From the NCBI RefSeq assembly GCF_026151205.1, contig NC_087081.1, positions 17,778,859 through 17,842,858 of the forward strand: a stretch of DNA of 64,000 nt. The letters run 5' to 3'. The position numbers and the translations under genes were made by a program. Below are positions 1-64,000 of this stretch, in pieces. This DNA is from Bolinopsis microptera (Eukaryota > Ctenophora > Tentaculata > Lobata > Bolinopsidae). Position 1 is the first letter of the stretch, and the number at the start of each line of letters is the position of its first letter. The notes beneath the pieces were generated by a model. The model did not search any database, was not told where the DNA came from, and saw only the letters and a list, made by a program, of their open reading frames with translations.

Positions 1-3740
<3,740 letters not shown>

Positions 3741-4125
3741 TTTATAGGTTTTTGAAAACCATTTCGAAAATTTTATTTTCGTGCAATTTTAGGTTTAGAA
3801 CCCGTCATAAAATGATTAATAAAAAGGGGCGATTTCCCCCCGGGTTAAATTTTTGGGGGGGGGGGCTTTCGTTCCCCGAAAATTTTAAATTCCGGGTTCC
3901 CAAAGGAGGGAACAAGAAGGGCGTTACAAGTGTTTTCAAAACCCCTATAAAAAACAAAAATTGTTTAAACCAACCCCCCCTCACCTGCCCTTAAAAAATG
4001 TTTCTCAAACCTTAAAAAAAACAACAATTATCCCCTCCCCCAAGCCCCCTTAAAAAAGTTCACAAAATTAAACAACCCCCCCCCCCCCCAAACCCCCCCT
4101 CCCCCCAGAAACCCCCCCTAAAATA

Positions 4126-4325
4126 TACCACACAACCGAAGATACAGCCCAAATTTGTTGCCCGTACTAAAAAAACAAACGTAATATCAACCAAAAAAAA
4201 AATCAAAAAGACGTTTAAAACAATTAAAATTTCACGGGCACGTTTCGGTTTAAAAACCCTCGTTACCCATGGGGGATTAGCCAAAAAACATATTTTTTCG
4301 TTTGAAAATTTTCACGGGGCGGTCC
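4126..4325 (+). repeat. Damaged copy of a dispersed repeat (clean copy at 31475-31655)
   Basis: Landmarks occur in the same order and orientation as in 31475-31655: CCGAAGATACAGCC, TAATATCAAC, ACGGGCACG against a CACGTGCACG region, AACCCTCGTTACC, then CATATTTTTTCG and GGGCGGTC. The copy here has inflated homopolymers. This shows the smearing is superimposed on ordinary repeat sequence of the same genome. Confidence 0.75.
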
Positions 4326-4849
4326 CTTTTTAAATTAAATTTTTTTAAAATAAAATTTTTTGGGGTTAAATAGAGCAATTTTCTGTACTTTTGGGAAAAA
4401 TTTAAAAAATATTTAAAAAAAAAAAAATGATGGGGGCCCAGAAAGGTTTTAAATGCCCAAACGCAACCCTTTTTAAAAATATGACCTTTTTTAAAATCTT
4501 TCGATACGTGGGGCCACACTTAACCAGGATAACCCTTTAAATCAATCAATGCCCCCGAAAGGGGTTGGGGAAAGGCTTATGGACAAACAAAAAAGGGGGG
4601 GCGCAAAAACCCCCAATTTCTCGGTTTTAAAAAAAGGGAAAATCACTTTTCCTATTTTTTCCAAAGTGATCAAACGTTCCCAAAACCCCCCAAACATGCT
4701 CGTTACCCCGCCCAAAAGGCCCCAAAATTGGGGGGGGGTTTTCTCGCACGAAAAAAGCTCCCCCATGAAAATTACTTACTGGGGGGAAAAAAAATCCAAA
4801 TGATTAAGTGCCCAAATCAAAAGTAAACTGCAAAAATCTTTTAAAAAGG

Positions 4850-5142
4850 GGCCATAAAATCTTTTAAAATTTTTTTAACAAACCCAAATTTTAAATTTTT
4901 TTGGGAAAGCACTTCAATTATCAAACCAATGTGTCTAGAAACTCTGAAGTTCTTAGCTGAAAGCGTTCTCACTTTATGGTGACAATAGCGAAAAGGAGGG
5001 AGTGGCGTGCCACACCCACTGTAATTAATCAAATTTGACGAAACTTTCAGGAAATCTAAGTTTGACCCATATCTATAATCTCTGAAATTTCTGTGCATTT
5101 CTAAGAAGAGTTACGCGAGTTACTTCTGGGCCACCCTGTATA
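4850..5142. other. Non-coding stretch ending in a mariner/Tc1-like terminus
   Basis: Clean AT-rich sequence with no convincing frame. Near the end, GTTACTTCTGGGCCACCCTG is followed by TATATATA. A terminus of the type CAGGGTGGCCCAGAAGTAAC next to a TA target is common for Tc1/mariner-type elements and their MITEs in invertebrates (family knowledge). I could not find a matching opposite terminus, so this is only a suggestion. Confidence 0.35.
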
Positions 5143-5486
5143 TATATAATGTATATATTATAATGTATATATAATGTTGTCGTAAATATAATGAGACCAA
5201 AATCTTGTCTCATCAATAATTTTAACAGAAATTTGATCCATATAATACTACTACTATAAATCAATAAATAGATCGATCACAAAAAAGGCTAGATCTGTTT
5301 TGATGAATTGTTGGGTATTAACTGCATGACAAATGCATTGTACGAAGTAAACACTAAACAGCAAACAAAGCAGTAATCACAGAAACATGAGACCAGACAA
5401 TGACGTCACACTGGGGCAATTAACATAATCTAAACGATTAAGCATAATTATAAAGTAACATACACTGTCATTAATTAATTAATTAA

Positions 5487-5609
5487 TTAATTAGACTCCA
5501 CGAAAGGTTTTAAAGCAGTCTGGAGCTCGCTGTAAGCAGTATCCAGATTGTCGTTTACTATGGTGTAATTGAAGAGGTCAGGGTGTTGAGCTATGTACTC
5601 CATATCTTT
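5487..5609 (-). CDS. GUK1: Guanylate kinase exon 5 (C-terminal)
   Basis: Reading starts after a TTTCAG acceptor (AG at 5611-5610) and gives 40 residues beginning KDMEYIAQ and ending PFVESN, then TAA at 5489-5487. It matches the C-terminal helix of guanylate kinases (the family pattern is a DxF-xxxIxND-xLxxAYxEL segment; here DLFNYTIVND then NLDTAYSEL). The stop lies in a TTAA microsatellite (5471-5492), so the 3' UTR begins in simple repeat. No clear AATAAA signal was seen on this strand down to 5100. Confidence 0.92.
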   Translation of the reverse strand, partial: KDMEYIAQHPDLFNYTIVNDNLDTAYSELQTALKPFVESN

Positions 5610-5739
5610 CTGAAAGTGAGAAAGTTTTATCCATTCTTAGAAATAATCAAGCTTTTTATTATTCAATCCTACATATTGATTAAAATAAATTGTATTGATT
5701 AAATTAACATGATTAAGAGCGAAACATGTTCATTCAAAG

Positions 5740-6438
5740 GCATGTAAAGAATGTAATGTATATTTTAATGTAATATGTATTGTAATGTGATATGTATTGT
5801 AATGTGATATGTATTGTAATGTGATATGTATTGTAATGTAATGTGTATAATTTTAATGTAATATGTTATATGTATTGTAATGTGATATGTATTGTAATGT
5901 GATATGTATTGTAATGTGATATGTATTGTAATGTAATGTGTATTTTAATGTAATATGTATTGTAATGTGATATGTATTGTAATGTAATGTGTATTGTAAT
6001 GTGATATGTATTGTAATGTGATATGTATTGTAATGTGATATGTATTGTAATGTAATGTGTATAATTTTAATGTAATATGTTATATGTATTGTAATGTGAT
6101 ATGTATTGTAATGTGATATGTATTGTAATGTGATATGTATTGTAATGTAATGTGTATTTTAATGTAATATGTATTGTAATGTAATGTGTATTTTAATGTA
6201 ATGTGTATTTTAATGTAATATGTATTGTAATGTGATATGTATTGTAATGTGATATGTATTGTAATGTAATGTGTATTTTAATGTAATATGTTATATGTAT
6301 TGTAATGTGATATGTATTGTAATGTGATATGTATTGTAATGTGATATGTATTGTAATGTAATGTGTATTTTAATGTAATATGTATTGTAATGTGATATGT
6401 ATTGTAATGTGATATGTATTGTAATATAATACGTTATA
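5740..6438. repeat. 17-bp minisatellite (TGATATGTATTGTAATG type)
   Basis: Tandem copies of a 17-bp AT-rich unit alternate with variants carrying TAATGTGTATTTTAATG and TTATATG. Groups of variants recur in the same order (for example around 5840 and 6060), so larger blocks have been duplicated. The array lies in guanylate kinase intron 4. It is interrupted on its right by the Penelope-like element and resumes in short form at 8941-9010. Confidence 0.9.
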
Positions 6439-8940
6439 ATGTGTAAGACAACTTCAAGCCCAGAAAACTTGAATCTAATATGAACCGCTATGAGAGTGAA
6501 GGGTATATGTGGTTGAAGAAGGCTGTCAAGGATGGCTTAATAGCCATAACATCGGCTGATAAGGGCGGTGCGATAATCATTGTCACCCCTCAGATAATCA
6601 AGGATATCACTTCTGCCAAAGTTGAGGACCCTTTGAGATACAGACCTTTGCAAACTGATCCTACTGGATCTTTGAGAGGGAGGTTGTTAGAGCTGTGGTC
6701 ATCTGGTTTGGAGCGGAAGTATGTAAGTGGTGAACAGTCTAAGTGTGTGGTTGGTTTGATTCAGAAGTCTGATCGGGACACTCTTTCACAGAGCACTTCA
6801 GATCTAGTCAAGCCCGATATTCCGTATGGTTACCCATTACTGAAAATTCACAAGCTGACTGAGACTGAAATTAGAGAGAAAAAGATTCCACCCAGTCGAT
6901 TCGTGACTGATCTCTCTAGAGGAGTAACTGCAAGATCAGATAAGTTTGTTGTTTGGAAGTGGTTGGGACCTCTTGCCAGGGATTACTGTATAGATCTTGT
7001 TAAAGATTCAACTGCAGCTCTCATAAAACTCGAGGAATTGGCAGCTTCCGGACAAGTAGTCGATACTTGGATCAGCTTCAGTATTGATATTGTTTCTCTA
7101 TACGATTCTCTGCAACATAGCTTGGTGATGTCAGCCTTAGATGATGCTATGGAGTCGTGTAGACCAGATTGGTCTGAGGAGTTCAGGACTTGGCTGAAGG
7201 GACTGATACAGCTTAGTTTTGATTCGGCAGTCTTGAAGAATGCAGACAACTGGTATGAGGTCGTTAACGGTGTACCCACTGGAGGTATCAATTCAGTGGA
7301 TTGCGGTAACATTGCTTTGTTCTTTGTCCTAAAGAGTCTGGTTTACGACCCGGTTGTTAGACCAGAGGAGCTCAAGAACCTTGATCGGTTTGTGGATGAT
7401 ATTTCGGGCCAAGGTATGTGGAGAGGTTCTATGATTGGTTTTGAAGAATGGGTAGGGTCATTACGCAGTAAGATGGTTGATAACTATGGCTTAGATATTA
7501 CATACGAAGTGAAACCAATCACGGAGTTCACTCAGTTCCTGGACATTCAGTACAAGTTTGTTGGAGGGAGACTCACAACAGATCTGTTTAGGAAACCTAC
7601 TGACGCCAACAGGTATCTAGAATTCTCAAGTTTCCATCCACGACATACCTTCCGGAGTATAGTCTTCTCACAGGCACTTCGATACAGAAGGATAATCAAT
7701 GATGACGTCTTGCTGGATGAGAGATTGGCAGAGCTTCAGTTGTTTTTTGAACGGTCTTCATATCCTACTGATATGGTGAGAGAGGTCATCAGTGATGTCA
7801 GATCGATACCAAGAACTTTACAGTACAAGGCAAAGGATCAGGGTCCCCCTTCTTTCACACCATGGATTGTTACATTCGGTGCGGGCTATGAGGAAACCAA
7901 GGAAAAGGCTAAAGAGGCCAGTAACATCATCTCAAATAGCCGTACATGGAGCAGTGAGAACCCTGAGAGGATCCCTAAACTCCAAGTGGTGACCAGGCGA
8001 GCCCCTAACTTAAAGGACACTTTATTCAAGAGAAAGAAGCTTGCCTTAGGTTCAGAGTCAAGAACAACTGACCCATGCACCAAACCTGGCGAGAAGAAGA
8101 AAGGCAGACCCTGCCAAACTTGTCACCTTGTTAGTGGCAATTCCATGGTCTCCAATAATGGACACTCAGTCAGAACTCAAGGTGGTAACTGTAAGACACG
8201 CAACATTGTGTACGGCGCGACATGCAAACTTTGTACTGTTAATAACGTATACGTGGGAAAAACAGTCACCAGCCTCAGCCAACGTGTGAATGGTCATCGC
8301 AGTAAATATTATGAGATTTTAGAGGCGAGTAGTAAGGGGAATGTTGAGAGCCATAGAGTTTTTGATGACGAGAATGTTTTAGGGGCACATCTTTTTTCAG
8401 TTCATAATTTGAGGGAGAGATCTGTTTTCAATGAAAGTTTCCATTTTGATATTTTGTGTTCTACATCCCCAGATAATATTAGAAAGTCAGAACAGTTTTA
8501 TATTAACAAATTGAAGACACTTTATCCGTTTGGCCTGAACAATGTGAATTCCGTTTCTGGAAGCTAATTTTTCATGGTGTCCCGAATTTTATTTTTAAAT
8601 CGTCCATTTTTTGTTTATATATGCAGTCTATCAATTTTTGAATTGCGTCTTTTTGATTTAATGAACTACTGCAGACTCCACATAATTATAGTATATGCGA
8701 TTAATTTTGTTCCGATTATAAACTATTCCATTTTTACGAGATGCTAAATTAATTTTTTGAGACTTTACTACATTTTTGATGAGAATTTTTGACATTTTCA
8801 AACTAACCATTGATATTCTCAGATTATGTGACTGATTAAATGCTGAAGATAAAAGAAATATATTCATTTTGCTAAGATTATGTTTGCGTTTCATTGCTCA
8901 ACAGCTGTTCGAAGGATCAAATATAAGATAATACGTTATA
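6426..8940 (+). mobile_element. Penelope-like element, 5'-truncated, with 13-bp target duplication
   Basis: The element occupies about 6439-8927 and is flanked on both sides by ATAATACGTTATA (6426-6438 and 8928-8940). This fits a target-site duplication in the 17-bp minisatellite. It has one long coding region (6447-8567) and a short 3' region. The coding frame opens abruptly after a TAA at 6444 with the sequence DNFKPRK, which belongs inside the usual Penelope N-terminal region. The 5' end is therefore missing, as is common for these elements. Confidence 0.85.
6447..8567 (+). CDS. Penelope-like reverse transcriptase with GIY-YIG endonuclease
   Basis: The first ATG is at 6480 (695 residues). 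The frame is open from 6447, so the N-terminus is probably truncated. Residues 26-30 are ADKGG, a conserved Penelope motif before the RT. RT motif A is SIDIVSLYDSL (Asp203) and the catalytic box is FVDD (304-307). A cysteine-rich linker follows near 533-590 (CQTC and further Cys/His). The C-terminal GIY-YIG nuclease has VYGA at 577-580, YVG at 591-593, Arg602 and the metal-binding Glu671 in SEQFYINKL. The protein would nick target DNA and prime reverse transcription at that nick. Both catalytic domains look intact and there is no internal stop. It lies antisense inside guanylate kinase intron 4. Confidence 0.93.
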   Translation, partial: DNFKPRKLESNMNRYESEGYMWLKKAVKDGLIAITSADKGGAIIIVTPQIIKDITSAKVEDPLRYRPLQTDPTGSLRGRLLELWSSGLERKYVSGEQSKCVVGLIQKSDRDTLSQSTSDLVKPDIPYGYPLLKIHKLTETEIREKKIPPSRFVTDLSRGVTARSDKFVVWKWLGPLARDYCIDLVKDSTAALIKLEELAASGQVVDTWISFSIDIVSLYDSLQHSLVMSALDDAMESCRPDWSEEFRTWLKGLIQLSFDSAVLKNADNWYEVVNGVPTGGINSVDCGNIALFFVLKSLVYDPVVRPEELKNLDRFVDDISGQGMWRGSMIGFEEWVGSLRSKMVDNYGLDITYEVKPITEFTQFLDIQYKFVGGRLTTDLFRKPTDANRYLEFSSFHPRHTFRSIVFSQALRYRRIINDDVLLDERLAELQLFFERSSYPTDMVREVISDVRSIPRTLQYKAKDQGPPSFTPWIVTFGAGYEETKEKAKEASNIISNSRTWSSENPERIPKLQVVTRRAPNLKDTLFKRKKLALGSESRTTDPCTKPGEKKKGRPCQTCHLVSGNSMVSNNGHSVRTQGGNCKTRNIVYGATCKLCTVNNVYVGKTVTSLSQRVNGHRSKYYEILEASSKGNVESHRVFDDENVLGAHLFSVHNLRERSVFNESFHFDILCSTSPDNIRKSEQFYINKLKTLYPFGLNNVNSVSGS

Positions 8941-9057
8941 CGTATGGTAATGTATTATGTAATATGTATTGTAATGTAGAATGTGTTATGTTGTAATGAA
9001 ATTTGTATTGTATCTTTTTGACCGAATAAAGAGCAGATAAATTCGTGACATTGAATA

Positions 9058-9146
9058 TAATTCCTGTACTGCATTGTCAGCAGTACAGTCTTAACCTACT
9101 TGCTATTATATAATTCCTGTACTGCATTGTCAGCAGTACAGGAATT
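9058..9146. repeat. Duplicated hairpin; second copy has a 14-bp perfect stem
   Basis: The block AATTCCTGTACTGC...GCAGTACAG occurs at about 9059-9089 and again at 9112-9146. It is followed both times by TTAACCTACTTGCTATTAT. In the second copy the arms 9112-9125 and 9133-9146 are perfectly complementary around a 7-base loop. This is a small foldback element or duplicated hairpin. Confidence 0.8.
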
Positions 9147-9872
9147 ACTGTACTTAACCTACTTGCTATTATAAGCCAATAATTTGACATGGCCACTAAA
9201 AACAGAGAAAATCTATTTTCCTTGTGTTCATCTATTGCCACTTAATGTAGCTGCGTCATATTTTAATGTAAATACACAATTTAACTCGACATTTAAAAGT
9301 TTGCAAATGAATAGAATTTAGTTTGTCGAGTTTTATCAATCACTTAGAACTAGGACCAAGGCAAGAGTACATCGTAAATATATTAAATCGTACATTTTCT
9401 TTAATAGATTAAATACGTACTGTATTATTATATGTAATCAGGCTAAGTAATGTATAACTAGCAGGAACCCGTATAACCCTAAAATGGTGTCAAGACTCAA
9501 GAGACTAAAATAATTATAACCTATTTAATTCGCGTTTTTGACACCACTCGGGGTCCAAATTTGGGGCTCTAAAACTCCTATTTCTTGGCCAATTCTTTAT
9601 TTTTTCATGCTGATTTGGAAGCCATTAAGGCATTTGACCCAGTCAAAAAGGTTTCAGTTGTATATCTTTTACGGTTTTTGTGGAAAGTAGCGTTAAAGTT
9701 GATGCCGTGGTGTCAGTAAAATGGTACGGATATATATCGTCTCGCTTTATTATATAATATAGTAATATAGTAAGATGGTGTAATAAGTTAGTCAATTTAA
9801 CATAATGGTGCAATTAGTAAGTCAATTCAACATACTGGTGCAGTTAGTTAGTCAATTCAACATCAGCTAAAT

Positions 9873-9932
9873 ACTAGTTACCATGGTAACTAGTAGCTAC
9901 ATACTAGTTAAGTAGTTACCATGGTAACTAGT
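9873..9932. repeat. Paired palindromes centred on CCATGG
   Basis: A perfect 22-bp palindrome with half-site ACTAGTTACCA occupies 9873-9894. A second, slightly shorter copy (core 9913-9930) follows after 18 bases. Together they could extrude as two adjacent cruciforms. No function can be assigned. Confidence 0.75.
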
Positions 9933-10257
9933 ACAATAAGCGCAATAAAGACCTGTCAGCTGAACCCGGCTCTAATAAAGTAATAAAAAACAGCATTCCT
10001 TTACACAGAACACGTGATCCATAACAAGGTGTCACAAGTGCGAACTGTAGCCTGTAAACCCCCCCTCCCGTCACAAGGTGTCACAAGGTGTCACATAACC
10101 AAGTTAATGGGTTAAGGAAGGCAAAGATCTCTTAAAATACAGAGTGTGACAACAGAATTTTAAGTGAACTTAAATAATCAGTGTATTCTTAGCATGCTCT
10201 GAATTAATACCATGGTTGTTAAGTAACATTTCAAGTACAACATTTATTTCAGTGAGA

Positions 10258-12509
10258 GTGCTCAGTGTACTGAAGCCTAGCAACCAGTGTACTGTAGCCT
10301 AGCAACCAGTGTACTGTAGCCTAGCAACCAGTGTACTGTAGCCTAGCAACCAGTGTACTGTAGCCTAGCAACCAGTGTACTGTAGCCTAGCAACCAGTGT
10401 ACTGTAGCCTGTAAACCAGTGTACTGTAGCCTGTAAACCAGTGTACTGTAGCCTAGCAACCAGTGTACTGTAGCCTAGCAACCAGTGTACTGTAGCCTAG
10501 CAACCAGTGTACTGTAGCCTGTAAACCAGTGTACTGTAGCCTAGCAACCAGTGTACTGTAGCCTAGCAACCAGTGTACTGTAGCCTAGCAACCAGTGTAC
10601 TGTAGCCTAGCAACCAGTGTACTGTAGCCTGTAAACCAGTGTACTGTAGCCTGTAAACCAGTGTACTGTAGCCTAGCAACCAGTGTACTGTAGCCTAGCA
10701 ACCAGTGAACTGTAGCCTGTAAACCAGTGTACTGTAGCCTAGCAACCAGTGCACTGTAGCCTGTAAACCAGTGTACTGTAGCCTAGCAACCATTGCACTG
10801 TAGCCTGTAAACCAGGGTACTGTAGCCTAGCAACCAGTGTACTGTAGCCTGTAAACCAGTGTACTGTAGCCTAGCAACCAGTGTACTGTAGCCTAGCAAC
10901 CAGTGTACTGTAGCCTAGCAACCAGTGTACTGTAGCCTGTAAACCAGTGTACTGTAGCCTAGCAACCAGTGTACTGTAGCCTAGCAACCAGTGTACTGTA
11001 GCCTAGCAACCAGTGTACTGTAGCCTGTAAACCAGTGTACTGTAGCCTAGCAACCAGTGCACTGTAGCCTAGCAACCATTGCACTGTAGCCTGTAAACCA
11101 GGGTACTGTAGCCTAGCAACAAGTGTACTGTAGCCTAGCAACCAGTGTACTGTAGCCTGTAAACCAGTGTACTGTAGCCTAGCAACCAGTGTACTGTAGC
11201 CTGTAAACCAGTGTACTGTAGCCTGTAAACCAGTGTACTGTAGCCTAGCAACCAGTGTACTGTAGCCTAGCAACCAGTGTACTGTAGCCTAGCAACCAGT
11301 GTACTGTAGCCTAGCAACCAGTGTACTGTAGCCTGTAAACCAGTGTACTGTAGCCTGTAAACCAGTGTACTGTAGCCTGTAAACCAGTGTACTGTAGCCT
11401 AGCAACCAGTGTACTGTAGCCTAGCAACCAGTGAACTGTAGCCTGTAAACCAGTGTACTGTAGCCTAGCAACCAGTGCACTGTAGCCTGTAAACCAGTGT
11501 ACTGTAGCCTAGCAACCATTGCACTGTAGCCTGTAAACCAGGGTACTGTAGCCTAGCAACCAGTGTACTGTAGCCTGTAAACCAGTGTACTGTAGCCTAG
11601 CAACCAGTGTACTGTAGCCTAGCAACCAGTGTACTGTAGCCTAGCAACCAGTGTACTGTAGCCTGTAAACCAGTGTACTGTAGCCTAGCAACCAGTGTAC
11701 TGTAGCCTAGCAACCAGTGTACTGTAGCCTAGCAACCAGTGTACTGTAGCCTGTAAACCAGTGTACTGTAGCCTAGCAACCAGTGCACTGTAGCCTAGCA
11801 ACCATTGCACTGTAGCCTGTAAACCAGGGTACTGTAGCCTAGCAACCAGTGTACTGTAGCCTAGCAACCAGTGTACTGTAGCCTGTAAACCAGTGTACTG
11901 TAGCCTAGCAACCAGTGTACTGTAGCCTGTAAACCAGTGTACTGTAGCCTGTAAACCAGTGTACTGTAGCCTAGCAACCAGTGTACTGTAGCCTAGCAAC
12001 CAGTGTACTGTAGCCTGTAAACCAGTGTACTGTAGCCTGTAAACCAGTGTACTGTAGCCTGTAAACCAGTGTACTGTAGCCTAGCAACCAGTGTACTGTA
12101 GCCTAGCAACCAGTGTACTGTAGCCTGTAAACCAGTGTACTGTAGCCTAGCAACCGGTGTACTGTAGCCTGTAAACCAGTGTACTGTAGCCTGTAAACCA
12201 GTGTACTGTAGCCTAGCAACCAGTGTACTGTAGCCTAGCAACCAGTGTACTGTAGCCTAGCAACCAGTGTACTGTAGCCTAGCAACCAGTGTACTGTAGC
12301 CTGTAAACCAGTGTACTGTAGCCTAGCAACCAGTGTACTGTAGCCTAGCAACCAGTGTACTGTAGCCTAGCAACCAGTGTACTGTAGCCTAGCAACCAGT
12401 GTACTGTAGCCTGTAAACCAGTGTACTGTAGCCTGTAAACCAGTGTACTGTAGCCTGTAAACCAGTGTACTGTAGCCTAGCAACCAGTGTACTGTAGCCT
12501 AGCAACCAG
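10258..12509. repeat. 22-bp minisatellite with 726-bp higher-order period
   Basis: About 100 copies of a 22-bp unit (CAGTGTACTGTAGCCTAGC...) alternate with a GTAAAC-ending variant. Rare variants recur 726 bp apart (33 units): the GTGAAC variant near 10706 and 11432, and the CCATTGCAC variants near 10791/11517 and 11076/11802. Long blocks have therefore been duplicated as units. Because 726 is a multiple of 3, identical 104-codon frames arise on the minus strand; they are not genes. The array ends about 90 bp from the donor of guanylate kinase exon 4. Confidence 0.93.
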
Positions 12510-12598
12510 GTGTTATTCAGGACTGATAATGTTCTAAAAAAGTTTGGCCGAAGTGTTGGAATTCTGTTATATTCAAAAATCCAAATAATTGTCCTTAC

Positions 12599-12736
12599 TT
12601 TAGCCTGAGAAAGTCTCTTCTCTAAACTGTCCTTGTTCTCTGTGTTTCTGTCTCGTAGTCTCTGTTCCAGTGTTGAGAAGGAAGGGGGTTTAATGTACAC
12701 GAAAACTGGTGACATTTCCACACCTACTTTCTTAAC
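12599..12736 (-). CDS. GUK1: Guanylate kinase exon 4
   Basis: A pyrimidine-rich acceptor ending GTGCAG (AG at 12738-12737) precedes 46 codons starting VKKVGVEM and ending RLSQAK. The donor is GTAAGG (12598-12593). It holds the VYIKPPS strand and the lid RLRDRNTENKDSLEKRL, whose arginines contact nucleotide in the family. Against the usual spacing between the LQG strand and the PPS motif there are about two extra residues if both best splice sites are used. An in-frame alternative donor at the end of exon 3 (GTACTT after the LQG codons) or an AAG acceptor here would remove the excess. Confidence 0.92.
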
Positions 12737-12841
12737 CTGCACAATGAAGGAGGTAGTAGGTACAAATTGTCCTGACACTTGTTGCATTTTGCTAGCTCAC
12801 AAAATTTGTTTATACTTACATTTTGATATAAAGGTCCTTTC

Positions 12842-13086
12842 TTAAGGGGGCAGGGGGGAGGGTCTTCATGGAAATATTCTCAAAATCACACCTAAGGAGC
12901 ATGTCACTGGGGCGAGATCGGTTCTTTTTTGAAGCGCTGAGCTTTGACCGGCGATAATTTCGGCTAGGAGTATATATAATATATATATATTTTCTATGGG
13001 ACCAAAAGCATCTGATAGATATCACTCCTATCCCTCTATCAGAAACAACTGAAAAGTCGATTTTGAGAATATTTCCACCCCCTTAA
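12842..13086. mobile_element. TTAA-flanked MITE with subterminal inverted repeats
   Basis: The element lies between TTAA at 12842-12845 and TTAA at 13083-13086. Both ends read inward as GGGGG, then GGAAATATTCTCAAAATC; the left end has an extra ~18 bases between the two blocks. TTAA duplications are typical of piggyBac and Kolobok DNA transposons (family knowledge). With 237 bp and no coding region it is non-autonomous. It sits in intron 3, about 100 bp from the exon 4 acceptor. Confidence 0.75.
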
Positions 13087-13316
13087 AACTGACAATACAC
13101 AGATTCCACTGCAAAAACAGAGCTATCCTTAATTATTATTATTATATTACATCTCTTGTACAAGGCAATGTTGCCAGATCTTCAAAATGATCCTCAAATG
13201 TTTTTAGTTTTACAGAATCTTGAATCACCTGTTCAATCTTTCAAATTTAAAAGTAGAAATAAAATAAAATCCACTTGTTACTTTCTTCACCAGTACAATT
13301 TGCTTCTCATCAGGGA

Positions 13317-16300
13317 CAAGTAAGTAAGTAGTAAGTAAGACACACATAACAAGTAAGTAAGGATCAGGGAGTATGACACACATAACAAGTAAGTAAGGAT
13401 CAGGGAGTATGACACACATAACAAGTAAGTAAGGATCAGGGAGTATGACACACATAACAAGTAAGTAAGGATCAGGGAGTATGACACACATAACAAGTAA
13501 GTAAGGATCAGGGAGAATGACACACATAACAAGTAAGTAAGGATCAGGGAGTATGACACACATAACAAGTAAGTAAGGATCAGGGAGTATGACACACATA
13601 ACAAGTAAGTAAGGATCAGGGAGTATGACACACATAACAAGTAAGTAAGGATCAGGGAGAATGACACACATAACAAGTAAGTAAGGATCAGGGAGTATGA
13701 CACACATAACAAGTAAGTAAGGATCAGGGAGTATGACACACATAACAAGTAAGTAAGGATCAGGGAGTATGACACACATAACAAGTAAGTAAGGATCAGG
13801 GAGTATGACACACATAACAAGTAAGTAAGGATCAGGGAGTATGACACACATAACAAGTAAGTAAGGATCAGGGAGTATGACACACATAACAAGTAAGTAA
13901 GGATCAGGGAGTATGACACACATAACAAGTAAGTAAGGATCAGGGAGTATGACACACATAACAAGTAAGTAAGGATCAGGGAGTATGACACACATAACAA
14001 GTAAGTAAGGATCAGGGAGTATGACACACATAACAAGTAAGTAAGGATCAGGGAGTATGACACACATAACAAGTAAGTAAGGATCAGGGAGTATGACACA
14101 CATAACAAGTAAGTAAGGATCAGGGAGTATGACACACATAACAAGTAAGTAAGGATCAGGGAGTATGACACACATAACAAGTAAGTAAGGATCAGGGAGT
14201 ATGACACACATAACAAGTAAGTAAGGATCAGGGAGTATGACACACATAACAAGTAAGTAAGGATCAGGGAGTATGACACACATAACAAGTAAGTAAGGAT
14301 CAGGGAGTATGACACACATAACAAGTAAGTAAGGATCAGGGAGTATGACACACATAACAAGTAAGTAAGGATCAGGGAGTATGACACACATAACAAGTAA
14401 GTAAGGATCAGGGAGTATGACACACATAACAAGTAAGTAAGGATCAGGGAGAATGACACACATAACAAGTAAGTAAGGATCAGGGAGTATGACACACATA
14501 ACAAGTAAGTAAGGATCAGGGAGTATGACACACATAACAAGTAAGTAAGGATCAGGGAGTATGACACACATAACAAGTAAGTAAGGATCAGGGAGTATGA
14601 CACACATAACAAGTAAGTAAGGATCAGGGAGTATGACACACATAACAAGTAAGTAAGGATCAGGGAGTATGACACACATAACAAGTAAGTAAGGATCAGG
14701 GAGTATGACACACATAACAAGTAAGTAAGGATCAGGGAGTATGACACACATAACAAGTAAGTAAGGATCAGGGAGTATGACACACATAACAAGTAAGTAA
14801 GGATCAGGGAGTATGACACACATAACAAGTAAGTAAGGATCAGGGAGTATGACACACATAACAAGTAAGTAAGGGATCAGGGAGTATGACACACATAACA
14901 ATAAGTAGGGATCTAGGGAGTATGAAACCACATAACAAGTAAGTAAGGATCAGGGAGTATGACACACATAACAAGTAAGTAAGGATCAGGGAGTATGACA
15001 CACATAACAAGTAAGTAAGGATCAGGGAGTATGACACACATAACAAGTAAGTAAGGATCAGGGAGTATGACACACATAACAAGTAAGTAAGGATCAGGGA
15101 GTATGACACACATAACAAGTAAGTAAGGATCAGGGAGTATGACACACATAACAAGTAAGTAAGGATCAGGGAGTATGACACACATAACAAGTAAGTAAGG
15201 ATCAGGGAGTATGACACACATAACAAGTAAGTAAGGATCAGGGAGAATGACACACATAACAAGTAAGTAAGGATCAGGGAGTATGACACACATAACAAGT
15301 AAGTAAGGATCAGGGAGTATGACACACATAACAAGTAAGTAAGGATCAGGGAGTATGACACACATAACAAGTAAGTAAGGATCAGGGAGTATGACACACA
15401 TAACAAGTAAGTAAGGATCAGGGAGAATGACACACATAACAAGTAAGTAAGGATCAGGGAGTATGACACACATAACAAGTAAGTAAGGATCAGGGAGTAT
15501 GACACACATAACAAGTAAGTAAGGATCAGGGAGTATGACACACATAACAAGTAAGTAAGGATCAGGGAGTATGACACACATAACAAGTAAGTAAGGATCA
15601 GGGAGTATGACACACATAACAAGTAAGTAAGGATCAGGGAGTATGACACACATAACAAGTAAGTAAGGATCAGGGAGTATGACACACATAACAAGTAAGT
15701 AAGGATCAGGGAGTATGACACACATAACAAGTAAGTAAGGATCAGGGAGTATGACACACATAACAAGTAAGTAAGGATCAGGGAGTATGACACACATAAC
15801 AAGTAAGTAAGGATCAGGGAGTATGACACACATAACAAGTAAGTAAGGATCAGGGAGTATGACACACATAACAAGTAAGTAAGGATCAGGGAGTATGACA
15901 CACATAACAAGTAAGTAAGGATCAGGGAGTATGACACACATAACAAGTAAGTAAGGATCAGGGAGTATGACACACATAACAAGTAAGTAAGGATCAGGGA
16001 GTATGACACACATAACAAGTAAGTAAGGATCAGGGAGTATGACACACATAACAAGTAAGTAAGGATCAGGGAGTATGACACACATAACAAGTAAGTAAGG
16101 ATCAGGGAGTATGACACACATAACAAGTAAGTAAGGATCAGGGAGTATGACACACATAACAAGTAAGTAAGGATCAGGGAGTATGACACACATAACAAGT
16201 AAGTAAGGATCAGGGAGTATGACACACATAACAAGTAAGTAAGGATCAGGGAGTATGACACACATAACAAGTAAGTAAGGATCAGGGAGTATGACACACA

Positions 16301-19300
16301 TAACAAGTAAGTAAGGATCAGGGAGTATGACACACATAACAAGTAAGTAAGGATCAGGGAGTATGACACACATAACAAGTAAGTAAGGATCAGGGAGTAT
16401 GACACACATAACAAGTAAGTAAGGATCAGGGAGTATGACACACATAACAAGTAAGTAAGGATCAGGGAGTATGACACACATAACAAGTAAGTAAGGATCA
16501 GGGAGTATGACACACATAACAAGTAAGTAAGGATCAGGGAGTATGACACACATAACAAGTAAGTAAGGATCAGGGAGTATGACACACATAACAAGTAAGT
16601 AAGGATCAGGGAGTATGACACACATAACAAGTAAGTAAGGATCAGGGAGTATGACACACATAACAAGTAAGTAAGGATCAGGGAGTATGACACACATAAC
16701 AAGTAAGTAAGGATCAGGGAGTATGACACACATAACAAGTAAGTAAGGATCAGGGAGTATGACACACATAACAAGTAAGTAAGGATCAGGGAGTATGACA
16801 CACATAACAAGTAAGTAAGGATCAGGGAGTATGACACACATAACAAGTAAGTAAGGATCAGGGAGTATGACACACATAACAAGTAAGTAAGGATCAGGGA
16901 GTATGACACACATAACAAGTAAGTAAGGATCAGGGAGTATGACACACATAACAAGTAAGTAAGGATCAGGGAGTATGACACACATAACAAGTAAGTAAGG
17001 ATCAGGGAGTATGACACACATAACAAGTAAGTAAGGATCAGGGAGTATGACACACATAACAAGTAAGTAAGGATCAGGGAGTATGACACACATAACAAGT
17101 AAGTAAGGATCAGGGAGTATGACACACATAACAAGTAAGTAAGGATCAGGGAGTATGACACACATAACAAGTAAGTAAGGGATCAGGGAGTATGACACAC
17201 ATAACAAGTAAGTAAGGATCAGGGAGTATGACACACATAACAAGTAAGTAAGGATCAGGGAGTATGACACACATAACAAGTAAGTAAGGATCAGGGAGTA
17301 TGACACACATAACAAGTAAGTAGGGATCAGGGAGTATGACACACATAACAAGTAAGTAAGGATCAGGGAGTATGACACACATAACAAGTAAGTAAGGATC
17401 AGGGAGTATGACACACATAACAAGTAAGTAAGGATCAGGGAGTATGACACACATAACAAGTAAGTAGGGATCAGGGAGTATGACACACATAACAAGTAAG
17501 TAAGGATCAGGGAGTATGACACACATAACAAGTAAGTAAGGATCAGGGAGAATGACACACATAACAAGTAAGTAAGGATCAGGGAGTATGACACACATAA
17601 CAAGTAAGTAGGGATCAGGGAGTATGACACACATAACAAGTAAGTAAGGATCAGGGAGAATGACACACATAACAAGTAAGTAAGGATCAGGGAGTATGAC
17701 ACACATAACAAGTAAGTAAGGATCAGGGAGAATGACACACATAACAAGTAAGTAGGGATCAGGGAGTATGACACACATAACAAGTAAGTAGGGATCAGGG
17801 AGTATGACACACATAACAAGTAAGTAAGGATCAGGGAGTATGACACACATAACAAGTAAGTAAGGATCAGGGAGTATGACACACATAACAAGTAAGTAAG
17901 GATCAGGGAGTATGACACACATAACAAGTAAGTAAGGATCAGGGAGAATGACACACATAACAAGTAAGTAAGGATCAGGGAGTATGACACACATAACAAG
18001 TAAGTAAGGATCAGGGAGTATGACACACATAACAAGTAAGTAAGGATCAGGGAGTATGACACACATAACAAGTAAGTAAGGATCAGGGAGTATGACACAC
18101 ATAACAAGTAAGTAAGGATCAGGGAGTATGACACACATAACAAGTAAGTAAGGATCAGGGAGTATGACACACATAACAAGTAAGTAAGGATCAGGGAGTA
18201 TGACACACATAACAAGTAAGTAAGGATCAGGGAGTATGACACACATAACAAGTAAGTAAGGATCAGGGAGTATGACACACATAACAAGTAAGTAAGGATC
18301 AGGGAGTATGACACACATAACAAGTAAGTAAGGATCAGGGAGAATGACACACATAACAAGTAAGTAAGGATCAGGGAGTATGACACACATAACAAGTAAG
18401 TAAGGATCAGGGAGTATGACACACATAACAAGTAAGTAAGGATCAGGGAGTATGACACACATAACAAGTAAGTAAGGATCAGGGAGTATGACACACATAA
18501 CAAGTAAGTAAGGATCAGGGAGTATGACACACATAACAAGTAAGTAAGGATCAGGGAGTATGACACACATAACAAGTAAGTAAGGATCAGGGAGTATGAC
18601 ACACATAACAAGTAAGTAAGGATCAGGGAGTATGACACACATAACAAGTAAGTAAGGATCAGGGAGTATGACACACATAACAAGTAAGTAAGGATCAGGG
18701 AGTATGACACACATAACAAGTAAGTAAGGATCAGGGAGTATGACACACATAACAAGTAAGTAAGGATCAGGGAGTATGACACACATAACAAGTAAGTAAG
18801 GATCAGGGAGTATGACACACATAACAAGTAAGTAAGGATCAGGGAGTATGACACACATAACAAGTAAGTAAGGATCAGGGAGTATGACACACATAACAAG
18901 TAAGTAAGGATCAGGGAGTATGACACACATAACAAGTAAGTAAGGATCAGGGAGTATGACACACATAACAAGTAAGTAAGGATCAGGGAGTATGACACAC
19001 ATAACAAGTAAGTAAGGATCAGGGAGTATGACACACATAACAAGTAAGTAAGGATCAGGGAGTATGACACACATAACAAGTAAGTAAGGATCAGGGAGTA
19101 TGACACACATAACAAGTAAGTAAGGATCAGGGAGTATGACACACATAACAAGTAAGTAAGGATCAGGGAGTATGACACACATAACAAGTAAGTAAGGATC
19201 AGGGAGTATGACACACATAACAAGTAAGTAAGGATCAGGGAGTATGACACACATAACAAGTAAGTAAGGATCAGGGAGTATGACACACATAACAAGTAAG

Positions 19301-22300
19301 TAAGGATCAGGGAGTATGACACACATAACAAGTAAGTAAGGATCAGGGAGTATGACACACATAACAAGTAAGTAAGGATCAGGGAGTATGACACACATAA
19401 CAAGTAAGTAAGGATCAGGGAGTATGACACACATAACAAGTAAGTAAGGATCAGGGAGTATGACACACATAACAAGTAAGTAAGGATCAGGGAGTATGAC
19501 ACACATAACAAGTAAGTAAGGATCAGGGAGTATGACACACATAACAAGTAAGTAAGGATCAGGGAGTATGACACACATAACAAGTAAGTAAGGATCAGGG
19601 AGTATGACACACATAACAAGTAAGTAAGGATCAGGGAGTATGACACACATAACAAGTAAGTAAGGATCAGGGAGTATGACACACATAACAAGTAAGTAAG
19701 GATCAGGGAGTATGACACACATAACAAGTAAGTAAGGATCAGGGAGTATGACACACATAACAAGTAAGTAAGGATCAGGGAGTATGACACACATAACAAG
19801 TAAGTAAGGATCAGGGAGTATGACACACATAACAAGTAAGTAAGGATCAGGGAGTATGACACACATAACAAGTAAGTAAGGATCAGGGAGTATGACACAC
19901 ATAACAAGTAAGTAAGGATCAGGGAGTATGACACACATAACAAGTAAGTAAGGATCAGGGAGTATGACACACATAACAAGTAAGTAAGGATCAGGGAGAA
20001 TGACACACATAACAAGTAAGTAAGGATCAGGGAGTATGACACACATAACAAGTAAGTAAGGATCAGGGAGTATGACACACATAACAAGTAAGTAAGGATC
20101 AGGGAGTATGACACACATAACAAGTAAGTAAGGATCAGGGAGTATGACACACATAACAAGTAAGTAAGGATCAGGGAGTATGACACACATAACAAGTAAG
20201 TAAGGATCAGGGAGAATGACACACATAACAAGTAAGTAAGGATCAGGGAGTATGACACACATAACAAGTAAGTAAGGATCAGGGAGAATGACACACATAA
20301 CAAGTAAGTAAGGATCAGGGAGTATGACACACATAACAAGTAAGTAAGGATCAGGGAGTATGACACACATAACAAGTAAGTAAGGATCAGGGAGTATGAC
20401 ACACATAACAAGTAAGTAAGGATCAGGGAGTATGACACACATAACAAGTAAGTAAGGATCAGGGAGTATGACACACATAACAAGTAAGTAAGGATCAGGG
20501 AGTATGACACACATAACAAGTAAGTAAGGATCAGGGAGTATGACACACATAACAAGTAAGTAAGGATCAGGGAGTATGACACACATAACAAGTAAGTAAG
20601 GATCAGGGAGTATGACACACATAACAAGTAAGTAAGGATCAGGGAGTATGACACACATAACAAGTAAGTAAGGATCAGGGAGTATGACACACATAACAAG
20701 TAAGTAAGGATCAGGGAGTATGACACACATAACAAGTAAGTAAGGATCAGGGAGTATGACACACATAACAAGTAAGTAAGGATCAGGGAGTATGACACAC
20801 ATAACAAGTAAGTAAGGATCAGGGAGTATGACACACATAACAAGTAAGTAAGGATCAGGGAGTATGACACACATAACAAGTAAGTAAGGATCAGGGAGTA
20901 TGACACACATAACAAGTAAGTAAGGATCAGGGAGTATGACACACATAACAAGTAAGTAAGGATCAGGGAGTATGACACACATAACAAGTAAGTAAGGATC
21001 AGGGAGTATGACACACATAACAAGTAAGTAAGGATCAGGGAGTATGACACACATAACAAGTAAGTAAGGATCAGGGAGTATGACACACATAACAAGTAAG
21101 TAAGGATCAGGGAGTATGACACACATAACAAGTAAGTAAGGATCAGGGAGTATGACACACATAACAAGTAAGTAAGGATCAGGGAGTATGACACACATAA
21201 CAAGTAAGTAAGGATCAGGGAGTATGACACACATAACAAGTAAGTAAGGATCAGGGAGTATGACACACATAACAAGTAAGTAAGGATCAGGGAGTATGAC
21301 ACACATAACAAGTAAGTAAGGATCAGGGAGTATGACACACATAACAAGTAAGTAAGGATCAGGGAGTATGACACACATAACAAGTAAGTAAGGATCAGGG
21401 AGTATGACACACATAACAAGTAAGTAAGGATCAGGGAGTATGACACACATAACAAGTAAGTAAGGATCAGGGAGTATGACACACATAACAAGTAAGTAAG
21501 GATCAGGGAGTATGACACACATAACAAGTAAGTAAGGATCAGGGAGTATGACACACATAACAAGTAAGTAAGGATCAGGGAGTATGACACACATAACAAG
21601 TAAGTAAGGATCAGGGAGTATGACACACATAACAAGTAAGTAAGGATCAGGGAGTATGACACACATAACAAGTAAGTAAGGATCAGGGAGTATGACACAC
21701 ATAACAAGTAAGTAAGGATCAGGGAGTATGACACACATAACAAGTAAGTAAGGATCAGGGAGTATGACACACATAACAAGTAAGTAAGGATCAGGGAGTA
21801 TGACACACATAACAAGTAAGTAAGGATCAGGGAGTATGACACACATAACAAGTAAGTAAGGATCAGGGAGTATGACACACATAACAAGTAAGTAAGGATC
21901 AGGGAGTATGACACACATAACAAGTAAGTAAGGATCAGGGAGTATGACACACATAACAAGTAAGTAAGGATCAGGGAGTATGACACACATAACAAGTAAG
22001 TAAGGATCAGGGAGTATGACACACATAACAAGTAAGTAAGGATCAGGGAGTATGACACACATAACAAGTAAGTAAGGATCAGGGAGTATGACACACATAA
22101 CAAGTAAGTAAGGATCAGGGAGTATGACACACATAACAAGTAAGTAAGGATCAGGGAGTATGACACACATAACAAGTAAGTAAGGATCAGGGAGTATGAC
22201 ACACATAACAAGTAAGTAAGGATCAGGGAGTATGACACACATAACAAGTAAGTAAGGATCAGGGAGTATGACACACATAACAAGTAAGTAAGGATCAGGG

Positions 22301-25300
22301 AGTATGACACACATAACAAGTAAGTAAGGATCAGGGAGTATGACACACATAACAAGTAAGTAAGGATCAGGGAGTATGACACACATAACAAGTAAGTAAG
22401 GATCAGGGAGTATGACACACATAACAAGTAAGTAAGGATCAGGGAGTATGACACACATAACAAGTAAGTAAGGATCAGGGAGTATGACACACATAACAAG
22501 TAAGTAAGGATCAGGGAGTATGACACACATAACAAGTAAGTAAGGATCAGGGAGTATGACACACATAACAAGTAAGTAAGGATCAGGGAGTATGACACAC
22601 ATAACAAGTAAGTAAGGATCAGGGAGTATGACACACATAACAAGTAAGTAAGGATCAGGGAGTATGACACACATAACAAGTAAGTAAGGATCAGGGAGTA
22701 TGACACACATAACAAGTAAGTAAGGATCAGGGAGTATGACACACATAACAAGTAAGTAAGGATCAGGGAGTATGACACACATAACAAGTAAGTAAGGATC
22801 AGGGAGTATGACACACATAACAAGTAAGTAAGGATCAGGGAGTATGACACACATAACAAGTAAGTAAGGATCAGGGAGTATGACACACATAACAAGTAAG
22901 TAAGGATCAGGGAGTATGACACACATAACAAGTAAGTAAGGATCAGGGAGTATGACACACATAACAAGTAAGTAAGGATCAGGGAGTATGACACACATAA
23001 CAAGTAAGTAAGGATCAGGGAGTATGACACACATAACAAGTAAGTAAGGATCAGGGAGTATGACACACATAACAAGTAAGTAAGGATCAGGGAGTATGAC
23101 ACACATAACAAGTAAGTAAGGATCAGGGAGTATGACACACATAACAAGTAAGTAAGGATCAGGGAGTATGACACACATAACAAGTAAGTAAGGATCAGGG
23201 AGTATGACACACATAACAAGTAAGTAAGGATCAGGGAGTATGACACACATAACAAGTAAGTAAGGATCAGGGAGTATGACACACATAACAAGTAAGTAAG
23301 GATCAGGGAGTATGACACACATAACAAGTAAGTAAGGATCAGGGAGTATGACACACATAACAAGTAAGTAAGGATCAGGGAGTATGACACACATAACAAG
23401 TAAGTAAGGATCAGGGAGTATGACACACATAACAAGTAAGTAAGGATCAGGGAGTATGACACACATAACAAGTAAGTAAGGATCAGGGAGTATGACACAC
23501 ATAACAAGTAAGTAAGGATCAGGGAGTATGACACACATAACAAGTAAGTAAGGATCAGGGAGTATGACACACATAACAAGTAAGTAAGGATCAGGGAGTA
23601 TGACACACATAACAAGTAAGTAAGGATCAGGGAGTATGACACACATAACAAGTAAGTAAGGATCAGGGAGTATGACACACATAACAAGTAAGTAAGGATC
23701 AGGGAGTATGACACACATAACAAGTAAGTAAGGATCAGGGAGTATGACACACATAACAAGTAAGTAAGGATCAGGGAGTATGACACACATAACAAGTAAG
23801 TAAGGATCAGGGAGTATGACACACATAACAAGTAAGTAAGGATCAGGGAGTATGACACACATAACAAGTAAGTAAGGATCAGGGAGTATGACACACATAA
23901 CAAGTAAGTAAGGATCAGGGAGTATGACACACATAACAAGTAAGTAAGGATCAGGGAGTATGACACACATAACAAGTAAGTAAGGATCAGGGAGTATGAC
24001 ACACATAACAAGTAAGTAAGGATCAGGGAGTATGACACACATAACAAGTAAGTAAGGATCAGGGAGTATGACACACATAACAAGTAAGTAAGGATCAGGG
24101 AGTATGACACACATAACAAGTAAGTAAGGATCAGGGAGTATGACACACATAACAAGTAAGTAAGGATCAGGGAGTATGACACACATAACAAGTAAGTAAG
24201 GATCAGGGAGTATGACACACATAACAAGTAAGTAAGGATCAGGGAGTATGACACACATAACAAGTAAGTAAGGATCAGGGAGTATGACACACATAACAAG
24301 TAAGTAAGGATCAGGGAGTATGACACACATAACAAGTAAGTAAGGATCAGGGAGTATGACACACATAACAAGTAAGTAAGGATCAGGGAGTATGACACAC
24401 ATAACAAGTAAGTAAGGATCAGGGAGTATGACACACATAACAAGTAAGTAAGGATCAGGGAGTATGACACACATAACAAGTAAGTAAGGATCAGGGAGTA
24501 TGACACACATAACAAGTAAGTAAGGATCAGGGAGTATGACACACATAACAAGTAAGTAAGGATCAGGGAGTATGACACACATAACAAGTAAGTAAGGATC
24601 AGGGAGTATGACACACATAACAAGTAAGTAAGGATCAGGGAGTATGACACACATAACAAGTAAGTAAGGATCAGGGAGTATGACACACATAACAAGTAAG
24701 TAAGGATCAGGGAGTATGACACACATAACAAGTAAGTAAGGATCAGGGAGTATGACACACATAACAAGTAAGTAAGGATCAGGGAGTATGACACACATAA
24801 CAAGTAAGTAAGGATCAGGGAGTATGACACACATAACAAGTAAGTAAGGATCAGGGAGTATGACACACATAACAAGTAAGTAAGGATCAGGGAGTATGAC
24901 ACACATAACAAGTAAGTAAGGATCAGGGAGTATGACACACATAACAAGTAAGTAAGGATCAGGGAGTATGACACACATAACAAGTAAGTAAGGATCAGGG
25001 AGTATGACACACATAACAAGTAAGTAAGGATCAGGGAGTATGACACACATAACAAGTAAGTAAGGATCAGGGAGTATGACACACATAACAAGTAAGTAAG
25101 GATCAGGGAGTATGACACACATAACAAGTAAGTAAGGATCAGGGAGTATGACACACATAACAAGTAAGTAAGGATCAGGGAGTATGACACACATAACAAG
25201 TAAGTAAGGATCAGGGAGTATGACACACATAACAAGTAAGTAAGGATCAGGGAGTATGACACACATAACAAGTAAGTAAGGATCAGGGAGTATGACACAC

Positions 25301-26427
25301 ATAACAAGTAAGTAAGGATCAGGGAGTATGACACACATAACAAGTAAGTAAGGATCAGGGAGTATGACACACATAACAAGTAAGTAAGGATCAGGGAGTA
25401 TGACACACATAACAAGTAAGTAAGGATCAGGGAGTATGACACACATAACAAGTAAGTAAGGATCAGGGAGTATGACACACATAACAAGTAAGTAAGGATC
25501 AGGGAGTATGACACACATAACAAGTAAGTAAGGATCAGGGAGTATGACACACATAACAAGTAAGTAAGGATCAGGGAGTATGACACACATAACAAGTAAG
25601 TAAGGATCAGGGAGTATGACACACATAACAAGTAAGTAAGGATCAGGGAGTATGACACACATAACAAGTAAGTAAGGATCAGGGAGTATGACACACATAA
25701 CAAGTAAGTAAGGATCAGGGAGTATGACACACATAACAAGTAAGTAAGGATCAGGGAGTATGACACACATAACAAGTAAGTAAGGATCAGGGAGTATGAC
25801 ACACATAACAAGTAAGTAAGGATCAGGGAGTATGACACACATAACAAGTAAGTAAGGATCAGGGAGAATGACACACATAACAAGTAAGTAAGGATCAGGG
25901 AGTATGACACACATAACAAGTAAGTAAGGATCAGGGAGTATGACACACATAACAAGTAAGTAAGGATCAGGGAGTATGACACACATAACAAGTAAGTAAG
26001 GATCAGGGAGTATGACACACATAACAAGTAAGTAAGGATCAGGGAGTATGACACACATAACAAGTAAGTAAGGATCAGGGAGTATGACACACATAACAAG
26101 TAAGTAAGGATCAGGGAGTATGACACACATAACAAGTAAGTAAGGATCAGGGAGTATGACACACATAACAAGTAAGTAAGGATCAGGGAGTATGACACAC
26201 ATAACAAGTAAGTAAGGATCAGGGAGTATGACACACATAACAAGTAAGTAAGGATCAGGGAGTATGACACACATAACAAGTAAGTAAGGATCAGGGAGTA
26301 TGACACACATAACAAGTAAGTAAAGATCAGGGAGTATGACACACATAACTAAGTAAGTAAGGATCAGGGAGTATGACACACATAACAAGTAAGTAAGGAT
26401 CAGGGAGAATGACACACATAACTCCGG
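13317..26427. repeat. 13-kb megasatellite of a 36-bp unit (~363 copies)
   Basis: The unit starts GTAAGTAAGGATCAGGGAGT and continues ATGACACACATAACAA. Copies are almost identical. The main variants are AGAATG for AGTATG (scattered at both ends) and TAGGGATC for TAAGGATC (only about 17320-17800). One degenerate junction is at about 14870-14936, and single-base indels occur near 17180, 26326 and 26349. From about 20290 to 25865, roughly 155 successive units show no variation that I could see. Because 36 is divisible by 3, two minus-strand frames stay open for thousands of codons, but these are satellite artefacts. The array fills guanylate kinase intron 3. Confidence 0.97.
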
Positions 26428-26485
26428 CATGCGCAGGGATTATATTTCAATTTTTACCGCAACGCACGGAAAAATTGATTATTCT
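26410..26485 (+). repeat. Dispersed repeat abutting the satellite (second copy at 43617-43692)
   Basis: The satellite's last ACACACATAAC runs directly into CCGGCATGCGCAGGGATTAT and an AT-rich tail. At 43617-43692 the same arrangement occurs without any satellite: ACACACATAA, then GCCGGCACGCACAGGGATTA. The satellite unit therefore shares its end with a dispersed repeat family and may have grown from a copy of it. Confidence 0.75.
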
Positions 26486-26817
26486 TACCCGGAGGTGTTT
26501 ATAATGAAATCATACTACAATACTTAGGGAAACAGCTTAATGAGGGTATCAAAGTTGGTCTCCCAGCATTTTCTTGTGATTTAAAACCACTAATTAACTC
26601 TATAACTCCACTTTTGACCTATTTGGCGGCCATTTATTAATTCCATAATTGCACCGGTATTTGGTAGATTTTTTTCCAGGGGGTGCGATTACAAAACTAA
26701 TTGCACTGTTTTGAGAGTGACCGAAATCTTATTAGGTACGATTACTAAACTAATTGCAATGCATATTCCCTGAAAGATGCTGTAAATCATGCCTCAGGCA
26801 GATGCTTAGACTAAGAG

Positions 26818-26943
26818 AGCACCTCGTAAAATGAGGACCCAACTCAAACCGAGTATTTTACTACTGTGAGGTGCTGATTCAAGTATTGACTTGAATCAAC
26901 TACCTGAGGTAGTTTAGCGACCGTTAGTGCAATGGTCGCTAAA
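26818..26943. other. Cluster of four adjacent perfect hairpins
   Basis: Arms: AGCACCTC 26818-26825 with GAGGTGCT 26868-26875; TGATTCAAGT 26875-26884 with ACTTGAATCA 26889-26898; ACTACC 26899-26904 with GGTAGT 26908-26913; TTTAGCGACC 26913-26922 with GGTCGCTAAA 26934-26943. The hairpins abut with almost no spacing. This could be a folded non-coding RNA or the subterminal region of a DNA transposon. No known RNA family is recognised. Confidence 0.6.
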
Positions 26944-27461
26944 ACTAAATTTTCGGGCATAAATTTAAATTTATAGTTTAGGACAACATCTTTCCTTGTG
27001 TTTGGAATAAGTCAAGCCTTACATTGCATTAACGCAACACAGTATGAGGCAGGGCAGATTTCTCACGGTGTCGGGGGCTAATCTCCTTATCAGTGTGTCA
27101 CGTGACAATTATTCCTCGAAACCAGTAATACGGGGTGTCACGTGATAGTAATTCGTCGAAATGGTAGGTCCACGTGACCTCTGCGTACGAGTCACCAGAA
27201 CGAATCATCTTCAAGCATACACGGCGTGTGCCAACGTATTTAGTGCTCTGAGACCCTGAGGCGTTGTGCGACCCGCTGTTCAGCTGTTGTCTCTTTATTT
27301 TGAAAGTTGATTGTTTGCTGCCGTGTTTGGTGTAGTTCACTAGTTTAGTAGATCCACAATGTTGCTAGGCTTTGATTTTACATTTTAATATTATAATTCA
27401 CCGTCTTTTGCCACTTCTTAATTTTAATTTTATCTCATGCATCTATTTTATATTCGAACCA

Positions 27462-27493
<32 letters not shown>

Positions 27494-27837
27494 TTTAATT
27501 AAAAAAAAAAAAACCATTACCTTCTTATTTATAGTTCTTCGGCCTTTTTTATATTTATCAGATTTTACGAGCCTTTTTTTAAGAGATAAGGTTTTTGGGA
27601 GATAAGGCACTTCTGAAATTGTCACCGAGGATTAGTCGAGATTTGGTGCTCTTCTTGATTTATTAGTTTTCTATCGTTACGAGAGCGTTTTATTTAGTAC
27701 AATTCACCAAGTCTAAGACTTGTTTAAATACAGACTCCATCAGCCTTCTACCTTTCTTGTTTATAAACAGACTGAGCCATCACATCGGGAATTACAGCTC
27801 ACTGGAGTTCACTGTCAGCGCTTCGTACAGCCACTAT

Positions 27838-28165
27838 AACCGTCGCGAGTTACAGACTTCTCATCTCCTCGTTTATCGGGAGTTTAAATATTAAGATCGT
27901 ATCTTGTTTTAGACAGGTACACCTGCACCCGTAGCTTGTTTCAGACAGTCACCTTTATTTGTTAACTCCTCGTTTATCAAGAGCAGCCAGTAGGTTTTAG
28001 ACCTTGTTTGATACAGGTTCATTTTAGCTCTAGTAGTAGTACTAGTAGTGTTATTTCCTCGTTCATCGGGAGTTGTCACTAATTTATCAGCGCATATCTC
28101 GATTCTCGTTTCAAACAGATACATCGTTCCTTACTCCTCGTTTATCGGGAGCCGCGTACGTAAAT
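27838..28165. repeat. Diverged ~85-bp tandem repeat
   Basis: Four or five imperfect copies are marked by TCCTCGTTTATCGGGAG (27868, 27966 as a variant, 28053, 28135) alternating with a TTGTTTCAGACAG-like block (about 27904, 27938, 28005, 28107). Divergence is high, so this is an old array. Confidence 0.55.
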
Positions 28166-28397
28166 TGTTAGAAGTAGTTTGTTTGCAACAACTACTTACT
28201 ACAGTCGCCCTAGGCTTTGGCCAGTCAAGCTCCGGTTGCCGTATTATAGCCGTTTTCCAATTTTACACCAGTTGGGTGGTACAATAACATTTGATAGTTG
28301 CATGGAAATGTATTTTAATGCAATTGCATTTGATTGGCATTGTATTATACACATCATGAAACGGATCGTTTGCCCGCCAATTCAATAGCTTTCAATA

Positions 28398-28430
28398 GGG
28401 GGTCGTTCACATATTACGTAATCAGCCGAT

Positions 28431-28466
<36 letters not shown>

Positions 28467-28593
28467 TCAAAATGATTGCTCTACTGCAATTTCGACACAA
28501 TAGCTATGTGTAAAACTTATTACGGAGAGGGGTAACAATGTTCCAAAAAATGAATTCGTAATATGTGAACGACCCGTAATATGTGAACGATCC
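28398..28593. mobile_element. ~200-bp MITE with GGGTCGTTCACATATTACG ends
   Basis: The left end at 28399 reads GGGTCGTTCACATATTACG. The right end contains its reverse complement at 28557-28575, followed by a second, slightly diverged copy to 28593. A 30-base-plus G run (28431-28464) lies inside. There is no coding capacity. Elements with a GTCGTTCA-CATATTACG type terminus are widespread in invertebrate genomes, but I cannot name the superfamily with confidence. Confidence 0.7.
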
Positions 28594-29529
28594 ATAGTTT
28601 GAAATAATGATACATTTTGATATTTTAATTGCAAGTGTGCCATATCCTAAGTCATAACGTCAATGTAATAATATTATGTAATTGAATTCTAGTATTTGCT
28701 AGCTTGTTTTAAATTTTAAGTTAATCGTCATACTCACAGGATGTCTAATAGAAATGTCAGAAGATTCAAGCAACAAATACCGGACGAGGATGAACTCGAA
28801 GATAAAAACATTTATCGGAGACAATGCCGTGATACACAATATTACAATTAATTTTAATTGAATTGTGGTATTACGGCATTGTTTCCTAGTAATTATATTT
28901 TATTAATTTTAAATCCAATTGTTGTTAAGATATTTGAAACTGATTTAAAATTGTTTATGCAAACGTTTTTAGATATATGAAACATTAATCTACTTTTGAA
29001 ACTTGTTTATATAATGACTGTTTCATTTGTTTGTAATCAAAATATCAGCTGCTCAGCCTTTCAAAACAGTGCGATTAGTTTTAATCGCAATCGCATTGTT
29101 TTGAGAGCAACTTATAACAACAAAGTTATATAAATCAGAGGCGTGGAGTTATACGTGAATCTAACTGCATGTATAATACGATTACACCAGTTATTGCACT
29201 CGGCTGCGCCTCGTGAAATAACTGCAATAATCGAACTCGGCTTCGCCTCGTGCGATTATTGTATCAATTTCCACTCGGCTGCGCCTCGTGCAATTAATAG
29301 TGTAATCGCATTATACGCAGTTAGATTAGCGTATATAACACCATTACATTGGAAGTTTCACTTGCTACCGGTAAATATACTAGTGAATATAGGTACACTT
29401 GCTAAATATAAACCTACATTAATAATGACGATATGTGCTGCATCTGATAAAGTGGGTAAGCAACCCTCACTAAAATTATGTCTAAAATTGTGTCGTATTT
29501 TGAAATTGTGTAAGTGTGATGAGGTTCCC
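28594..29529. other. Intron 3 non-coding sequence with hairpins
   Basis: No credible gene. A long hairpin has arms ACAATGCCGTGATACACAAT (28822-28841) and a near-perfect complement ending at 28882. Three copies of a CACTCGGCTGCGCCTCGTG palindrome-like motif lie at 29197-29215, 29234-29253 and 29271-29290, each next to an AT-rich spacer ending in ATTATTG or ATTAAT. Confidence 0.6.
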
Positions 29530-29785
29530 ATACAGTAATTATTACTAATTATACAGTAATTATTACTAATTATACAGTAATTATTACTAATTACAGTAAT
29601 TATTACTAATTACAATAATCATTACTAATTACAATAATTATTACTAATTATACAGTAATTATTACTAATTATACAGTAATTATTACTAATTATACAGTAA
29701 TTATTACTAATTATACAGTAATTATTATTAATTATACAGTAATTATTACTAATTATACAGCAATTATTACTAATTATACAGTAAT
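29530..29785. repeat. 21-bp AT-rich minisatellite
   Basis: About 12 copies of TACAGTAATTATTACTAATT, some shortened by loss of TATA. The array runs to within a few bases of the exon 3 donor of guanylate kinase: the donor GTGATG is at 29791-29786. Confidence 0.92.
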
Positions 29786-29791
29786 CATCAC

Positions 29792-29938
29792 CTGAAGTAC
29801 GCCCTGAAGCTCAATGTCAAGTATACATATTTGACCCTTATCACACACATTGGTAACAGCTAGTTTGCTTGTTCCATACAGATTACTACCAAACTCCGCA
29901 TGCTCTAGAAACGCTCCATCTTCAATTAGCTGCTGCAT
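29792..29938 (-). CDS. GUK1: Guanylate kinase exon 3
   Basis: The acceptor CATATCTCAG (AG at 29940-29939) precedes 49 codons from [10 protein letters not shown] to LQGVLQ. The donor GTGATG follows CAG. The exon contains HAEF and YGTSK, which bind the GMP base and phosphate in the family, and the LDIELQG strand with the acidic residue that follows the P-loop fold. The first six codons and the acceptor belong to a 54-bp tandem repeat that extends upstream into the intron, so six equivalent acceptors are available. Confidence 0.93.
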
Positions 29939-30247
29939 CTGAGATATGAACTGAATGAGACACATATTAATATGTTCAATTAGCTGCTGCATCTGAGATA
30001 TGAACTGAATGAGACACATATTAATATGTTCAATTAGCTGCTGCATCTGAGATATGAACTGAATGAGACACATATTAATATGTTCAATTAGCTGCTGCAT
30101 CTGAGATATGAACTGAATGAGACACATATTAATATGTTCAATTAGCTGCTGCATCTGAGATATGAACTGAATGAGACACATATTAATATGTTCAATTAGC
30201 TGCTGCATCTGAGATATGAACTGAATGAGACACATATTAATATGTTC
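29921..30247 (-). repeat. 54-bp tandem repeat carrying the exon 3 splice acceptor (6 copies)
   Basis: The AG acceptor and the following ATGCAGCAGCTAATTGA recur with ATG at 29938, 29992, 30046, 30100, 30154 and 30208 (sense direction, minus strand). Between copies the frame stays open and reads 12 further residues ([12 protein letters not shown]). Use of an upstream acceptor would therefore add 18 in-frame residues per unit. Two further partial clusters of the same unit lie at about 30625-30770 and 31148-31280. Confidence 0.9.
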
Positions 30248-31440
30248 TGGGTGACAGTAACTAGGACACTTACGACTAACTATTTCAGAACGTTTTAATA
30301 GTTTCAACACTACTATATATTATAACTAGAAAACCCGTGGTCACAGGGAGGAAGCTAATAGTATTTTTTGTTAGTAACAGTGTTTAGTTGTTAATTATTG
30401 TAATATATCAGTAACAGGGTTTAGTTGTTACTTATTGTAATAGATCAGTAGCAGGGTTTAGTTGTTATTTATTGTAATAGATCAGTAGCAGGGTTTAGTT
30501 GTTACTTATTGTAATAGATCAGTAGCAGGGTTTAGTTGTAATTTATTGTAATAGATCAGTAGCAGGGTTTAGTTGTTACTTATTGTAATAGATCAGTAGC
30601 AGGGTTTAGTTGTTACTTATTGAATATATCAGATATGAACTGAATGAGACACATATTAATATGTTCAATTAGCTGCTGCATCTGAGATATGAACTGAATG
30701 AGACACATATTAATATGTTCAATTAGCTGCTGCATCTGAGATATGAACTGAATGAGACACATACCCCCCCCCCCCCCCAACATATTAATATGTTCTGGGT
30801 AACAGTAACTAGGAGACTTACGACTAACTATTTCAGAACGTTTTAATAGTTTTAACACTACTATATATTATAACTAGAAAACCCGTGGTCACAGGGAGGA
30901 AGCTAATAGTATTTTTTGTTAGTAACAGGGTTTAGTTGTTAATTATTGTAATATATCAGTAACAGCCAACAGGGTTTAGTTGTTACTTATTGTAATAGAT
31001 CAGTAGCAGGGTTTAGTTGTTATTTATTGTAATAGATCAGTAGCAGGGTTTAGTTGTTACTTATTGTAATAGATCAGTAGCAGGGTTTAGTTGTAATTTA
31101 TTGTAATAGATCAGTAGCAGGGTTTAGTTGTTACTTATTGAATATATCAGATATGAACTGAATGAGACACATATTAATATGTTCAATTAGCTGCTGCATC
31201 TGAGATATGAACTGAATGAGACACATATTAATATGTTCAATTAGCTGCTGCATCTGAGATATGAACTGAATGAGACACATACCCCCCCCCCCCCAACATA
31301 TTAATATGTTCTGGGTAACAGTAACTAGGAGACTTACGACTAACTATTTCAGAACGTTTTAATAGTTTCAACACTACTATATATTATAACTAGAAAACCC
31401 GTGGTCACAGGGAGGAAGCTAATAGTATTTTTTGTTAGTA
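30248..31440. repeat. Composite ~530-bp higher-order repeat
   Basis: A block containing AACTAGAAAACCCGTGGTCA and a GGAGGAAGCTAATAG stretch (30328, 30869, 31389) is followed by a 37-bp satellite run and then two or three 54-bp acceptor units. The whole set is repeated. C-runs (30764-30778, 31281-31294) interrupt the 54-bp unit in the second and third blocks. Exon-derived codons are thus spread through the intron as part of a segmental tandem duplication. Confidence 0.8.
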
Positions 31441-31924
31441 AGTTTAAATCGCGTAAAAAAATATCCTAAACAAACCGAAGATACAGCCGATTAAAATGTT
31501 GCTCGCACTAAACACAACGTAATATCAACAAAACCGATAAAAAATGCCGTTTTAACAATCTTTGCACGTGCACGTGCGTGTAACAACCCTCGTTACCATG
31601 GTTACTACGCAAGTTCATATTTTTCGTTTGTTTTGCACGTGGGCGGTCGTACAGACAAAAAGAATTCTCTGAATTATAGTAGAGATAACACTACTATTAT
31701 ATAACAAATAATTTGAGTAAATGGCATTCAACATGGCCGCTGGATTAGTGATGACGAAACTATAGTTAAAAGGCTGCGAAGAGGGTGACGAATTGGAATT
31801 TATTTATTGTTTTTTCTGAATCTGGTGTAGTATCATTGCTTCATTGGCTTTATTGAAATGATGAATGGCCCAAACATATTTCAGAACGGTGATAATAATT
31901 TAGTTCAGAAGACCAGCACTAAGG
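31441..31924 (+). repeat. Dispersed repeat, clean copy (see 4126-4325)
   Basis: Non-coding sequence including CCGAAGATACAGCCG, a CACGTGCACGTGCG run and ACCCTCGTTACCATGG. A damaged copy lies at 4126-4325. The stretch separates two fields of the 37-bp satellite. No frame looks coding. Confidence 0.65.
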
Positions 31925-32969
31925 AGCTTATTGTAATAGATCAGTAACAGGGTTTAGTTGTTACTTATTGTAATATATCAGTAGCAGAGTTTAGTTGCTA
32001 CTTATTGTAATAGATCAGTAGCAGGGTTTAGTTGTTACTTATTGTAATATATCAGTAGCAAATAAGCAATCAGTAGCAGGGTTTAGTTGCTACTTATTGT
32101 AATATATCAGTAGCAGGGTTTAATTGTTACTTATTGTAATATATCAGTAACAGGGTTTAGTTGTTACTTATTGTAATAGATCAGTAGCAGAGTTTAGTTG
32201 CTACTTATTGTAATAGATCAGTAGCAGAGTTTAGTTGTTACTTATTGTAATATATCAGTAGCAAATAAGCAATCAGTAGCAGGGTTTAGTTGCTACTTAT
32301 TGTAATATATCAGTAGCAGGGTTTAATTGTTACTTATTGTAATATATCAGTAACAGGGTTAAGTTGTTAATTATTGTAATAGATCAGTAGCAGGGTACAG
32401 TTGTTACTTATTGTAATAGATCAGTAGCAGGGTACAGTTGTTACTTATTGTAATAGATCAGTAGCAGGGTTTAGTTGTTACTTATTGTAATAGATCAGTA
32501 GCAGGGTTTAGTTGTTAGTTATTGTAATAGATCAGTAGCAGGGTTTAGTTGTTACTTATTGTAATAGATCAGTAACAGGGTTTAGTTGTTAATTATTGTA
32601 ATATATCAGTAACAGGGTTTAGTTGTTACTTATTGTAATAGATCAGTGCAGTAGCAGGGTTTAGTTGTTACTTATTGTAATAGATCAGTAGCAGGGTTTA
32701 GTTGTTATTTATTGTAATAGATCAGTAGCAGGGTTTAGTTGTTACTTATTGTAATAGATCAGTAGCAGGGTTTAGTTGTAATTTATTGTAATAGATCAGT
32801 AGCAGGGTTTAGTTGTTACTTATTGAATATATCAGTAGCAGGGTTTAGTTGTTATTTATTTTAATAGATCAGTAGCAGGGTTCAGTTGTTACTTATTGTA
32901 ATAGATCAGTAGCAGGGTTTAGTTGTTACTTAATACTTATTGTAATAGATCAGTAGCAGGGTTAAGTTG
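31925..32969. repeat. 37-bp satellite (AGCAGGGTTTAGTTGTTAC type)
   Basis: About 28 copies of a 37-bp unit that continues TTATTGTAATAGATCAGT, with variants (GTACAG, TTAATT, AAATAAGCAATCAGT insertions at 32057 and 32262). The same satellite occurs at 30380-30620 and 30930-31140, and continues at 35606-35645 on the far side of the TIR transposon. Confidence 0.92.
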
Positions 32970-32973
32970 TTAT

Positions 32974-33008
<35 letters not shown>

Positions 33009-35605
33009 AGCCCAAAAAACCCAAAAAAAACCAATCCCAGTATGACCTTTTTCAGGGTAGGAGTTGGGTTTTTTTGGGTTTTTTACAAATTTTTCATTTA
33101 ACTATTATATATATACGGAATCATGAAAGAATGTAGATGCATGTAATAGGTAAATGTCGAACTTAACACCAAATATACACATTCAAGAATGAAAACATGA
33201 TATAGCAACAGTTTTTGAAGGAAATAAAATCATGTAGGAACCTAGCAAAATAATTATCAGTACAACATCACTGCTGTGGTTCATCACTACAACATCACAA
33301 TAGATAAAATCGCTTACATGTCACTCGAAAGTAGTATTTTATTCACTGATGTGCTCAGAAGAAGTTGGCCAATCAGATATGATTTCAGCCATATGTAATG
33401 CTCACCTTGATGCACAAGGCAAATTGAGTTAGTAGGGACGCAACTCACTGATGACCCCAACCCTGACCGCAACCGGTACGAGAGGAATAAAGCCTTTCCT
33501 CTCACCTTCACGATCTCTGTTTCCGTTTTCCTTATCTTCCTCTTAACATGAATCCATGCTCTATCTCCAACTGAAAGAATCTTGCAGTTACCATCAGCTG
33601 CATGATCACATGTGATATTAAGTGATATCTTCGCTTGTTTATGGCCCTGGAATCGCTTAAATATTGACTGGGATGGCATTCGATCTCGCCCTCCATTGAG
33701 GCAAACCTCAACAGCCGTATCATGATGCAGAGCATCACCATACACAGTTACTATGTTCGCCCATTCATCTAATGAGTCAATATCCTCCACATCCTCTTCT
33801 TCGTCATCTGTTTCCGCTTCATCACTCTCTGTTACGTCAGAAGATGGTTGAAAGGCCTCTCCTTCAAAGCTACAGTGTTCTTGAAGGAGTTCTCTACCCC
33901 TTGAGACTCCCTTCTTCATAGCTTGTTTTCAACCTTGAGATTGAAGTATCTTTACCTCTATATAGTTTATCTGCTTTCGGATGCGGTATAACAAGCTTGT
34001 TGCGAGAGTGGGCAACTGTTTCAGGGATCAAACTTTTGCCGAGTGCATCAAGCTCGAGGGAACGGTTTGATTTGCCCATGCCAACCAACACATCCTTAGA
34101 ACACAGATTAGTTTTAATGCCAGCATGGAGGCCTATGCGCAGGAAAGCATAAAGTTGCTCGAAGGCATCGGATGTAAACAGCCAGGGTATAAAGTGTTGG
34201 TCACTGTTGTCAGCTGTTACACTGAGGATGTACAGCATCAGATTCTCGACTGCAATAATCGCATCATCAAACGTTTGACAAGTAGGCATGTGCTTTGACC
34301 TGCCCTTGAGCTTCGTCATAGCTTCTTTCCATGATAAGAGAACAGTTCTTACAACCGTCATGTTAAACACCCTATCCTCGGGGCACATAGACTTATCGTA
34401 AAAAGCGCACAGCATCAGGTAGATTAGTTCCAACCAAAGACCTGTACCATGAAAACCCTGATCATAAAAACTTTCATAGTGAAATACTATGTCAGAAACG
34501 GCACTGGGATCTTGTTTATCAGTTAGCAGTATTGCACTCTTAGGGACCTTTTCTTGAAAAAGTTGGTTCTTCTTAAATATTTCAAAAATAAGGTCCCATC
34601 GCACAACATACTTATAGCGCTCCTCAAATATGACCTTTGATGGGTCACAAAAGAGCACTAACCTGGTAGTCAGGCATTTCATATTATTTCGCATCTTCTT
34701 TATTGCATGGGGAACGTCCTGCATCGGCAACTGCTTTAATTTAATTCCTAGTCCATAAACAAAGGGAAACTCTATCAGAGTTCCTTTACTGAGCCAATCC
34801 AGTATTGTTGACATTAGTTCGTTTGTGCTGTAACCGCTGAAGCTTTCTCAGCCGAGAGTCACCATCACCCACGACTCACGAGGCTCGATATTTTGACCCC
34901 GACACCGGCAGCTAGGGAGGTTACTGTATCGTGGATTGTTTGCAGCTCCTCACTTCCCATCTTGGTTCCAACTGGGTACGTACCGAGGCAATTATTAAAA
35001 GACCGTATACACAGCGGAACTAGGATAAGCGACGAAACTTGTGTAGCAGATGTAAGAAGTCCCGTTCGCTGAAGATCAGGGACTGATTCTAACCCGTTGA
35101 TTACCTTTCCCTGTAGAACGAGGGTGTCCTCACTGTCTGCTTGTCTTTCCAGATTAATCTCGGTTTCCTCGTTTATCAAGTGATCTTTCGACACTCCCAG
35201 TCTCCACGTAGTTTAACCAGTGAGGGGCCATTGCTTTTATCATCTTTGCACTTTTTGCACCGCAACACATCGATGTTGCCACATTTGGCACATTTCCACT
35301 TACTTCGTGCATTCATATGGATTATATCTCGATGAACTAGACATCCTGTTTGCTATCGTGATAACATACTATTGATATAAACACACTTATATAAACTATC
35401 TATTAAGTTAAGACATGAGAACAACACGTAGGTAAGACTCAGTGGGAAATAATTCACATTCAATACAACAAATGAAATGGCTAGAATTTTGTTTAAATTT
35501 TGTTTAAAAAACCCAAAAAAACCCTAAAAAACCCAATCCCAGTATTACCTTTTCTTGGGTAGGAGTTGGGTTTTTTTGGGCTACACCCCCCCCCCCCCCT
35601 TATTT
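32970..35605 (-). mobile_element. 2.6-kb TIR DNA transposon of unrecognised family, 6-bp target duplication
   Basis: The element (32976-35599) interrupts the 37-bp satellite. TTATTT flanks both sides (32970-32975 and 35600-35605), and removing one copy plus the element restores a normal satellite unit. Both ends start with a G run (32 bases left, 14 right as C) followed by TAGCCCAAAAAA-CCCAA. Inside each end an imperfect palindrome of A-rich and T-rich blocks surrounds AATCCCAGTAT and GGGTAGGAGTTGGG, the latter in direct orientation at the two ends. The interior carries a broken minus-strand coding region. Confidence 0.8.
33314..35316 (-). pseudogene. Broken coding region of the TIR transposon (unrecognised protein)
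   Basis: Reading minus strand from an ATG at 35316: a zinc-ribbon-like start with CAKC and CKKC pairs (frame ends at a TGA near 35178), then a second frame (35194-34865), then 34814-33894 (306 codons), then 33919-33314 (201 codons). The frames overlap or nearly join, and the shifts fall at or beside homopolymers, for example GGGG near 33894. One ~660-residue protein with four frame breaks is therefore likely. The last part holds an acidic stretch (DEEEDVEDIDSLDEW). I do not recognise a DDE or other transposase motif. The breaks may be decay or uncorrected sequencing indels. Confidence 0.6.
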
Positions 35606-35685
35606 ATTGTAATAGATCAGTAGCAGGGTTTAGTTGTTACCTATTGCAACATCCTGTGCAACTCATTTACACCTCAACTATAGAA

Positions 35686-35787
35686 GGGAATAGTAGCACC
35701 TACCTTAGACCTCTGAGAGAAGTGATAATGTACAGTATAGGGAATAGTAGCACCTACCTTAGACCTCTGAGAGAAGTGATAATGTAC
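35686..35787 (-). repeat. 54-bp duplication of the exon 2 splice donor
   Basis: A 48-base block occurs at 35740-35787 and 35686-35733, separated by 6 bases. It contains the last ten codons of guanylate kinase exon 2 and the GTAGGT donor. The distal donor (35703-35698) would extend exon 2 by 54 nt (18 residues) with no stop. The period equals that of the acceptor repeat at exon 3. Confidence 0.92.
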
Positions 35788-35845
35788 CCCGTCTTGCTCT
35801 CCCTGTCGGGGAGACCGTGTGGTGTGAGACACCGAGAAACCAAAC
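35758..35845 (-). CDS. GUK1: Guanylate kinase exon 2
   Basis: The acceptor TTTGGCAG (AG at 35847-35846) precedes 88 nt that complete the split Arg codon from exon 1. They give [19 protein letters not shown], then [10 protein letters not shown]. The donor is GTAGGT (35757-35752). [10 protein letters not shown] and the VHYHF tyrosine form the GMP-binding region in the family. The 3' part is duplicated downstream, which gives a second in-frame donor. Confidence 0.94.
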
Positions 35846-36427
35846 CTGCCAAATGTAATTATCAATTATAGGCCACAATCTTTTTGCATCCTAGTACAGA
35901 ACTTTAAGGAAACATATTGCCTTCTTAGCCGATTTTGGTGATATAATTTTTTAATTTTTCATCTCTTCAAGCCTCAATATGAACAGTGAAACTCGATGCA
36001 CGGTGGCTCACAGTGGGCCAGAATAGGGGGGCAGGCTATATTAGACATGTTAGTACCATCCAAATATGTCTGCAAGGTGTTCTATAGACTGCTTTGGCCC
36101 AAAAAAACGATCTAAACCAATTTCAAGACCCTACTTAACACAAAAACTGAGAAAATTGGGGAATTTTGAATTATGCTCCTTGAATTTTTAGCCCCAAAAT
36201 TCCCAAAAATTCAAAATTCCTTACATAAGCCACAAAACCAGTTTTGAGATGCTTTACTTGTAGCTGAACGCTTACAGGACTTGTATTTAAAATTTCATCA
36301 AGGTTGAACAAAAGATGGCAGAGTTATTACAAAAATATGTATGCCCATATTTGGGCACAAGCCCCAAATAACATAGTTTTAGCCAATAAATTGGTAAAAA
36401 ATCGGCATTTAAAAAAAATGCCCAAGG

Positions 36428-38020
36428 ATGCCCACCACAATTTTTTTATATGTTGTAGGGAATCCTCTAAGCTTTCAAATGGTACCAAGGAATAGGCCGG
36501 CAAAGGCCGGCAATTTAACTATTTTTGGGCTGGAAGCGACTGAAGATGACCTTCAGTTATGCAAGCAATCCAAGCAGAAAATGCTACGTGCACACATTCT
36601 TGACAGTCATAAGTGTACCTCTACATTAACCGAAACTACTGACAAACTTATCTCTCTAACTCAAATTTTTTCGAGATCGTCCACTGATGCGATGACCGGC
36701 CTCCAGAACACTGTTAGTGAAGCACAGTCCCTTGTCCAGTCTCTACGTGACCATTCTGCTCACCCTCCTACTCAACCTACAACCACCCTCCCCGAAATAC
36801 CTGCACCACCAACACCGGTCCAGACTGTGGAACAGCCCTTCTCCAAGCTCGAAACTGGTGACCAGCTGCAGAGGTTTGACTTTAAGAGATTGGACTCTGA
36901 ATTAACCTATGATAAAGTTTTCTCGAATAGAAAGGTTGCATATTTTGGCGATGCTCCTTACAAGTATTTAGGAGGGTACCACAGGGCAAAGCAATTAGAC
37001 CCTGAGACGTACCTTGCTGAAATACTTGTAGCAGTTGATGATGTGTGCAAGACCAACAACATCAACTATAAGGATTTCAATAGCTGCATGATCACCAAAT
37101 ATGAATCACACGTCTCGTGTATACCTCCTCATTCCGATGATGAATCGTGTATAGTACCCGACAGCACTATACTTACCATTTCCCTGGGGGGTAAAAGGGA
37201 TTTAGTTTTTCGTAGACGTCCTCCAGGCGAGTATCGCGATGAAACCGTGACAGTTCAACACGGCGACTGTTACACTATGACGCGAAAATCGCAGGACCTT
37301 TTTGACCATGCTGTTCCTCCGCAAACTCAGGCGGATTTTGAAGGTCCTCGAATCAGCTTAACCTTTAGACAGTTGGCCTCGGCACATTCCAGAAAATCTA
37401 GCAGCCATCAGCTGCGACCTCTACCCCATCATAAAGTGAACCAGACCAAACGAGTGCTGATACTGTCTGACAGCAAAAACTGTAATTTTGACTGTTCTCA
37501 ATTTCGTTCACCTGTCATAGCGTTCCGGGAAAACTTATTTTTCCTCCGCGACTTAAAGGAACACCGGGAATCGATTCAACAAGCCGACATTGTACTCATA
37601 AGTGCTGGCATAAACGATATCCAGAAAAACAGAGCGAGTGCCGTCCTGCTGCATAATCACATCAGAAGTTTCATAGAACAGTTCCCGCGCACTATGTTCT
37701 TATTCGATGCAGTCAGTCCACTATCGATACATGCTGACCGATTCAACACCCACAACGACATTATCCAGTACCTTAATGAACTCATGTTTAAGTGCTCCCT
37801 TCACCATGACAACTTCAGACTCTTCGACAACTCAAGTTTTAGTCTCGCTCACCTCGCTCGTGACGGTCTACATCTTAACTATATTGGACAGAGTGTATTA
37901 TCAGATTGCTGGGTAAACTGTGTGCTCATTGGACTGGGGTTCAGGCGTGGACCCCTACCTCTACGTGAGCACTTTAAACGTATGATATCTTATCCAATCC
38001 CTGGCCACTTTGGCACCTGA
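36428..38020 (+). CDS. LINE-A ORF1: AlkB-type dioxygenase plus SGNH hydrolase domain
   Basis: The frame opens with ATG at 36428; the ATG at 36479 (MVPRNRP) may be the true start, because upstream sequence could belong to the host element. Numbering from 36428 (530 residues): 1-150 is a non-conserved, Pro/Thr-rich leader. 155-316 is an ALKBH2/3-like 2-oxoglutarate/Fe(II) dioxygenase with PHSDDE (His235, Asp237), distal His294 (FDHAVP) and RISLTFR (Arg308-x5-Arg314). 340-500 is an SGNH-hydrolase fold with SDSK (Ser block), AGINDI (block III) and DGLHLNYIGQ (Asp/His block V). SGNH domains occur in the ORF1 of CR1-type LINEs. An AlkB domain in such an ORF1 is not something I know to be described. 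Expected activity is oxidative removal of alkyl or methyl groups from nucleic acid. Confidence 0.9.
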   Translation: MPTTIFLYVVGNPLSFQMVPRNRPAKAGNLTIFGLEATEDDLQLCKQSKQKMLRAHILDSHKCTSTLTETTDKLISLTQIFSRSSTDAMTGLQNTVSEAQSLVQSLRDHSAHPPTQPTTTLPEIPAPPTPVQTVEQPFSKLETGDQLQRFDFKRLDSELTYDKVFSNRKVAYFGDAPYKYLGGYHRAKQLDPETYLAEILVAVDDVCKTNNINYKDFNSCMITKYESHVSCIPPHSDDESCIVPDSTILTISLGGKRDLVFRRRPPGEYRDETVTVQHGDCYTMTRKSQDLFDHAVPPQTQADFEGPRISLTFRQLASAHSRKSSSHQLRPLPHHKVNQTKRVLILSDSKNCNFDCSQFRSPVIAFRENLFFLRDLKEHRESIQQADIVLISAGINDIQKNRASAVLLHNHIRSFIEQFPRTMFLFDAVSPLSIHADRFNTHNDIIQYLNELMFKCSLHHDNFRLFDNSSFSLAHLARDGLHLNYIGQSVLSDCWVNCVLIGLGFRRGPLPLREHFKRMISYPIPGHFGT

Positions 38021-38847
38021 GCACGACGTATTTTATATCTTAATGTAAAATTATCATGACAAAAATATCGAATCCTGAACAACTTTCCAGACTCGCGCTG
38101 AGTCGCAAACAATTTCACTAATCAAACAAACGTAACTTATTTGAACAAACTCTTACCATATTTTTAAAATTTTCCGTCATTTCAAATCAAAATTAGAAAC
38201 TTAAATCAAATTCAAACTCAAGCACAAAGCACATAATACAACCAACTACTTAAACGAACTTTTCCCTTATCCAGATTCCCTACCTTCTCACCTTATCTAT
38301 CACACCTTATCAGCAAAACGCGAAATAAACCCTGCTTGATAATAGTCCACGTCCCTACATCATAACAATCATTTCATATTATCTAATTCCTAACCTCATG
38401 CCGTACTCAGACAACGACGACGCAATATTTACACGATATCTACACAGATATTTACACAGTACTCATTATACATACATCACACATTACTGTACATTTGACT
38501 CTGTACATTTGACTGATCTGTACATTTGACTCTGTACATTTGACTCTGAACATTCGACACATACATTACTGTACATGGAAATTAGGCTCATGCACGGTGA
38601 GCTGCTGCCATCAAGTAATAGAAGAGAAGTTAAAGGTCAATCATAAAGGTAAAGGTGAAGTTTACTTAATTACTGTAGATAAGTCACGGTACTTTCTACA
38701 CACAGGACTGAAAGTCTTCGTTAGAAGTATCTGACTAGGTCACGTTATTGTTATCATATTTTGTATAAATAGTAAGTCTATACTCTCTTAAATATATCAT
38801 AATATAACTATAATACTAACGAATATAATACATTATCTCATAGTTCT
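38021..38847 (+). other. Region between the two ORFs of LINE-A
   Basis: 827 bases without a credible frame. It includes repeated TGTACATTTGACTC blocks (38487-38550). It may contain an internal promoter or re-initiation signal for ORF2, but nothing recognisable was found. Confidence 0.5.
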
Positions 38848-41800
38848 ATGAACGAATCTCAGCGTTGCAACAAATGTAATACACGTATTCCTAAAGCACG
38901 TTCGTTCCTAATTTGCAGTCACTGCGACAAAATAAAACATATGAAATGCATGAAGTTATCTAAGTCTGAGGCAAAAATAATTGTAGATTCTGGCTCTGCC
39001 TGGATATGTTATGACTGTATCTCCAGCGCCTTACCAGTAAATGCATGCCCCTCGGCAAAGCCACCGAGACAAGGGCCCGTCATAGGTCCTAAATTTAAAG
39101 TTCAATGCACATGCTGTAATGGCTGGATTTACTCCCCCGCCAACCTGAAAACCTGCCACTGGTGCGAATCTAAAGTACATACCAAATGTCACTCCGACTT
39201 ATTAGGATGCAGAAATTGCTGTGAAAATATGATCCCGGGATACTATGTACATTGCTATCAGCTATACTCATTACATACACATACTCACACCGGCGTAATC
39301 CACAATCCCTACGATCGCTATCAGTTGATTAACGAAATAGGAAATACAATTGACCAAGATCAGGAACTCGAATATTGGAATGAGATTTCTGATATTTTAG
39401 TTAGCTGCAATTACATGGAGCCGACAAATGTAAGTTCGTCAGGACCATGTGATCTTAAGATATTTACCTTAAACATACGGGGACTTCTTAAAAACGTAGA
39501 CAAATTAAGAGAAGATATATTCACGTACTCGAAGTATGATGTCCTTTGTTTTAACGAGACTAATCTCTTGCAGGATAAGCTTCCTAATGGTATTAATGAC
39601 CTAGTGCTTGAGGGATTTTATGAACCACTGTTACGAGATCCAATACGTAGTTCTGGTCGTGGTGGGGGTTTAGCAATTTATATCAATACGCGCGTATGCG
39701 AGTCTGAAAATATTGAAAAATTCTTTCCCCAAAACTTTGATGTGACAGACAAGAGTGGTGAATTCATGTTGGTAAAACTCCATAACTGCAAAGGCTTTAA
39801 CAAAACAAAGATAATCGTCAATATATATCGGTCACCAGCATCAAAAAATCCTGATAATTTTAACAAACTCATAGACTCCCTATTACACGGCATGGAAAGG
39901 CACTCGAGAAAACATACTATATTAGTCGGTGATTTCAATGTAGATCTTACACATTATGATACTGACAAACATTGTCAAAATTTGATTGAAACTATGACTA
40001 AATACGGTTTCTTTCAGCTAGTCTCACGTCCCACACGTATCACTGATCACAGTGCCACTCTTATAGATCATGTTTACAGCAATAACGTACAACACACACA
40101 CAGCTGCAATGTTATTACTGTTGACCTGTCTGATCATCTAGCCACTCTTGTTACTATCTCACTTGGGCAATACAGCCACATTGCAGGGAGTAGAAACAAA
40201 CGACACAGAGTCGACCATGGAATGAATATTGAAAAACGTATGTTTAACGAGTCGAACAACCTTAAATTTATAGAATTAATTGGATCCGAAATGTGGGAGG
40301 AAGTCACACGTGAAAATTGTGCTGATGAACAATATAACAAATTTATTGAAATATACGGTCAGCATTATGATGAGGCATACCCAGTGAAAACCAATCATGT
40401 GCGCCGCAAATTTGAAAGGCAGGACCCCAAACCTTTTATGCTACCCTGGCTTGAAATTGCATGTGCTCGTAAAAACAAATTATTCCATGCCAAAATAGTG
40501 GACCCAACGGAGGAAAACTACAAGGCTTACAAAAAGCATAAGGCATTCTGCGACAAGCACGTCAATAAGGCAAAAGACAAATACTACAAAACACAATTTG
40601 ATAAGTATAAAGATTGTTCAAAGAAACAATGGCAGCTGATCAACACTCTACTTGGCAGAAAATCTAAATCTCATAACAAAATTAAACTCCAAAACGCCGA
40701 CGGAAATATTATAAATAGTGACAGTGATGTAGCTGAGCACTTTAACTCTTACTTCTCCAACATTGCCACAAAAATCAAAGATGCGATCAGCGCGCGTACT
40801 GTATTCGATCCAGGGGGTTTTAAACATTACCTTAGCAGCCCAGCTTCGCAGTCTATGTTCGTAAGACCAACTACCGAAAGTGAAGTTGAACAAATTATTA
40901 GCAAGCTTAAGAATAAATCCACTCAAGACACTAAAATTGAACCCCTAAAAATTGTAAAAGACTGCCCCTCCTTCTGTAAAGTCTTGTCCATAATCATTAA
41001 CACATCATTTAGTCAAGGTATCTTCCCATCATCTCTCAAAATAGCTAAAGTTATACCAATTCACAAAGGAGGCAGCAAATCCGACGCCACTAACTATCGA
41101 CCCATATCTTTGCTGTGCACCTTTTCCAAATTGTATGAAAAACTTATGCATAATAGAGTAATGGACTTCCTTGACAAGAAAGGCTCGCTCTTTGAAGGGC
41201 AATATGGCTTCCGGCCAGGCCGATCCTGTGAGCATGCTCTTTTGGATGCTCAACACACGATTCTGAATTCCCTTGCCAAAAAGGAAGTTGCTCTATTACT
41301 CCTAGTCGACTTTAGTAAAGCTTTTGACGTTTTGTCTCATGATGTATTGATTGACAAACTCCAGCACTATGGAATCCGTGGGCAAGCTTTGCAATGGTTT
41401 AAATCCTACCTGAGCACACGTCAGCAATACGTATGTTTGAATGGTATTAAATCAGCTCTTAAACCTATTACATACGGAGTTCCACAGGGCAGTATTATGG
41501 GACCTTTGTTATTCCTAATCTACATCAATGATATGCCAAATATCAACAGTATGATAAAGTTTATACTCTACGCTGATGATGCGAACATCATAATAAAAGG
41601 CAAAAATGCAAACGATGTTATACAAAAATTCAACCAATTCTCCCACGAGTTTGTACGCTGGGTTGACTGTAATGGACTTGCACTTAATCTAAAAAAGACC
41701 TGCTATATGCTTTTCGGTGTTAGAAATACTGATAATACTCCAAATATTCATATTGCAGACACACAATTAGAACGTAAAAGGGAAGCACGGTTCCTTGGCG

Positions 41801-42507
41801 TTATAATGGATGATAAACTAACATGGTCTAAGCATATAGCAGCTGTTAGATCAAAAATGATGCGGTATGTAGGAATTATGTATAAAATAAAACGTCACCT
41901 ATCGATTCAAATAAGGCTACAGATATATCAAAGTTTTGTTCAATCGCATTTAAACTTCTGTTCAATTGTATGGGGGTTTGCAGCAAAAAATCACATTGAA
42001 TCACTCTTCTCACGACAAAAACAGGGTATCAGGGCAGTAATGCCAGGTCACATTAATTACTTTTACAAAGACGGTCGACTGCCAGAACACACAAAACAAT
42101 TTTTCAATAACAATGGTATACTCACGGTGCACAGTGTTATTGTAAAAAACACACTAATTCTCATGCACCGAATCAAACATTTCCGCAGCTCAGTCCCTCA
42201 ACAAATCTGTATGACTATCCCAGAAAATGCACCCACTGCAAACTCAGATCACGTGACTGCAGCATCCTGGTTAGCCGAGTACAACACCACACATTTCAGA
42301 TCTTCGATGTTCTTCAAAGGACCTTTACTCTCAATTTATGCTGTAAATGCAAATGTAAGCACCCTACCCACACTTTTTTCCATAAACCTTTTTAAATCGG
42401 CTACAAAACGCATGCTCTTGAACCTGCAGAGTGAAAATGACGATGACACGTGGCCCAGTTTCTTATTACATAATATTCCAGGTCTAAGAAGGTCACAACG
42501 TGTCTGA
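38848..42507 (+). CDS. LINE-A ORF2: PHD-like zinc fingers, AP-endonuclease-like nuclease, reverse transcriptase
   Basis: 1219 residues with a clean ATG and no internal stop. 7-57 is a PHD-type finger (CNKC, CSHC, H/C, CYDC). 87-125 is a second Cys/His cluster (CTCC, CHWC, HTKC, CRNC). 203-440 is an endonuclease/exonuclease/phosphatase domain with Asn209, Glu237 (NET), GDFN 361-364 and SDH 428-430. 730-960 is a reverse transcriptase with NYRPISL, DFSKAFD (Asp821), GVPQGSIMGPLLF and YADD 908-911. RT sequence style places it in the CR1/L2/Daphne/Crack assemblage. The protein nicks target DNA and performs target-primed reverse transcription. It appears intact and possibly active. Confidence 0.95.
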   Translation: MNESQRCNKCNTRIPKARSFLICSHCDKIKHMKCMKLSKSEAKIIVDSGSAWICYDCISSALPVNACPSAKPPRQGPVIGPKFKVQCTCCNGWIYSPANLKTCHWCESKVHTKCHSDLLGCRNCCENMIPGYYVHCYQLYSLHTHTHTGVIHNPYDRYQLINEIGNTIDQDQELEYWNEISDILVSCNYMEPTNVSSSGPCDLKIFTLNIRGLLKNVDKLREDIFTYSKYDVLCFNETNLLQDKLPNGINDLVLEGFYEPLLRDPIRSSGRGGGLAIYINTRVCESENIEKFFPQNFDVTDKSGEFMLVKLHNCKGFNKTKIIVNIYRSPASKNPDNFNKLIDSLLHGMERHSRKHTILVGDFNVDLTHYDTDKHCQNLIETMTKYGFFQLVSRPTRITDHSATLIDHVYSNNVQHTHSCNVITVDLSDHLATLVTISLGQYSHIAGSRNKRHRVDHGMNIEKRMFNESNNLKFIELIGSEMWEEVTRENCADEQYNKFIEIYGQHYDEAYPVKTNHVRRKFERQDPKPFMLPWLEIACARKNKLFHAKIVDPTEENYKAYKKHKAFCDKHVNKAKDKYYKTQFDKYKDCSKKQWQLINTLLGRKSKSHNKIKLQNADGNIINSDSDVAEHFNSYFSNIATKIKDAISARTVFDPGGFKHYLSSPASQSMFVRPTTESEVEQIISKLKNKSTQDTKIEPLKIVKDCPSFCKVLSIIINTSFSQGIFPSSLKIAKVIPIHKGGSKSDATNYRPISLLCTFSKLYEKLMHNRVMDFLDKKGSLFEGQYGFRPGRSCEHALLDAQHTILNSLAKKEVALLLLVDFSKAFDVLSHDVLIDKLQHYGIRGQALQWFKSYLSTRQQYVCLNGIKSALKPITYGVPQGSIMGPLLFLIYINDMPNINSMIKFILYADDANIIIKGKNANDVIQKFNQFSHEFVRWVDCNGLALNLKKTCYMLFGVRNTDNTPNIHIADTQLERKREARFLGVIMDDKLTWSKHIAAVRSKMMRYVGIMYKIKRHLSIQIRLQIYQSFVQSHLNFCSIVWGFAAKNHIESLFSRQKQGIRAVMPGHINYFYKDGRLPEHTKQFFNNNGILTVHSVIVKNTLILMHRIKHFRSSVPQQICMTIPENAPTANSDHVTAASWLAEYNTTHFRSSMFFKGPLLSIYAVNANVSTLPTLFSINLFKSATKRMLLNLQSENDDDTWPSFLLHNIPGLRRSQRV

Positions 42508-43020
42508 AAGTTACTGGACACAACGGTCATTATATCAGTTTAGTGAATTAGTTAATTAGTTAATTAGTAAATCAGTTATTAGTCATATGGTTATTATTAA
42601 GTACTATATATTATATGATATTACAAAAATAAACTATGAATATATATTTACACACAAAAAAAACCAGAACAAACTGATCACAGACTAGCGGCAACTAATA
42701 TTAATGGATAAGCCACACATCCTAAATTCCGGGTCCATATTTACACTGCCACATTCCCCACTATCACTATTTTCCTATCAGCACAAACCGTAATTAATTG
42801 ATTTCAACAATCACAAACACTACATATCCAAACGAATGGCATAACATAGCAATATCTACGATATCCTAAATCAGTCCCTAACAAACTTAGCGCGAGTCTG
42901 AAAGGCTGTTGGAAGCACAGAGTGCTCCATATTTTGTTTTTATCAATAAACCTTTTTTTTTTTCATTTTCTTTTTTTTATAAATTTATTAACTGCGTGCA
43001 AATTTGTGTTTCAGATTTGA
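42508..43020 (+). other. LINE-A 3' untranslated region
   Basis: AT-rich, non-coding. AATAAA-like signals occur (CAAAAATAAACTATG near 42625 and TCAATAAACC near 42943), followed by a long T tract (42951-42976). The junction with the CACAGTG-ended element is probably near 42980. No poly-A tail was seen. Confidence 0.5.
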
Positions 43021-43616
43021 TCTATTTATGATATATATTTATGATTATGTAAAAAAAAAAAAAGGCCAAAAATTTGCCTAAAAATGGGGCAAAAATTCAG
43101 GCTCATGTCAAAAATCAGCTATATTAGATAGCCTATTAAGGTTTTTTCCAATAAATGAAGGTTTGAGAGTTGTTTGAAGATATAAAAGGAGTCAATTTAC
43201 TTTAAATAATCTTATTTAAGGAACAGACATAGAGTAAGAGCTATTTTTCACTGCCAAAAAGAAACAAAATCAATTTTTGAAAAATCGCAAATTTCGCGGC
43301 CGCGTAGCGGTTAAACCATATGGAATTTTTAATTTCGGTTTTTTGCATTCTGTAGGGGACCAGTTTTCCTATCAGATTATTTAAAATACATCCTAAACTA
43401 ACAAACTCATTTTTGGACCTAATATAGCCTGGTGGCCCACTGTGTGGCTTTTGACCTGTTTCTGCACTTTCCGCATTTGGAATTTATTGGCTATCTGACT
43501 AATATCAATATGGACACTGAAAACGCGAATTTTGCCTCATTGGGAAATTTTCGAGAGCATGCAAAGTGTTTTCTAGACCAGGCTTTTACCTCAGGCTGGC
43601 TACGACACTGCCTATT

Positions 43617-43692
43617 ATAACACACATAATGCCGGCACGCACAGGGATTATATTTCAATTTTTCCGGCGACGCGCAGGAAAATTTGATAATA
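43617..43692 (+). repeat. Dispersed repeat, satellite-free copy (partner of 26410-26485)
   Basis: It reads ACACACATAA, then GCCGGCACGCACAGGGATTA and an AT-rich tail, matching the right edge of the 13-kb satellite. Here it immediately precedes a large inverted repeat, so it may be the end of the same foldback element. Confidence 0.7.
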
Positions 43693-43711
43693 ATTTCGTA
43701 ATGAAAATAAG

Positions 43712-43965
43712 TATGGTATCAGCTTTTTTGAAATAAATTTTACAGAATCGTAATCAGCTTGATAAGACGAATCTTTTAGTACCAAGTAGGTGCTTTTAGA
43801 AGAGAAATTGTCTTAAATAATTTTCTAGCTCCCTTGTATAAATTTGTTACTAATTTTTTTACAAATTTTGTGTCTTCAAGTATTATAAATTTGGTACTAA
43901 AAGATTCGTCTTACCAATCTGATTACGATTCTGTAAAAATTATTTCAGAAAAGCTGATACTTTTT
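43712..43965. repeat. Long inverted repeat (75-bp arms)
   Basis: The left arm (about 43712-43785, TATCAGCTTTTTTGAAATAA to GATTCGTC on the other strand) is about 90% complementary to the right arm (about 43891-43965). The loop is roughly 105 bases. A transcript would form a long double-stranded stem. It is probably a foldback-type MITE with no coding capacity. Confidence 0.85.
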
Positions 43966-44531
43966 GAGTAATAGGTATTTTAAGCCTTAAATCTGCCATT
44001 TTTGGCCTTTTTTACGATGAATTTTACTAAGTCGTTTGAGGCCACATTTCATAGCTTAAAACTCAAATCTGAGAGCCATCCTACTTCAAAAAGTTGTATA
44101 TGATCATCAGCTACACTCACAAGAATTTTTGAAGCGATATCTGCTGACCCGGGTGATTGGTGAAATGTACAACTTTAGAAGTAGAAGTAAATTTCAATTT
44201 TTCTTATTTCGACCTTGTTTGGTCTGTAACTTCGTCATTTATTGTTCAATTATATAATCCTTTTAATGGCTTCTTGTACGGATTGTAAGTAATGTTCAGT
44301 AAAAAATCAGCCAAAAAACGTTTCGAATGATTGAAAGATCAGTATTACAGTGACAGACTTCTCAAAATTTCCAAAACTTTCGAAAAAGAAAATATTTATT
44401 TTTTCGAAAGTGAGTGCTCTCAAAAATAATTTTTAATGTATCAAATCTTATTGGTTTTATGTATAATTATACTTTCTTAATATGAAGTTAACAACAGGGC
44501 CACGGCATAAAAGCTTTTGGTGTATGTCCCC
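43966..44531. other. Intron 1 non-coding sequence
   Basis: AT-rich sequence with no frame or repeat that I can assign. It lies between the long inverted repeat and the TTAA palindrome. Confidence 0.5.
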
Positions 44532-44577
44532 TTAAGGGGAGATACACCAAAAACGTTTTTGGTGTATCTCCCCTTAA
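44532..44577. mobile_element. 46-bp TTAA-flanked perfect palindrome (minimal MITE)
   Basis: Two TTAA sites (44532-44535 and 44574-44577) enclose a perfect 38-bp palindrome with half-site GGGGAGATACACCAAAAAC. The left TTAA is preceded by another inverted half (TTTTGGTGTATGTCCCC, 44514-44531). The pattern therefore looks like two tail-to-tail copies of the same TTAA-specific terminal repeat. TTAA specificity suggests a piggyBac- or Kolobok-type source. Confidence 0.75.
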
Positions 44578-44788
44578 GCGTGCCAGCGTTTTGTGTTATA
44601 AAGTTATAAACCCCTCCGGGTTAGAATAAGATTCTGATAATCCCGGCTCCCGCTAGATAAATTCTGATAATCCCGGCTCCTGCTGTTAGTTTTTTCCCGC
44701 TGAATAAATAACCCCGGCAACAACAACAAACAACAACAGATTATATTATTTTAGTTAGTATGGACATGAATGTTACGATTGCAGTCTA

Positions 44789-44831
44789 TTTATTTATTAC
44801 AATATAATATTATTATATTGTAATAAATAAA
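44789..44831. repeat. AT-rich perfect hairpin
   Basis: TTTATTTATTACAATATAAT is followed, after one or two bases, by its reverse complement. This is a strong cruciform or hairpin candidate at the end of the LINE fragment that follows. Confidence 0.75.
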
Positions 44832-44894
44832 CCGGTTTCAAAGCCCTTAAGGGTGGCCCTCGGGTCTTTAAAACAAAACAAAAGTAGAGATCGT

Positions 44895-45003
44895 TACAGT
44901 AATCTAAACATGACACGACTAGACTGTGAACGATGATCTTAATCTGTTTGGGACTTGATAGAAATCTGATTTTTCTGATATGACGTAATGTATGAAACAT
45001 TTC
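44895..45003 (-). pseudogene. Fragment of a LINE reverse transcriptase C-terminal region
   Basis: The minus strand reads LRHIRKIRFLSS, PKQIKIIVHSLVVSCLDYCN and LYF. The pattern (LRxIRxFLS, LVHSLVxSxLDYCN) is the familiar region after the RT palm in CR1/L2-type LINEs. About 35 residues remain, so it is a dead 3' fragment within guanylate kinase intron 1. Confidence 0.75.
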
Positions 45004-45183
45004 TTCTTGAGATTTAGATGAGTAAGTACAAATTTTGTGTCCAAGTTTGATCCTACTTTAAATGGGTGTTTATTGATTTATTTTTAATTGAGCATTGTGT
45101 TTTACATTATAAGCTATATAGAACTTACAATTAGTAGGTTAGTGGTAATCTTGAAGTACCTTGTGTTACATTTAAAAACTCAC

Positions 45184-45311
45184 CTTTCAGGGTAGGACTC
45201 AAACAGTTTGTTGAGAAGAGTACTCTTCCCACACCCAGAAGGTCCGGTGATCACAATGAGATATTTAGAGGGAGCACATGCTGCTGCACCCATTGTTTTT
45301 CTTGCTAACAT
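45184..45311 (-). CDS. GUK1: Guanylate kinase exon 1 (P-loop)
   Basis: ATG at 45311-45309, or the internal ATG at 45293-45291. The exon encodes MLARKTMGAAACAPSKYLIV, then ITGPSGCGKSTLLNKLFESY, then PE and two bases of a split Arg codon. The donor GTGAGT (45183-45178) is consensus. GPSGCGKST is the Walker A loop that binds ATP phosphates. Family members usually start only a few residues before the VLSGPSG strand, so the second ATG may be the main start. The longer N-terminus (basic, Ala-rich) could be a weak organelle signal. Confidence 0.94.
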
Positions 45312-45925
45312 TTCTTAGCTCTTGGTAAGAGGGACAGTTATTGTATAGAATACCAAACATACAGTCTTATGATCTATGGAAATATTTTGCTGCATAATAC
45401 AATCCCAGAGTAAGTCCTCTGAATTGAATTGAAAAGTTCCTCCTGGCAAGCCAGGAAGGTGCGCCCCAAATAAGCATAGATGAAGGGGCCTCTGGGGGTC
45501 TCGGTCTGTGCAATCTAAAGAACTGTAAACTGGACTAGCGGGCTGGACAGCCTCAATAAAGGGGTGACCCAGGTTCAAGAAAACAACAAATTTCAAGAAA
45601 ACAACAAATTTTTATTTAAATCAATTATAGCAACAATTTGAAAAACTTTAAAGTTCTTCTATTACCATGGAATATACTACGGGTATGGTGACTTGGGCTA
45701 TTGAGTTGTTAAGTAGATTAAGATCAGGTTGTCAGATATTTGATAAATCCGCTCTGTGACGTCACTTAATTATTATCAAAACAAATTGAATAACATTCTG
45801 TTATCATGGGAAAAATGTTTAATGGAGCGCGCTAATTGATTATGTGCCTTTTGTAGGATGGGCACATGACTCGTGTAGTTGATGTTTAACTGTGGTCACT
45901 GGTCATGTGTCTGTGCGTGCGTGAC
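45312..45925 (-). promoter_or_regulatory. Upstream region of guanylate kinase (putative promoter and 5' UTR)
   Basis: By position, transcription must begin here or beyond. No TATA box or initiator could be assigned with confidence. A minus-strand frame at 45596-45315 is open but has no recognisable homology and is more likely 5' UTR or intergenic repeat. TTTCAAGAAAACAACAAA occurs twice (45573-45610). Confidence 0.4.
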
Positions 45926-45929
45926 CAGA

Positions 45930-46755
45930 GAATAAAAAAACCGAAGAACCACAACTTATTCTGCCTTTACTTAAGGAATATGCCACAGATGAGAGAGATA
46001 TCCTTGAACTCCCTGTTCGATGTGGAGGCCTAGGTATCATCAATCCTGTCAGGATAGCATCTCGTGAATATACATACAGTGGCACTCACTAAAGATCTTG
46101 TGAGTTTAATCAACCAACAAGACCAGGGTATCACCAAGCTGGATATGGGCAAGATGAAAGAAAAGAAAGAAGAATTGAGGAAACAGAAAGAAGAGTTTCT
46201 ATCCCAAAAGTTCAAGATGCTTTATAATTGTGTCAGATCATCTTCTTAAAAACCACGTAACCAAGCAAGAGAGAAGGGAGCTTCAACATGGCTTTCAGCA
46301 TTACCTCTAAAGGACCTAAAAAATGTTCTAAACAAGCAAGAGTTCCAAGACAGCATACGCCTACGCTATGGTTGGAAGTTCCAATGAGTGCCCTCTAAAT
46401 GTGCCTGCGGAAATGTGAACAGTGTCTAGCACGCCCTTGATTGTAAATTAGGTGGATACGTTTCCATGTGCCACAATGCCATATGAGACGCTGCAGCTTT
46501 CTTCCTTCAAGAAGCAAAGTGTAATGATGTAAGGATCTAGAACGTGCACTCCTGCCTGTCCAACAAACTTCATTCTCCAGGAAGACCAACACCCAGGATG
46601 AAGCCCGTCTTGATGTAGCAGCTGTTGGACTGTATGCACCATTTGAAAGAACATTATTTGACATCAGGGTAACTCATCCTAATTGTGACTCAAATACGTT
46701 TAAGCCACTGGATAAAATTTACAGTGCACATGAGAAAGAGAAGAAATATCTATTA
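45930..46755 (+). pseudogene. Decayed retrotransposon fragment (RT C-terminal region with CxCG zinc motif)
   Basis: Pieces in three frames follow the order of a family common in cnidarian, mollusc and lancelet genomes: ELPVRCGGLGIINPVRIAS (about 46010-46065), a Lys/Glu-rich helix (46140-46210), GASTWLSALPLKD (46278-46315), QEFQDSIRLRYGW (46338-46376), CACG with HALDCKLGGY (46402-46455), and DVAAVGLYAPFERTLFDIRV (46613-46672). In-frame stops and several frameshifts break it. The exact superfamily (DIRS-like or another) is not settled from this fragment. Confidence 0.7.
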
Positions 46756-47551
46756 TATGAGTAGGGTGAGAATCCCTGCCACGTTTTTGGTCAGTTTCGC
46801 CGGGGCTCATGTCTTTCCTTGAGGGAGCATGAATGTCTACAGAAAAACTAACAAATCCTAGCGAAGTCCAATCCGAACCACATCTTCCATCAGAGGTTGT
46901 GCTGGGTCAGCTGGTTACTGAACGGATTGGCCTGGAGAAAGGCATAGTCCTGTTATTCTCAAGTTAACCATAGAGGGGGTCAGGCGCTGTTCGCTCACAG
47001 CTGGTTCTTGAAGCCAACACCCTCAGCCCCACAGAAGTGGGAGCACTGTCGGTGGTGGCTCACCCAGATAACGGACAGTGTCTCTCCTTCTTTCTTCTTG
47101 GAATTGCATTGGCTACCGATGAGTAATCCGTTGGAGTAAAGTCTGCCGGTGTCCTGGGTGTGATGGATCTGAGTTAGATGGCAGGTTGTGGAGGTGGTAA
47201 TCGTTTCTTCCTAATGCCCTGGTAGTCTTGTACTACCAGGGCTCCTGCGGTCTGGTACGAGGTTAGTTTTATTGTTAGAGATCTAGTGATGTTTGAAATT
47301 TATTAACTCCTTTTAGCTACTTCTCCTTTAGATAAGTATTGCATTCTCTTTTTTCTGCTATACAGTTCTTTACAACACCTCTGTTCATTATAATTCAAAT
47401 TTTTTTCACTCTGAACTATAAATCTCTGGCCTATTAACTGTTTCAGATCCAGATTGCTAGGGTTTACAACGGTGCCACTGAAACATCCTGCTGTTGATCT
47501 CTTATCCGGATCACCCAGTCTCCTCCCGATCCTCCCACACTTCACAACAAG
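46756..47551 (+). other. Probable 5' untranslated region of LINE-B
   Basis: Non-coding sequence between the decayed fragment and the ORF1 ATG. It contains a strong hairpin (arms GCCCTGGTAGT and ACTACCAGGGC, 47217-47243, loop CTTGT). No start of the element can be fixed, because no target duplication matching the 3' flank (TTGTTGCTG after the poly-A at 63733) was found. Confidence 0.45.
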
Positions 47552-48604
47552 ATGCCAACACTGCCCGCCAACTTCCTCGCCTTACTGCAAAACTCATCTC
47601 TTGAAGTAAAGCAACACATGCATACCCTACTTACTCAGAGTATCCTGGACAGTCTGAAAGAGAAAAAGCTTGCTTCTAAAATAGAACGTATAGATGAAAA
47701 GAAGAAGGAAAAGAAAACGAAGAAGGAAACTACTGTTCAAAATGTCTCGTATAGCCCACATGCGCTCGTAGAGCACGTTCCAGTCCTCCCTGGAATGGAT
47801 GAAAATCTATTCAAGAAAATCACAGAAGAATTAGATTTAATGAATCTTGAAGGCAAATCTAAAAAAGTCCACACCCTATGGCTAAGCCCTTCATCAGAAG
47901 ACTACTGCTTTGGTAACATAGTTAACAAGCCACATCCCATCAACAACTTCCCTAGCATCTTTAAGTTGATGGGACTTATTAATGACCTCCCCTCCACCAC
48001 CAACAACATGGATGCTTGCCTTGTTACTAGGTACGACACTCAGCAAGCTAAGTTAAGCCTCCATAAAGACGATGAAGACCTAATAATATCACAGTCCAGC
48101 TCCATTTGCACTTACTCAATAGGGGCTCCACGGTCACTTGAGTTTGTGCTCGATACAACCCAAGTAGAACAACGCACAACTAGGGCCTCTAGGTCAAGGT
48201 CAGCCCAAGAGTTGATTAACGCAGACTTCACCCTTCCTGCCACCAATGGCACACTGAACATCATGAAGCCTGGTGCACAGCAAGTCATGAGGCACAGGAT
48301 TGCCCCAGGAGTTGCACCTTCTGACAATGAAATTTGTTGGAGGTATAGTCTCTCCTTCAGAAAGTTAACCACACCTTCCTCTTCCCCTTCATCTCCTATA
48401 CATCCCTCTCCAAAACTGTTTTACCTTGATGTTTTTTGGGCTTTCTTAGACCGCTATGGATACAGAAACGAGAGATTATTTCCTAAATGTGACAATAGGG
48501 GCTTTTATGATATTCATCCCAGTCCCAAGGCTGGGATGCCAGTGTTGGCAAAGTTCTATCTCAGAATCATACACTCAAAGTGGTTTAATCCATTGGGATA
48601 CTGA
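47552..48604 (+). CDS. LINE-B ORF1: AlkB-type dioxygenase with SGNH remnant
   Basis: 350 residues from a clean ATG. 1-60 is helical and Lys-rich (KKKEKKTKK). 105-272 is an ALKBH2/3-like dioxygenase: RYDTQQAKLSLHKDDE gives His171-x-Asp173, distal His248 (RHRIAP), and RYSLSFR gives Arg264-x5-Arg270, the pattern that binds 2-oxoglutarate in E. coli AlkB (RYNLTFR). 285-345 (FYLDVFWAFLDRYG, then DIHPSPKAG) resembles the end of an SGNH hydrolase whose front half is missing. Domain order matches LINE-A ORF1, but the sequences are strongly diverged and the RTs belong to different LINE groups. Confidence 0.85.
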   Translation: MPTLPANFLALLQNSSLEVKQHMHTLLTQSILDSLKEKKLASKIERIDEKKKEKKTKKETTVQNVSYSPHALVEHVPVLPGMDENLFKKITEELDLMNLEGKSKKVHTLWLSPSSEDYCFGNIVNKPHPINNFPSIFKLMGLINDLPSTTNNMDACLVTRYDTQQAKLSLHKDDEDLIISQSSSICTYSIGAPRSLEFVLDTTQVEQRTTRASRSRSAQELINADFTLPATNGTLNIMKPGAQQVMRHRIAPGVAPSDNEICWRYSLSFRKLTTPSSSPSSPIHPSPKLFYLDVFWAFLDRYGYRNERLFPKCDNRGFYDIHPSPKAGMPVLAKFYLRIIHSKWFNPLGY

Positions 48605-49199
48605 TGTGGTAATTCAATTCAATATTTAAATTTTTCATTGTCTGCATCAGTATCCTATTGGATCTGATCATTTGGATGTTATTTATATGTATTCAAACGA
48701 AGTGATAGCATAATGTATGTTACTTCATATTATAGCACAATACCTAACAAAACACAACGGCGAGACACAATTCTGTTAATAATATACTTTAAAGTTCCAT
48801 GGGAATATCGGCTCAACAACACCGTGTTGCAACTGGTATGTTTTCTAGGTATGTTATCATCAGGAAAAGTAATAGAGGTAACGGGGAAAATTTGTTGTCC
48901 TGTCTTCTGTCTCGTCATATGTTATGTGCTCTATTGGGTATATTTTATTTTTATGTTATTTTGTATATATTTTCTTTGACTATCGATGCTAATATACTCC
49001 CTGGTGCTCCCCTACAACCTAAAATACACTCTGTACCATGTTTGAGGTCATCCATAAATCTTTACTTTATGGTAATATTTTGTACCATTTTTCTCAGACA
49101 CTTTAAACTTGTGTATAGGGGGGAGGGGGCATTGGGACAGCCTTAGCTGCAATTTCTGTAAAATTGCTATCTACCTCAAAAACCGAACTGTCACCTACC
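48605..49199 (+). other. Region between the two ORFs of LINE-B
   Basis: AT-rich, no convincing gene. Short hydrophobic frames (48713-48979 and 48799-49146) are not conserved-looking. The start of ORF2 is uncertain, because the ORF2 frame is open from 49164 but the first ATG is at 49200. Confidence 0.5.
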
Positions 49200-51412
49200 A
49201 TGTCACCGAAACAGACTGTTAAGTTACTTTTCAATATAACCAGCAGCTGGCTTGGGGTCATGTCTAGGTGTGGTCTGGTTTTTCTATCTCTCCTTAATAT
49301 TTCCCTGATAGTAATTTGTAATTGTTCCTTACTGAACCCTGGACCAAATTTATCCGTTGTTTACAATAATGTCCATGGTTTCCTAAATACACGCGATTTA
49401 GCATCAGGAACACCACCACTAAATATGACCAAGATACATGAATTCCATGGTTATATCTACAAACATAAGCCTCACATCATTATTCTAAACGAGACATGGC
49501 TGAAAAATTCCATTCTCAGTAATGAGGTGCTCCCTGACAAATACAAAGTATTTAGGCTTGACCGATCCTTAAGATCGCATCCAGTGGATGCAACCCAGCC
49601 CAAGAAATTCAGAAAAAACGGTGGTGGTGTTCTGATTGCCCATAGAACAGACATTGATATCTCGAGTCTAAAGTTCTCTAAAGTAAGTGTTCAAGCTGAA
49701 TTATTATCCATCATAATTAAGACTCAGTGTGGAAGAAACTTTTGTATATCAACATTTTATAGAGTAGGAACGCTTGGATTAGAGAATTTTGAATCTTTCA
49801 AGAAACATTTTGTTACTTTAGCATCTGCCAGAAAATTGCAAAGGCACATTCTGGTAGGTGACTTTAATTTGGCTTCGATTTCCTGGCCAGATGGTCAGTC
49901 ATCTTGCCAGCTACATTCTAGCTTTGTAAATTTTCTCACTGATGACCTCGGACATACACAACTTATTAGCTCCCCTACTCACAAGTCAGGCAACACCTTA
50001 GATCTTGTGTTCACTAACATTCAAAACCTTATTAAGAATGTTAAAGTTTTAGATCAAAACGAAATGTGTATGTCCGACCACTTTTGTATCACATTTGACA
50101 TTGATATTAAGACCAAGTATATTAAGCAGCCTAAAAGAAAGATCTTCAATTATAGTAAAGGTAATTTTAGGGGCCTGAATTCTGAGTTATTTAGCATCGA
50201 TTGGGATAGTATATTTGAGTGTAATGATCCTTATCTTGCCTGGAGTCGATTCAGAGGAGTTCTCGGTGCAGCCTGTGACCGATGGATCCCTAAAAAGACC
50301 ATTAAGTCTCAGTTCCAGCCCCCATGGTATGACTCCGAATGTGATCGTCTCCTACGAAATAAGGAGAAATGGAGAATAAGGCATAAGGGGAGCAACTCTG
50401 AGTCTCATAAACAAAAGTTTCGTGCATTTCGCACAAAATTTAAAAATTTGATGGACGAAAGAATGAGACTCAGTGTTGAGGATGACTCCGATGATGCTCT
50501 TATCTCCAAGAAATTCTGGACCTACGTTAAATCTAAATCAAAGTCAACCAGGATCCCTGAAACTGTCAAATATCACAATCGCTTTCGAAACAATCCATCT
50601 GATCAAGCTGCCCTTTTTAACGAATATTTTTATGAGCAGTTTTCTCAAGAGAGCGATTATGGCATTGACATAGATTTTCGTGATGATTGTTTTTCAAGTC
50701 TTGTGTTTAGTAGAGAAGATGTTCTGTTGATTCTTAAAAAGTTAAATCCTAACAAGGCCCCTGGCCCTGATGGGATTCATGGGAGAGTCCTCAAAAACTG
50801 TGCCCAAAGCCTTGCATACCCACTTAGTGTTTTATTTAACCTGTCTTTCTCGAGCGGATGCATACCCCCTGATTGGAAGCTGGCACTTGTAGTACCAGTG
50901 CACAAAAAGGGCGATAAGTCTTCGGTTGAGAACTACAGGCCTATCTCGTTAACATCTCTTGTAATGAAAGTCTTTGAAAGGTGCATAAAGACTGCATTAT
51001 ACGCTGCATGTTCTGATCTGTTGGATGACCGACAACACGGTTTCGTTAATGAACGTTCATGCACAACCCAAATGATACCTTTCACGGACAATCTTGCACT
51101 TGCATTGAATAACAGGTCCAGGACTGATATAATATATTTTGATTTTGCGAAAGCTTTTGATAGCGTTTCGCATGACCTCATTTTAAGTAAATTGAAGAAT
51201 ATTTTTAATGTCGATGGACTAATGCTTAAATTTATTAAGTCCTATCTTGAGGGGCGACAACAACAAGTAGTGATAGGAGGCCAAACGTCTTCTTCTCTAC
51301 CAGTTCGGTCTGGTGTCCCTCAAGGTTCTATACTTGGCCCTTTATTGTTTGTAATATTTATAAATGACATGTTCTCCTGTGTCTCTGAAGGCACCAATAT
51401 CGCCCTTTATGC
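49200..51412 (+). CDS. LINE-B ORF2, first part: endonuclease and RT up to the YA of YADD
   Basis: From ATG 49200 (MSPKQTV). A hydrophobic N-terminus ends in NCSLLNPGP; the NPGP recalls 2A-like ribosome-skipping motifs found at this place in some CR1/Crack LINEs, though the preceding DxE is missing. The endonuclease domain has NNVHG, LNETWL, VGDFN and MSDHF. The RT has LNPNKAPGPDGI, NYRPISL, FDFAKAFDSVSHD and SGVPQGSILGPLLFVIFIND. The protein breaks after NIALYA, where LINE-C is inserted; the following codons (LYRNAHV, stop at 51467) are LINE-C sequence. The ORF is otherwise undamaged. Confidence 0.93.
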
Positions 51413-52422
51413 CCTTTATCGTAACGCGCACGTTTTGTTTTGTTACAATTCCACCGCTCTTCAATAGTTCCAGAAAGTTCCAGAACAAAGATCACCTTCA
51501 AACACAACGTGCAAGACCCGGGCCCGGTGGTACCTGGGGCTTGCCCCCAGGTCCCATTCCTTCCTGAAAACCACCTGGGCCTCTTATCAGAGAGTAAGTC
51601 CCCACTTTCTTACTTTTCCCAACTCCTTTATTCCTCCTTCCCTACGTATCCCTAACCAGGCTCGGTGGTACCGCCCGTAAGGGCGGTCCTACTCTCCTCT
51701 CCTAAAAGCCACCCGAGTCTGGCTCACCAGTGTAAGCTTCCCCCATCATTTAACCCCCCTGCTGTTGAACCACTATCACTACTACAAACCTGCGATCCCA
51801 GTGCCAGTAAAATTCCTTGTTCTTTGTTTCACAAACTAACCACACTTTCCAACTCTCCGAGGACAAGTGAAGCTGGAAACACAACAACATGTGAAAAGCT
51901 AATCTACAGCAACAGCAGCAAGGAGACTACAGCAAGGAGAAAGGGGACACAAGATAATGAGCAGCTGAGTCCTTGCAAAATGACCATGAGTAAGGCGGAA
52001 GTTTCGAGATCATTTTATGCTCTTGTTACACTCCACATTTTCCACACACATGTGTGCAGTGCTTTATGTGTAATATTTTACACTGAGTTATCCGCCTGTG
52101 TGTACACGTTCTATTTTGCTATTTACATAATATGTGCTGCTAACAAAATTACCAACATCATGATGTGTCTAGCTTACTGCTTAGAAAAAGCAAATCTTAA
52201 AGTAAGCTCTGACACTGGTAAAAACGTTCCGCGGCGCAGGCCAGAACAGCTGGCCTCTCGCACCCTGAGCTCCGAAATGGTAGCCTGTGCTAACCACCTC
52301 TCAACAAGCGGGGAATTTAGCAATACTTACCCTGCTAAATTAACCGCTATTTCCGGGAGAGCAGATGCTGCTCAGCAGCAGCAGCCTTATACATTACACA
52401 CTATGTATAATATCGGATATAC
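51413..52422 (+). other. LINE-C 5' region with two tandem structured RNA motifs
   Basis: Motif 1 (51521-51581): outer arms GGCCC+GGTGG with CCACC+T+GGGCC, inner hairpin ACCTGGGG/CCCCAGGT with loop CTTGC. Motif 2 (51656-51722): outer arms CCAGGCTC+GGTGG with CCACC+C+GAGTCTGG, inner hairpin ACCGCCC/GGGCGGT with a GTAA tetraloop. Both share CGGTGGTACC and a pyrimidine-rich joint ending in AAAA. Stem sequences differ while pairing is kept. The remainder up to 52422 has open frames without recognisable features. Confidence 0.7.
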
Positions 52423-53925
52423 ATGCTATGTGAGAAGTGTGCGGCACGCTATCTCCCCATCATCAGAAACTTGAACCCAACTTCTGAGCGCGATGCAACC
52501 AGTATGTCACGTGACATGCAAATCAACACCGATACCAACACGTCACGTGATATGCTAACTAATCGCGCTATCTGCAGTTCAACTGTCTGTGTAAACCAGT
52601 GCAGATACGTAATATCAGTTCGCGAACACAATCAGTCGCACTGCTACCTACTAGTCTGTCCGAAACCGAATACTCATTTGTCAAGAGATTGTCCTTTCTT
52701 GCCTGTATTGCGTCCTCATTTGCTTTTGACCGCTCTTTCGCCAAACAACGTCAAAACATGTATACACCACTACTCGCATGTGTGTGTTGTACCAATACCT
52801 GACACAGAGTCAGAGTTTCACACGACAGCTGCTAGCCGGGAGCAATCACTAACCCAATATCCCTCGACATCCCTGTCAGATTCAGAGAGGACCTCTAAAG
52901 GCGATGATGACAAGTCCTCCTCTTCATCCGGCAGCCAAGCTTCGAAATCTACGTCTAATGACAGAACCAATCGTGCTACAGCACGAGTTGGCCTTGTTAG
53001 AAAGTCAAACCCAGGAAGCTCCCAATCAAACAATGATGATGACGAAGACGGCGAGGACGGTGAGGAGCGAAGCAAAACGAAGATCCTCAGTAGATGTGAA
53101 TCAGACTCCGAACCGATCAACCCACCGTTGTGTGTGAGTCCGATCCCCCCAACAGGGAAAGTCGAAATGCTGGACAAGACCATTTTAGGAAGAATATCGC
53201 AACAGTTATTTGAAACTCTGGGAAATCTGTCCTTATTCGGCAACCACTCAATCAGCTCGGATTTAGATTTAGACGATACAATCGATCTTAGCGTGAGTAT
53301 ATCCCTAGGTAAAGGAGGTGATCTCGTTATAACCCCGAAACCCAGAAGCAAGCCACCCAGACCACTGCCAACGATCGAGATTACCCCCGTCAAGAAACAA
53401 AACGACCCGAATACAGACGGTGAATACTATACAGGAACAGGAAAACCAACGATTACTCCTGTTCTTTTACACAGCCCTAAACATGAACACTTGCTCTCAC
53501 CTCGTTCACGAACTCTTCAAATTCGTTCAAGGAGCAAGTCTGTAGGGAGTATCTTTCAACATGAGCAACCTTCTGCGATTTTGAAAAGGAAGCTCAGAGC
53601 ACAGACTGAGTATGAGTTTGCAAGTGACACGCCCGTTAAAAGACGGTACCTCTCTGAATCCGCAGCTGACTCACAGGACCTCTTTGAGTCACCCCGCAAA
53701 CTCGAGTGTATCAGAATTGACGACGAAGGGTACCATGACTGCTCTCCAGGTAGGAACACGCTGATCCATATTAAACAAGATTTCCTTAAAGATGATGAGA
53801 TCGTCACGCCAGTCAATCTTGTCGCTGCGAAAATGCTCTCAATGAGAAATACCAATCAACCAGATTATTCGCGTCTGAAGTACACCTCCTTGAGCAACAA
53901 GCCCACAGCAAATGCATCAGCTTAA
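52423..53925 (+). CDS. LINE-C ORF1, N-terminal frame
   Basis: 500 residues from ATG 52423, starting with CEKC. The middle is Ser-rich and acidic (DDDEDGEDGEE) and the second half is basic and proline-rich. No known domain is recognised. The frame ends at 53925, but a second frame is already open from 53799 and reads on with protein-like sequence (LEQQAHSKCISLTWNLSD). The two parts are therefore probably one protein divided by a frameshift in the 53799-53925 overlap. Confidence 0.7.
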   Translation: MLCEKCAARYLPIIRNLNPTSERDATSMSRDMQINTDTNTSRDMLTNRAICSSTVCVNQCRYVISVREHNQSHCYLLVCPKPNTHLSRDCPFLPVLRPHLLLTALSPNNVKTCIHHYSHVCVVPIPDTESEFHTTAASREQSLTQYPSTSLSDSERTSKGDDDKSSSSSGSQASKSTSNDRTNRATARVGLVRKSNPGSSQSNNDDDEDGEDGEERSKTKILSRCESDSEPINPPLCVSPIPPTGKVEMLDKTILGRISQQLFETLGNLSLFGNHSISSDLDLDDTIDLSVSISLGKGGDLVITPKPRSKPPRPLPTIEITPVKKQNDPNTDGEYYTGTGKPTITPVLLHSPKHEHLLSPRSRTLQIRSRSKSVGSIFQHEQPSAILKRKLRAQTEYEFASDTPVKRRYLSESAADSQDLFESPRKLECIRIDDEGYHDCSPGRNTLIHIKQDFLKDDEIVTPVNLVAAKMLSMRNTNQPDYSRLKYTSLSNKPTANASA

Positions 53926-56738
53926 CCTGGAACCTGTCAGACATAGAGGCTATTGAAAATGATGATAAGGCAGATATTCTGTCAAAATTGCTGGTTAAAC
54001 TCAATCGTCATTACCACGACACAAACCTGGAATCGCCCTCCACTGCCTTTAACTCGCTCAGAGTTACTAGTCTACTTGGAAGGAGCGACAAGGTTCCTAT
54101 CACACTACAGGGAGACGAAGAAGTCACTGATGCACTAGTGTTACTCCATTTAGGCCGAGAGCGTGCAGTTAACATCATACCAAAGAGATTCAACAACGAC
54201 CTGATGGATGTCTTTGACCTATGCCTAGGCAACCTTACAGCCTTATCCGTCCTAGAAAAGACCAGAAGGGATATGAGCATTAGCCTGGCTATAGAAAAAC
54301 CCCTCGAGGATGAACTAGATTTTCACTTACTAGTACAACTGCAACGCAAACGACACAGGACGCCAATTGTTCTCCAACCAGCTCCCGAAAACACCCACTG
54401 TAGTCCCCTAACTGACGCAGTACAAGGGATAACTGGTTTAGCAAGCAACGTCCCCGCCCCTGAACAACTTCATTGTGAGGGTGACAACGGAAGTCTGCCC
54501 GACTCACAAGTTAAACAAGACGACACCACCATTGTTGAAAAACAACTGCGATTTTTCTCGAGAGATACCTGCGACAAGATTCTTAACAGTGCCTCGTCTA
54601 AGAATCTCAACAAGTGGATAGACCTTTGTGGCCTAACCAGTCAGAAAACAAACGAGCGAAGTCAAACTGCAATTAAAGCGTTTTTTATCCTTGTGATTGA
54701 CAACAAATACAGCACGTACCCGTCAGCACCTCTCATAACTAGTCTGGTCGAGAAAATGGCAGTTGATTCGCTAGATCGAGAACTCAAAAGGTTTGAAATA
54801 AACTTCAACCCGCAAACTCCTGTTGACAATAAAAAGAAACTGCTGCGTGACCACGTCAACACTATTGGGCGCGAAGCTAGAAAGGCAAATCCTCCAGATC
54901 TCATTAACTCTGAGACTGACTCTGAGTCAATATCTTCTGAACTCAGCAATGCCTCTAGCAGAAAGGGCTACAAAAGCTGTAACTCGAACAACAGCTCCAG
55001 TAACAGTGCACAGGGCAAGACGCAGAATACAGAAAAGAAAGTAAAGATCAAAGTTAAGAAGACGAGGAAAGCAAGACAGATCTTAACCCCCGGCAAAATT
55101 AAGGTCCCTTGCAGCACCCACGAATCGATAGAAAACTCAATACGACTCCTTGAGCAGAACTTACTAGAATTCCAAGAAAATCTAGCAAACCAAGATTCAG
55201 TTCTGTCCTCCTTAGCCAGTCAACTCAACTCCAGCGCCCCACTAACCAGCTCGAAATCTCTAGCCACGCTGGTCAACAAAAACAAAACAATATTTGATAC
55301 CCTAAATATTCAGCAAAACTCTATCGACAATATCATGGACAGAATGATAGAAGGAGAAAAAGAACGGAAACGTATCCAAGACCAAGCTCACAGAGCAACG
55401 GCAGAAAAGGTTTTTCGATCCAAGACCCTTGAACTTGAAAAACAGATAGCTGATTCAGCCAAGGAGGTTAACTACTTAAAAAGCGAGCTCGCAAGAATGA
55501 AAAACAACGAGCCGAACCAATTCAATGAGATACGCATAATACAGGCTAGACACAGCGAAGAACTCAGCAAACTCAAATCCGATATCATGGGGATGAAGAG
55601 TGTACCCGGAAGTCATTCGAACGGGGTCAATTATCCCAACCAATATGATGGAGTCGACGAAAAATGTGCGATCCTAAGTCATTTGGAAAGTTTCAATAGA
55701 CGCGCTACGAATAATTTAGGAGACAAGATTCTCCAAGGACAACGAGAAGGGTTTGAACTTATCAGCCGAGAGATTACAGCGTGTTTCAAAGATCTGCCTA
55801 AAATCAACACAGCAGGTCAAGAAGGTAACATCCAGTCTGCTAACAAACCTCGCGCTAATAGTTTTGAACCGAAACACCAAAACGATGCCGCCAACAAAAC
55901 CCCCGAGGACCCCCTTACAAGACCAAACGACAAAAAACGCACGGCACCACACAAAGGAAAGAAAGAGAATATGCCGAGTCAAAAGGCTGAAGACCCAGTC
56001 ACCTTTTTGTCCGAGGGAACCACTAAAAGCACGACAACTGCTGGTGCCAATAAACAAAGCAAAAATAACAGTGATGGCACCCCTGTTAACCGTGAAACGT
56101 ACCGTCGTGACAACTTCAATCCTCAACATTGGCACACCCGGAAATGTGTAGTCATTCACGACGCACACTTCAATACCTTCGACGAATCAAGATTCACGAA
56201 ACGTTTTGATGTCAAGAGGATAGAATATGATACTGCCGTATCAGTTAGCAGGGACCAAAACTTAGTCAAAAAAGTCTCAGAAATCAACCCTGAAGCCATT
56301 TATATCCATCTAGGGCAACTTGATGTTCTGATGAATACGCCAGGAAACACGATACTAGATGGTATGAAGAAAATCTTGGATGACCTAACAAAAGCAACCT
56401 CAGCAAAGATATGTGTTTCGCAGATTATTCCACTCCCCGGCTATCCACAAGTCAGCAGTACCATAAGACAGATAAACTCTGAACTAAGCGAATACGTCAA
56501 ATCCAAGAATAATGCTAGCCTAGACATAAAAATATGCACGCAAAACAATGACAATCTCGGAGGATTCATCCAGCGCAGCGTAGGACCACACGGAGTCTTG
56601 TTGGGTCTCGATGAACGAGGGGCTCGGAAATTGTGGCTTCATCTCCGTGACGGGCTATTTAGATCTCTCGACATTGAGCTATCAAGAGGGACTAAAAACT
56701 CAATCAAACCTCAACAGAAGAAAAACCATAATGGATAG
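53799..56738 (+). CDS. LINE-C ORF1, C-terminal frame: coiled coil and SGNH-like domain
   Basis: About 980 codons with no ATG near the start of the frame, which supports a shift from the preceding ORF. A charged Ser-rich linker (about 54900-55080) leads to a coiled-coil-like region (55110-55620, heptads around LEQNLLEFQENLANQ and EKQIADSAKEVNYL). The C-terminal ~190 residues (56130-56700) look like an SGNH-hydrolase fold (CVVIHDAHF, IYIHLGQLDVL, GPHGVLLGLDERGARKLW) with degenerate catalytic positions (no GDS serine, no block V Asp-x-x-His). The stop TAG overlaps the ORF2 start ATG by 8 nt (ATGGATAG, 56731-56738), suggesting coupled termination and reinitiation. Confidence 0.75.
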   Translation, partial: DRHASQSCRCENALNEKYQSTRLFASEVHLLEQQAHSKCISLTWNLSDIEAIENDDKADILSKLLVKLNRHYHDTNLESPSTAFNSLRVTSLLGRSDKVPITLQGDEEVTDALVLLHLGRERAVNIIPKRFNNDLMDVFDLCLGNLTALSVLEKTRRDMSISLAIEKPLEDELDFHLLVQLQRKRHRTPIVLQPAPENTHCSPLTDAVQGITGLASNVPAPEQLHCEGDNGSLPDSQVKQDDTTIVEKQLRFFSRDTCDKILNSASSKNLNKWIDLCGLTSQKTNERSQTAIKAFFILVIDNKYSTYPSAPLITSLVEKMAVDSLDRELKRFEINFNPQTPVDNKKKLLRDHVNTIGREARKANPPDLINSETDSESISSELSNASSRKGYKSCNSNNSSSNSAQGKTQNTEKKVKIKVKKTRKARQILTPGKIKVPCSTHESIENSIRLLEQNLLEFQENLANQDSVLSSLASQLNSSAPLTSSKSLATLVNKNKTIFDTLNIQQNSIDNIMDRMIEGEKERKRIQDQAHRATAEKVFRSKTLELEKQIADSAKEVNYLKSELARMKNNEPNQFNEIRIIQARHSEELSKLKSDIMGMKSVPGSHSNGVNYPNQYDGVDEKCAILSHLESFNRRATNNLGDKILQGQREGFELISREITACFKDLPKINTAGQEGNIQSANKPRANSFEPKHQNDAANKTPEDPLTRPNDKKRTAPHKGKKENMPSQKAEDPVTFLSEGTTKSTTTAGANKQSKNNSDGTPVNRETYRRDNFNPQHWHTRKCVVIHDAHFNTFDESRFTKRFDVKRIEYDTAVSVSRDQNLVKKVSEINPEAIYIHLGQLDVLMNTPGNTILDGMKKILDDLTKATSAKICVSQIIPLPGYPQVSSTIRQINSELSEYVKSKNNASLDIKICTQNNDNLGGFIQRSVGPHGVLLGLDERGARKLWLHLRDGLFRSLDIELSRGTKNSIKPQQKKNHNG

Positions 56739-58797
56739 TCCCAAAACAACTGATGTCCTGATCAGATTGCCTTCCCACAACAGAGAGACATTGAAAATCC
56801 TTTCGTGGAACATACACGATGCTTCAAACGGGAAAGAAGGCAGGAAAATTGATGATACTGAATTTGCTGCCATCGTCACTTCTTGTCCCATTTTCTGTCT
56901 TCAGGAAACCAAGAGTAAAATATTTGTTCCAGACTACAAATGTTTTAATGCTAACAGACCAAACAGTCGCTCAGGAGGACTTTGCATTGGTGTCCACAGG
57001 TCTATTGCCAAGGATATCAAAGAAATAACATCCAATTGTAGTGACATCCAATCAGTAAGGATAAAACTAGGAAGTGAGAGTGCTGTCGATGAACTAATTA
57101 TCATAAACTTATACGACTCCCCTGAGCACTCTTCCTACAAGAAGAGATTGAAATCAAGCAAAAGTACATCCGATGACGATGCTTCAACTCTAGACAACTT
57201 ACTTGACTTCACCATGAATAGTATTCAAAACGGTAGGAAGGTGATACTAGCAGGTGATTTCAATGCAAGGACTGCAACCTTGAACAACACCATCGAGGAA
57301 GATACTGAAGCATTATCTGCTGCAAACCCATTTAGCCAACGCAGCCACCCCTGTCTCAATGATCGTTCTAGCAAGGACCAGATGGTTAATCCTAGAGGAA
57401 AGTTACTCCTTGACTTTCTGGCCTGTGCAAATCTAACCATCCTAAACGGCAGCGTACTTGGCGATTCCTTAGGGGAATTCACATCGGTGAATTATGGCGG
57501 AGCTAGCGTTGTAGACTATGTTGCTGTAGGAGCTGACATAAAAGCGATCGTTAAGAGTTTTAGAGTCCTTGATTTGAACAAATTCTCCGATCACAAACCC
57601 TCTGTCACAACACTTAGCCTGAGACACAACATAACCCTTTCAGAAGAAATACTTCGTGACCTCGAGGACGCGCCCAGGAAGTACAAATGGCCATGTGAGG
57701 ATAATGCTGAGCTCAAATTCTTGCTAGCTATGGGTGACCCTAGTATAAAGGAAAAGACAGAAACTCTGGCTACAAGTTCATGCAAAACCCCTCAAGACGT
57801 TCTTAACCTTAACAACCAAATTGTTGAGCTGTATCATCAGGTTGCTGAACAAGTGATGCCCCGAAAAAACGCCTCAAGTCGTCAGAAAGGGCCGAGACAT
57901 AATAAATATGGTAGCACCAAAAAGAAGAGTCGAATAAAGCCAAAAATGGCATGGTTTGACAGTGAATGTATCCGTCTTAAGAGGACACTCAACATCCTAG
58001 CAAAAAAGTATGGAAGATCCCCATTGGACAAGCTCCTCAGGGACTCTTATTACGACACTCGGCGACAATATAGAAAGATGATCAGACATAAGCGATCAGA
58101 ATTCTTTGAGAAGCTTTGCAAGGACATAGAAACAGGGAACAACATCTGCTGGAAATCCTTCAAAGCTCTTAAAAATACAAAATCGCCTGCAACCAGTCTT
58201 GATGCCTTCGATATGATCAACTTTTGCAAGTTCTTCAGTGAACTTTACGGCAAAAAGAACATCAAAGACTCTAAGATCGCAGAGCTACAGTCAAAGATGC
58301 AGAAAAACAACATTTGTGACGACCTGACCAAGCTTTTGGATCAAGATATAAAGATGGAAGAGCTGTGTGCTTGCATTAAGGCCACTAAAAAAGGAAAGGC
58401 AGTTTCCGAAGATCTAATTTCTAATGAATTCTTCAAAGCCTCAACACGATCCATGCTCAAAGCAGTCCTCAACCTCTTCAACCACTGCCTAAGCCTATCA
58501 ATTTACCCATGGACTTCATCAGTAGTTACACCACTACACAAAAAAGGTGATATCTATGATCCAAACAACTACAGAGCCATCGCTGTAGCGAGCAATCTCG
58601 GAAAGCTCTTTGCAAGCATATTGCTGAAAAGATTGATATCATTCCGTGATCAATGTGATCCTGATACAGCCAACCAACTAGGTTTCTGTAAAGACGCACA
58701 GACAGCAGACCACATTTTCACACTTTCAACCTGCGTGGAAAAGTATGTCACCAAGAAACGCCAAAGGCTATACACATGCTTTGTCGATTTATTATGA
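56731..58797 (+). pseudogene. LINE-C ORF2, first copy: endonuclease and truncated RT
   Basis: From ATG 56731. The EEP endonuclease has SWNIHD (Asn27), CLQETK (Glu59), AGDFNAR (near 57250) and FSDHKP (near 57585). The RT begins with VVTPLHKKGDIYDPNNYR and breaks at CFVD, followed by two wrong residues and a stop at 58797. The break lies just before the motif A aspartates. Sequence 57095-58789 is repeated at 58855-60549, so this is the 5' member of a tandem duplication. The N-terminal 121 codons exist only here. Confidence 0.9.
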
Positions 58798-60549
58798 CCC
58801 AACAGGAAGGCATCTGAAGGAAAGTCATGAGTTCAAACTGGGAGAACAACAGATTAATTATCATAAACTTATACGACTCCCCTGAGCACTCTTCCTACAA
58901 GAAGAGATTGAAATCAAGCAAAAGTACATCCGATGACGATGCTTCAACTCTAGACAACTTACTTGACTTCACCATGAATAGTATTCAAAACGGTAGGAAG
59001 GTGATACTAGCAGGTGATTTCAATGCAAGGACTGCAACCTTGAACAACACCATCGAGGAAGATACTGAAGCATTATCTGCTGCAAACCCATTTAGCCAAC
59101 GCAGCCACCCCTGTCTCAATGATCGTTCTAGCAAGGACCAGATGGTTAATCCTAGAGGAAAGTTACTCCTTGACTTTCTGGCCTGTGCAAATCTAACCAT
59201 CCTAAACGGCAGCGTACTTGGCGATTCCTTAGGGGAATTCACATCGGTGAATTATGGCGGAGCTAGCGTTGTAGACTATGTTGCTGTAGGAGCTGACATA
59301 AAAGCGATCGTTAAGAGTTTTAGAGTCCTTGATTTGAACAAATTCTCCGATCACAAACCCTCTGTCACAACACTTAGCCTGAGACACAACATAACCCTTT
59401 CAGAAGAAATACTTCGTGACCTCGAGGACGCGCCCAGGAAGTACAAATGGCCATGTGAGGATAATGCTGAGCTCAAATTCTTGCTAGCTATGGGTGACCC
59501 TAGTATAAAGGAAAAGACAGAAACTCTGGCTACAAGTTCATGCAAAACCCCTCAAGACGTTCTTAACCTTAACAACCAAATTGTTGAGCTGTATCATCAG
59601 GTTGCTGAACAAGTGATGCCCCGAAAAAACGCCTCAAGTCGTCAGAAAGGGCCGAGACATAATAAATATGGTAGCACCAAAAAGAAGAGTCGAATAAAGC
59701 CAAAAATGGCATGGTTTGACAGTGAATGTATCCGTCTTAAGAGGACACTCAACATCCTAGCAAAAAAGTATGGAAGATCCCCATTGGACAAGCTCCTCAG
59801 GGACTCTTATTACGACACTCGGCGACAATATAGAAAGATGATCAGACATAAGCGATCAGAATTCTTTGAGAAGCTTTGCAAGGACATAGAAACAGGGAAC
59901 AACATCTGCTGGAAATCCTTCAAAGCTCTTAAAAATACAAAATCGCCTGCAACCAGTCTTGATGCCTTCGATATGATCAACTTTTGCAAGTTCTTCAGTG
60001 AACTTTACGGCAAAAAGAACATCAAAGACTCTAAGATCGCAGAGCTACAGTCAAAGATGCAGAAAAACAACATTTGTGACGACCTGACCAAGCTTTTGGA
60101 TCAAGATATAAAGATGGAAGAGCTGTGTGCTTGCATTAAGGCCACTAAAAAAGGAAAGGCAGTTTCCGAAGATCTAATTTCTAATGAATTCTTCAAAGCC
60201 TCAACACGATCCATGCTCAAAGCAGTCCTCAACCTCTTCAACCACTGCCTAAGCCTATCAATTTACCCATGGACTTCATCAGTAGTTACACCACTACACA
60301 AAAAAGGTGATATCTATGATCCAAACAACTACAGAGCCATCGCTGTAGCGAGCAATCTCGGAAAGCTCTTTGCAAGCATATTGCTGAAAAGATTGATATC
60401 ATTCCGTGATCAATGTGATCCTGATACAGCCAACCAACTAGGTTTCTGTAAAGACGCACAGACAGCAGACCACATTTTCACACTTTCAACCTGCGTGGAA
60501 AAGTATGTCACCAAGAAACGCCAAAGGCTATACACATGCTTTGTCGATT
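57095..60549 (+). repeat. Tandem duplication of 1,695 bp inside LINE-C ORF2 (offset 1,760)
   Basis: 57095-58789 and 58855-60549 appear identical in every stretch compared. The 65-base spacer (58790-58854) is mostly a copy of 60977-61032 (ACCCAACAGGAAGGCATCTG onward). The junction therefore jumps from the motif A region to a point 430 bases further along the same ORF, then back to the endonuclease. A template-switch during reverse transcription or an assembly collapse/expansion would both give this. Confidence 0.92.
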
Positions 60550-62141
60550 ATGCCAAAGCGTTTGATTCCATCTGTCGTGAGGCACTCCTATACAAGTTGT
60601 GGAAAATGGGTATTCAAGGGAGATTCTTTGAGTGCATTAAGTTCATGTACTCAAACTCCTCAGCCAAAGTGAAGCTACTAGACAAGCTGTCACAGAAGAT
60701 CGACATATTATGTGGTACCGAGCAAGGACACCCCATGTCCCCTGAACTGTTTAAATGCTTTGTCCACCAGCTTTCACATGATCTCAACAACATCGAAGGA
60801 GTGAAAGTCCCTGTCCTAAATGATACAGATATAACTCATCTGCTATGGGCAGACGACCTTGTCCTTCTAGCCCTCAACAAACACAGTCTTCAACAAATGC
60901 TTGATGTCCTAAACAATTACTGCTCAGAATGGGGCCTGACAGTAAACATTGGAAAAACTTCAGTCCTTGTGTTTAACCCAACAGGAAGGCATCTGAAGGA
61001 AAGTCATGAGTTCAAACTGGGAGAACAACAGATCCCCTCCGGGAGAGAGTACTGTTACCTTGGCATTACATTTACTCTGAGCGGATCACTTAAGCTAACA
61101 CAACAAAAGCTGAGGCAAAAAGCATTAAGAAGTTATTTCTCTTTGAAAAGCTACATTGATACCCGCCACATCAGGAAATCTATACTGTTCAAGCTACATG
61201 ATACACTTATTGTACCTGTGGTGTCGTATGGTTGCCAAGTGTGGCTGCCAAGCACAGCTCTGTTCCGCAACTTCCCCACAAACACGAGCACCACACCAGA
61301 AACAGGAAACGTGTGTACACTCATTGCCAGGGACCCTCTAGAGAACTTTCATTTGTCTCTTTTGAAATGGACCTTAGGGGTGAGGAAGTCAACATCCAAT
61401 GCTGCGATATGGGGTGACACAGGCAGGCATCCACTAGGCATCACGCTATCAAAGCAAGTGTTTAACTACAAAGAAAGACTTGAACAAATGGTTGTAGACG
61501 GTCGTGACTGCTTTGCTAGACACGCTTTCGAAGAGCAGGCGACCCTAAACCTGAGCTGGTTCTCCACTCTCGAGCAGATGCAAGAAACCATCGAGGCATC
61601 AGAGAGAAACCAAGGATTAAGACCAAGCCAGATTAGAAAGAGTTTGCAAAAGTGGTTTATAAACTCATGGGAAACAGAAAGGACATCTAACAGAAAACTA
61701 TCATTCTACAACTTAGTGAAGAGAAAGTTTGCTCAAGAGACGTATCTAGCCCTTGATCTTAAACCTAACTGCTCAAAGAAGATCGCGCAATTCAGAAGCA
61801 GCTCCCACCGCTTTAACGTTGAAACTGGTCGCTACGGCAAAAAGCGGTTTAACATAAAACATCGGGCCTGCAGACATTGCTGCTCAAATGACGATGACTT
61901 GTTAGATCTTCTCTATGAGCTACCAGGGGCCTATCCAGTGATAGAAGATGAGCATCACATCCTCTACGAATGCCCCCTATACGAAGACCTACGCAAAAAC
62001 CTGCATCAACGAACGAGGGACCTGTTAGTAATGAGAGAAGAACCGGGAGAAATCTTCGACGACTCAACAACTATTAGAGACATTGGACGGTTTTTAAATA
62101 AGGTCGATGAACGGAGGTTCCCGAAGAAAAATACTGAATGA
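58855..62141 (+). CDS. LINE-C ORF2, second copy: complete reverse transcriptase
   Basis: The frame is open from ATG 58827 (the first few codons are junction sequence). It lacks the first ~120 endonuclease residues, including the catalytic Asn and Glu, but keeps GDFNAR and SDHKP. The RT is complete: YAKAFDSICREAL, GTEQGHPMSPELF and LLWADDLVLLA (WADD near 60850). A C-terminal Cys/His knuckle reads CRHC, then HHILYECPLY (61868-61985). The WADD box and PMSPELF style differ from LINE-A and LINE-B. The clade is not assigned; it is closer to RTE/Ingi/Nimb-like elements than to CR1. Confidence 0.9.
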
Positions 62142-62416
62142 ATGTCGTGTTTTGTATATTTTGATAAGTGTGTGGACATTGTATGATACTTTCTTTGTCA
62201 TTGTTGAGTGCTCTTGGCTGAGTTTTTTCTGCATACGACTGTGCTATCTGTGCTTTATTCTTTTACATGGCTATCTACTTTTACCACCTTGTTTGGTTAT
62301 TTGTTACATTGGGGTAGTTTTGAATATTAAACCTTCTATTCCTATATTGGTCAGACACGGCATCTGCCGTTTGACCCAATTTTGTTTAATTCCTGTTTAA
62401 TTCCTGTTTAATTCCT
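62142..62416 (+). other. LINE-C 3' UTR with 11-bp tandem tail
   Basis: Ends with a small hairpin (ACGGC/GCCGT, 62357-62370) and three copies of TTTAATTCCTG. Hairpin plus short tandem tail is the kind of 3' signal that many stringent LINE RTs recognise (family knowledge). Confidence 0.75.
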
Positions 62417-63310
62417 GCAGATGACACTAAAATTTGGAGGGAGATTCTTGGTTATCCTGACCATCACATAATCCAAAATGACATCAATAGATTATATGAT
62501 TGGTCAGTGAGAAATCGAATGAAGTTCCACCCACAAAAGTGCAAAGCCCTCTCTGTGTCCCTGCAAAGAAACGTGCTGGATAACTTGCCATTCAATGCCT
62601 TCTTTTATAAACTTTCTGGAAGTGATATTGACTTTGTGCCCTCTCAGTCAGATTTAGGAGTCGCAATAAACTCCAGGTTTAATTGGGGTGCACAATGTAA
62701 AGCGCTTGTTTCCAAAGCTACCTCTAGACTTGGACTACTTAAGAGAACATGTCATTTCACTACTGATAAAAGGCAGAAAAGATCCTTCTATTTATCGTTA
62801 ATTAGGTCTATATTTGAACATTGCTCTGTCATATGGTCCCCTCAATCTGCAACTCATCTTCAACAGTTTGTTGCTATCCAAAAGAGGGCTATTAAATGGA
62901 TCAATGGTGAACCTTACTCCAGTTATAATGACGATAAACTTGCTACAGAGCAAAAGAAACTAAATATTCTCCCTGTTAAACAGAAGTTTATTTATAACGA
63001 TCTTATGACCTTCTATAAAATAGTAAATAGCATAATTCCAGTTTCGCTCCCTACATATATAGTCCTATGCCGTCCAGAGGGCACCCGATACACTAGGCAC
63101 AATGCTCAAATAATTGATATGTCGGATACTTCAACTTACATGAGTACCACTGTGCCCTGCTCGGATGCCTTCCGAAATAGCTTTTTTCATAGATCTATGC
63201 TGAAATGGAATAGTCTACCAGTATGTATCCGGCAGTCAGAGCGGATTTCTACTTTTAAGGCCAAACTGATCAAGTACCTCTGGGCTGCCGATACAGTCTG
63301 GCCAGATTAG
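62417..63310 (+). CDS. LINE-B ORF2, second part: RT from the DD of YADD to the end
   Basis: Opens with ADDTKIWREI, the continuation of the YADD box cut at 51412, and goes on with RNRMKFHPQKCKALSVS (template-binding region), FVPSQSDLGVAI, LGLLKRTC and IFEHCSVIWSP. It ends AADTVWPD. No stop or frameshift. Together with 49200-51412 it would make a normal-length CR1-type ORF2. Confidence 0.93.
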   Translation, partial: ADDTKIWREILGYPDHHIIQNDINRLYDWSVRNRMKFHPQKCKALSVSLQRNVLDNLPFNAFFYKLSGSDIDFVPSQSDLGVAINSRFNWGAQCKALVSKATSRLGLLKRTCHFTTDKRQKRSFYLSLIRSIFEHCSVIWSPQSATHLQQFVAIQKRAIKWINGEPYSSYNDDKLATEQKKLNILPVKQKFIYNDLMTFYKIVNSIIPVSLPTYIVLCRPEGTRYTRHNAQIIDMSDTSTYMSTTVPCSDAFRNSFFHRSMLKWNSLPVCIRQSERISTFKAKLIKYLWAADTVWPD

Positions 63311-63735
63311 CTCATCAGTCTTATGAGTCTCAGAAATTTGTTTTTGTTGGTTACAATTCTGTCCGTCCAATTTCCTATCTGCTTGTCCCTTCTTTTTACT
63401 TTATCAGTTGTGACGGAATTGTAATGAACAAAATCCTTATAATTATTTATGATATGTTTGATTTCTTGTTAATGTTTGTCATTCAAATTTGGTAGACGGC
63501 CCCAACGTTAATGTGGCTCTTGCTATGTGTTGGTTCAGCCGAATTAATTATTATATAATCAAGTTTATTTTTCTCGTTAGTTGTCATCCGGCCAAACATT
63601 AAGCAACTTATATTGCAGTACCATTTATCATTTAGTATATCAAAATATGTCATTGTAATTTTGCATGGCTGAAATGTAACGCTTGATTTATATATATAAT
63701 GATTAATTGAATTTTCAAATAAAAAAAAAAAATTG
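63311..63735 (+). other. LINE-B 3' UTR and poly-A
   Basis: AT-rich untranslated sequence with AATAAA at 63718 and a run of A to 63732. No gene. Confidence 0.7.
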
Positions 63736-63741
63736 TTGCTG

Positions 63742-64000
63742 CACAGTGGGCTACCATGCTAGCATAGGCCTAAAATCGACTTTCTTAAATTTCTTTGAAA
63801 ATAAGCTTTCCTTATTGTAAAACGCTAGCCCGATTTCATGCAAAAAACCGTAATTAAAAACTTTGCAAGATGCCAAAATGGCGTCGCGTGAAAAAATAGC
63901 ATTTTTCACTGTCAAGAAATTTTGCCTTTTTTAGCCAAAAATTGCCTAATATTTATTATTTTGGGCTAAAATGCTTGATCAAGGCAGTTTTTAATAATTG
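63742..64000. mobile_element. Third CACAGTG-ended TIR element, cut by the window end
   Basis: CACAGTGGGCTACCATGCTA at 63742 matches the reversed right end of the element at 36009-43444 (CACAGTGGGCCACCAGGCTA). Inside, ATGCAAAAAACCG followed by AATTAAAAA matches the reverse complement of 43325-43350. The 5 bases before it are TGCTG; its other end should lie beyond 64000. Confidence 0.65.

Follow-up and report, generated by a model that had tools for sequence, protein, structure and literature searches.

An AlkB dioxygenase domain joined to an SGNH hydrolase in ORF1 of LINE retrotransposons from a ctenophore

The LINE-A copy and its open reading frames

We analysed a 64-kb stretch of the Bolinopsis microptera genome (the window), which contains a copy of a LINE retrotransposon, LINE-A, whose ORF1 protein (ORF1p) carries an AlkB dioxygenase domain followed by an SGNH hydrolase domain. 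The features of this copy are:

36428..36530, + strand, flanking DNA read in frame as codons 1-34 of the 530-aa ORF, outside the element
36428..38020, + strand, LINE-A ORF1 as read, 530 aa, upstream of ORF2: long helix, AlkB dioxygenase, SGNH hydrolase
36531..43056, + strand, LINE-A copy, 5′-truncated, start and 3′ end common to sister loci at 97-99.7% identity
36608..36754, + strand, ORF1p long helix, residues 61-109, likely a coiled coil (AlphaFold model)
36842..37375, + strand, ORF1p AlkB dioxygenase domain, residues 139-316: Fe ligands H235, D237 and H294, 2OG arginine R308, AlkB arginine R314
37448..37936, + strand, ORF1p SGNH hydrolase domain, residues 341-503: Pfam E=2.3e-4 (sub-threshold) and fold; S349, N396, D479 and H482, without block II Gly
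38848..42507, + strand, LINE-A ORF2, 1219 aa, intact: PHD, endonuclease, reverse transcriptase
38866..39018, + strand, ORF2 PHD finger, residues 7-57 (Pfam PHD E=1.4e-4, 22.3 bits against a cut-off of 24)
39466..40137, + strand, ORF2 AP-like endonuclease, residues 207-430 (Pfam Exo_endo_phos E=1.2e-12)
41077..41805, + strand, ORF2 reverse transcriptase (RT), residues 744-986 (Pfam RVT_1 E=6.8e-35)

The original prediction had described a fusion of AlkB and SGNH in an ORF1 upstream of an intact ORF2, and this description holds: both domains are matched by Pfam or by fold, endonuclease and RT are present, and the PHD finger falls below the Pfam threshold. The match of the AlkB domain to its Pfam profile is strong, and predicted models confirm the AlkB fold, with ALKBH2/ALKBH3 giving the best fit among AlkB folds to both models and H235, D237 and H294 as Fe ligands. 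The SGNH domain had been said to possess all of its blocks; the four catalytic residues are indeed there but the block II glycine is missing. We are virtually certain of the overall architecture, an esterase-type ORF1 with AlkB between an N-terminal helix and SGNH, in a LINE with an endonuclease-RT ORF2.

Comparison of window positions 34000-46000 with 13 sister loci by BLASTN placed the start of the match exactly at 36531 in ten of them and at 36653, 36841 and 37166 in the remaining three. The match ended at 43056 in nine of the 13 and earlier in the others, two of which (L017 and L020) stop where the fetched stretch itself stops; L020 has additional unrelated matches to the window at 43.7-44.4 kb. 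No match to 36428..36530 was found in the sister copies by BLASTN. Ten of the 13 sister loci have a 530-aa ORF1 beginning MTESTER, with N-termini that resemble one another and differ from that of the window copy, and among the eight sister loci that could be anchored (two more with a 530-aa ORF1 could not) six align mutually for a further ~320-340 bp upstream of 36531, the extension being shorter in L016 (~305 bp) and L018 (~107 bp). The shared start, the sister N-termini and the further 5′ alignment together show that the window copy is 5′-truncated and that its first 34 codons are flank that happens to be in frame, so that of the 530-residue protein originally proposed the AlkB/SGNH part stands and the first 34 codons do not belong to the element.

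Besides the 5′ truncation, the hallmarks of a LINE include an A-rich 3′ end, with a run of 13 A at 43051-43063 overlapping the element end at 43056, and copies dispersed over many contigs; no clear target site duplication was seen by eye in the printed flanks. A host AlkB gene lying by chance beside a LINE is ruled out, as the sister copies share 36531-43056 at 97-99.7%. ORF1 (530 aa) and ORF2 (1219 aa) are both open in seven of the 13 fetched class-A loci, and recent activity of class-A elements is possible.

LINE-B and other contents of the window

A second AlkB-containing LINE, LINE-B, spans 47552-51467 of the window:

47552..48604, + strand, LINE-B ORF1 (class B), AlkB retained; hhalign to class A 97.3%
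49164..51467, + strand, LINE-B ORF2, endonuclease and reverse transcriptase (RVT_1 E=2.3e-23, Exo_endo_phos_2 E=3.4e-11), without its 3′ part here

An in-frame deletion of ~459 bp at 48411/48413 has removed most of SGNH from this copy, and six LINE-B sister copies (L034-L039) have an ORF1 of 503 aa. LINE-B ORF2 seems to break off near 51.5 kb and to be continued from 62507, with a C-terminus like that of the LINE locus L026. Read from translations only, the break looks like the insertion of a third LINE (window 51500-63310). This third LINE (53988-62141) has no AlkB match, a 916-aa ORF1 with a weak OSK/SGNH-like C-terminus (E=0.036), and a repeated endonuclease region, in which an identical 300-base stretch occurs at 57095 and again at 58855. 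Elsewhere in the window, a 13-kb tandem array at 13362-26422 (36-bp unit, 363 copies, 99% matches) creates giant false ORFs, and a 695-aa ORF at 6480-8567 without a Pfam match at E<=1 has, by eye, a GIY-YIG-like end and resembles a Penelope-type RT.

Copy number and classes of AlkB-SGNH ORF1s

Searched with the ORF1 protein P0001, the 264.65 Mb assembly that holds the window gave at least 81 matching places. These comprise the window itself, ten places covering residues 30-530 at 99-100%, and further subfamilies, mostly at 47-60% and 28-32%, together with fragments; many have open frames of 500-660 codons. The LINE-B ORF1 query gave 117 genome matches, with many copies hit in two pieces, and P0055, representing class C, a further type whose N-terminus is rich in cysteine, gave 63. 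Pfam PF13532 by itself returned at least 151 AlkB-domain matches in the same genome, a count for which 150 of 587 candidates were scored and which includes host genes and fragments, every match listed being above the cut-off. The AlkB-SGNH ORF1s sort into four classes, A-D, and each class was found next to an endonuclease-RT ORF2. The AlkB ORF is present in other copies and in other LINE families, and these many matches rule out a feature of a single locus.

Within a public protein set, P0001 had 55 matches, all 55 with a precomputed PF13532 label, and LINE-B ORF1 had 72, of which 41 carried the label and the rest were fragments or too diverged for it. A mixed profile of eight proteins from classes A, C and D matched at least 37 public proteins, all 37 of those listed with PF13532. 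The comb jelly Mnemiopsis leidyi was the only named animal to supply a class-A homolog among the public protein matches. One class-A AlkB-SGNH fragment, P0050, carries the label of an AlkB from a Planctomycetes metagenome-assembled genome, on a 1.4 kb contig, and is likely to be eukaryotic contamination. Viral contigs, searched with P0001 and alignment A1, and one scan of genome contigs with A1 yielded pattern matches, among which tblastn found no relative. Alignment A1 was built from the class-A-like proteins P0001-P0054 less seven fragments, leaving 47 of 54, and alignment A3 holds 46 of the 72 class-B matches.

An AlkB domain of another setting was seen at L043 (G000:C10:16875000-16877400), in a very long, repeat-rich frame of 3388 codons; five more AlkB matches from the PF13532 search lie in frames of 2200-3400 codons. 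The L043 domain retains the host-like Asn of the N-x-Y motif.

Catalytic residues of AlkB and SGNH across the classes

The HxD...H...RxxxxxR pattern of AlkB, formed by H235, D237, H294, R308 and R314, is invariant in all 47 aligned class-A proteins. With gaps excluded, these five positions are kept in 53/53, 53/53, 54/54, 54/54 and 54/54 of P0001-P0054, in 22/22 throughout class C, and in 64/65, 65/65, 71/71, 70/71 and 71/71 of class B, where P0060 lacks HxD and has Tyr for the Fe histidine, and P0075 reads HKDQE. The Asn of the N-x-Y motif of cellular AlkBs is replaced by Thr in 52/53 class-A proteins, 22/22 class-C proteins and the four class-D loci, and by Ser (50) or Thr (14) in 65 class-B proteins.

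The SGNH catalytic residues Ser, Asn, Asp and His are found in 54/54, 54/54, 52/52 and 52/52 proteins of class A, in 70/70, 70/70, 63/67 and 66/66 of class B and in 21/22, 22/22, 21/22 and 22/22 of class C. The block II oxyanion Gly is present in all 70 non-gap class-B proteins and missing in class A, 40 of 47 proteins having no Gly between S349 and G394 and the window copy likewise lacking it. In class D the aligned SGNH Asp column is Asn in all four loci. Owing to these two changes the AlkB site is more uniformly kept than the SGNH site over all classes.

Purifying selection on the AlkB codons

Synonymous sites are saturated between subfamilies in AlkB (pS ~0.8), and we therefore counted variants within families, against the majority codon of near-identical copies (13 A, 3 A2, 6 B, 2 D and 2 A3 ORFs). 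The AlkB codons had 21 synonymous and 8 nonsynonymous variants (omega 0.11-0.14, p=5e-7 with kappa 3), the SGNH codons 16 and 11 (omega 0.20-0.26) and the codons of the N-terminus and helix 9 and 14 (omega 0.5-0.6), these being small counts from copies that share history, in which variants arising after insertion would raise omega and not lower it. Purifying selection acts strongly on the AlkB codons, and the neutral evolution across copies that would have spoken against the original prediction was not seen. A decayed or neutral passenger domain is ruled out by this selection together with the conservation of the ligands. By plain conservation in the 47-protein alignment SGNH (0.68) is more conserved than AlkB (0.60), with the helix at 0.41.

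Ancestry of the AlkB domain

A profile of 47 class-A proteins searched against all PDB chains matched ALKBH3 (1e-27, 100 bits) and ALKBH2 (6e-22, 81 bits) and no other AlkB paralog at E<=1, and the class-B profile likewise matched ALKBH3 (2e-14) and ALKBH2 (6e-10), in addition to the esterase of the LINE ZfL2-1 (4c1b, 5e-5). The structure scores for ALKBH2 and ALKBH3 were tied.

A 38-row AlkB tree rooted with E. coli AlkB, itself a long branch, joins classes A, B, C and D in one branch (96/95) beside ALKBH2/ALKBH3. Its rows include nine of the 54 proteins P0001-P0054 (P0054 counted under class D), 12 of 73 class-B and three of 22 class-C proteins, and eight ORFs of this genome's LINEs. The retrotransposon AlkBs are separate from human ALKBH2/ALKBH3 and from those of the same genome, L041 (ALKBH2) and L042 (ALKBH3), identified as such by their grouping with the human proteins (99/85 and 97/88), and are nested in neither clade. 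An earlier tree without an outgroup gave class B (99/98), the four cellular proteins (100/99) and classes A, C and D (81/87) as separate groups; it leaves the number of origins undecided, so it is the outgroup tree by itself that points to a single origin. B_P0060 and B_P0075 stand outside both trees and the long-branched giant_L043 was in the tree without an outgroup only. These sequence comparisons place the LINE AlkB as a relative of ALKBH2/ALKBH3 that is a member of neither.

Four proteins of Macrostomum lignano (P0160-P0163) have AlkB matches (E 5e-30 to 2e-27) and no SGNH match. In P0163 the AlkB is followed by three zinc knuckles, which we take to be of the gag-like LINE ORF1 kind, and P0162 retains one by the same pattern. 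Forcing P0163 to group with the four LINE classes comes at a cost of 0.21 log units (p-AU 0.488), and in the outgroup tree it could equally belong to the retrotransposon clade; the Macrostomum proteins are possibly an independent capture of AlkB.

Exchange of ORF1 between LINE lineages

The RTs compared were those of this genome, and the final ORF2 tree omits one very long-branched row that had spoilt a version with LINE-C. L026 combines a class-A ORF1 (44% to LINE-A) with an ORF2 that matches LINE-B at 46% and LINE-A at 25%; in the ORF2 tree this ORF2 joins LINE-B at 100/100. Grouping all elements with a class-A ORF1 on that tree was rejected (p-AU 1.4e-6), and the two sets of comparisons indicate that in L026 an ORF1 was transferred to a different RT lineage. 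A second exchange may be represented by L032, with a class-D ORF1 and an ORF2 55% identical to LINE-A, although here the simple account without exchange was not rejected (p-AU 0.294). Horizontal exchange of ORF1 between LINE lineages has been proposed earlier (PMC4120745).

Relation to known systems

Among the open-access papers listed in our searches we found no LINE with an AlkB domain, in agreement with the original statement that no LINE of this layout had been described; an AlkB in an LTR retrotransposon has been published (PMC9289625). The closest LINE counterpart is the type IV (esterase) ORF1 of CR1/L2 elements such as zebrafish ZfL2-1 (PMC3905857, PMC4120745), which shares SGNH and a helical N-terminal part in ORF1 with endonuclease-RT in ORF2, and whose catalytic Ser, Asn, Asp and His are found in class-A SGNH. 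It differs in the block II Gly, which lines the oxyanion hole of ZfL2-1 and is missing in class A, and AlkB goes unmentioned in the main text of both papers. Among the set covered in PMC4120745, esterase ORF1s occur only in vertebrate groups.

The Ty3/gypsy AlkB of Phalaenopsis is also a retrotransposon-encoded dioxygenase with intact ligands and supplies an in vitro precedent for function (PMC9289625). It is ALKBH5-like and lies in a separate ORF of an LTR element of orchids, whereas the animal LINE AlkBs described here are ALKBH2/3-like, fused to SGNH in ORF1 and spread over many families in several classes. The AlkBs of plant RNA viruses (Flexiviridae and others) are likewise passenger domains with conserved ligands and a proposed role in protecting genomic RNA, but they reside in polyproteins and no reverse transcription is involved (PMC544882). 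Cellular ALKBH3 and ALKBH2, nearest by sequence profile and by fold and with the same Fe/2OG ligands, both stand apart from the clade of the retrotransposon AlkBs and have Asn in N-x-Y where the retrotransposon AlkBs have Thr or Ser.

A putative role for AlkB in reverse transcription

The enzyme class of the AlkB domain is well supported, and we predict with good confidence that it is a catalytically active nucleic-acid dealkylase. Its predicted substrate is rather more probably of the m1A/m3C type than of the m6A type. Both ALKBH2 and ALKBH3 act on m1A and m3C, and ABH3 prefers ssDNA and mRNA (PMC11431407); reverse transcription is hampered by methylated nucleosides, a problem that one sequencing method counters with AlkB (PMC8053708). 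The explanation that we consider best overall, with belief and doubt about equal as to its substrate and role, is that ORF1p strips RT-blocking methyl groups from the element's RNA or cDNA. ORF1p would bind the element's own RNA within the RNP, as ORF1 proteins do, and AlkB would oxidatively remove Watson-Crick-face methyls (N1-methyl-A, N3-methyl-C) from that RNA or from the single-stranded first cDNA. Since such methyls block reverse transcription, long products would become possible for the RT once they are gone. At its target a LINE has to reverse-transcribe several kilobases of RNA without interruption, which is why we propose that ORF1p cleans the template or first cDNA. That aid to the element's own reverse transcription is the main benefit is plausible, though we lean slightly towards doubt. 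SGNH would act separately, by contacting membranes or lipids, a role that has been suggested for the esterase of ZfL2-1. The original prediction had offered two roles, protection of the RNA or cDNA from damage and removal of a host silencing mark, and the affinity to ALKBH2/3 would fit the first better.

The main rival reading, which we judge unlikely, is that AlkB erases m6A or another host mark from the element RNA, which would thereby escape restricting host readers or granules. The orchid AlkB, the one published retroelement AlkB that we found, removes m6A from RNA in vitro, and a similar role was proposed in the study describing it (PMC9289625); host m6A affects L1, which METTL3 helps and ALKBH5 suppresses. 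Removal of m6A lowers the mobility of human L1, however, so that erasing would hurt there (PMC7873242), and the LINE AlkB is nearest by sequence profile to ALKBH2/ALKBH3 and not to ALKBH5 or FTO.

A DNA-directed role, in which AlkB would repair alkylated target or cDNA or take a methyl mark off the chromatin where the element inserts, acting in some classes jointly with ORF2's PHD-like finger, is quite unlikely. It draws on the activity of ALKBH2 on dsDNA, on the tied ALKBH2 and ALKBH3 structure scores and on PHD matches, all under the Pfam cut-off, which begin the ORF2 of LINE-A and of the class-D loci L029 and L030. The class-A profile nevertheless ranks ALKBH3, an enzyme of ssDNA and mRNA, above ALKBH2 (100 vs 81 bits), the ORF2s of L026, L032 and the class-C locus L045 have no PHD match at E<=0.01, and the AlkB domain is located in ORF1, apart from the endonuclease.

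ORF1 proteins work chiefly in cis, on the RNA that encodes them, a preference against which runs the very unlikely reading that AlkB works in trans on host RNAs and shifts host expression in the element's favour. Trans action has been put forward both for AlkBs that certain plant RNA viruses carry and, as a second option, for the orchid element (PMC9289625). Least probable is an AlkB fold that merely binds nucleic acid in place of an RRM: related LINE ORF1 types do have RRMs and zinc knuckles (PMC4120745) and Pfam found no RRM in the window ORF1, but the five catalytic ligands, for which a binding module would have no need, are almost invariant across classes at 20-30% identity.

Returning to removal of RT-blocking methyls, we tentatively suggest, on balance with more reserve than conviction, that a single ancient capture of an ALKBH2/3-like dioxygenase gave rise to a swappable AlkB-SGNH module now present in numerous families of LINEs in an early animal lineage. 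These elements would clean their own template before target-primed reverse transcription, and the gag-like ORF1 with AlkB of Macrostomum would be an independent capture.

These elements bring a catalytic nucleic-acid-repair domain to LINE ORF1s, whose domains known so far are RRM, zinc knuckle, PHD and esterase. AlkB is more than a chance passenger, since several LINE classes carry it as a conserved, selected and exchangeable component. The elements directly supply natural AlkB enzymes together with a reverse transcriptase, a combination that laboratories use to sequence methylated RNA, and make it testable whether methylation of RNA or cDNA truly impedes retrotransposition and is an obstacle that elements evolve to remove.
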